Part shown: positions 1-31,804 of the stretch, piece by piece | Layout of the letters: every line of letters begins with the position of its first letter | How positions within the stretch are numbered: the stretch's first letter is position 1 | Origin: a virus | Strand: one strand, 5' to 3' | DNA: 31,804 nt | Virus record (IMG/VR): IMGVR_UViG_3300027969_000286 | Coordinates: 1-31,804 of that record | Made by a program: the position numbers and the translations under genes | Notes under the pieces: generated by a model | Told to the model about the DNA's origin: nothing | The model's input: only the letters and a program-made list of their open reading frames with translations | The model's database searches: none

Positions 1-47
1 TCATCTACTACTGTTACGCTTACGCCTGGTGAACTAAGTTGAGCCAT
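1..47 (-). CDS. Tail sheath protein, N-terminal fragment (T4 gp18-like)
   Basis: Only the first 15 codons are inside the window; the gene continues past position 1. The readable start is MAQLSSPGVSVTVVD. The S-P-G-V-x-V-x-x-x-D pattern right after the start is typical of contractile tail-sheath subunits of T4-like phages (seen from memory of the family). The ATG is at 47-45. GGAG lies 8 bases upstream and a perfect late-promoter core TATAAATA sits at 88-81, so the gene should be strongly expressed late, as expected for sheath. The sheath polymerises around the tail tube and contracts on infection. With so few residues the call rests on the N-terminal motif and the context of neck and tail genes. 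Confidence 0.65.
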   Translation of the reverse strand, partial: MAQLSSPGVSVTVVD

Positions 48-80
48 ATTGTGATCTCCATGTGAACATGTTCTGTAATG

Positions 81-88
81 TATTTATA
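81..88 (-). promoter_or_regulatory. T4-type late promoter core for the tail sheath gene
   Basis: Read on the minus strand this is a perfect TATAAATA, the T4 late-promoter element recognised by the gp55-type sigma factor with the sliding-clamp co-activator. It lies 33 bases before the sheath ATG at 47, which leaves room for a leader containing the GGAG ribosome site. Confidence 0.75.
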
Positions 89-146
89 GCATTTTGAAAT
101 TTCATAGCTTATATACACCACCGAAAAGGTCTCCAAAAGGCCAAGT

Positions 147-497
147 TTGCGTAAATACAATATGAGACCACTATGTAGTTGCGGTATGAGGCCTGCCGCA
201 GTAAATTACCGTAAAAACGGACGTACTTACTATAGAAGTATGTGTAACGTGTGTTTAAAGCATGGGGAAGGGCATGGCATTGCCCGTTGGTATCGTGTAG
301 GATACCGAATAAAAAATCAGTGTGACAAGTGTGGTTTCAAGTCACCGCACAAAGAAGTTTTCACAGTGTTTCATGTGGACGGCGATTTAAACAACTGCCG
401 GCCTGCTAACTTGAAAACTGTGTGTTCTAACTGCGCACGAGTCCTACATAAAGAGGGGATTCGCTGGCGTCAAGGGGATCTTGTTCCGGACTTATAA
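147..497 (+). CDS. Small zinc-binding protein with a degenerate HNH-like core
   Basis: A 116-residue basic protein with four Cys pairs (C10/C12, C33/C36, C59/C62, C93/C96), so probably two zinc knuckles. The second half carries an HNH/treble-clef-like signature: H76-x-D78-G-D80, N82-N83, N88-L and then C-S-N-C. In active HNH nucleases the last Cys is normally followed by His; here it is Ala97, so catalysis is doubtful. I recall similar proteins ending in W-x-Q-G-D-L-x-P-D near virion genes of T4-like aquatic phages. The start is a TTG at 147, chosen because AAAAGG lies six bases upstream; the ATG at 162 has no ribosome site. Its 3' end overlaps the convergent dNMP kinase gene by 71 bases, which is unusual. 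Role unknown. Confidence 0.6.
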   Translation: MRKYNMRPLCSCGMRPAAVNYRKNGRTYYRSMCNVCLKHGEGHGIARWYRVGYRIKNQCDKCGFKSPHKEVFTVFHVDGDLNNCRPANLKTVCSNCARVLHKEGIRWRQGDLVPDL

Positions 498-1116
498 GTG
501 AATATACCTGTGCATACAAGTCGTCTATAGTGCCATTATTGTCCATGACTGCATCAAACTCAGTACCAACCCAAGCAGTTTCACTAGCGTGAATTTTACT
601 GCGTTTCATGCGTTCACTGCTGATAGCATAGCTCATATTTTTGTCACCCTCGTTCATGTTCACAGCGTCTTGATACCAATCTGGCTCAGGCCCGCGAACC
701 ACACGAATTACAATTCCACCTGCATTTTTAATTGATTTAATTTCGTTGGGGAAACGGCAGTCTGAGATAACAACTTCGTCTTTTGAATTGCGTAGCTTGT
801 TTTCCAAGCTAGCAATCCAAATATCATCATGAAATGCTTTGCGACAAACTTCAGTGCCCCAGTATTGCAAGATCCAGCGCGGGGTCAAATTGGGCATGTT
901 CAAACGTTCACTCCACCATGGATCCACTTGTTCACGCCATTCACGAGCTTGCTTTGTACGGCCTTCCAGCATGGTTCTGTCCCAACCAAACACTTGGGCT
1001 ACAGCATCTTTTAAACTGTTGGCAAAACTTTCTCGTCGGTAACCATGAAAGTTAGTTAAGTAATCGGCAATAGTATCTTTGCCAGAACCAATAAAACCGC
1101 ACACACCTATAATCAT
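427..1116 (-). CDS. Deoxynucleoside monophosphate kinase (T4 gp1 type)
   Basis: A 229-residue cytoplasmic P-loop kinase, close to the 241 residues of T4 gp1. The phosphate-binding loop G7-F-I-G-S-G-K13-D14-T15 follows the first beta strand, and V-I-S-D-C-R-F-P-N-E (about residues 115-124) matches the Walker-B-like segment of this family. Family members phosphorylate dNMPs to dNDPs for phage DNA synthesis. The ATG at 1116 is preceded by GGAG at five bases. The gene has a consensus-like sigma70 promoter directly upstream, unlike the late promoters around it, consistent with early expression of nucleotide-metabolism genes. The C-terminal 23 codons overlap the convergent HNH-like gene, so the two transcripts would be antisense there. 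Confidence 0.85.
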   Translation of the reverse strand: MIIGVCGFIGSGKDTIADYLTNFHGYRRESFANSLKDAVAQVFGWDRTMLEGRTKQAREWREQVDPWWSERLNMPNLTPRWILQYWGTEVCRKAFHDDIWIASLENKLRNSKDEVVISDCRFPNEIKSIKNAGGIVIRVVRGPEPDWYQDAVNMNEGDKNMSYAISSERMKRSKIHASETAWVGTEFDAVMDNNGTIDDLYAQVYSLISPEQDPLDASESPLYVGLVRS

Positions 1117-1137
1117 AGCATCTCCTAACGATATGCT

Positions 1138-1166
1138 ATTATATAACAGTTTTATTACAAGGTCAA
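1138..1166 (-). promoter_or_regulatory. Sigma70-type (early) promoter for the dNMP kinase
   Basis: On the minus strand TTGACC (1166-1161) and TATAAT (1143-1138) are separated by exactly 17 bases. Transcription should begin near 1131 and lead straight into the kinase. The -35 box overlaps the last codons of the 69-aa gene upstream. This is the only consensus-quality sigma70 promoter I noticed in the window. Confidence 0.75.
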
Positions 1167-1364
1167 ATTATTTTGTTGCCATTCTTCTGCGGCTTGCTGA
1201 TCTGCTTGTAGTTGTGCCATTACTTCGTCCCAAGTGGGCGGATTGGTATTATTTGGGCATGTCCATTGCGTAAAGTTAGTGCCTTCCAATTGAAAATTGG
1301 CTCCGGGGCGTAGTTTTTTAATGGCAACGTCCACGCCCCATAACAATTCAAACGGTATATTCAT
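1155..1364 (-). CDS. Small uncharacterised protein downstream of the adhesin genes
   Basis: A 69-residue acidic protein. The middle has W-T-C-P-N-N-T and the C-terminal half (P-T-W-D-E-V-M followed by Gln/Ala-rich residues) looks like an amphipathic helix. No enzyme motif is visible. Its position as last gene after three large adhesins would suit a fibre assembly or accessory factor, but that is inference from location only. I see no Shine-Dalgarno before the ATG at 1364; instead a late-promoter-like ATTAAATA ends five bases upstream, raising the possibility of a leaderless message. Confidence 0.55.
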   Translation of the reverse strand: MNIPFELLWGVDVAIKKLRPGANFQLEGTNFTQWTCPNNTNPPTWDEVMAQLQADQQAAEEWQQNNLTL

Positions 1365-1369
1365 ACTGA

Positions 1370-1377
1370 TATTTAAT
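1370..1377 (-). promoter_or_regulatory. Late-promoter-like element overlapping an upstream stop codon
   Basis: Read on the minus strand as ATTAAATA. The TAA inside it is the stop codon of the 799-aa adhesin, and the ATG of the next gene begins five bases downstream. It matches seven of eight positions of TATAAATA. It could simply be A+T-rich initiation context. Confidence 0.35.
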
Positions 1378-3772
1378 CGTATCGGTAGCGTACTATAACA
1401 ATTCCCGAGCCACCGCTGCCTGGAGCAATAACTGAGCCAACACTTGGATATTGCCCGTTTCCTGATCCAGCTGCACCACCACCGCCGCCACCAGTATTTG
1501 CACCACCGCTTTGTGCAGTTCCACCAGTAGTTGCAGGAGCTCCAGTGCCACCGCCACCGATTCCGCCTTTACCAGCGGCTGCACCTCTTACTGTATTTCT
1601 CACATCGCCACTTCCGCCTCCACCACCGCCAAACCATCCTGCTGGATATCCGCCTACAGATGCAAATTGTGGGAAAAATCTGCCGTGGCCGCCATAAGCA
1701 TAATTTCCGTTGCCGCCTGCTCCACCTGCTCCACCACCCCCGCCATCTCCAGGACCTGTACAAGCACCACCAGGGAATCCTTGACCAGCAATTCCAGGAC
1801 CACCTGGTTTGCTTGCATATCCACCTGCGCCACCACCTGAGCCGCCTGGATAGCCAGTTCTTGGGTTTGTTTCACCACCGCCACGTCCACCGCCCATGGC
1901 CCATAATGTGCCAAATTGGCTTGGATTTCCGTCATTACTTAAAGTATTAGGACTGGCAACACCAACCCCGCCAGCACCAACTACTACTGTATATTGTTGT
2001 CCGCTGGTTACTGGATAATTTTGAGTGTACAACACTCCACCTGCGCCGCCGCCTCCAGCACCGTCTACGGTTCCGTTTCTGCCACCAGCGCCTCCACCAG
2101 CAACTACTAATACTTCAACGTTGCCTGAGACTGCTGGAGTAAATCCGCTGGTGCCCACAGTTGTATATGTATGATACCGATACCCGCCTAAACTTGTTGG
2201 AGTTGGGCTTGCAACTCCGCTTGTAGCTACATAAGGTCCTGGCGTTGTTGCTTGTTCTATTTGCGGACCAAATGCATAAATTCCGTTTCCTACTACACCT
2301 ATGTGATTTTGATTAGTGCCAATATTTGTATCTACGTGGAAATAATAAGTTCCAACACCGGTAGTTTGGCCAGTAATCCAGCATCTCCACCAGCCGTTTC
2401 CATAACTTTGCATGCCGTAACTGAGTAATCCGCTTTGACCTGCAACCACAGAGGTTACACCAGTAGTTAAATCAAATGATATATAACCTATGCCACTTGT
2501 TATGCCGTCAACATACAATCCTAAATTTCTAGCAGAGGCATCTGTTTTAGCAAAAATACTAAATGTCATGGGCACATTTGATACTGTGGTTTGTTGTATA
2601 TAACAACTAAAACTGGTATTAGATGTTGTATTTTCTTGTAAGTAATATGTGTTTGATCCACCGAGTGGATCTCTTACTGCGGATGCTGTAACATCCAAAC
2701 GTTGCCCAGTACTAAACGATCCCAATGAAGAAGTTGGCAGTAAATTATGCCCGCCAAAATTACGCATAGGATCCTGAATGATCCAACCAGTTGCTGGACC
2801 TTCATAAACTTCCACAGCTTTGAGATCGGAATTGTATTGCATTATTCCTAGTGGAGTTGTGTTTGTACCAGTAACTGCATATCGAATAATAACTACACCG
2901 CTGCCACCTGTGCCTGGAGTTCCGCTGCCATTACCTCCGCCTCCTCCGCCGCCAGTGCTTGCTGTACCTGTAGTACCTGATTGACTAGTTGCAATACCGC
3001 CTGCTCCACCACCACCTAATCCGCCTTGTGCTGGATTTACTCCGTTAACACAAGTAGCACCACCACCACCACCTGCATACCAGGTGGGTGTTCCTGTAAT
3101 ACTAAAATTTAATCCATTGCCGCCGCCGCCTGCTAATGTATATGATCCAGCTTGTCCATTGTTGCCAGCACCACCACCGCCGCCGCCTGCGGCATTTGCA
3201 CCTAAATCACTTGGAGTGCCTACTCCGCCACTAGTACCTTGGCCTGATACTCCAGTTCCAGCTGAATTTGCAAAGCCAGTATTTGCACTGGCGCCACCGC
3301 CACCACTGCCGCCAGCAGTGACACCGCTTGTTGCTGCTCTACTATTGCCGCCGCCGCCGCCGGAAGCAGTTAGTGTATCAAATACACTGTTAGATCCTAC
3401 ACTGGCTACATTAACGCTAGCTGAGGACGGTGCTCCACCTGCGCCTACTGTGACAGTATAGCTAGTTCCAGGAACTACTATGTATGCTGTACTGTAAAGT
3501 AATCCGCCAGCGCCACCACCACCACCGCCATTATAACCGCCGCCTCCTCCTCCACCAACTACAAGCACTTCAACTTGGGTCACCCCAGTTGGTGCTGTCC
3601 AGCTTGTATTAGTAATTGTTGGAGTTGGGCCAGCCAATACTGAATAACTTTGACTGCCAGTATTGGTCCATCTAATTATTGATGTTACGATAGCCGGACG
3701 ATTTGCCGTTGATGCGGGAGACAATGTTAAATTGCCTGAGCCGCTAATTGTTGAATTTTTAAGGATTGCCAT
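1373..3772 (-). CDS. Glycine-rich tail fibre adhesin with a central carbohydrate-binding-like domain
   Basis: A 799-residue protein with two long glycine-rich domains. Each begins with V-E-V-L-V-V-(A/G)-G-G-G, contains many Gly runs and ends with G-(V/I)-V-I-(I/V)-R-Y (roughly residues 58-302 and 545-799). Between them, about 335-520, is a beta-rich module with aromatic-rich W-W-R-C-W-I that resembles the carbohydrate-binding or concanavalin-like modules of phage fibres. The N-terminus shares the L-T-L-x-x-x-x-x-A-N-R-P segment with the adhesin at 5692-8160, probably the particle-attachment region. Glycine-rich domains of this type form distal receptor-binding tips in phages. It is the last and leftmost of three adjacent glycine-rich adhesins. 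Receptor unknown. Codons are GGN-dominated, so the plus strand is full of spurious open frames. Confidence 0.75.
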   Translation of the reverse strand: MAILKNSTISGSGNLTLSPASTANRPAIVTSIIRWTNTGSQSYSVLAGPTPTITNTSWTAPTGVTQVEVLVVGGGGGGGYNGGGGGGAGGLLYSTAYIVVPGTSYTVTVGAGGAPSSASVNVASVGSNSVFDTLTASGGGGGNSRAATSGVTAGGSGGGGASANTGFANSAGTGVSGQGTSGGVGTPSDLGANAAGGGGGGAGNNGQAGSYTLAGGGGNGLNFSITGTPTWYAGGGGGATCVNGVNPAQGGLGGGGAGGIATSQSGTTGTASTGGGGGGGNGSGTPGTGGSGVVIIRYAVTGTNTTPLGIMQYNSDLKAVEVYEGPATGWIIQDPMRNFGGHNLLPTSSLGSFSTGQRLDVTASAVRDPLGGSNTYYLQENTTSNTSFSCYIQQTTVSNVPMTFSIFAKTDASARNLGLYVDGITSGIGYISFDLTTGVTSVVAGQSGLLSYGMQSYGNGWWRCWITGQTTGVGTYYFHVDTNIGTNQNHIGVVGNGIYAFGPQIEQATTPGPYVATSGVASPTPTSLGGYRYHTYTTVGTSGFTPAVSGNVEVLVVAGGGAGGRNGTVDGAGGGGAGGVLYTQNYPVTSGQQYTVVVGAGGVGVASPNTLSNDGNPSQFGTLWAMGGGRGGGETNPRTGYPGGSGGGAGGYASKPGGPGIAGQGFPGGACTGPGDGGGGGAGGAGGNGNYAYGGHGRFFPQFASVGGYPAGWFGGGGGGSGDVRNTVRGAAAGKGGIGGGGTGAPATTGGTAQSGGANTGGGGGGAAGSGNGQYPSVGSVIAPGSGGSGIVIVRYRYD

Positions 3773-3792
3773 TGTATTTTGCCGTTATCTCT

Positions 3793-3800
3793 TATTTAAG
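3793..3800 (-). promoter_or_regulatory. Late-promoter-like element between two adhesin genes
   Basis: CTTAAATA on the minus strand, with the TAA being the stop codon of the upstream adhesin. It lies 20 bases before the ATG at 3772. Six of eight positions match TATAAATA. Same arrangement as the element at 11770-11777. Confidence 0.4.
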
Positions 3801-5688
3801 TTTGTACAGGATACCATCTTAAAACAACGATTCCGCTGCCGCCTGCGCCGCCTGGATCACCACTACCTCTGCCACCACCACCACCTGATCCAGTTAAATT
3901 CACAGCGTTGTTATTAATTGTTGTACTTATTGGTCCAGTGCCAAGACCTGGATGATATCCCACACTACCGTTTGTGGTTCCTGCGTTCATTGTGGATTCA
4001 CCAGTATCTGATCCTGAATAAAAACCGCTGCCCGTTCCACCGCCAGCAAACCATACAGGTTCACCAGTAATTCCGTACATTACACCTGCGCCGCCGCCGT
4101 TAGAACCATTGTTATTACCACCACCACCACCACCTGTGCCGCCAGCACCTCCGCCTCCTCCGCAACCAGTGTCGCCAGAGGCTTGCTGTGCTCCAAGTCC
4201 GCCAGCAAATCCTTGACCAGCAGTGCCAGCACCACCTGCACTAATAGCTGTACTACCGCCGCCGCCTGAGCCACCTGCTGATCCAGCACTTAGATGTGTT
4301 GATGCGCCAGCACCGCCGCCTACTGCTGTTAGTATTGCTGTGCCGCCACTTTGAGCAAATACACTATTAGTTCCATTTGTGCTTGCGCCACCGCCTAATC
4401 CTGCTAGAATAGTATAGTTATAACCAGCGGCCACTTGATAAGATTGCTGATACAATAAACCACCCGCACCTCCGCCACCGCCATATCCTGATGAGGCATT
4501 GGCAGTTCCACCACCACCGCCACCAGCAAGGCATAATACCTCTACCTTAGATACTCCTGTTGGAGTTGGCCAGTAATATGTGCCTTCTCCATTACCTATC
4601 TGTCCAGTATTGGTAAAAGACTGTACCACTTGATTTGGGTTAACACTGAGATATCTAACAATAACAATTCCGGCTGCACCAACAGCACGATTAAATCTAT
4701 GGTACCCACCACCAAATGTAGCGTCATAATGACTGCCGCCGCCGCCTGATCCAGTCCAAAATTCTCCGTTGCCGCCTAACAACGTTGCTGTTCCAGATCC
4801 TGCGCCAGCTGGTGCACCTGCACCGCCGCCACCGGCTCCTCCTTGCCCAGCAATGCCACCAGCTTGAATATTTCCACCACCACCACCAGCATACCATTTG
4901 CTTTTTCCACTAATGCTGAATGCAAGTCCAGGACCGCCTGAGCCAGCAAGTGCGGATATATTATCACCACCTCGGCCACCAGCTCCACCACCACCGGCCG
5001 CAGGATAGTATGGCGCGGCAACAGTTCCACTACCACCTTGATATCCTTGACCAACAGTTCCAGCACCGCCAGCACCAAGTGCCCTTGATGATCCTCCGCC
5101 ACTGCCGCCAACAACACCATTACTGCTATGGTAGCCTCCACCACCGCCACCTATGGCTGTGATAGATCCAAATACACTATTACTACCGCTGGCGCCTGCG
5201 CCGTCTGCGGTATCGGTGCCGTATCGTTGCCCGGCATTACCAGCGCCAGCGCCGCCTGCGCCTATAGTAACAGTAATAGCAGATCCAGCCGTCACTGCAT
5301 AACTTGTATTATAAACTACACCGCCAGCACCGCCTCCACCACCGCTGTGGCGACCACCTCCTCCACCACCGGCAATAACTAATACTTCAACAGTGCCAGT
5401 GTATCTAGGAGTAAATGTATGACTTCCTGCTCCAGGAAACTGATGTACTTTGTACACATCATGTTGATATGTTATGTGTTGCCCTGATGATGTTGCAACA
5501 TCCGCATGATTTTTTACAGTTGCCGAATGAGCAAACTTATTCCATGAGGTTCCGTTATAAATTTCTGTATATTTTAAATCTGTATTGTAACGCATTGCAC
5601 CAGCACTGGGACCGCCAGGGCGTTGCGCAGTTGAGCCAAGAGCTGTTTGAGCGTATGATGCTGTAATTGTTGTTTGTAGATTAGCCAT
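3796..5688 (-). CDS. Glycine-rich tail fibre adhesin with two Gly-rich domains
   Basis: A 630-residue protein. The N-terminus (about 1-55) ends in M-R-Y-N-T-D-L-K-Y-T-E-I-Y-N-G, a short beta module common in phage fibre proteins; a cognate copy lies in the middle of the neighbouring 799-aa protein (M-Q-Y-N-S-D-L-K-A-V-E-V-Y). Two Gly-rich domains follow, about 95-345 and 365-630, each opening with V-E-V-L and closing with I-V-(I/V)-(V/L)-R. Unlike its neighbours it has no extra lectin-like domain. Likely a distal tail fibre component used for host recognition. The gene sits three bases after the 822-aa adhesin gene, so the two are probably co-transcribed. Confidence 0.7.
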   Translation of the reverse strand: MANLQTTITASYAQTALGSTAQRPGGPSAGAMRYNTDLKYTEIYNGTSWNKFAHSATVKNHADVATSSGQHITYQHDVYKVHQFPGAGSHTFTPRYTGTVEVLVIAGGGGGGRHSGGGGGAGGVVYNTSYAVTAGSAITVTIGAGGAGAGNAGQRYGTDTADGAGASGSNSVFGSITAIGGGGGGYHSSNGVVGGSGGGSSRALGAGGAGTVGQGYQGGSGTVAAPYYPAAGGGGAGGRGGDNISALAGSGGPGLAFSISGKSKWYAGGGGGNIQAGGIAGQGGAGGGGAGAPAGAGSGTATLLGGNGEFWTGSGGGGSHYDATFGGGYHRFNRAVGAAGIVIVRYLSVNPNQVVQSFTNTGQIGNGEGTYYWPTPTGVSKVEVLCLAGGGGGGTANASSGYGGGGGAGGLLYQQSYQVAAGYNYTILAGLGGGASTNGTNSVFAQSGGTAILTAVGGGAGASTHLSAGSAGGSGGGGSTAISAGGAGTAGQGFAGGLGAQQASGDTGCGGGGGAGGTGGGGGGNNNGSNGGGAGVMYGITGEPVWFAGGGTGSGFYSGSDTGESTMNAGTTNGSVGYHPGLGTGPISTTINNNAVNLTGSGGGGGRGSGDPGGAGGSGIVVLRWYPVQT

Positions 5689-5691
5689 AGT

Positions 5692-8160
5692 TTATAATCC
5701 AAACCTATTTTTCATTGCTTGATAATTTGTCTGTATTTCGCCAGATGTTAGTGTTTTTGTATATATTCTTGCGGCGCCTACGTATCCAGGTAGTGCATAT
5801 TGTGCTGTGCTAAAACCCCAACCTGAATACATACCAATTCTATATGCATTGTTCAATGTCAATGCTGTGAGATTACTAGTTCCTTGAGTAAGCAATTGTC
5901 CATCCAAGTATATTCGCCATTGATTTCCATCTCTAGTAGTAGCCATGTGATGCCAGGCGTTGGTCGATAGTGCAACACTACTAGCCTGCACTTCGACGCC
6001 ACCATTTCCTGTTATAAAATTAACCGTTCCAGCACTCACATAATCCCAAAGGAAATAACTGCTACATCCGCCGTCACTGCCGTCACCTCTCAGGTCAAAT
6101 ATGTATGCTCTTGCATAAGTGGCATCTTTAATACCTGTTACATATACCCACATATCATAACTGTGTTGATTGCCTAAATACACATTGGGACTTGACATTG
6201 CAATAAAATCATTAGTGCCATCTAATCGAACAAACTTATAATTTGGTGTTGCAACTTGTAAGGCGCCGTTGGTCGGAGTGCCAATTGATCCACTGGCCAA
6301 ATCAAGTAGTTTAGATGAATTGATAGGAGATTGTGGATTTAGAGCTGGACTACATGCAGGGTTACTTATATCCAAATCAACTACCAGTCTATCAGTAACA
6401 TAAGATTGTCGATCCTCAACTGGGCTTGTTAATTCAAATCTACCGGCTTGGGCAATATAATTTTGTTTAACTTCAGCTTGTGTTAATGCTCGACTGTATA
6501 CACTAACATTTGATATATTACCTGTGAAGAAGTTCTGACTTCCTGGACTTTGTACCCAAGTACCTATAACACCATTGTTGAACACAAACGATGGTGTTAA
6601 TGAAGGAGCACTTGCTTGTAGTACTACACTGCCATTTAAGTAAATTGTAGTCGTTGCGTTAACGTTGCCTATAACTTTAGTTACTGTCACGTGATTCCAT
6701 ACGTTGGGCTGATATACATTGTTATTACTAGTTACATTTTGTCCGCCGTTGTACGCAACACCAATGTTATACGCACCACTGTTATTTAAAAATATCGAAA
6801 AAGTGTCACCAGCACTGCCTGCGCCGCCAAATCCCATTACAGTACTACCAGTTGTTGAACCACCAGTATAATAGAACCAGGCAGACATACTTACTTCCAC
6901 GTTGCCAGAAACTCCTACAGACGTTCCTATAGTCACATATTGACTAGAACCATTGAATGAAAAATATCCGCCGTTGCTACTACTATATGCAGGACTTCCC
7001 ACTAGGGTTCCGTTGTTTCCAAATCCAGATATATCACTCCAGGTTGTACTACTACCGTATCTTGCGGCATCTAAATGACAAGTTAACCCTTGAGTCACAA
7101 TATTTGTTCCAGTTGGAGCAATTTTCCATTTGTTTGCAGTTTCGTAATTTTCAAATGTGTTTGCAACTGTGTTAAAACGTGTTTGTCCAGTGGGCTGAGT
7201 TGTTGCTGTGGCCAGTGCATATCTAATTATCACTATTCCCGATCCGCCAGCACCTCCACCAAGATTACTATATAAAAATCCACCACCGCCACCACCAGTT
7301 CCATTAACACCGCTTGCTGATGTTCTTACGGCTGCTCCACCACCTGTAGCAGTATACCCGCCAACGCCACCGCCTCCTACTCCGCCTAACCCATATGTTG
7401 CTACTGGTGATGAAAAATATCCAGCTTGACCTAACTGTGTTCCGCCACCACCACCACCATAAAATGTAGGTGTTCCGCTTATGTCATAGCATACTCCTGG
7501 GCCACCAAATCCACCATATAATGAATCAGGACCACCGCCAGGGCCGCCTGCGCCTCCGCCTCCTGAAGTAGGGTAATGAACTAGTGTTGTGCCACCATCT
7601 CCGAAGAAGCCGCCACCCTGAAAGCCTTGTCCTGGAGTGCCAGCGCCACCAACAGTAAACGCACCACTATTGTCGCTTGCGCCGCCGCCTGATCCACCAT
7701 TGTTTCGAGAGGCCGCAGTTTGACCTTGACTTATGCCTGCGCCACCGCCAATAGCCGTTAGTGTGGCAAATACACTGTTAGCGCCAGCATTACCGGTATT
7801 ACTTGATTGTGTTGCGGCTGTACCACCTTGACCCACTGTGACTGTATAACTTGTAGCAGGCGTTACTGGAAACGCTGAATTATAAATTACGCCACCTGCT
7901 CCGCCACCACCTCCGTGGTAGCCACCACCTGCTCCGCCACCAGCAACAACTAGTACTTCAATGCTGGTCACACCAGTAGGACATGTCCAACTTGTGGTTG
8001 TTGTGGTTGCACTGCCGCTGGTCACGCTGACTGCTTGTGTGCCAGTGTTGGTCCATTGTACAATAACTGTGCTGGACAAGCTGGGCCTATTGGCACTTGT
8101 ACCACTTGGCAGCGTCAAGCTACCGGTATCATTAACGGATAGACTTGCTAACTGTGCCAT
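5692..8160 (-). CDS. Glycine-rich tail fibre adhesin with two LamG/concanavalin-like domains
   Basis: An 822-residue protein. Residues about 66-315 are a Gly-rich domain. A linker with T-R-F-N-T-V-A-N-T-F-E-N-Y then leads to two lectin-like jelly rolls: about 358-570 (H-L-D-A-A-R, W-x-D-I-S-G-x-G-N-N-G, then F-N-G-S-S-Q-Y-V) and about 590-822 (L-V-V-D-L-D, F-V-R-L-D-G-T-N-D-F). Both match the LamG/concanavalin A-like glucanase fold used for sugar binding. Each ends in the V-x-x-Y-x-(R/K)-x-L-x-x-x-E-(V/I)-x-x-N-Y motif typical of the last strands. Likely a glycan-recognising fibre. It begins one base after the stop of the 1196-aa fibre gene, so it is part of the same transcription unit. Confidence 0.75.
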   Translation of the reverse strand: MAQLASLSVNDTGSLTLPSGTSANRPSLSSTVIVQWTNTGTQAVSVTSGSATTTTTSWTCPTGVTSIEVLVVAGGGAGGGYHGGGGGAGGVIYNSAFPVTPATSYTVTVGQGGTAATQSSNTGNAGANSVFATLTAIGGGAGISQGQTAASRNNGGSGGGASDNSGAFTVGGAGTPGQGFQGGGFFGDGGTTLVHYPTSGGGGAGGPGGGPDSLYGGFGGPGVCYDISGTPTFYGGGGGGTQLGQAGYFSSPVATYGLGGVGGGGVGGYTATGGGAAVRTSASGVNGTGGGGGGFLYSNLGGGAGGSGIVIIRYALATATTQPTGQTRFNTVANTFENYETANKWKIAPTGTNIVTQGLTCHLDAARYGSSTTWSDISGFGNNGTLVGSPAYSSSNGGYFSFNGSSQYVTIGTSVGVSGNVEVSMSAWFYYTGGSTTGSTVMGFGGAGSAGDTFSIFLNNSGAYNIGVAYNGGQNVTSNNNVYQPNVWNHVTVTKVIGNVNATTTIYLNGSVVLQASAPSLTPSFVFNNGVIGTWVQSPGSQNFFTGNISNVSVYSRALTQAEVKQNYIAQAGRFELTSPVEDRQSYVTDRLVVDLDISNPACSPALNPQSPINSSKLLDLASGSIGTPTNGALQVATPNYKFVRLDGTNDFIAMSSPNVYLGNQHSYDMWVYVTGIKDATYARAYIFDLRGDGSDGGCSSYFLWDYVSAGTVNFITGNGGVEVQASSVALSTNAWHHMATTRDGNQWRIYLDGQLLTQGTSNLTALTLNNAYRIGMYSGWGFSTAQYALPGYVGAARIYTKTLTSGEIQTNYQAMKNRFGL

Positions 8161-8161
8161 A

Positions 8162-11100
8162 TTATTTTGTACCTTTTAACTCGTCTATTTCTGCTTTAAG
8201 TGCTTTGACAGCTTCAATTAGATAAGCTGTTAACTTGGTATAGTGAATACCTTCTGCTGATCCATCTTCTTTATGACTTACAAGATTTGGTAAAATTTTA
8301 TCTACATCTTCAGCAATTAATCCAGCTTCATTTTTACTTGACCCATTCTTACGATCATATGTGACTCCAACTAGTTGCATAACAGCATCTAAAGCATTTA
8401 TAATTGGGTTTACATTTTCTTTTAATACAATACTTGAACTTTCAGTAAATGTTCCTGCAATAGATAAATTACCTGTACTAGTATTCATAGTGAATTGTGC
8501 AACACCTGATGCATTTTCTATAACTACGTTGCCGCTGCCAGCACCGTTGGATGCATAGGCTCGCATGTACAAGTTGTCTGTTGCTGAAATATATCCGCTA
8601 TAAGTAGCTGGTTTTCCTAATACTAAGCCGCCTGCAAATGAATTAGCACTTCCAACAACTAGCGCACCAGTTGATGTTGTATTGTCACCCACAATCATGT
8701 TAGGTACTGTTAATTTGTTAGTGGCGCCGTTAAATGTAAAGTTTGCATTTATTTTGGCCGCTGTAAAGTTGCCAGTGTTGCTGGTACTCATTGCTGGATA
8801 TAATGTAGTTGTGCTTGTATCGCTAGCAATGGTTGCGCCAGCCACAGCCCAACTTAGTGTTCCAGAGCCGTTTGTCACTAGAGCATAACCGTTTGTACCA
8901 TCTACACTCGGTAGTGTGTAAGTTACACTACCAGCAGTTGCCGCTGCCTGGAAAGCAATAGTTCCTGAGCTTGATCCGTTTAATGTTAATTTTGACGAAC
9001 TTAGAACTTCTGCACTATTAACTTTGTATGTTTGACCTGTGGCAATGTTTAATCCGCCACTTAATGTGCCAACACTAGTTAAACTTGAACTAACAACAGC
9101 AGAACCTAATCCTGTTGCGGTAAGGACTGCTGTTCCATTAATCTCGTATTGTTTACCGGTAACAACATTTATATCTTCACTGGATGTAAATGCTGTTGCG
9201 CTACTTAACCAAGTAAATGTTTTATCAGTTGTGCCTTTTATTGTAATACCACCACCGTTGGCAGTTATGTCAGTTGCACCGCCAGCATCAAAAGTTAAAG
9301 CACCTGCGGTGTGACTGCTTACGCCAGTTACTGTAATTTGCGTAGGACTATCAATAGTGGTAATTACTGTACTAGTTCCAAATGCGCCAGTTCCAGCAGT
9401 TTTTGTCAATGCCATTCCTGGTATTAATCCGCTGGTGGTGGTTAATCCAGTAACTACTGAACTAGTTGCAGCACTTGTAACAGTACCAGTTAGTCCGGTA
9501 ATACTTGAAACACTGCCTAATACAACATTAACGTCGTCCACAGTTAATGTGTTTGAATTTATTGTGGTAGTTGTGCCGTTGACTGTTAGCGTACCTGCAA
9601 TAACTACACCAGTTGATGAAAATGTTGCACTGGTGGCACCGTTTGCTGTGAGAGTTATATTGCTGTTATTGGCAACACTTACACTGCTGTTTCCGTTGTT
9701 GATTGCGTTAATCAAGGTAGGCGCAGCCGCGCCTCCGGCACTTGCTTTGACTTCTAATGTACCAGCATTGTCACTGATAGTTAAGCTGCCAATAGTAATA
9801 GTACCTGGGCCCACATACAAATGATTCCATCGTTTAGTTGGCGTACCTAAAGTATATGTGTCATCAACACTTGGTACTGTGTTGGATGAAATCTGTGTGA
9901 AATATTGTTTAACAGCACGTTCTGTTGGAATTGCTGTGTTACTATTTCCGCTTAGTGTTACATCGCTTGAAAACTCATTAACAAGTTCACCTAGCTGTGC
10001 TCCAATTGATCCTAGTCGTAAACTAGTCAATCCAGATAAGTCAAATGCACTGGCATTCAGTGTTGCACGGCCAGTGGCTTGGTCAACTTTGAAATATTCA
10101 CCCACACGGAAATTACCATCCTGGTCTGTACTCACATAGAACACACGACCTGGAAACAGTTCAACAACTTCGTTACCTTGACTGCTTGCTTGCGCAGGTA
10201 CGCCTGGATAATTTGTGCTTGCTATACCGCCTGTACCAATACTTAAAAAATCATGTCCCGTTAGTCGAATATTTGAATAATCGTAACGCAACTTCATGGC
10301 TGTACCGTCTGTTGATATAGCAGCTTTGTCTGCGGCCAGTATCATTATAACTACACTGCCGCTGTTGGTCCAACCACTTGAACTTTGAACAACATAGGAT
10401 ATAGTATCCCCTGTTATGCTAACACTACCGCCTGGTTTAGGTTCTGCTGTTAGGCCAGTAACAATAAGAACAACTCCACTCTGTCCAGTGACGCCGCCTG
10501 CGGCAATGGTCATACTTGCGCCAGCACCATTGCTAACAGTTTCTCCAGCAGTAAATGCAGTTCCTGTTAATTTTTTATAATAAACTCTACTAGTTCCAGG
10601 TTGCACATTTAGCACAGTTGCAGTGGTTCCGCTGGATGCACCAGTGATAGTATTGCCATCTGCAAAACTACCAACTAGTGTGCCAGCTTGCCAAGTCAAC
10701 ATGTTACCATAAACAGTTCCATTTATGGTAGACTCACCAGTATTAAATCCTCTGGCCAATGCTCCGTATGTACCGTAACTGTTGTTGCCGTTCAGCGCAC
10801 GAATCTTACCACCGCCTGTGGCAACATAGCCCATCTGGCAGAAATAGGTAAAACAACTTACAATTTCGCTTTTACCATTATCTTTGACCCAATATCCAAT
10901 ACCGTCATCTAAAATAACTGTGAATCCATGAAACACCATACTTTTGTTGCCGCTGGCATGTAGGCCGCCGTCAACTAATGCGCCAACAGCTCCTGCTGAC
11001 TTGGCGGTACATTCAATAACATAGGGACTTTTAGTTGCAATAGGAATAGAACTATTAAGTGCTACATATACTCCACCAATAGTGGCTAATTCAATGTTAG

Positions 11101-11752
11101 TAGGATCTGGAGCATATGGAACATAACCAGTTAATCCAACAAAACACATTTTGTTAAGTAGTGCGCCGTCACTTAACTTCCACATGGTCAACTGTTCATA
11201 ACCACTGGCAGGGCCAATAATGGTTGTGCGTTGACTGTCTCCAATAACTGCAACAAAACTTGGAACTGTAATTGGCAATTGTTCTGCGTATGTGCCGGAT
11301 GCCACCATAATTGCTGCAGGTCCTGTGGCTTGAGTACAGGCATATTTAATTGTGGCAAATGCTGTGCCCCAACTTTGGCCGCTGTTACTATTGCTACCAC
11401 TAGGACTTACATAGTAAATTTTCTGATTAACACCACTTTCTCCCCACACAGGTAGACCATTTGCTGACACAGTTAATACTTGTCCGCTTGCTCCAATTCC
11501 TAAACGGGTATCGCTACTAGCACCTCTGTAGATTAAGTCGCCTTGTGTAGTGGTAGGTGTTGTACCTTCTGCCATTAGTTCAAATTTACTGCTGTTGGTT
11601 GCCCAACTTGTAGCACTTGTATGTCCTGTAACACAGACATAGCTAGAACCGCTATAACGAACCACATCGTCTTTGACGTAAGCGACTCCAAGAGCCCAAG
11701 CGCCCTTCCAGTTAAATTTGATTTTACCTAAATTAATTGATGTGATTGCCAT
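8162..11752 (-). CDS. Long tail fibre protein with beta-helix region and C-terminal S74 intramolecular chaperone
   Basis: A 1196-residue protein. The first 60 residues (F-N-W-K-G-A-W, Y-x-x-x-D-V-V, Y-x-C) look like a CBM5/12-type module. Residues 70-109 carry the fibre repeat G-D-L-I-Y-R-G-A-S. From about 112 an I-Y-Y-V-S-P-S-G-S-x-x-x-x-G start marks a pectate-lyase-like right-handed beta-helix. A long Ser/Thr/Gly-rich shaft follows. The last 92 residues are a Peptidase_S74 chaperone: Ser1106 lies five residues before Lys1111, the spacing of the known Ser-Lys autocleavage dyad, and A-G-L-I-A-E-D-V is the conserved core. S74 domains trimerise the fibre and then cut themselves off, so the mature protein probably ends near residue 1105. 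It is the longest gene in the window and heads the adhesin run. Confidence 0.8.
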   Translation of the reverse strand: MAITSINLGKIKFNWKGAWALGVAYVKDDVVRYSGSSYVCVTGHTSATSWATNSSKFELMAEGTTPTTTQGDLIYRGASSDTRLGIGASGQVLTVSANGLPVWGESGVNQKIYYVSPSGSNSNSGQSWGTAFATIKYACTQATGPAAIMVASGTYAEQLPITVPSFVAVIGDSQRTTIIGPASGYEQLTMWKLSDGALLNKMCFVGLTGYVPYAPDPTNIELATIGGVYVALNSSIPIATKSPYVIECTAKSAGAVGALVDGGLHASGNKSMVFHGFTVILDDGIGYWVKDNGKSEIVSCFTYFCQMGYVATGGGKIRALNGNNSYGTYGALARGFNTGESTINGTVYGNMLTWQAGTLVGSFADGNTITGASSGTTATVLNVQPGTSRVYYKKLTGTAFTAGETVSNGAGASMTIAAGGVTGQSGVVLIVTGLTAEPKPGGSVSITGDTISYVVQSSSGWTNSGSVVIMILAADKAAISTDGTAMKLRYDYSNIRLTGHDFLSIGTGGIASTNYPGVPAQASSQGNEVVELFPGRVFYVSTDQDGNFRVGEYFKVDQATGRATLNASAFDLSGLTSLRLGSIGAQLGELVNEFSSDVTLSGNSNTAIPTERAVKQYFTQISSNTVPSVDDTYTLGTPTKRWNHLYVGPGTITIGSLTISDNAGTLEVKASAGGAAAPTLINAINNGNSSVSVANNSNITLTANGATSATFSSTGVVIAGTLTVNGTTTTINSNTLTVDDVNVVLGSVSSITGLTGTVTSAATSSVVTGLTTTSGLIPGMALTKTAGTGAFGTSTVITTIDSPTQITVTGVSSHTAGALTFDAGGATDITANGGGITIKGTTDKTFTWLSSATAFTSSEDINVVTGKQYEINGTAVLTATGLGSAVVSSSLTSVGTLSGGLNIATGQTYKVNSAEVLSSSKLTLNGSSSGTIAFQAAATAGSVTYTLPSVDGTNGYALVTNGSGTLSWAVAGATIASDTSTTTLYPAMSTSNTGNFTAAKINANFTFNGATNKLTVPNMIVGDNTTSTGALVVGSANSFAGGLVLGKPATYSGYISATDNLYMRAYASNGAGSGNVVIENASGVAQFTMNTSTGNLSIAGTFTESSSIVLKENVNPIINALDAVMQLVGVTYDRKNGSSKNEAGLIAEDVDKILPNLVSHKEDGSAEGIHYTKLTAYLIEAVKALKAEIDELKGTK

Positions 11753-11769
11753 ATTTTATTCCGTTTTAA

Positions 11770-11777
11770 TATTTAAC
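11770..11777 (-). promoter_or_regulatory. Late-promoter-like element for the long fibre gene
   Basis: GTTAAATA on the minus strand, 17 bases before the ATG at 11752, with the TAA being the stop of the 198-aa gene. The surrounding ATAGTTAAATATTAAAA is identical over 17 bases to the region before the halogenase gene (28555-28571), and both are followed within one or two bases by GGA. Confidence 0.5.
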
Positions 11778-12369
11778 TATATGTGACGATCAAGTTGCCG
11801 TCCGCGTCTAATGAGTATGCATACTCGTTTGTACCAATGTCAACATCTTCGTAAATGTCAGCACCTGTTGAATCTTGTAAACTAATTGTTGAATCTTCAG
11901 TGGTAGAATAAATTAAATTACTATTTGCATCTATTGAAAATCCATGAAACTTTTTAGTTGGGCCTGTTAGTGTTCCATCAACTGCAATGTTTACTCCAAG
12001 TCCTGCTTTGACACCGCCTAGTGTATTGCTTGTTGCCGCTGGTAACACATAGGAATTTCCAGCAGACAATACGCCAGTTACGGGATCAATGCTAAGGTTA
12101 TTACCAACTTTAATACCACCTAAAACAGAAGCTGATGCTATAGCAACAGACGAAGTAATTGTAATGCTAGCAGTACCGTCAAAACTTACACCGTTAATTG
12201 TACGTGCTGTGGCTAACTTGGTAGCAGTGGCCGCATTGCCTGCAAGCAAGTATGTGCCAATGTCGGCCAGTGTTGTTTTATAACTGGTTGGGCCTGGCCC
12301 AACTACTGGGACTATGTATGTTCCAGTAACGGTTGCTTGTAACGGTAATTCTGAAAATTTAATAGTCAT
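11773..12369 (-). CDS. Short tail-fibre-like structural protein
   Basis: A 198-residue protein. The N-terminal part (F-S-E-L-P, then P-V-V-G) and the repeat A-T-x-L-A-T-A-R-T-I-N-G-V-S-F-D-G-T (about 50-67) are hallmarks of phage tail fibre shafts. A second element L-G-G-(I/V)-K occurs twice (about 84-88 and 117-121). The C-terminus is Asp/Asn-rich with Y-S-L-D-A-D-G-N-L. No enzymatic motif. It sits between the gp13-like neck gene and the long fibre gene. It could be a fibre hinge, collar or short-fibre protein. AAGG seven bases before the ATG is a good ribosome site. Confidence 0.65.
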   Translation of the reverse strand: MTIKFSELPLQATVTGTYIVPVVGPGPTSYKTTLADIGTYLLAGNAATATKLATARTINGVSFDGTASITITSSVAIASASVLGGIKVGNNLSIDPVTGVLSAGNSYVLPAATSNTLGGVKAGLGVNIAVDGTLTGPTKKFHGFSIDANSNLIYSTTEDSTISLQDSTGADIYEDVDIGTNEYAYSLDADGNLIVTYS

Positions 12370-12378
12370 CTAAATACC

Positions 12379-13164
12379 TTATCCAGTTACAAAGTAGTAT
12401 CCTGTACCACCAGCTGTGAAATCCATTAATTCTTTGTCAAGACGTTCAAAATCTTCTTTGGCGCTGGATTTTAAATCTCCGCCATTCATTTGTATTGAAC
12501 TACCTGGACCAGCAATGCTGGCAAATTTAGAGCGTGCCTCACCCAGCATGGTTTTGCACACAGCTAAAGTATAATCACGTAACCACTGCTTGGCATAGAT
12601 GTCTTGTAGTAATACCCAGTCAGGTCTAAAATTATAACTTTGTATTAGTATCTGTTCGCCTTGTGCAAAAGGACGTTGTAAAATGTTTAAAATGTGTGTA
12701 GTTGGTTTCCAATGAAACTCGATATAACTACCAAACATGCGACCAACTAATTTCTGATATCCAGCAAACATATCATAAGTTGCTAAACCACCCATCATAC
12801 TACCTGACATTAGATAGGTATTTGTATAAGCTAGATTAAACGGTTCAAATAGCGTACCACCTGCACCCATGCCAGTTCTTGAGCCAACTGCTCTGCGAAA
12901 CACTTGTCTAACTGTGATAACTTCGTCAGGTAATCTGTATTCATTTTGATCTTGTAATAGTTCTAAGAACAAGTAGCTTTCTTCCACGGCATTTGAACTC
13001 TTTTGACGATAACGGTTTAGCGAACGATCTAATGCAGTTTCGTAATGCTTAGGGTCAAGCTCCACTTCAACCATGCCGTCACCTAGCATATCTCGCACGT
13101 AATCAAAGACTTTATTTCGTTCTAAAGTGGAATTTGACGTAGTTGTTGATGGTAAATCATCCAT
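12379..13164 (-). CDS. Neck protein, T4 gp13-like
   Basis: A 261-residue virion protein (T4 gp13 is 309). The match to the gp13 family is by pattern. The N-terminus has D-Y-V-R-x-M-L-G-x-x-x-x-x-V-E-L-x-P-x-x-Y followed by A-L-x-R-(S/A)-L-x-x-Y. The C-terminus has W-L-R-D-Y-x-x-A-(V/L)-x-K, then an M-N-G-G-D-L segment, a helix ending in E-L, and V-(T/V)-G at the very end. gp13 and gp14 close the DNA-filled head and join it to the tail. This gene runs away from the gp14-like gene, sharing a 45-base divergent promoter region. AGGAG precedes the ATG. Confidence 0.65.
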   Translation of the reverse strand: MDDLPSTTTSNSTLERNKVFDYVRDMLGDGMVEVELDPKHYETALDRSLNRYRQKSSNAVEESYLFLELLQDQNEYRLPDEVITVRQVFRRAVGSRTGMGAGGTLFEPFNLAYTNTYLMSGSMMGGLATYDMFAGYQKLVGRMFGSYIEFHWKPTTHILNILQRPFAQGEQILIQSYNFRPDWVLLQDIYAKQWLRDYTLAVCKTMLGEARSKFASIAGPGSSIQMNGGDLKSSAKEDFERLDKELMDFTAGGTGYYFVTG

Positions 13165-13182
13165 GTTATTACTCTCCTAGTA

Positions 13183-13190
13183 TATTTAGC
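13183..13190 (-). promoter_or_regulatory. Late-promoter-like element for the gp13-like gene
   Basis: GCTAAATA on the minus strand, 18 bases before the ATG at 13164 with AGGAG in between. The wider ATAGCTAAATAT resembles ATAGTTAAATAT at 11770 and 28555, so this phage may favour an ATAG-Y-TAAATAT form of the late promoter. Confidence 0.5.
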
Positions 13191-13194
13191 TATC

Positions 13195-13202
13195 GATAAA
13201 TA
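13195..13202 (+). promoter_or_regulatory. Late-promoter-like element for the gp14/gp15-like genes
   Basis: GATAAATA on the plus strand matches seven of eight positions of TATAAATA. It ends only seven bases before the ATG at 13210, so a T4-like start site would give a leader of about two bases. No Shine-Dalgarno is visible for this gene. Confidence 0.5.
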
Positions 13203-13209
13203 TGTTACT

Positions 13210-14664
13210 ATGCCAAGACTAAGTTTATATAAACCCGAAAAAGGACTTGATTACAAGTTCATTGATCGCCAGTGCTCAGAAATGTTTCAAGCGGGCGGAA
13301 CTGACGTTTATCTGCACAAATATTTAGGTGCAAATACTGCGGCTGCAACCGCCACTGCGGACCAACCGCACTATGCAACTACAGCAGTGACAAACATACA
13401 AGATTTGCTGTTTTTAGAGAATCGTGACAGAAGTTATGACACAGAAATCTACAGAATTCGCGGACTTTATAATGTACAAAACGTTGATTTTAACCTAAGT
13501 CAGTTTGGTTTGTTTATTGACAACGACACACTGTACATGACTGTGCATATTAACGATTTTATCAAGTACATAGGACGCAAGCCCATAAGCGGCGATGTGT
13601 TAGAACTGCCGCATTTGCGTGATGATTTTGCCCTTAACGAATTTGACTTTGCTTTACCTAGATACTATGTTATTGAGGATGTAGGCCGTGCTAGTGAAGG
13701 ATTTAGTGTAACTTGGTTCCCACATTTGTACAGATTAAAACTGAAAAAAGTTACTGACAGTCAACAATTTGCACAAATCTTTGACCAACAGGCCAAAGAT
13801 GCCAACGGTGATCCTGTTGCAGATACCACATTGCGTGACTTGTTAAGTACTCACAACCAAGAATTACAAATCAGTGATGCTGTTGTTCAACAAGCTGAAA
13901 TTGATGTGCCAAAAAGCGGTTTTGAAACCCGTCAATATTACACAATTGCCGCTGATCCTGACACAGGCAAAACAGTATTAAACACAGCGGACAGCGGTTC
14001 TGTGTTGGCCAGTAATGCCAGCAATGGAGTAACTGCCAGTTCAGTCACAGGCGTTCCGCAACGTAGCGGATACACTGGTTACTTGTTGGGCGATGGTTTT
14101 CCGATCAACGGCTACGATTTTGGATTTGGCATACAATTTCCAGCAACAGCTGCTGCAGACGACTTCTTTTTACGTGTTGACATGCTGCCAAACAGGCTAT
14201 ATAGATTTGATGGTAAACAAAATGCATGGATAGCAGTGGAAGATGCAGTACGTATGAACATGACCAATACCAATTCAAGAAACACGTTAAAAACTGGATT
14301 TATTAATAATGCTAATTGGACTTATAACGAAGCAGTTATTAGTGATATTTCTAATGCGGCTAAAGATGCTGTTAGAGTTAGAACACAAATTGATTTTACA
14401 GTAACTGGTTTGTATGTTGTACTAAAAATGGATACAGTATTAATAGAATACGTAGTTGCAGACATGCCAGGATTAATTACATCTTATAATTATATTAGTC
14501 CAGAAGGAATAACCAGTTCCAAGATGCAAATTAATTTACCCGTAGTTGATACTGTACAACAAACAATACCGTATGCGGGTCAATGGACTGTGACCATATA
14601 CAATTATAGAGAACCGCAACGTCAAAGTATTAGCAAAGCATTAAAACCAAGGGCAGACTTGTAA
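13210..14664 (+). CDS. Neck protein, T4 gp14-like, with long C-terminal extension
   Basis: A 484-residue virion protein, about twice T4 gp14 (256). The N-terminal 210 residues follow the gp14 layout: a D-V-Y-L-H-K-Y start, a segment on L-S-Q-F-G-L with T-L-Y-M-T-V, then P-I-S-G-D-V-L-E-L-P, E-F-D-F and a V-T-W-F-P-H-L-Y-R-L segment, corresponding to G-D-L-I-Y-F-P and neighbours in T4. The remaining ~270 residues are an extra domain of unknown fold ending in a V-T-I-Y-N-Y-R-E segment. The gene shares one base with the next (TAATG), indicating translational coupling. Related 'virion structural proteins' are, as I recall, common in T4-like aquatic phages. It probably joins head and tail with gp13 and gp15. 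Confidence 0.6.
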   Translation: MPRLSLYKPEKGLDYKFIDRQCSEMFQAGGTDVYLHKYLGANTAAATATADQPHYATTAVTNIQDLLFLENRDRSYDTEIYRIRGLYNVQNVDFNLSQFGLFIDNDTLYMTVHINDFIKYIGRKPISGDVLELPHLRDDFALNEFDFALPRYYVIEDVGRASEGFSVTWFPHLYRLKLKKVTDSQQFAQIFDQQAKDANGDPVADTTLRDLLSTHNQELQISDAVVQQAEIDVPKSGFETRQYYTIAADPDTGKTVLNTADSGSVLASNASNGVTASSVTGVPQRSGYTGYLLGDGFPINGYDFGFGIQFPATAAADDFFLRVDMLPNRLYRFDGKQNAWIAVEDAVRMNMTNTNSRNTLKTGFINNANWTYNEAVISDISNAAKDAVRVRTQIDFTVTGLYVVLKMDTVLIEYVVADMPGLITSYNYISPEGITSSKMQINLPVVDTVQQTIPYAGQWTVTIYNYREPQRQSISKALKPRADL

Positions 14665-16163
14665 TGGAACATTTTTATGACGGGCAAATACGACGATACA
14701 TCACGCAGACAATTCGTGCGCTGAGTAACTTTGTGGTCAAATACGGCGACGGAACACTGGTACGTGTTCCAGTTATGTATGGAGATGCTGACAGACAAGT
14801 GGCCAGTATTATTCGTAACAACAGTGAGAACAAAGTTAATAGTGTCCCACGCATCAGTGTTTATGTTACAGGACTAGCATTAGATCGCGACAGATTGAGT
14901 GATCAAACATTTGTAGGAACTGTTAATATTCGCGAACGAGATATAGACCCAGACACAAATCGTTACACAACAGGGCAAGGTAGAAATTACACAATTGAAA
15001 GACTAATGCCAACTCCGTTTAAACTAACTATGAAGTGCGATATATGGAGTGCTAATACAGATCAAAAATTACAAATGCTTGAACAAATTTTAGTGTTGTT
15101 TAATCCCAGTTTGGAATTACAAACCACAGACAACTATGTTGACTGGACCAGTTTAACTGTGTTAAATTTAAATGATATTAGTTGGGATAGTCGCACAGTT
15201 CCAGTGGGCACAGATACACCCATAGATATTGCTTCGCTTACACTAGACACTCCTATATGGATTAATCCGCCAGTTAAAGTTAAACATCTTGGTGTTATCA
15301 CTAAGATTGTTACCAGCATGTACAATACCAGTACAACTAGCGGAACTTATATCGACGGGTTAGGTCAAGATCCAATTGCCACTACAACATCTATGGCAGA
15401 TTTGCTGGGACTTGTAATTGGCTCAGATGAAAACTATAGATTAGAAGTGTACAACGGACAAGCTATATTAATTGGAGCACATGAAAGTGTTGTTGAGCGT
15501 GGAAGTTCTTTAGACATTCCTGTAAGACTAGGAACCCCAATCAATTGGAATGAATTATTTGCTAGAACTCCTAACAAATACAAAGCAGGATCAAGTCAAC
15601 TGTACTTGACACAACCAAACGGCAGTTTAATTGTAGGCACCTTTGCTATTAACAGTTTAGATGAAACAATTTTACAAGTTAAGTGGAATGTGGATACATT
15701 AACCACCAACACTGGAATTGACAGTGCAGGAGTTTTAGATAATGTAGCTGGTTACAATTTACAATCTTCTTATAGACCAAATAGTCCTGGAACTTTTGAT
15801 GCTATTATAGATCCACAACAGTACGATCCTAAAAAACCCAACAAAGAAGCAACAGACCAGCCAGTAGCTGTGGGCAGACGTTTTCTTATTATCGAAGACA
15901 TTGGTAGCACACTAAATGCCGCTGGAAAGGGTCCTACTGCATGGCAAAGTACTACAGGTGTAGACTTTGTTGCACACGCAAATGATATCATTGAATGGAC
16001 TGGTCTACACTGGACTGTGATTTTTAACTCTAGTCAGAATACAGACACTATGGTATGGCAGACGAATATATATACTGGAATACAATACTTGTGGAACGGT
16101 GTTTCATGGGTCAAGTCATTCGAAGGTGTGTACGAGGCTGCTAATTGGAAAATAGTACTTTAA
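14664..16163 (+). CDS. Tail sheath stabiliser/completion protein, T4 gp15-like, extended
   Basis: A 499-residue virion protein (T4 gp15 is 272). The gp15 pattern is clear in the first half: F-Y-D-G-Q-I-R-R-Y at the start, V-R-V-P-V-x-Y, then V-P-R-I-S-V-Y, P-T-P-F-K-L and C-D-I-W followed by M-L-E-Q-I-L-x-x-F-N-P (about residues 115-150), then W-I-N-P-P-V-K-V. gp15 caps the tail tube and sheath so that the head can dock. The last ~250 residues are an added domain rich in Thr/Asn, ending in two Trp-containing segments (W-T-G-L-H-W, W-N-G-V-S-W-V-K) like those of carbohydrate or collar modules. The start ATG overlaps the gp14-like stop, and the Nudix gene starts inside its last codons. Confidence 0.7.
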   Translation: MEHFYDGQIRRYITQTIRALSNFVVKYGDGTLVRVPVMYGDADRQVASIIRNNSENKVNSVPRISVYVTGLALDRDRLSDQTFVGTVNIRERDIDPDTNRYTTGQGRNYTIERLMPTPFKLTMKCDIWSANTDQKLQMLEQILVLFNPSLELQTTDNYVDWTSLTVLNLNDISWDSRTVPVGTDTPIDIASLTLDTPIWINPPVKVKHLGVITKIVTSMYNTSTTSGTYIDGLGQDPIATTTSMADLLGLVIGSDENYRLEVYNGQAILIGAHESVVERGSSLDIPVRLGTPINWNELFARTPNKYKAGSSQLYLTQPNGSLIVGTFAINSLDETILQVKWNVDTLTTNTGIDSAGVLDNVAGYNLQSSYRPNSPGTFDAIIDPQQYDPKKPNKEATDQPVAVGRRFLIIEDIGSTLNAAGKGPTAWQSTTGVDFVAHANDIIEWTGLHWTVIFNSSQNTDTMVWQTNIYTGIQYLWNGVSWVKSFEGVYEAANWKIVL

Positions 16164-16594
16164 AAGAATCTATAGTTTGTAGTGGTGCATTATTTTATGC
16201 CAAGTCCACACGACGATTCTTACTACTACAAAAAGCACATGGCAAACACGAAGGCACTTGGGGACTAGTAGGCGGTACAAACATCACTGGTGAAACTCCG
16301 TGGCAGGGTTTACAGCGTGAGATACAGGAAGAAATAAATGTACTTCCCACTATACTAAAAACAATTCCATTAGAAACATTTGTATCTAACGACCGTGTGT
16401 TTAACTTTCACACTTACTTGTGCGTGATTGACACGGAGTTTGTTCCAATATTAAGTGACGAGCATCAAGGGTGGGCATGGGCCACAATAGACAGAGCCCC
16501 TAAGCCATTACACCAGGGGCTACGAAACAGCTTCGGCAGTAAAATTATTCGTACCAAACTTCAAACAGTATTTGATCTAGTAGATTTAATATAA
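16145..16594 (+). CDS. Nudix hydrolase
   Basis: A 149-residue cytoplasmic enzyme. The Nudix box is present: G-x5-E-x7-R-E-I-Q-E-E-I-N-V at about residues 44-67. All metal-binding acidic positions are kept; the usual Gly near the end is Asn. Before it is W-G-L-V-G-G, the normal entry to the box. Nudix enzymes split nucleoside-diphosphate compounds such as damaged dNTPs, ADP-ribose or capped RNA ends; the substrate here cannot be told. The start is a TTG at 16145 inside the end of the gp15-like gene, since no ATG precedes the conserved region; GAGG lies seven bases upstream. The 19-base overlap suggests co-translation with the structural genes, an unusual place for such an enzyme. Confidence 0.8.
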   Translation: MENSTLKESIVCSGALFYAKSTRRFLLLQKAHGKHEGTWGLVGGTNITGETPWQGLQREIQEEINVLPTILKTIPLETFVSNDRVFNFHTYLCVIDTEFVPILSDEHQGWAWATIDRAPKPLHQGLRNSFGSKIIRTKLQTVFDLVDLI

Positions 16595-16595
16595 C

Positions 16596-16757
16596 CTATG
16601 CAGACGTCGGTACAAATATAACTTTACATGGATACGGGCAACAACCTTCCACATATTTTGCTTCAAGTGTTGCTATGCCTTCTACTTCGTTAGCCGCTTC
16701 GACACGCTCCATGAAATGGGTTCCGTCCGGCAATTCAACTGTAAATTCTAATAACAT
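16596..16757 (-). CDS. 53-residue uncharacterised protein
   Basis: A short gene well supported by signals: ATG at 16757, GGAG seven bases upstream, a perfect TATAAATA late-promoter core at 16793-16786, and a TAG stop at 16598-16596, one base past the convergent Nudix stop. The protein starts M-L-L-E-F-T-V-E-L-P-D-G and holds three Cys in the C-terminal third (C-C-P-Y-P-C), with V-I-F-V near the end. The alternating pattern suggests a small beta-alpha-beta fold. Function unknown; expected late expression. Confidence 0.65.
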   Translation of the reverse strand: MLLEFTVELPDGTHFMERVEAANEVEGIATLEAKYVEGCCPYPCKVIFVPTSA

Positions 16758-16785
16758 GAGTAATCTCCAAAAACTTGCATAACTG

Positions 16786-16793
16786 TATTTATA
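16786..16793 (-). promoter_or_regulatory. T4-type late promoter core for the 53-aa gene
   Basis: Perfect TATAAATA on the minus strand, 28 bases before the ATG at 16757, with GGAG in the leader. It also lies just past the stop of the oxygenase gene at 16803. Confidence 0.75.
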
Positions 16794-16802
16794 AGTTTAA
16801 AT

Positions 16803-17312
16803 TCATATAAAATTAAAATTGATAACAGCTCTGTATTTATGATCAGTACAGCTTGTTCCACTGTGCTTGTCCAAAGAATTAAAAATCACCAAACTGTTTT
16901 CTATGCTGGGCACTTGTTGACCGTCGTCTTCAAATTGTGTAAATCCGTTATTTGTATTGAGATACAATATTGCAGTTTTTGAAATTTTGGCTAAATCTTC
17001 ATTTACATCAATATGGTATCCGTACATTTGAACAGTGCCAGTACAACTGGTGATATTTGCCTTGGCTTTTATCAGCATCTGATGCGGCAATTTTTTGAAT
17101 ATTGGATCTAGTGTATTAATATATTTGCTAATAAGTGTTGGGCTATGATAAAATATATGAACAAATTGCAAATTAAATCGCTCATCACAACTTATATCTC
17201 TAGGATTACTCTTATCCTGCATAATCCAAGGAAATGATTCATTTAGAATTTGATTCTTAACTGCTATAAAATCAGTTCTTGATAAGAAATTATGAATAAC
17301 TTGTCTTGTCAT
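16803..17312 (-). CDS. Fe(II)/2-oxoglutarate oxygenase-like protein (HxD type)
   Basis: A 169-residue double-stranded beta-helix protein. The metal triad reads H100-I-D102 and H150, with R161 placed to bind 2-oxoglutarate in R-A-V-I-N-F-N. T-A-I-L-Y-L-N and F-E-D-D-G fit the core strands between them, as in prolyl-hydroxylase-like enzymes. The start chosen is the ATG at 17312, which overlaps the stop of the preceding oxygenase as ATGA; an in-frame GTG at 17336 has no ribosome site. Substrate unknown. It is the second gene of a leftward pair that diverges from the main island, so it may be under separate control from the rightward operon. Confidence 0.7.
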   Translation of the reverse strand: MTRQVIHNFLSRTDFIAVKNQILNESFPWIMQDKSNPRDISCDERFNLQFVHIFYHSPTLISKYINTLDPIFKKLPHQMLIKAKANITSCTGTVQMYGYHIDVNEDLAKISKTAILYLNTNNGFTQFEDDGQQVPSIENSLVIFNSLDKHSGTSCTDHKYRAVINFNFI

Positions 17313-17935
17313 GATTTCTGAGAACTTAATCTCCACTGATTATACACTTTACTAACTGCATCAGCTGGGCCGTACTCCGAATTAAAACTAACTACTACTC
17401 TTCGATCACTGTTATTAACCTCAGTACTATGCTCTAGCCAGCTAGGAAATAATATCAGCTGACCTTCTTTGCATTCAACTGAATGAAAATTTGTATTATA
17501 CTCGTTTGACCCTAGTAATACTTCAGCCATTCTACATTGAGCAAGCGGACTGTGAAAACTTAACCCAACAGATCCTGGAGGAGCATCTACATATAATGCT
17601 CCTGAAATTACACTCACTTCGTGCCTGTGCGCTTTTACACGATCTCCCTGACCCATAATATTGAACCAACTGTTTGTTATGATTATAGGAGGCATTTGTA
17701 AATCCATTGCCATTTGTTTTACTAGATTTTCAATTTTTAATCTTAACTTTCTAACACTAAAATGACTTAAAATTGGTGTCATGTCAGTACCGTAAGAACT
17801 TTTAGCATTGTTCACAAGCCCGTGCGGTTTGGTTGAATTTTCAGACTGTTGGATTAATTGTTTGAGATTGTTCCATTCTGGTTCTTGCGATAAGTCGTGG
17901 ATATCAATTCTGACTGGAAAGATTAGTGATTGCAT
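17309..17935 (-). CDS. Putative 2OG-Fe(II) oxygenase (HxHxxSxxSG family)
   Basis: A 208-residue protein of the family that Pfam, from memory, calls 2OG-FeII_Oxy_5. The core reads S-W-F-N-I-M-G-Q-G-D, then H103-R-H105-E-V-S108-x-x-S111-G-A-L-Y. The distal His is H169 in F-P-S-W-L-E-H-S, with Arg178/179 before V-V-V-S-F-N. The carboxylate of the usual HxD triad is occupied by His105, a feature shared with most members in this island. It starts at ATG 17935 with no visible Shine-Dalgarno; AATAAATA ends six bases before the start. Four-base overlap with the downstream HxD-type oxygenase. Substrate unknown. Confidence 0.7.
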   Translation of the reverse strand: MQSLIFPVRIDIHDLSQEPEWNNLKQLIQQSENSTKPHGLVNNAKSSYGTDMTPILSHFSVRKLRLKIENLVKQMAMDLQMPPIIITNSWFNIMGQGDRVKAHRHEVSVISGALYVDAPPGSVGLSFHSPLAQCRMAEVLLGSNEYNTNFHSVECKEGQLILFPSWLEHSTEVNNSDRRVVVSFNSEYGPADAVSKVYNQWRLSSQKS

Positions 17936-17941
17936 ATAAAT

Positions 17942-17949
17942 TATTTATT
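17942..17949 (-). promoter_or_regulatory. Late-promoter-like element for the leftward oxygenase pair
   Basis: AATAAATA on the minus strand, seven of eight matches to TATAAATA, ending six bases before the ATG at 17935. T4-like spacing would put the transcript start one base before the ATG. Confidence 0.4.
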
Positions 17950-17981
17950 AGCCTATTTTATCGGATGTGCTATTTGTGGTT

Positions 17982-17989
17982 TATAAATA
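17982..17989 (+). promoter_or_regulatory. T4-type late promoter core driving GroES and the enzyme island
   Basis: Perfect TATAAATA on the plus strand, 20 bases before the GroES ATG, with AAGGAG in the predicted leader. No terminator is visible before 30204, so it could serve the whole rightward run. Confidence 0.8.
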
Positions 17990-18009
17990 GTGGTAACAAG
18001 GAGTATACC

Positions 18010-18318
18010 ATGATTTTAAAACCAGTACACGATCGAATCATTATAAGAAAAGATGATCCAGAAACTGTAACAACAGGCGGAATTTTTATTCCCGATGTTG
18101 CCACAGAAAAAGTTACCAGAGGGACTATTCTAGCAGTTGGTCCAGGAAAATACGCCGAAAAAACTGGAGTGTTTATTCCAACCACCTTGAAGGTGGGAGA
18201 ACAGATTTTGTTTCATCCATTTGCTGGTACTGAAATGAAAATTGGAAACGATAGCCTCTATAATATGCCAGAAGGCGATGTCTGGGCAGTTATCGAAGAT
18301 GACGAACCAACTGTTTAA
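18010..18318 (+). CDS. groES: GroES-like co-chaperonin
   Basis: A 102-residue protein that follows bacterial GroES closely: L-K-P-V-H-D-R-I-I-I at the start, mobile loop T-T-G-G-I-F-I-P-D (about 21-29) with the hydrophobic tripeptide that docks on GroEL, T-R-G-T-I-L-A-V-G-P-G, then the V-G-E-Q-I-L-F segment. It caps host GroEL during folding. T4 gp31 and RB49 CocO do this for the capsid protein, but they are far more diverged from GroES than this one. The ATG at 18010 is preceded by AAGGAG and a perfect late promoter; an open frame back to 17926 has no support. As first gene of the rightward run it may also help fold island products. Its last 20 bases overlap the next gene. Confidence 0.92.
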   Translation: MILKPVHDRIIIRKDDPETVTTGGIFIPDVATEKVTRGTILAVGPGKYAEKTGVFIPTTLKVGEQILFHPFAGTEMKIGNDSLYNMPEGDVWAVIEDDEPTV

Positions 18319-18799
18319 TTTTTTAAACGATCAAGATTTCATTGATAGTAAACAAAATAATAAACATTTTGTTTTTAGAAATCTTGATCTAACTGCTCCT
18401 ACTTGGGGTGAAATTTTAGAAAATTTAAATCAAACCATTGTTTCTAAATCAAAAATAAAAGTTTTAGACAATCTTGGATTTGTATTTTTTGATGCAGAAA
18501 GAATGGTGTCTGTAAACAGCGTATTAACTGAAATTAAAAAAATTACAGATAAGCCTTGTACAGCACATTGTTATGTTTCGTTGCTAGAAATATCTAATAC
18601 ATTTGGAAGACACAACGATACTTCGGATGTATTTTTTTGGCAAGTGCAAGGTAATACCTTATGGAAGGTTGAACAAGGTGCAACAACTTACGAATATAAA
18701 TTATCTCCTAACGATTTAATTTATATTCCTAGGTTTATGTTTCACGATGTACTACCACTTGGGCCAAGAGCTGGTATATCTATAGGAATTGATTATTAA
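18299..18799 (+). CDS. Cupin/JmjC-like oxygenase
   Basis: A 166-residue protein. The C-terminal half has the cupin-type signature of JmjC-like 2-oxoglutarate oxygenases: F-G-R-H105-N-D107-T-S-D-V-F-F-W-Q-V-x-G, then W-K-V, L-S-P-N-D-L-I-Y-I-P, the distal H149 in F-H-D-V, and S-I-G-I at the end. Bacterial relatives hydroxylate ribosomal proteins or are of unknown function next to tryptophan halogenases. The start is ATG 18299, within the end of GroES; a longer frame back to 18242 lies entirely inside GroES. It is at the short end for the family, with about 90 N-terminal residues of no clear motif. Substrate unknown. Confidence 0.65.
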   Translation: MTNQLFNFLNDQDFIDSKQNNKHFVFRNLDLTAPTWGEILENLNQTIVSKSKIKVLDNLGFVFFDAERMVSVNSVLTEIKKITDKPCTAHCYVSLLEISNTFGRHNDTSDVFFWQVQGNTLWKVEQGATTYEYKLSPNDLIYIPRFMFHDVLPLGPRAGISIGIDY

Positions 18800-18800
18800 A

Positions 18801-19385
18801 ATGTTAGAAAATATTAAAGATTATATTTTTGTAAAAAATTGCATGCCTGCTGAAACTTGTGATCGTATGACTAGAGATCTTTCAAGAAATAAATGGACCA
18901 GACATCAATGGCAGAACTACGGTGTTGTGAAAGAAAGGCCTACTTTCCCCTCAACTGAATTAGAAGTATCCGAATCGTACCCTGAGCAAAACGAAATATT
19001 ATATCCGTTTATGGGCGAAGCATTGAAAGATTACCAGGATATTATCAGGGCAAATAATAGTTTTGGCCCATTTGTATCTAGTTGTGGAATACACATTGCA
19101 TGTCCTGTTAGATTTAATCGATATACTGTACACACAGCTATGAGAGCTCATCACGATCATATACATAATTTGTTTGACGGTGAACGCAAGGGGATTCCTA
19201 TTCTTTCAATTGTTGGGTTACTGAACGACAATTATGAAGGTGGAAAATTTATATTCTTTGAAAATCATGAAGTAGTACTTAAGAAGGGAGATATTATGGT
19301 GTTCCCTTCAATTTTTATGTTTCCACACAGAGTGGAAAATGTTACAAAAGGTGTTAGGAATAGTTTTGTAAGTTGGACATGGTAA
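18801..19385 (+). CDS. Prolyl-4-hydroxylase-like 2OG-Fe(II) oxygenase, copy 1
   Basis: A 194-residue protein with a complete HxD...H...R set: H117-H-D119, H176 in F-P-H-R-V-E, and R186 in G-V-R-N-S-F-V. The spacing of about 57 residues between D and H fits prolyl-4-hydroxylase-like enzymes. I-V-G-L-L-N-D and K-K-G-D-I-M-V-F-P are core strands. The ATG at 18801 follows the upstream stop by one base; an in-frame TTG at 18789 is less likely, as its AGGA is too close. The next gene is a clear duplicate with identical residue numbering of all ligands. Likely cytoplasmic. Substrate unknown; peptidyl proline or free amino acids are the family norm. Confidence 0.8.
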   Translation: MLENIKDYIFVKNCMPAETCDRMTRDLSRNKWTRHQWQNYGVVKERPTFPSTELEVSESYPEQNEILYPFMGEALKDYQDIIRANNSFGPFVSSCGIHIACPVRFNRYTVHTAMRAHHDHIHNLFDGERKGIPILSIVGLLNDNYEGGKFIFFENHEVVLKKGDIMVFPSIFMFPHRVENVTKGVRNSFVSWTW

Positions 19386-19389
19386 TAAT

Positions 19390-19974
19390 ATGGAAAAATT
19401 AACTGATTTTATCTTAATAGAAAATATAGTACCCATAGAATTTTGCGACGAGATTGTAGAAGAGATTTCAAATAATCACACTTGGGGTAAACATTCCTAC
19501 CATCCAGGATTTAAACGACCCACGGCTACACATTTTCCATCAACTGAATTTGAATTTTTAGATGCCGAAGAACATCTAAGTTTAAAATTGATGCCGTATG
19601 TTGAAAAAGTTATGAAGTCATATAACGCATTTATTAACAAAAACAATAGTTTTGCCGGTTATGATTCCGAGACTGGAGTAACATCTTGTACTCCTATTAG
19701 ATTTAATCGATGCAAAATGCACACACTGGTTGAAGCACATCACGATCATATACACGAATTATTTGGAAAAGGTAATAAAAGTATTCCGTCGGTATCTGTA
19801 GTTGGACTACTTAATGATACTTTCAGTGGCGGCGAGTTTGTTATGTTTAAAGACACAGATATGAAATTAAAGAAGGGAGATATTTTAGTATTTCCATCAA
19901 ATTATCTGTATCCTCACCGAGTAGAAAAGGTTACTAAGGGTGTTAGAAATAGTTTTGTTACATGGGCTTTTTAA
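19390..19974 (+). CDS. Prolyl-4-hydroxylase-like 2OG-Fe(II) oxygenase, copy 2
   Basis: A 194-residue tandem paralogue of the gene before it. The block A-H-H-D-H-I-H, the V-V-G-L-L-N-D strand, L-K-K-G-D-I-(L/M)-V-F-P-S and P-H-R-V-E-(K/N)-V-T-K-G-V-R-N-S-F-V are shared almost letter for letter, with H117, D119, H176 and R186 at the same positions. The N-terminal substrate-side half is much less similar (for example T-W-G-K-H-S-Y-H against K-W-T-R-H-Q-W-Q). Divergence in that half with a fixed core suggests that the two copies act on different targets. Four bases separate the genes. Confidence 0.8.
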   Translation: MEKLTDFILIENIVPIEFCDEIVEEISNNHTWGKHSYHPGFKRPTATHFPSTEFEFLDAEEHLSLKLMPYVEKVMKSYNAFINKNNSFAGYDSETGVTSCTPIRFNRCKMHTLVEAHHDHIHELFGKGNKSIPSVSVVGLLNDTFSGGEFVMFKDTDMKLKKGDILVFPSNYLYPHRVEKVTKGVRNSFVTWAF

Positions 19975-19977
19975 AAT

Positions 19978-20655
19978 ATGCATCCGTATAAAAATACAAT
20001 AGTTTGCAAAAATGATTTTTTTAAAAATCCTGACAACGTGTTACCTTTGTTTGATTCTCAATTGTACAGTAAATCTGTAGCATTTCCTGGAGTGCGTACT
20101 AATAATTTATTAGAATCGACAGACCCTGATACAAAAAACTTTGCCTTATTCTTTGCCCAGAAAATATGCGATGAGGTTTTTCCAGGAATATACAAATTAA
20201 TGATAGACGTTAGATTTCACATTAACCAAGTATACACAGATCAAACAGTTAATCACGGATGGATACACAACGATGAATCAGAGTTGGCTGGAGTTGTTTA
20301 TATGTCAAAAGACGAAAAGTCTTTAGATACTGGGACTTCTGTTTTTAGTAAAAAAACAATAGAGAATTTTAAAGTTGAGGATTTTGAATCAAGACAAGAA
20401 TTCAATATTTCAGGTATACCAACTGATCAATATATAGAAGATTTAAAAATTAATCACAATACATTTGCAGAAAATATTCGCGTTGGAAATATGTATAACA
20501 GACTTATTGCGTATGATGCAACATTATATCATAGACCAAATCGTTACAATTTAGATTGCAACGAATTAAGAAAAAGTATTGTGTTTTTTATTAGGGATAT
20601 TAAACATACATATACTTCGTCTGTTAAACTTAATTCTAATTGGGAGGATTCATGA
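19978..20655 (+). CDS. DUF6445-like oxygenase-fold protein
   Basis: A 225-residue protein. F-P-G-V-R-T (36-41), W-I-H97-N-D99, L-A-G-V-V-Y-M-S, T-G-T-S-V-F, N-x-x-N-R-L-I-A-Y-D and distal H185 followed by R-x-S-I-V-F-F fit the family I recall as DUF6445, which keeps the HxD...H...R set of 2-oxoglutarate oxygenases. Biochemical function is not known. In some Proteobacteria, DUF6445 genes are, to my memory, neighbours of tryptophan halogenases and cupin-like proteins, as they are here. The gene overlaps the next as ATGA at 20652-20655, so translation is coupled. Confidence 0.65.
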   Translation: MHPYKNTIVCKNDFFKNPDNVLPLFDSQLYSKSVAFPGVRTNNLLESTDPDTKNFALFFAQKICDEVFPGIYKLMIDVRFHINQVYTDQTVNHGWIHNDESELAGVVYMSKDEKSLDTGTSVFSKKTIENFKVEDFESRQEFNISGIPTDQYIEDLKINHNTFAENIRVGNMYNRLIAYDATLYHRPNRYNLDCNELRKSIVFFIRDIKHTYTSSVKLNSNWEDS

Positions 20656-21281
20656 TTTATAAGAGTCCACTATTTGAAGTGCCGGTTTATAGGATGAAGG
20701 CGTCTCGACACGCAGACGTTAAGGAATGGATGATAGAAAATGTATATCCTGATTTTGAAAAAAATGGACCAAACGAAGTTACTAGAAATTTATACAGCAG
20801 TTATTTTTCAGGCGCTCCAAAAATAGATAACGAGTTGTTTACTGAATTTTATTACAAAGACATAATTAAATTTTTAAATAAAATTGGGTTATCAAAAAAT
20901 AATGGTTGGGAAACAAAATTAAATTTTTGGTATAATTTATCAACTAAGGGAGCACATCAGGAAGTGCATGACCACTTAGGCGGGCCTATACCGATTTCAT
21001 ATGCGGCTATTCATTATGTATTGTTTGATAAAAATGAACATACTTCCGCAGTATTTTATCATCCGTTGACACAAATTCTTAAATGTACACAACCAACAAC
21101 TAGTGACCAAATTAAATTACCTGATTATAAAGAATTTCAAAAGTTATTAGATGTTGAGGAAGGTGATTTGATAATATTTCCAAGTTATGTATTACACAGC
21201 GTTATGACTCAACTTAGTGAAAAACTTAGAATAACAACAGCATTCAATATATGCATTTACGATAAAAATTGCCATGAGTAA
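20652..21281 (+). CDS. Putative 2OG-Fe(II) oxygenase (HDH type), copy 1
   Basis: A 209-residue protein. The N-terminus P-L-F-E-V-P-V-Y is the usual opening of the 2OG-FeII_Oxy_5-like family. Core: F-W-Y-N-L-S-T-K-G-A-H-Q-E-V-H106-D-H108, then A-I-H-Y-V, E-E-G-D-L-I-I-F-P-S-Y-V-L-H182 and R193-I-T-T-A-F-N. ATG 20652 is preceded by GGGAGG; an upstream in-frame TTG at 20640 would bypass that site. It pairs with the next gene: both have a Y-N-(L/F)-S-T segment, HDH and A-I-H-Y-V, which differ from the S-x-x-S-G version in other members. Substrate unknown. Confidence 0.65.
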   Translation: MIYKSPLFEVPVYRMKASRHADVKEWMIENVYPDFEKNGPNEVTRNLYSSYFSGAPKIDNELFTEFYYKDIIKFLNKIGLSKNNGWETKLNFWYNLSTKGAHQEVHDHLGGPIPISYAAIHYVLFDKNEHTSAVFYHPLTQILKCTQPTTSDQIKLPDYKEFQKLLDVEEGDLIIFPSYVLHSVMTQLSEKLRITTAFNICIYDKNCHE

Positions 21282-21918
21282 TGTTTCTACTATACCCTTA
21301 TTTCCTGTTAACATTTATAAAATAAAAGTTACTGAACATGAAAAAATTAAAAAACATCTCATGGATCACGTGCATCCGCATTTTTTAAAACACGGAGCAA
21401 ATGATCACATACAAAATACATTAACGGATTACGGACACACGGCCGATGCGGCATACTGTCACTGGCCTTACCTTCTTGATTTGTATAAGCCTGATATACA
21501 ATCCGTATTAGAAACAATTGGTTTTGATTTTAAAAAAGATCCATGGAGCATAAGGATGAAGGGTTGGTATAATTTTTCAACTTCAAATACCGCACAATTT
21601 GTTCACGATCACGCCGGTGGTCCTAGCACTATACAATTTTCTGCAATACACTATGTGGCACTGGGAGAAGGTGCTAGAGCAACTGTGTTTAATAATCCCT
21701 GGAGTAAATTATTAAAAGCAACTACTCCTACTAAGAATTTTGATTTTCTTCCTGATTATTTTAAAGATTTTGCCCGTGTTCCTGAAGTAGAAGAAGGAGA
21801 TTTGATTTTATTCCCTAGTTGGCTTGATCATTTTGCTCCAAATTTTACTGCTGGATCCCTACGTATCACAACTGCCCTTAATATTATGATGCGAGTAGAC
21901 AAGGGAGATGGGAATTAA
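21274..21918 (+). CDS. Putative 2OG-Fe(II) oxygenase (HDH type), copy 2
   Basis: A 214-residue paralogue of the previous gene. It opens with P-L-F-P-V-N-I-Y and carries W-Y-N-F-S-T-S-N-T-A-Q-F-V-H111-D-H113-A-G-G-P, A-I-H-Y-V-A, E-E-G-D-L-I-L-F-P-S-W-L-D-H186 and R197-I-T-T-A-L-N. Relative spacing of the ligands matches copy 1. The N-terminal 90 residues, which would form the outer helices, are only loosely similar, so a separate substrate is plausible. Eight-base overlap with the previous gene. Confidence 0.65.
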   Translation: MSNVSTIPLFPVNIYKIKVTEHEKIKKHLMDHVHPHFLKHGANDHIQNTLTDYGHTADAAYCHWPYLLDLYKPDIQSVLETIGFDFKKDPWSIRMKGWYNFSTSNTAQFVHDHAGGPSTIQFSAIHYVALGEGARATVFNNPWSKLLKATTPTKNFDFLPDYFKDFARVPEVEEGDLILFPSWLDHFAPNFTAGSLRITTALNIMMRVDKGDGN

Positions 21919-21919
21919 T

Positions 21920-22588
21920 ATGCAATATGGTGATTTGATTAATGTAGGAGTAATAGTGGAAGATTTAAATCCGTTTTTACTCAAACGAATACAACAGGTT
22001 ACAAAAACATTTAAAGATAGATTTGTGAGCAATACTTCGCCTGATATGCTGGAGCAGTTTCACAGGCGGGTAGACGGATACGATGAAGATAATTCAATTC
22101 CTGCAGATTTAAAAAAAGACATAACAACAGAAATTTTAAGATTAATCGACTTACACGAAGACAGATATGAGTACTTTAGCAAAATATTCAACTTTATAAC
22201 TGAGTTAGATCACGGAAAAGTTCAATTTGAATTAGAAAGAGTCTGGGTGAATATTCAACGTAAAGGGGAATTTTTACCTGTGCATAATCATACCGGTATC
22301 TATAGTTTTGTTATCTGGGCTGATGTTCCTTTTAATATAGAAGACGAGTATAAATCAACTCCAAATCCCACAACAGACAAGGGCAGGGCAGGGCATTTTC
22401 AATTTTTATATACTGATGCACTAGGAAAAATTACCACATTAAACTTGCCTGTTGATAAAAAATGGGAGGGGCGTATCTGCTTATTTCCTGCAGAACTAAA
22501 TCATCAAGTGTATCCTTTTTATAGTTCTAACGATGTACGTGTATCGATATCAGGAAATATACGAGTGAGGCCTTATGCTAAATTTTAA
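21920..22588 (+). CDS. Putative 2OG-Fe(II) oxygenase (HNHTG type)
   Basis: A 222-residue protein. A helical N-terminal half (about 1-100) precedes V-W-V-N-I-Q-R-K-G-E-F, then H122-N-H124-T-G-x-Y-S-F-V-I-W, F-P-A-E-L-N-H195 and R207-V-S-I-S-G-N. The closest relative in the window is the gene at 27287, with the same Y-S-F-V-I-W and P-F-Y-S-S segments. ATG 21920 is preferred to ATG 21908 because GGGA lies at proper spacing only for the former; the difference is four residues. The stop overlaps the next start by 14 bases. Confidence 0.65.
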   Translation: MQYGDLINVGVIVEDLNPFLLKRIQQVTKTFKDRFVSNTSPDMLEQFHRRVDGYDEDNSIPADLKKDITTEILRLIDLHEDRYEYFSKIFNFITELDHGKVQFELERVWVNIQRKGEFLPVHNHTGIYSFVIWADVPFNIEDEYKSTPNPTTDKGRAGHFQFLYTDALGKITTLNLPVDKKWEGRICLFPAELNHQVYPFYSSNDVRVSISGNIRVRPYAKF

Positions 22589-23183
22589 ACCAGTGACTCG
22601 AATAATTACAGATCCGCAGCTAGTATACGAATTTCCAGATGCTCTACCCAGCTGGGCAGTTAAATCAGGTGAAGAATATTTTAAAAAATTTACATTTGAA
22701 TACGGTCACCACGCAGTATCGCTAGATGACGGCGAACCGTATTTTGGAAAAATGATATTTTTAAGAGAAGAAAAAGTTAATCAACACTGTCCTACATTAG
22801 TACAAAATTTGTGTGACTGTTTACAATTATCCATACTGCCACAAATAGATCCCAATGGTAAGTTTATTGAATTACAGCGTATTGCAGTTAATGGACAAAC
22901 ACAGACACAGAGCCCAGGCGCTCACATCGATACAAGTACTGATTTAAATTTATGGACTGCTGTATACTACGTTAATGATAGTTCAGGTGATACAGTATTT
23001 TATAAATCTATTGCCAATTTAGAAGAAACAATCAGAGTTAAATTTCAACAAGGCAAGTTAATATTATTCCCCGCAAGTTTTTGTCACAGAGCTCTTGCAC
23101 CTAGTAGCGGTTGGAGAATATCAATAGGTATTACATTTGAATGGCATACTGAATTATCTAAATGTTATAAAAGAGATATCTAA
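22575..23183 (+). CDS. 2OG-Fe(II) oxygenase, prolyl-hydroxylase-like (HxD type)
   Basis: A 202-residue protein with H117-I-D119-T, W-T-A-V-Y-Y-V-N-D, D-T-V-F-Y, K-L-I-L-F-P-A-S-F-C-H171-R and W-R181-I-S-I-G-I. This is a complete canonical triad with the 2-oxoglutarate Arg, so catalysis is likely. The N-terminal half has no motif I recognise. It starts inside the end of the previous gene and its TAA shares one base with the next ATG, so it is firmly inside the operon. Substrate unknown. Confidence 0.75.
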   Translation: MLNFKPVTRIITDPQLVYEFPDALPSWAVKSGEEYFKKFTFEYGHHAVSLDDGEPYFGKMIFLREEKVNQHCPTLVQNLCDCLQLSILPQIDPNGKFIELQRIAVNGQTQTQSPGAHIDTSTDLNLWTAVYYVNDSSGDTVFYKSIANLEETIRVKFQQGKLILFPASFCHRALAPSSGWRISIGITFEWHTELSKCYKRDI

Positions 23184-23794
23184 TGAACACTTTTTCATGG
23201 AAAACCAGCTCTAGCATAATAGAACACACTAGCATACTGCATATAAAAAATTCAATAACTGCTAATCAACGAACTGCATTAATACAAGAAATACTGGACC
23301 ATAAACAAACAACGATAGACGAGTCAGGAAGTGAGAAAGGCTGCTGGAGAGGTCACCCTACGTTTAAAGATAGTACAATAACTGATCTGATACTAACGTC
23401 ATTTAATGTTTATATGAATTCATTGCCTCAGCCGGGCATGTTATCAAGTGATGGCACATATACAAAATTTAACAGCACTACACCTGCTATCCATTTTTGG
23501 TCTAATGTAAATTCCAAAGACGGCTATAATATTTCTCACACCCATGCAGGATCAATGGTTAGTGGAGTAATCTATTTGCAATCTACAGGAACCGGAACGA
23601 TTGAGTTCCAACCATTAAATTACATATATAAGATTAACCATCCTTGTTGGACATACAATGGAACTATGAAGTATGCTCCAGAAGATGGCGATATACTGTT
23701 ATTTCCGTCGTATCTACTACATAGGGTAGAACCAAATCCAATAGATAAAGAACGAATTAATGTTGCGTTTAATGTGAGTTACATACCTTTATGA
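23183..23794 (+). CDS. Putative 2OG-Fe(II) oxygenase (HTH, S-x-x-S-G type)
   Basis: A 203-residue protein. Core: H104-F-W-S-N-V-N-x-K-D-G-Y-N, H119-T-H121-A-G-S-M-V-S127-G128-V-I-Y, then D-G-D-I-L-L-F-P-S-Y-L-L-H180-R-V-E-P-N and R191-I-N-V-A-F-N. The motif H-x-H-x-x-S-x-x-S-G is the family hallmark; the second His replaces the carboxylate of HxD enzymes. The distal F-P-x-x-L-x-H-x-V-x-P-N element is very typical. Its stop overlaps the start of the first member of the next gene family as ATGA. Confidence 0.7.
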   Translation: MNTFSWKTSSSIIEHTSILHIKNSITANQRTALIQEILDHKQTTIDESGSEKGCWRGHPTFKDSTITDLILTSFNVYMNSLPQPGMLSSDGTYTKFNSTTPAIHFWSNVNSKDGYNISHTHAGSMVSGVIYLQSTGTGTIEFQPLNYIYKINHPCWTYNGTMKYAPEDGDILLFPSYLLHRVEPNPIDKERINVAFNVSYIPL

Positions 23795-24495
23795 ATATAG
23801 ATTTTTTTTGCACAGATGAAAATGTTCTTAAATACTGGCCGCCAAGCCCTGCAAGTAACTGTGTCCCAGAAGAAATATCAAACTTAGAAACTCCAAAAGA
23901 GAGATATAAGAGTCAAGAACCCCCTGTTGTGAACATAAAATCGTGTATGCCTGCAATGGATTATCTAACTTCAGGTTACATAATCTATAATGCATATGAG
24001 GTTGAGTTAGAAACTGTTTTTAATAATTTTAAAGAAACTATTAAACTTAAAACTGCTCAAACAATAAATCAACCTTCAACAGACGCTTTTTCTAGAAAAT
24101 CAATGGCTGTTTTTGAAAGAGATTCGTGCCCAATGAGTAAACACGATGTAAAAATTAAACAATATTTTAAATTTAGATCTATGTGGAGTATAAAAACGCC
24201 GCCTGGGTACAGTTGTCTAGTAATGCAACCATTTTACTTACCCAATAACGAAATTCAAATTCTTCCTGGCATCGTAGATACTGATTCTTATCATTTACCA
24301 ATTTCAGTAACTGGGTATGTAATTTCAAAAGATAAACTGCGTATATCTCCTGGAACACCGTTACTTCAAATAATTCCATTTAAAAGAGATGACTGGGAAA
24401 TGTCGGTTAGTAACAATGTGCCGTCAGACAAAAGTAAATTTTTTATTTGGAATACATATAAAAGGTTAAGCCATGCTGTTAAAAAATATATATGA
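23791..24495 (+). CDS. Uncharacterised phage protein, DUF6065-like family, copy A
   Basis: A 234-residue protein of unknown function, first of four paralogues. Conserved points: K-S-C52-M-P-A-M-D-Y-L-T-S-G-Y-I-I, W-S-I-K-T-P-P-G-Y-S (132-141), P-G-I-V-D-T-D (159-165), I-S-P-G-T-P (185-190) and I-I-P-F-K-R-D-D-W. The ordered pattern (Cys-Pro, T-P-P-G-Y, V-(D/E)-T-D, P-G-x-P, I-x-P-x-x-R) resembles what I recall of DUF6065, seen in bacteria and phages. No metal triad or P-loop is visible. No signal peptide. Its close packing between oxygenase genes suggests a shared task. Four-base overlaps on both sides. Confidence 0.6.
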   Translation: MNIDFFCTDENVLKYWPPSPASNCVPEEISNLETPKERYKSQEPPVVNIKSCMPAMDYLTSGYIIYNAYEVELETVFNNFKETIKLKTAQTINQPSTDAFSRKSMAVFERDSCPMSKHDVKIKQYFKFRSMWSIKTPPGYSCLVMQPFYLPNNEIQILPGIVDTDSYHLPISVTGYVISKDKLRISPGTPLLQIIPFKRDDWEMSVSNNVPSDKSKFFIWNTYKRLSHAVKKYI

Positions 24496-25202
24496 AATCT
24501 GAATCCATTATTAAATTTATTTCAGAGGATCGTGATGCAATGATACACTATCCTCCTGTTCCAGCATCTAAAATTATTCCAGAATGGTATAAAAATATTC
24601 CAGTAGCGTTGTCTAAAGATCCTGGATTTATTGATAATGATGGAGTTCCTTCTATTAAACGATGCATGCCAGTCTTAGATTATCTTACATCCGGATATAT
24701 TTTACGAAACTCTTATGAAATAAACGCAGATTTGTTTGTAAAGGATGGTATAAACAGTTTTACTTTAGAATGTAATAAAAAGAATTACGTAGGAGCTCAT
24801 CCTTTTCATCAAGCTCCAACAACTGAAATGACTGGCGAAAAAAATCATTATTTTAAAATTAATCAAGAGTGGGCTATAAGGACGCCACCTGGGTATAGTT
24901 GTTTGATATATCAACCACATTATCTATTTAGAAAAGAATTCAAAATGTTTCCAGCAATTGTTGACACAGATAAACACGATGATTTCGTAGGGCTTGTTGG
25001 ACTCATAACTACTGATCAGCCGTTTACTATTATGCCAGGCGACCCGCTAGTTACTATATTTCCATTTAAAAGAACAAATTGGAAAATGGAACTTAGCTAC
25101 GACAAAGACATTGGTTCTAGAAGTAGTTTCAAATACTTCTTGCACGGGCTATGGCATGGGTTTTATTCAAGATATTTTCATACCAAGAAGACCTATCGAT
25201 AA
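24492..25202 (+). CDS. Uncharacterised phage protein, DUF6065-like family, copy B
   Basis: A 236-residue paralogue of copy A: P-P-V-P-A-S near the start, K-R-C58-M-P-V-L-D-Y-L-T-S-G-Y-I, H103 and H106 in A-H-P-F-H-Q, W-A-I-R-T-P-P-G-Y-S (127-136), A-I-V-D-T-D, M-P-G-D-P and P-F-K-R-T-N-W. Unlike A it keeps the E-W-Y-K-N-I-P segment after the P-A-S motif, also found as W-(F/K)-K-x-(V/L)-P in copies C and D, so B looks like the more complete version. The His cluster and the invariant W, Y and D residues could form a binding site, but no function is known. Confidence 0.6.
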   Translation: MKSESIIKFISEDRDAMIHYPPVPASKIIPEWYKNIPVALSKDPGFIDNDGVPSIKRCMPVLDYLTSGYILRNSYEINADLFVKDGINSFTLECNKKNYVGAHPFHQAPTTEMTGEKNHYFKINQEWAIRTPPGYSCLIYQPHYLFRKEFKMFPAIVDTDKHDDFVGLVGLITTDQPFTIMPGDPLVTIFPFKRTNWKMELSYDKDIGSRSSFKYFLHGLWHGFYSRYFHTKKTYR

Positions 25203-25225
25203 AGGTACATACCGATATATAACGT

Positions 25226-25954
25226 ATGTTCAATTTCTTCTTTAAAAAATCAACTGTACACATAGATGTGTTTACATTCTTTCCGGGCATTATTGAATTG
25301 TTTCCAATTCGAGATGCAGACGAAATTATGCCCTCTTGGTTTAAAGCAGTCCCTACTAGTACAAAGTCTCCATCAGGATCTAGTGTTGCTACCGTGCGTA
25401 CTTGCCCGGGCATGGTAGAACTGTTTAAAGAAGGCATAATAATTCCTGCATGGTGCGATTTATATTTAGATTGGGCAAAAGGATCCTTATACAGTGAACC
25501 TGAAAACATGGGTAGTTCGCACCCAGACTGGCAATGGGATAAAAGTGCAGTATTTAAAGATTTTCATCATTTGAAAATAGGCAGTCCTTGGAAATTTAAA
25601 GAAAAAACTGGGTCTAAATTTATGATGACTAATTCTTGGTGGAATAAACCAGGGGTTAAACATTTTGTTCCTAACGGATTAATTGAATTTAAATATCAAC
25701 ACTCTTCTAACATTAATTTATGGATTCCTAAAACAGGATTTCCACAAAGCTACACAATAAATGCAGGAGAACCGCTATGTCAACTGATAAACATAGAGGG
25801 TAAGAAAATAAAATTTCATATGCATTACACAGATAAAGATAAAATTGATTGTGATGTTAATGATCACTTGTTTTCTCAAGTAGGGCAGTATTATAAAAGA
25901 AAAAAATTAATTCAAGAAAATTGTCCTAATTGGACTCCGGATACAAAAAAATAA
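25226..25954 (+). CDS. Uncharacterised phage protein, DUF6065-like family, copy C
   Basis: A 242-residue relative of the preceding pair but of a separate subtype shared with copy D. Points in common with D: F-P-I-x-x-A-x-x-x-M-P near 26-36, T-C60-P-G, G-I-I-I-P-A-W, S-H99-P, H-L-K-I-G-S-P-W-K-F-K-E-K-T-G, F-M-M-T-N-S-W-W, F-K-Y-Q-H-S-S and I-N-A-G-E-P. The common skeleton with A and B is Cys-Pro, G-x-I-I, H-x-x-x-Q, S-P-W or W-x-I-(K/R) and A-G-x-P. It begins 23 bases after copy B, the largest gap in this part of the operon, with only a weak ribosome site. The last ~30 residues are Lys-rich. Function unknown. Confidence 0.6.
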   Translation: MFNFFFKKSTVHIDVFTFFPGIIELFPIRDADEIMPSWFKAVPTSTKSPSGSSVATVRTCPGMVELFKEGIIIPAWCDLYLDWAKGSLYSEPENMGSSHPDWQWDKSAVFKDFHHLKIGSPWKFKEKTGSKFMMTNSWWNKPGVKHFVPNGLIEFKYQHSSNINLWIPKTGFPQSYTINAGEPLCQLINIEGKKIKFHMHYTDKDKIDCDVNDHLFSQVGQYYKRKKLIQENCPNWTPDTKK

Positions 25955-25955
25955 T

Positions 25956-26648
25956 ATGTTTACAATTTTTAGAAGACCTTCAAAAATTTATGTTGACTGT
26001 TTTACAGATTTAGAAGAACTGCCAAAGTTTTTTCCTATTCAACATGCTTCCGAACGAATGCCTGCATTTTGGAAAAATCTTCCAACTACTGTGCCTCATA
26101 TGGGACCGCAAAGGGGAACTATGAAAACATGTCCGGGAGTAAGTAGTTTGTACAGAACAGGATTTATAATTCAAAATTGGCATGATATGTGGGTCAGTGT
26201 TGATGGTAATACTCTTTCTTGGCAACCTCAGCCAGCGGCAGAATCGCACGAGCCTGGACAATGGGGTGATGCATTTAAAAATCATTATCATTTAAAACTA
26301 GTTAGCCCTTGGCGTATTAAAGAAAAAACTGGTGTTAAGTTTATGTTTACTAACACACTTTGGCACGATGAAGATTTTAAACCTAAAGTAGTGAACGGTA
26401 TAGTGGAATACAAATATCAGCATACTAGCAGTGTCAATATGCTTGTTCCTAAAAATATGTTTCCTAAATCTCAACTAATTCCTGCAGGTAAAGAACTAGT
26501 ACACATTGTACCGTTATCCGATAAAGATGTAGTAATCAAAATGCATGTAGTCAATGCAACAGAATTAAAAAAATTACAAAATTGGGTTTTTACATTTAAC
26601 GGTCATTATTTTAAACGTAAAAAATTATTACAAGACCGCGGAGAATAA
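25956..26648 (+). CDS. Uncharacterised phage protein, DUF6065-like family, copy D
   Basis: A 230-residue tandem paralogue of copy C: T-C-P-G-V-S, G-F-I-I-Q-N-W-H-D-M-W, E-S-H-E-P-G-Q-W, H-L-K-L-V-S-P-W-R-I-K-E-K-T-G, K-F-M-F-T-N, Y-K-Y-Q-H-T-S and I-P-A-G-K-E. Both C and D end in a basic Y-(Y/F)-K-R-K-K-L helix absent from A and B. One base separates it from C and one from the next oxygenase. The retention of four copies in a compact phage genome implies distinct roles or partners rather than a dosage effect. Function unknown. Confidence 0.6.
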   Translation: MFTIFRRPSKIYVDCFTDLEELPKFFPIQHASERMPAFWKNLPTTVPHMGPQRGTMKTCPGVSSLYRTGFIIQNWHDMWVSVDGNTLSWQPQPAAESHEPGQWGDAFKNHYHLKLVSPWRIKEKTGVKFMFTNTLWHDEDFKPKVVNGIVEYKYQHTSSVNMLVPKNMFPKSQLIPAGKELVHIVPLSDKDVVIKMHVVNATELKKLQNWVFTFNGHYFKRKKLLQDRGE

Positions 26649-26649
26649 A

Positions 26650-27282
26650 TTGAAAGAATTTACAGTTTCAACAACTTCTGGTGCATCTATAACAGGGATA
26701 TTTCCAATACCTGTTTATAAGAAAAATATTGGAAGAAAATTTACAAATTCTGAATTAAAAGCATCACAACCTGAAGCTTGGCATTTACGTCCAGGTAGTG
26801 ATAATGTTCGAGCTGACAGTACTTCAGTTCTTAATAGTCCTGCATTTTTTGGTCTTAAAAATTTTATTGACAATTGTTTGGCAGAGTTTTTAAAAGAAAT
26901 AATTGTGCCAGAAACTAAGTTTTCTTTATATGCTACACAAAGTTGGATTAATTTTAATAGAAAAGGTGACAGACATCATCAACATTTTCATTCGAATAGC
27001 ATAGTAAGTGGAGTGTTTTACCTTAATGCGCCTGAACCAAATTCAATTTCATTTCATATTCCCCAGCGACAATCTTGGCATATTCCAAATATACCAAATT
27101 GGTGGAATATGAGAAGTATTAGATTTCCTGTTTGTTCAGGTGATTTAGTTTTGTTTATGAGTGATCTAGAACACGGAGTAGACCCACAATCAAATGATGA
27201 AACTAGAGTTAGTCTTGCGTTTAATACTTGGTTTAAGGGTGAGATAGGAAGTAAAGAAGGATTGACATATTTGTCAAATTAA
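26650..27282 (+). CDS. Putative 2OG-Fe(II) oxygenase (HFH, S-x-x-S-G type)
   Basis: A 210-residue protein. G-I-F-P-I-P-V-Y opens the family domain; S-W-I-N-F-N-R-K-G-D-R leads to H112-F-H114-S-N-S117-I-V-S120-G-V-F-Y-L-N-A-P, then S-G-D-L-V-L-F-M, L-E-H175-G-V-D-P-Q and R186-V-S-L-A-F-N. It is a complete family signature, close to the leftward gene at 17309. The TTG start at 26650 is supported by GGAG seven bases upstream. Substrate unknown. Relatives in marine phage genomes are common in my memory but uncharacterised. Confidence 0.7.
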   Translation: MKEFTVSTTSGASITGIFPIPVYKKNIGRKFTNSELKASQPEAWHLRPGSDNVRADSTSVLNSPAFFGLKNFIDNCLAEFLKEIIVPETKFSLYATQSWINFNRKGDRHHQHFHSNSIVSGVFYLNAPEPNSISFHIPQRQSWHIPNIPNWWNMRSIRFPVCSGDLVLFMSDLEHGVDPQSNDETRVSLAFNTWFKGEIGSKEGLTYLSN

Positions 27283-27286
27283 TTAT

Positions 27287-27937
27287 ATGGCTCTTAGTAG
27301 TGTTGAAACTATCGATTTACAAAATATAGGTATTATAAAAGGCCATATCGATGACGATTCCTTAAATGTACTGCGAGCAGAAGTCATGGCTATTAAGGAA
27401 AACTTTAGCAGCGGTGTTCCTCACAACAAAGAACTTGCCGGCCATATTAGAAAAGAATTCTTACTATCTAAAAGTTGTAACAGTATAGAACCAATAGTAA
27501 TCGATTTGGCAACTCGCTATAACGAAAAATACAAGTATCCTATCTCAGATTTTGGAGTTCCTAGCGGTCAGCCTTATAAATTACAATTAGAAAGCCTATG
27601 GGTTAACTTTCAACAACGTTATGAGTTTAATCCGTTACATAGACATTCTGGTCTATATAGTTTTGTAATATGGTTGGAAATTCCTTATTTTTTAAATTTT
27701 GAACATTCTGTTAGTCCTGGAAAAGGTGCTATTGATAATAGAACTGGAATGTTTGAATTTACATATAATGATATATTAGGAGGAATACGAGGAGAATGTA
27801 TTGCAGTTGATAAAACTTACGAAGGCGATATAGTATTATTTCCAGCAGGTCTTCATCACATGGTACATCCTTTTTATAGTTCTGACAAATATAGAATCTC
27901 TGTGGCAGGAAATGTCACTGCTGTTAAACATGATTAA
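27287..27937 (+). CDS. Putative 2OG-Fe(II) oxygenase (HRHSG type)
   Basis: A 216-residue protein most like the gene at 21920: L-W-V-N-F-Q-Q-R-Y-E-F, then H118-R-H120-S-G-L-Y-S-F-V-I-W, D-I-V-L-F-P-A-G-L-H-H191, P-F-Y-S-S and Y-R203-I-S-V-A-G-N. The two are about 5 kb apart with other families between, so this is an old or translocated duplication rather than a simple tandem. The helical N-terminal half differs. Substrate unknown. Confidence 0.65.
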   Translation: MALSSVETIDLQNIGIIKGHIDDDSLNVLRAEVMAIKENFSSGVPHNKELAGHIRKEFLLSKSCNSIEPIVIDLATRYNEKYKYPISDFGVPSGQPYKLQLESLWVNFQQRYEFNPLHRHSGLYSFVIWLEIPYFLNFEHSVSPGKGAIDNRTGMFEFTYNDILGGIRGECIAVDKTYEGDIVLFPAGLHHMVHPFYSSDKYRISVAGNVTAVKHD

Positions 27938-28538
27938 TCAGCTATTCTCTACTCCAATATATGAGCATGACGGCACTATAGAGGAAATCTTTTTAGTCCA
28001 GAACGAAATAAAAACTATACTTCCTAAAATTCAGCAAACGGATGCATTTGAAAACCCTGCAGGTTGGAATGATGGGGTACAAACTAATATAAAATCAAGA
28101 TACAATACTATTGAAGATTTTCAAATGACTAATCTTTCAGCGTACATTGAAAAACATATTAGGAATTATATTAAGATGATCGGAGCATGGGAACCCATGC
28201 CTAATAAATTAGGTCATAGTTGGATAAATTTAGTATCTAAAGATCAGCGGCAGGATTGGCACCAACATCAAGATGCAACTATCTCTGGAACATATTATTA
28301 TCAAACATCTGGAACAGATGGAGACATAGTATTCGGGACTCCTAATCAGTTTGTTGAATTAGAATTATTTTCAATTGGATCAATGGTGAGTAAACAACAT
28401 GCTATACAACCAAAAAATGGAAAAATTGTGCTATTTCCAGGGTGGCTATCCCACAAAGTGGAACTCAACACCACTGACACTACTAGAATATCAATATCTT
28501 TTAACTATTTGAGAGACAATTTTAAAACCAAGACTTAG
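27930..28538 (+). CDS. Putative 2OG-Fe(II) oxygenase (HQH type)
   Basis: A 202-residue protein with the standard opening L-F-S-T-P-I-Y, S-W-I-N-L-V-S-K-D-Q-R, H111-Q-H113-Q-D-A-T-I-S119-G-T-Y-Y, K-I-V-L-F-P-G-W-L-S-H175-K-V-E-L-N and R186-I-S-I-S-F-N. Of the H-x-H-x-x-S-x-x-S-G motif the first Ser is Ala. ATG 27930 is chosen because it places the family opening at residue 3; an in-frame ATG at 27912 adds six residues and has its AGGA too close. Overlaps the previous gene by eight bases. It is the last oxygenase before the halogenase. Confidence 0.65.
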   Translation: MINQLFSTPIYEHDGTIEEIFLVQNEIKTILPKIQQTDAFENPAGWNDGVQTNIKSRYNTIEDFQMTNLSAYIEKHIRNYIKMIGAWEPMPNKLGHSWINLVSKDQRQDWHQHQDATISGTYYYQTSGTDGDIVFGTPNQFVELELFSIGSMVSKQHAIQPKNGKIVLFPGWLSHKVELNTTDTTRISISFNYLRDNFKTKT

Positions 28539-28540
28539 AG

Positions 28541-28555
28541 TCTGTACTAAACAGA
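28541..28555 (+). other. Small hairpin ahead of the halogenase promoter
   Basis: TCTGT and ACAGA form a five-base stem with loop ACTAA, three bases after the oxygenase stop. There is no T-run, so it is not a standard terminator. It could be an RNA processing or stabilising element, or chance. Confidence 0.3.
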
Positions 28556-28557
28556 TA

Positions 28558-28565
28558 GTTAAATA
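28558..28565 (+). promoter_or_regulatory. Late-promoter-like element for the halogenase
   Basis: GTTAAATA, six of eight matches to TATAAATA, 20 bases before the ATG at 28586 with AAGGA in between. The flanking 17 bases (28555-28571) are identical to those before the long fibre gene on the other strand, suggesting co-regulation of the halogenase with fibre expression. Confidence 0.5.
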
Positions 28566-28585
28566 TTAAAAAGGAACGATTAACA

Positions 28586-30205
28586 ATGAAAAATACTATT
28601 AATAAAATTATTATTGTAGGAGGCGGGTCAGCTGGCTGGATGACCGCGGCTACGTTATCACACGAATTTCCAGATAAAGAAATTGCCCTAGTAGAATCTC
28701 CAGATGTTCCAATTATAGGTGTTGGCGAATCTACTCTTGGAACTATTAATCAATATCTAGGACTACTAGGATTAGAAGATAAAGATTGGATGGAATATTG
28801 TAATGCCACTTATAAACTATCCATTAAATTTACGGATTTTTACGAACGTGGCCAAGAGTTTTATTATCCGTTTGGTGTAAAGGATATGCAAAATTGTCAA
28901 CAAGGCATTGCCGATTGGTATGTTAAAAAGACGTTAAATCCCGAAACTCCTAGTTTAGACTTTTATGAAAGTTTTTATAGTAGTATGCCGTTTATTTTAA
29001 ACAGCAAAATATACGATAATGCTGACGGGCAACTACCGGGTTTTAGTTTTAAAAACGATGCCGCTTATCATATGGATGCTACCTTATTTGGAGAATTTTT
29101 AAGAGAACGCTACTGCGAACCACGTGGTGTAGTGCATATTAAAGAACACATCAGTGAAGTACTGTTAAATGAAGAAGGTGAAGTTCATGCTTTAGTCTTG
29201 GGTAACGGCGATAGTATAGAAGCAGACTTGTACATTGACTGCTCTGGATTCAGAGCATTGCTGATAGAAGGTGCTATGAAAGTGAATTTTACTTCTTTTG
29301 AAAATATATTACCAAACAATCGTGCATGGGCTGTTCAAGTTCCTTATGAAGACAAAGAACTTGAAATGGAAAATACAACTGATTGTGTTGCAATAGATAA
29401 CGGGTGGGTTTGGAATATTCCTTTGTACAACAGAATTGGCAAGGGTTATGTATTTTCTAGTAAATTTGTTTCCGAAGACGACGCATTAGAAGAATTCAAA
29501 CAGTTTATAATGTCTCGTATGAAAGTTAAAAGAACTAGAGAACAAGTAGATGCTTTAGAATTTAGACTAATAAAAATTAAAAACGGAGTCCATGATAGAT
29601 GCTGGCATAAAAATGTTGTAGCTGTTGGACTGTCCTATGGGTTTATTGAACCTTTAGAAAGTACGGGTTTGTTAAGTGTACAGGAAATCTTATTAAAATT
29701 GTGCAGCACACTACATTTTAAAACAACAAATAAAATTCATATTGATAATTTTAATCATGTTGTTAGTGGAATCATGCATAATTTCAAATATTTTGTTGCA
29801 TATCATTTTACATTAAGCTCACGTAGAGATACACCGTATTGGAAACATGTTACTGAAAATATTGAAATGGAAAGTGAAATGTTGTTGCCTGGTGACCCTA
29901 AATCACGTACTCAGGTTGGAGAATTAGCTGCACGACTAATACAACAACATCATATTCCTGGAGATTTTTCAATGGGTGGTATTCCTGATATCTTTGTAGG
30001 GATGAATACTCTGCCTGTAAACCCTACCCAACTAAAAATTATGAATCAGATATTGCTTGGAAGAAATGGGTCAGCTCCTGAATTCTTTAATAATCAAACT
30101 CAAGATTATTGGAATCAGAAAAAAGAATATATTAATGGCCTAGCTTCTACAGCTCCTAGTCATTATCAATATCTCAAAGAAAATATATACAATAATAAAG
30201 AATAA
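28586..30205 (+). CDS. Flavin-dependent tryptophan halogenase family protein
   Basis: A 539-residue protein, the same length class as PrnA (538). FADH2 site G12-x-G14-x-x-G17-W near the N-terminus, then G-V-G-E-S-T-L-G-T-I. Catalytic lysine K77 in A-T-Y-K-L-S-I-K-F corresponds to PrnA Lys79; W274-V-W276-N-I278-P279 is the W-x-W-x-I-P motif that separates halogenases from monooxygenases; E358 in L-E-S-T-G-L corresponds to PrnA Glu346. All key residues are intact, so it should make HOCl/HOBr-derived Lys haloamine and halogenate an aromatic or other electron-rich substrate, using FADH2, O2 and halide. No flavin reductase is seen in the window, so reduced flavin must come from the host. It ends the rightward run at a strong terminator. 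Substrate unknown. Confidence 0.88.
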   Translation: MKNTINKIIIVGGGSAGWMTAATLSHEFPDKEIALVESPDVPIIGVGESTLGTINQYLGLLGLEDKDWMEYCNATYKLSIKFTDFYERGQEFYYPFGVKDMQNCQQGIADWYVKKTLNPETPSLDFYESFYSSMPFILNSKIYDNADGQLPGFSFKNDAAYHMDATLFGEFLRERYCEPRGVVHIKEHISEVLLNEEGEVHALVLGNGDSIEADLYIDCSGFRALLIEGAMKVNFTSFENILPNNRAWAVQVPYEDKELEMENTTDCVAIDNGWVWNIPLYNRIGKGYVFSSKFVSEDDALEEFKQFIMSRMKVKRTREQVDALEFRLIKIKNGVHDRCWHKNVVAVGLSYGFIEPLESTGLLSVQEILLKLCSTLHFKTTNKIHIDNFNHVVSGIMHNFKYFVAYHFTLSSRRDTPYWKHVTENIEMESEMLLPGDPKSRTQVGELAARLIQQHHIPGDFSMGGIPDIFVGMNTLPVNPTQLKIMNQILLGRNGSAPEFFNNQTQDYWNQKKEYINGLASTAPSHYQYLKENIYNNKE

Positions 30206-30231
30206 AAAAAGCCGCATTAAGCGGCTTTTTT
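30204..30231. terminator. Bidirectional Rho-independent terminator
   Basis: Stem AGCCGC (30210-30215) and GCGGCT (30221-30226) with loop ATTAA, flanked by seven A on the left and a run of six T on the right. It works for the halogenase transcript from the left and for the convergent minus-strand genes from the right. The only clear terminator in the window. Confidence 0.9.
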
Positions 30232-30248
30232 GTATATGAGTTATAATC

Positions 30249-30590
30249 TTATGCGTCAGGTCTTACTGATACGTTAGTTGGCACGGGCATTGCTCCGCCA
30301 ACATCCGGATCTTGTACCATTGCTACCATACGAATGGTATCTTCTTTTTGTAATTGTAAACAACTTTTTAAAACTAGCGTATCAAATATTCTCATCTTGT
30401 CAGCAGGGATTGGATCAGTCCAGTTAGGGTCATCTAATCTTCTTTTAATTTCTTTTGTTGCAATATCTACCATGGCTTCTTGCAGGCGAGCAGTGATAAA
30501 ATCATCTATGTGCTGGTGTGGATTAACATATTTCCAAGCTAGTGCTTTATACTGTGCATCAGTTACATCTACTCTAAATGTTCTAGACAT
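30249..30590 (-). CDS. Small uncharacterised protein, paralogue of its neighbour
   Basis: A 113-residue mostly helical protein. F-R-V-D-V-T-D-A-Q, then I-D-D-F, A-M-V-D-I-A-T-K-E-I-K-R-R-L-D-D-P and P-A-D-K. The same frame of residues appears in the 81-aa gene upstream (I-F-D-L-T-D-T-E, A-M-D-E-I-V-Q-M-E, R-M-L-S-D-P, M-P-S-D-R). The extra C-terminal 30 residues are Pro/Val-rich. I recall similar short proteins beside tail-fibre genes of aquatic phages; their role is not known. AAGGA eight bases before the ATG. The terminator follows 18 bases after its stop. Confidence 0.6.
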   Translation of the reverse strand: MSRTFRVDVTDAQYKALAWKYVNPHQHIDDFITARLQEAMVDIATKEIKRRLDDPNWTDPIPADKMRIFDTLVLKSCLQLQKEDTIRMVAMVQDPDVGGAMPVPTNVSVRPDA

Positions 30591-30601
30591 GTTATTGTTC
30601 C

Positions 30602-30847
30602 TTATCCTTGTTCTCGTTCAGCCGCAAGTTGAATATTGGCATTCATAACAATCTGATTTCTGTCCGATGGCATTGTTTCAATAGTAGGGTCACTTAACAT
30701 TCGTGAAGTCTCCATTTGAACAATTTCGTCCATTGCTGTGTTTGCTTTCCAATGACAGATATTTTCAATATAATCCATTGGATTCAAAGCGATATGTTTC
30801 AAAACCATTGTTTCAGTATCAGTTAAATCAAATATAATTTGCGGCAT
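30602..30847 (-). CDS. Small uncharacterised protein beside a tail fibre gene
   Basis: An 81-residue helical protein starting M-P-Q-I-I-F-D-L-T-D-T-E, with a conserved A-M-D-E-I-V segment also found in its larger neighbour. No enzymatic motif. GAGG six bases upstream of the ATG. A late-promoter-like GATAAATA at 30881-30874 overlaps the end of the fibre gene. Location suggests a fibre-linked accessory or chaperone, which is inference. Confidence 0.6.
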   Translation of the reverse strand: MPQIIFDLTDTETMVLKHIALNPMDYIENICHWKANTAMDEIVQMETSRMLSDPTIETMPSDRNQIVMNANIQLAAEREQG

Positions 30848-30873
30848 TTCAATCCTCGTTCTTTAAGTATGTA

Positions 30874-30881
30874 TATTTATC
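30874..30881 (-). promoter_or_regulatory. Late-promoter-like element for the two small genes
   Basis: GATAAATA on the minus strand, seven of eight matches to TATAAATA, 26 bases before the ATG at 30847, overlapping the last codons of the fibre gene. Confidence 0.5.
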
Positions 30882-31804
30882 CTATCAGGTAACCACTAAA
30901 GTGACTGTGGGTACCGTGAATTCGACTTGGGCCGCCAGCCCAATATACCCACACATTGGTATATTCTCCGGCATTTAGATATAAATCTAATTGCTGACCA
31001 ACACCGCCCGCGTGGTTAGCAACAGTCCCGTGCATCCAGATGCCATGCGGAGCACGGCCGTCCCAAACACCAATTCCGCCACTACGACCAAACGATAAAT
31101 GCTGATAGTTTGGAGTATTGTTATCATCATTGTAATGATAACCTTGCCATGTTAAATGATAAAAACCACTCACTGGCGCTGTGAATCTACCGTTGCTTGT
31201 GTCAAAGTTACTGCCGCCGCGTTGTTGCACATCCCAGCCACCAAAGCCGCCGCCAATTTCTCTCCAGCCATATCCGCCAAAGCTGTTGGCATAAGTCCAA
31301 CCTCCAACTGGCACTGCGCCCCACATCAAACTACCTGTGGTATTATCTGTACCCACAGTTTTATGGCCGTTTGAGTTGATACGCATACGCTCAACACCCG
31401 CAACACTGAACACCACGTTATTGGCACTGTCAAAGTAAATGCCAGTATTAGATTGTGCTGCTGACTGAATCGCTGGCGCAGCTGCACTACCTGATGGTAC
31501 AACAAGTCTTCCCGTCATTGTGCCGCCAGATGCATTCAAAGGAGTGTATCCTACATTGCTCAGTGTTGCGCCCGAAGCTAATTTAGCTGCCGAAACTGCG
31601 TTAGCGGCAATGTCGTTAGTTCCAATAGTTCTATAAGTAACAGTTTTTCCACTTAAATCAACTGCACTTGCTAGTTCTGTTGCACTTACTGATGCATTAG
31701 CTATTTTTGCGCTAGTAATTGCACCGGCAGCAAATTTTCCTGCGGTGATAGCAGAATCTGCAAGATCCACTACGTCAACTTGACCATCAACTATTGAATC
31801 TGTT
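30877..31804 (-). CDS. Tail fibre protein with C1q-like C-terminal domain (partial)
   Basis: The reading frame is open to the right edge, so the true start lies outside the window; a GTG at 31770 is internal. The visible ~308 residues begin with a shaft of A-I-T-x-x-K-(F/I)-A repeats (S-A-I-T-A-G-K-F, G-A-I-T-S-A-K-I), a common fibre coiled repeat. A module with G-I-Y-F-D-S-A-N-N-V follows. The last ~130 residues contain G-R-F-T-A-P-V-S-G-F-Y-H-L, a long Gly/Trp/His-rich stretch and F-S-G-Y-L-I-G at the end, the pattern of C1q/TNF-like jelly-roll trimer domains used as receptor-binding tips. This is a second adhesion locus, separate from 1373-11752. Confidence 0.75.
   Translation of the reverse strand, partial: TDSIVDGQVDVVDLADSAITAGKFAAGAITSAKIANASVSATELASAVDLSGKTVTYRTIGTNDIAANAVSAAKLASGATLSNVGYTPLNASGGTMTGRLVVPSGSAAAPAIQSAAQSNTGIYFDSANNVVFSVAGVERMRINSNGHKTVGTDNTTGSLMWGAVPVGGWTYANSFGGYGWREIGGGFGGWDVQQRGGSNFDTSNGRFTAPVSGFYHLTWQGYHYNDDNNTPNYQHLSFGRSGGIGVWDGRAPHGIWMHGTVANHAGGVGQQLDLYLNAGEYTNVWVYWAGGPSRIHGTHSHFSGYLIG

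Follow-up and report, generated by a model that had tools for sequence, protein, structure and literature searches.

A predicted late phage operon among tail genes that joins twelve oxygenases and a halogenase with four degenerate dUTPase-like proteins

Introduction

Do phages chemically decorate their own attachment proteins? The question is raised by a stretch of viral DNA of 31,804 nucleotides (IMG/VR record IMGVR_UViG_3300027969_000286, hereafter the window), in which a halogenase and many 2OG oxygenases are found together with a degenerate dUTPase-fold family, so that they form one testable system. Phage 2OG oxygenases are usually catalogued singly, as metabolic genes. An earlier note on the window, made from its letters, had listed fourteen oxygenase- or cupin-like genes and a halogenase, which to it looked like a dedicated system for oxidative tailoring. 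We asked what these proteins are, whether they belong together and on what they could act.

Results and discussion

Layout of the operon

The window comes from a bacterial virus and carries, between tail genes, a single predicted late operon, which encodes 12 oxygenases and a halogenase together with four degenerate dUTPase-like proteins. This rightward array (18011 to 30205) is 99.3% coding, with intergenic gaps of -26 to +47 bases. It starts with the gene of a GroES co-chaperonin (18011–18318, + strand; Cpn10 2.5e-24), which heads the array in related loci too, and ends with the halogenase gene followed by a terminator hairpin (30205–30231) that separates it from convergent fibre genes. Twelve of the 14 oxygenase genes lie inside. 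The tight array of the earlier note is therefore found as described (all but two genes, GroES head, halogenase and terminator end), except that its overlaps of 1–20 bases are slightly exceeded.

An exact match to the T4-type late promoter octamer TATAAATA is located 29 bases 5' of GroES (17982–17989, + strand), and in six of nine related loci, two of which are copies of one virus, the octamer is found 29–57 bases 5' of this gene. The count of the octamer in the window (3, vs 3.95 expected) shows no enrichment; what is conserved is its position. A second exact match (16786–16793, - strand) points left, away from the array, and sigma-70-like promoters are no more numerous than expected by chance. 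Late expression of the array, which the earlier note had proposed, is thus supported, at the sequence level, by a positionally conserved octamer, and co-expression of GroES fits late-protein folding. The array genes are under purifying selection (dN/dS of 0.03–0.22 wherever estimable, 16 genes tested).

The fourteen oxygenases

All the oxygenase-like genes were confirmed at the positions first given, and profiles, conserved active-site residues and one fold prediction assign the 14 proteins to 2OG-Fe(II)/JmjC oxygenase superfamilies. Eleven exceed the Pfam cut-off. One is a JmjC_2/cupin-type oxygenase (18299–18799, + strand; JmjC_2 1.8e-9; phrog_4992, phrog_8014), and two match PF13640 and phrog_61, namely Ox2 (18789–19385, +; 1.3e-10; triad conserved) and Ox3 (19390–19974, +; 3e-10), which is 45% identical to Ox2. 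The other eight match PF13759 (2OG-FeII_Oxy_5). OxB (17309–17935, -; 1.4e-22; phrog_81) lies outside the array and is a relative of the solved protein 2rg4 (5.6e-13). The seven others are on the + strand: Ox5 (20640–21281; 1.7e-12) and its paralog Ox6 (38%; 21274–21918; 4.7e-11; 13 orthologs), Ox7 (21908–22588; 1.4e-9; 13 orthologs) and its paralog Ox11 (32%; 27287–27937; 5.2e-8), Ox9 (23183–23794; 5.4e-19), Ox10 (26650–27282; 1.1e-17) and Ox12 (27912–28538; 3.2e-21), which is retained more widely than any other oxygenase of the array (14 orthologs).

The remaining three are slightly below the Pfam cut-off, with PHROG or fold support. OxA (16803–17336, -) reaches 25.6 vs 27 bits (PF13640, 2.4e-5), matches phrog_274 (9e-40) and has HxD...H...R in its sequence. 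Ox8 (22575–23183, +), likewise PF13640-like, reaches 25.2 vs 27 (3.3e-5); it matches phrog_274 (7e-22) and its HxD...H...R is conserved. The third, encoded by the DUF6445 gene (phrog_1644; 19978–20655, +), reaches 23 vs 24. We discarded three PHROG labels as erroneous: "DNA endonuclease V" (phrog_274), "minor coat protein" (phrog_1644) and "ferrochelatase" (phrog_3531). The proteins that carry them have 2OG profile matches or, in the case of phrog_1644, a 2OG fold and triad.

In ortholog alignments of the array members (OxA and OxB, with few orthologs, being excluded) the predicted metal-site residues are invariant in all 12 oxygenases. The JmjC_2 protein, Ox2, Ox3, Ox8 and the DUF6445 protein retain HxD...H. 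For most PF13759 members (Ox7, Ox9, Ox10, Ox11 and Ox12) the conserved pattern is HxH...H, as in the aligned 2rg4. A candidate 2OG-binding arginine, about 8–13 residues after the distal histidine, is invariant in 12 of 12.

The alignment of the DUF6445 protein displays an invariant HxD...H...R set (H97, D99, H185, R198). Its model (pLDDT 77) has protein hydroxylases as best matches, PHD2 and the EF-Tu prolyl hydroxylase, with OGFOD1 further down the list; the Z score is 13.4 for PHD2 and a bacterial P4H. We thus predict a 2OG oxygenase of prolyl-hydroxylase fold, bearing in mind that a fold match alone is no demonstration of function. The JmjC_2 proteins known in other organisms hydroxylate ribosomal proteins.

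The DUF6065-like proteins

The earlier note had left the interval 23791–26648 unassigned. It is occupied by four genes of a dUTPase-fold family in the same operon, all on the + strand: DUF6065-like a (23791–24495; phrog_7084 3.5e-35; DUF6065 6.3e-5), b (24492–25202; phrog_7084 4e-35), c (25226–25954; phrog_7084 4e-20), which is devoid of the IVDTD motif of a and b, and d (25956–26648; phrog_7084 1.3e-17), a paralog of c (37%). The fold is taken, for the four paralogs, from the model of b (pLDDT 79). Its best 50 structures are all dUTPases (2y8c: Z 12.4, rmsd 2.4 over 121 residues), and Foldseek relates it to the dUTPase fold at 5.6e-4.

Among the five dUTPase active-site motifs, compared by eye in alignments, the RSG motif and the glycine-rich phosphate motif V are absent, while the aspartate motif is kept in a and b and lost in c and d. 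Only 16 columns align with the sequence used for E. coli dUTPase. The DUF6065-like proteins are probably devoid of nucleotide catalysis. Their known relatives are trimers.

These missing motifs bear on a reading that we rank low and hold to be very improbable, hypermodification of nucleotides or DNA, in which the dUTPase-fold proteins would bind nucleotides and the oxygenases and halogenase would modify them. The fold itself speaks for it, as do relatives of the family that adjoin thymidylate synthase in the haloarchaeal virus HRTV-2 or lie near ribonucleotide reductase in S-RIM4, and the S-CREM1 copy annotated as a triphosphate nucleotidohydrolase. But the Pfam matches of the oxygenases are to PF13759, PF13640, JmjC_2 and DUF6445 and include neither a TET/JBP nor an AlkB family, and the array sits with virion genes.

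In cultured cyanophages the dUTPase-fold gene comes after a halogenase in 14 of 15 records, and in other viral contigs it is often flanked by two oxygenases. Our literature search found no paper naming DUF6065. A bacterial origin was considered and rejected, one genome scan giving only five weak DUF6065 relatives; one of these adjoins a tail-fibre-like gene in a prophage-like region of Devosia.

The halogenase and related loci

The last gene of the array (28586–30205, + strand) matches Trp_halogenase (6e-111) and VirX1 (6qgm, 1.1e-112). Its product has GxGxxG, WxWxIP and the catalytic Lys and Glu, K77 and E355, the last two being invariant in 17 sequences; judged by these features it is a FAD-dependent halogenase of the VirX1 type. 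The family also covers enzymes acting on free tryptophan and on other small molecules. The nearest solved halogenase, at about 40% identity, is VirX1 of cyanophage Syn10, a link that the earlier note had overlooked. In a review, the active site of VirX1 is described as large and open, but no biosynthetic context is given and the native role is left blank (PMC8407142).

The VirX1 gene (8995–10587 of locus L112; sequence matching 6qgm in the alignments) is followed by 10 genes of the same families as those of the array. The VirX1 locus of Syn10 and Syn9 resembles the array in its families: a DUF6065-like gene comes directly after a halogenase, and there are a tight 2OG/JmjC_2/DUF6445 run and Gly_rich_2 fibre-like neighbours. 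It differs in that the halogenases come first and are two, the oxygenases are fewer and there is one DUF6065-like gene instead of four. In S-CREM1, for which ten 2OG genes are reported, a halogenase, a "triphosphate nucleotidohydrolase", eight annotated 2OG genes and a JmjC gene likewise form one run, smaller than that of the window; its authors read it as separate metabolic genes plus an antibiotic-type halogenase (PMC9964418).

A nucleotide-level search of the array against phage and plasmid collections gave no match, so comparisons were based on protein and contig searches. The gene order is kept in about 14 distinct related IMG/VR contigs, and in most of those covering the flanks these are conserved as well: neck, sheath-stabiliser, Nudix and GroES genes on one side, convergent fibre genes on the other. 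Where other genes are lost a core is retained, made up of DUF6445, Ox6, Ox7, DUF6065-like a, b and d, Ox12 and the halogenase. By this conserved order, the VirX1 and S-CREM1 arrays and the association of dUTPase-fold and halogenase genes, the array belongs, as an enlarged member, to a recurring halogenase–oxygenase locus whose genes have until now been annotated separately, as metabolic genes. Conservation in about 14 fragments, together with the smaller VirX1 version, suggests that the enzymes work jointly. The proposal of a dedicated system is thus strengthened, since the profiles place the proteins in 2OG/JmjC families and the block, far from a random assortment, is conserved in related phages and has a smaller counterpart in cultured cyanophages.

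That duplicated oxygenase genes simply accumulated in a hot spot, with no joint function, appears extremely improbable. Several members are indeed mutual paralogs and gene number differs among relatives, but the genes tested are under purifying selection, a core is conserved and the same mixture, halogenase and DUF6065 included, turns up again in distant cyanophages.

The number of oxygenases has precedents in S-CREM1 and in S-SCSM1, for which 24 2OG genes are reported genome-wide (PMC9602691). S-SCSM1 resembles the window in that a single phage encodes many divergent oxygenases of PF13759/PF13640; in contrast its 2OG genes are dispersed, as judged from ORF numbers, and the word halogenase is absent from the paper (PMC9602691). 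The customary reading of such cyanophage genes is metabolic takeover (Sullivan et al. 2010, PMC3037559; PMC9602691 for S-SCSM1): as auxiliary metabolic genes, the oxygenases would target host proteins or metabolites, or else shift 2-oxoglutarate levels. For the array we find this improbable, because 12 divergent, ordered genes with a halogenase and dUTPase-fold partners exceed what 2-oxoglutarate consumption needs and late expression would be a late stage for a takeover.

The main rival, which we nevertheless consider unlikely, is secondary-metabolite or cell-surface decoration, in which, during infection, the enzymes would make or trim a small molecule or polysaccharide that carries halogen and hydroxyl groups. 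Both halogenases and 2OG enzymes often serve in tailoring. Such a role was proposed by Iyer et al. 2021 for the ten-gene cluster of the jumbo cyanophage S-SSM6a, which like the array combines a phage halogenase (there an amino-acid halogenase) with several 2OG enzymes and a cupin (PMC7824862), and the antibiotic-related reading of the S-CREM1 halogenase goes the same way (PMC9964418). But profile searches find in the array none of the carbamoyltransferases, HemK-like methylase or HAD phosphatases by which the S-SSM6a cluster is defined. The array moreover holds no scaffold-building enzyme (carbamoyltransferase, ligase or peptide synthetase) and no space for a precursor peptide, and it is flanked by virion genes and preceded by a late-promoter octamer.

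Proposed function and fibre neighbours

Late modification of fibre or adhesin proteins is the explanation that fits best, and we give it about an even chance. The operon would be a multi-enzyme tailoring set (GroES, 12 non-haem iron oxygenases, four dUTPase-fold accessory proteins and a halogenase) by which newly made tail-fibre or adhesin proteins would be folded and modified late in infection, prior to assembly. Each oxygenase would hydroxylate particular side chains, aromatic residues that are exposed would receive halogen from the halogenase, and the dUTPase-fold proteins would be binding or scaffold partners. We infer the single shared pathway, the protein nature of the substrate and its identity with the fibres. 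The location among structural genes may reflect mere late expression or an insertion hot spot. More tentatively, the array could encode a multi-enzyme line for virion tailoring, by which attachment proteins are hydroxylated and halogenated and in which repurposed dUTPase-fold proteins are scaffold or substrate-binding partners; this would also give VirX1 its native substrate. The earlier note had envisaged virion proteins or a surface receptor as targets; location and the protein-hydroxylase fold of one member point to the former, and the host receptor finds no support.

Our literature search found no link of phage halogenases to fibre modification, nor anything on a bacterial TonB/SapC context. 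A collagen-type substrate was rejected: the fibres examined have no long GXY collagen repeats, several being glycine-rich instead. Gly_rich_2 fibre-tip-like genes adjoin the halogenase in Syn10, S-RIM44, S-CREM1, P-TIM40, Sf-FR1 and Sf-CH11, and the window has five Gly_rich_2 domains at 1.4–8 kb; none was found in the other freestanding-clade contigs, within the DNA that these cover. Some cyanophage halogenases lie outside any such array (S-B64). To the right of the terminator, a convergent fibre gene (30877–31803, - strand) encodes a protein with a weak C1q-like tip (C1q 2.2e-4, sub-cut-off), a candidate substrate and no enzyme; most relatives covering the right flank have two or three copies of this gene in tandem.

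Organization of the oxygenase-halogenase array

The window is a 31.8 kb viral fragment whose neck, sheath and fibre genes are T4-like. From position 18011 to 30205 the genes form a single rightward run, the array, which is 99.3% coding with intergenic gaps of -26 to +47 bases. On the + strand, GroES (start 18011) comes first, followed by a JmjC_2 oxygenase, two PF13640 oxygenases and the DUF6445 protein (phrog_1644; 19978-20655); then come five more oxygenases and four phrog_7084 proteins (DUF6065-like a, b, c and d; 23791-26648). The 3' end is made of three PF13759 oxygenases and the halogenase, which ends at 30205 and has a terminator behind it. Two additional oxygenases, OxA and OxB, lie on the - strand at 16803-17935. 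The earlier note had counted fourteen oxygenase-like proteins, and this count is borne out: eleven pass the Pfam cut-offs and three narrowly miss them. A T4-type late promoter octamer, TATAAATA, is located 29 bases upstream of GroES; it is retained before GroES in 6 of the 9 related loci scored, two of them copies of one virus.

Other genes of the window were also annotated. A Nudix hydrolase (16145-16594, + strand) overlaps the sheath-stabiliser gene and has an 85% identical counterpart at the same position in the related contig L015. On the - strand, three adjacent fibre genes (1373-8160) carry five Gly_rich_2 domains, one of the three containing laminin-G-type lectin domains as well. The fibre protein encoded at 8162-11752 (- strand) has an N-terminal CBM5/12 carbohydrate-binding module and a C-terminal Peptidase_S74 endosialidase chaperone.

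Conservation in related viruses

A scan of IMG/VR for the halogenase returned 8 contigs that carry an array of this type in matching gene order, including two pairs (L012/L013 and L015/L016) that are each apparently copies of one virus. Further relatives were found with a DUF6065 scan, giving about 14 distinct relatives in total, all contigs being fragments. Their arrays usually start with GroES and finish at convergent fibre genes. The common core consists of DUF6445, the oxygenases Ox6, Ox7 and Ox12, DUF6065-like a, b and d, and the halogenase, while paralogs and extra halogenases are lost or gained from one relative to another. Several halogenase-like genes lie in or near one array in L015 (10001-15026), L038/G014 and L039/G015; these loci include a short divergent halogenase-like gene of about 400 aa.

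Comparison with orthologs from the related contigs was carried out for the 12 array oxygenases, OxA and OxB having too few orthologs to be included. None of the 12 shows any variation at the metal-site histidines or at the arginine that binds 2OG. In this comparison the PF13759 members mostly show HxH, not HxD: for most of those in the array (21908-28538) the conserved motif is HxH...H in place of HxD...H, a sequence feature that might correspond to a three-histidine metal site. Both the GxGxxG and the WxWxIP motif are present in the halogenase, along with its catalytic Lys and Glu. In every case where dN/dS could be estimated, it lies between 0.03 and 0.22.

Comparison with known halogenase-oxygenase loci

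Of the halogenases with a solved structure, the one from cyanophage Syn10, VirX1, is the closest (6qgm, 1.1e-112). Among the ten genes scanned directly 3' of the VirX1 gene we found the same families as in the window array, i.e. DUF6065-like, PF13759, phrog_1644, JmjC_2, PF13640, phrog_274 and DUF6445. The Syn10-type DUF6065 gene is present in 15 cultured-phage records, which represent about 6 distinct phages, and a halogenase gene is found within about 65 bases of it in 14 of the 15. In six cyanophages, Gly_rich_2 fibre-like genes adjoin the halogenase.

The presence of many 2OG genes in one phage has already been reported (PMC3037559, PMC9602691), and cyanophage S-CREM1 likewise carries an oxygenase array with a halogenase alongside (PMC9964418). 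The locus of the window is a larger version of the VirX1/S-CREM1 locus, and what is new is this enlargement of a known type, with four paralogs of a dUTPase-fold family. In the open-licence papers covered here, phage 2OG and halogenase genes have mostly been read as separate metabolic genes, the cluster of cyanophage S-SSM6a being the exception.

Structure models of DUF6445 and DUF6065-like proteins

The model of DUF6445 (pLDDT 77) best matches prolyl hydroxylases, with a Z of 13.4 against both PHD2 and a bacterial prolyl hydroxylase; the matches include an EF-Tu-bound enzyme. For DUF6065-like b, the one of the four paralogs that was modelled (pLDDT 79), all 50 structures listed are dUTPases, with a top Z of 12.4. 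In alignments judged by eye, dUTPase active-site motifs are mostly absent from the DUF6065-like proteins, and two paralogs have also lost the aspartate motif. Judging from these sequences, a binding or scaffold role is therefore more likely than dUTP hydrolysis.

Possible role of the array

We favour the view that the array modifies late phage proteins; the neighbouring fibres and adhesins would most simply be the substrates of its enzymes. Its late-promoter octamer, its location between tail genes and the presence of GroES argue for this, as do a member resembling protein hydroxylases and the accessible active site of the halogenase in its relative VirX1. The strongest rival is a role in secondary metabolism or surface decoration, as proposed for the S-SSM6a cluster (PMC7824862), but the carbamoyltransferases, methylase and phosphatases that define that cluster were not found in the window array. 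The absence of a scaffold-building enzyme also leads us to favour modification of late proteins.

DUF6065-like genes in other contexts

Other viral contigs were also sampled; they are not independent of one another. In these, a phrog_81 oxygenase gene lies upstream of the DUF6065-like gene in 20 of 46 cases and a phrog_61 oxygenase gene downstream in 16 of 38. A compact viral cassette was observed, in which a PF13759-type oxygenase, a DUF6065-like gene and a second oxygenase, mostly of PF13640 type, overlap by a few bases; this three-gene arrangement occurs in contigs L062, L063, L069-L071, L073, L076, L084, L088, L091, L093, L098, L108 and L109. On a Devosia contig with tail-type genes (L113, 6709-9214), a lone DUF6065-like gene immediately follows a glycine-rich fibre-like gene. 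In the haloarchaeal virus HRTV-2 (L031, 5710-7780), the DUF6065-like gene is found downstream of thymidylate synthase.
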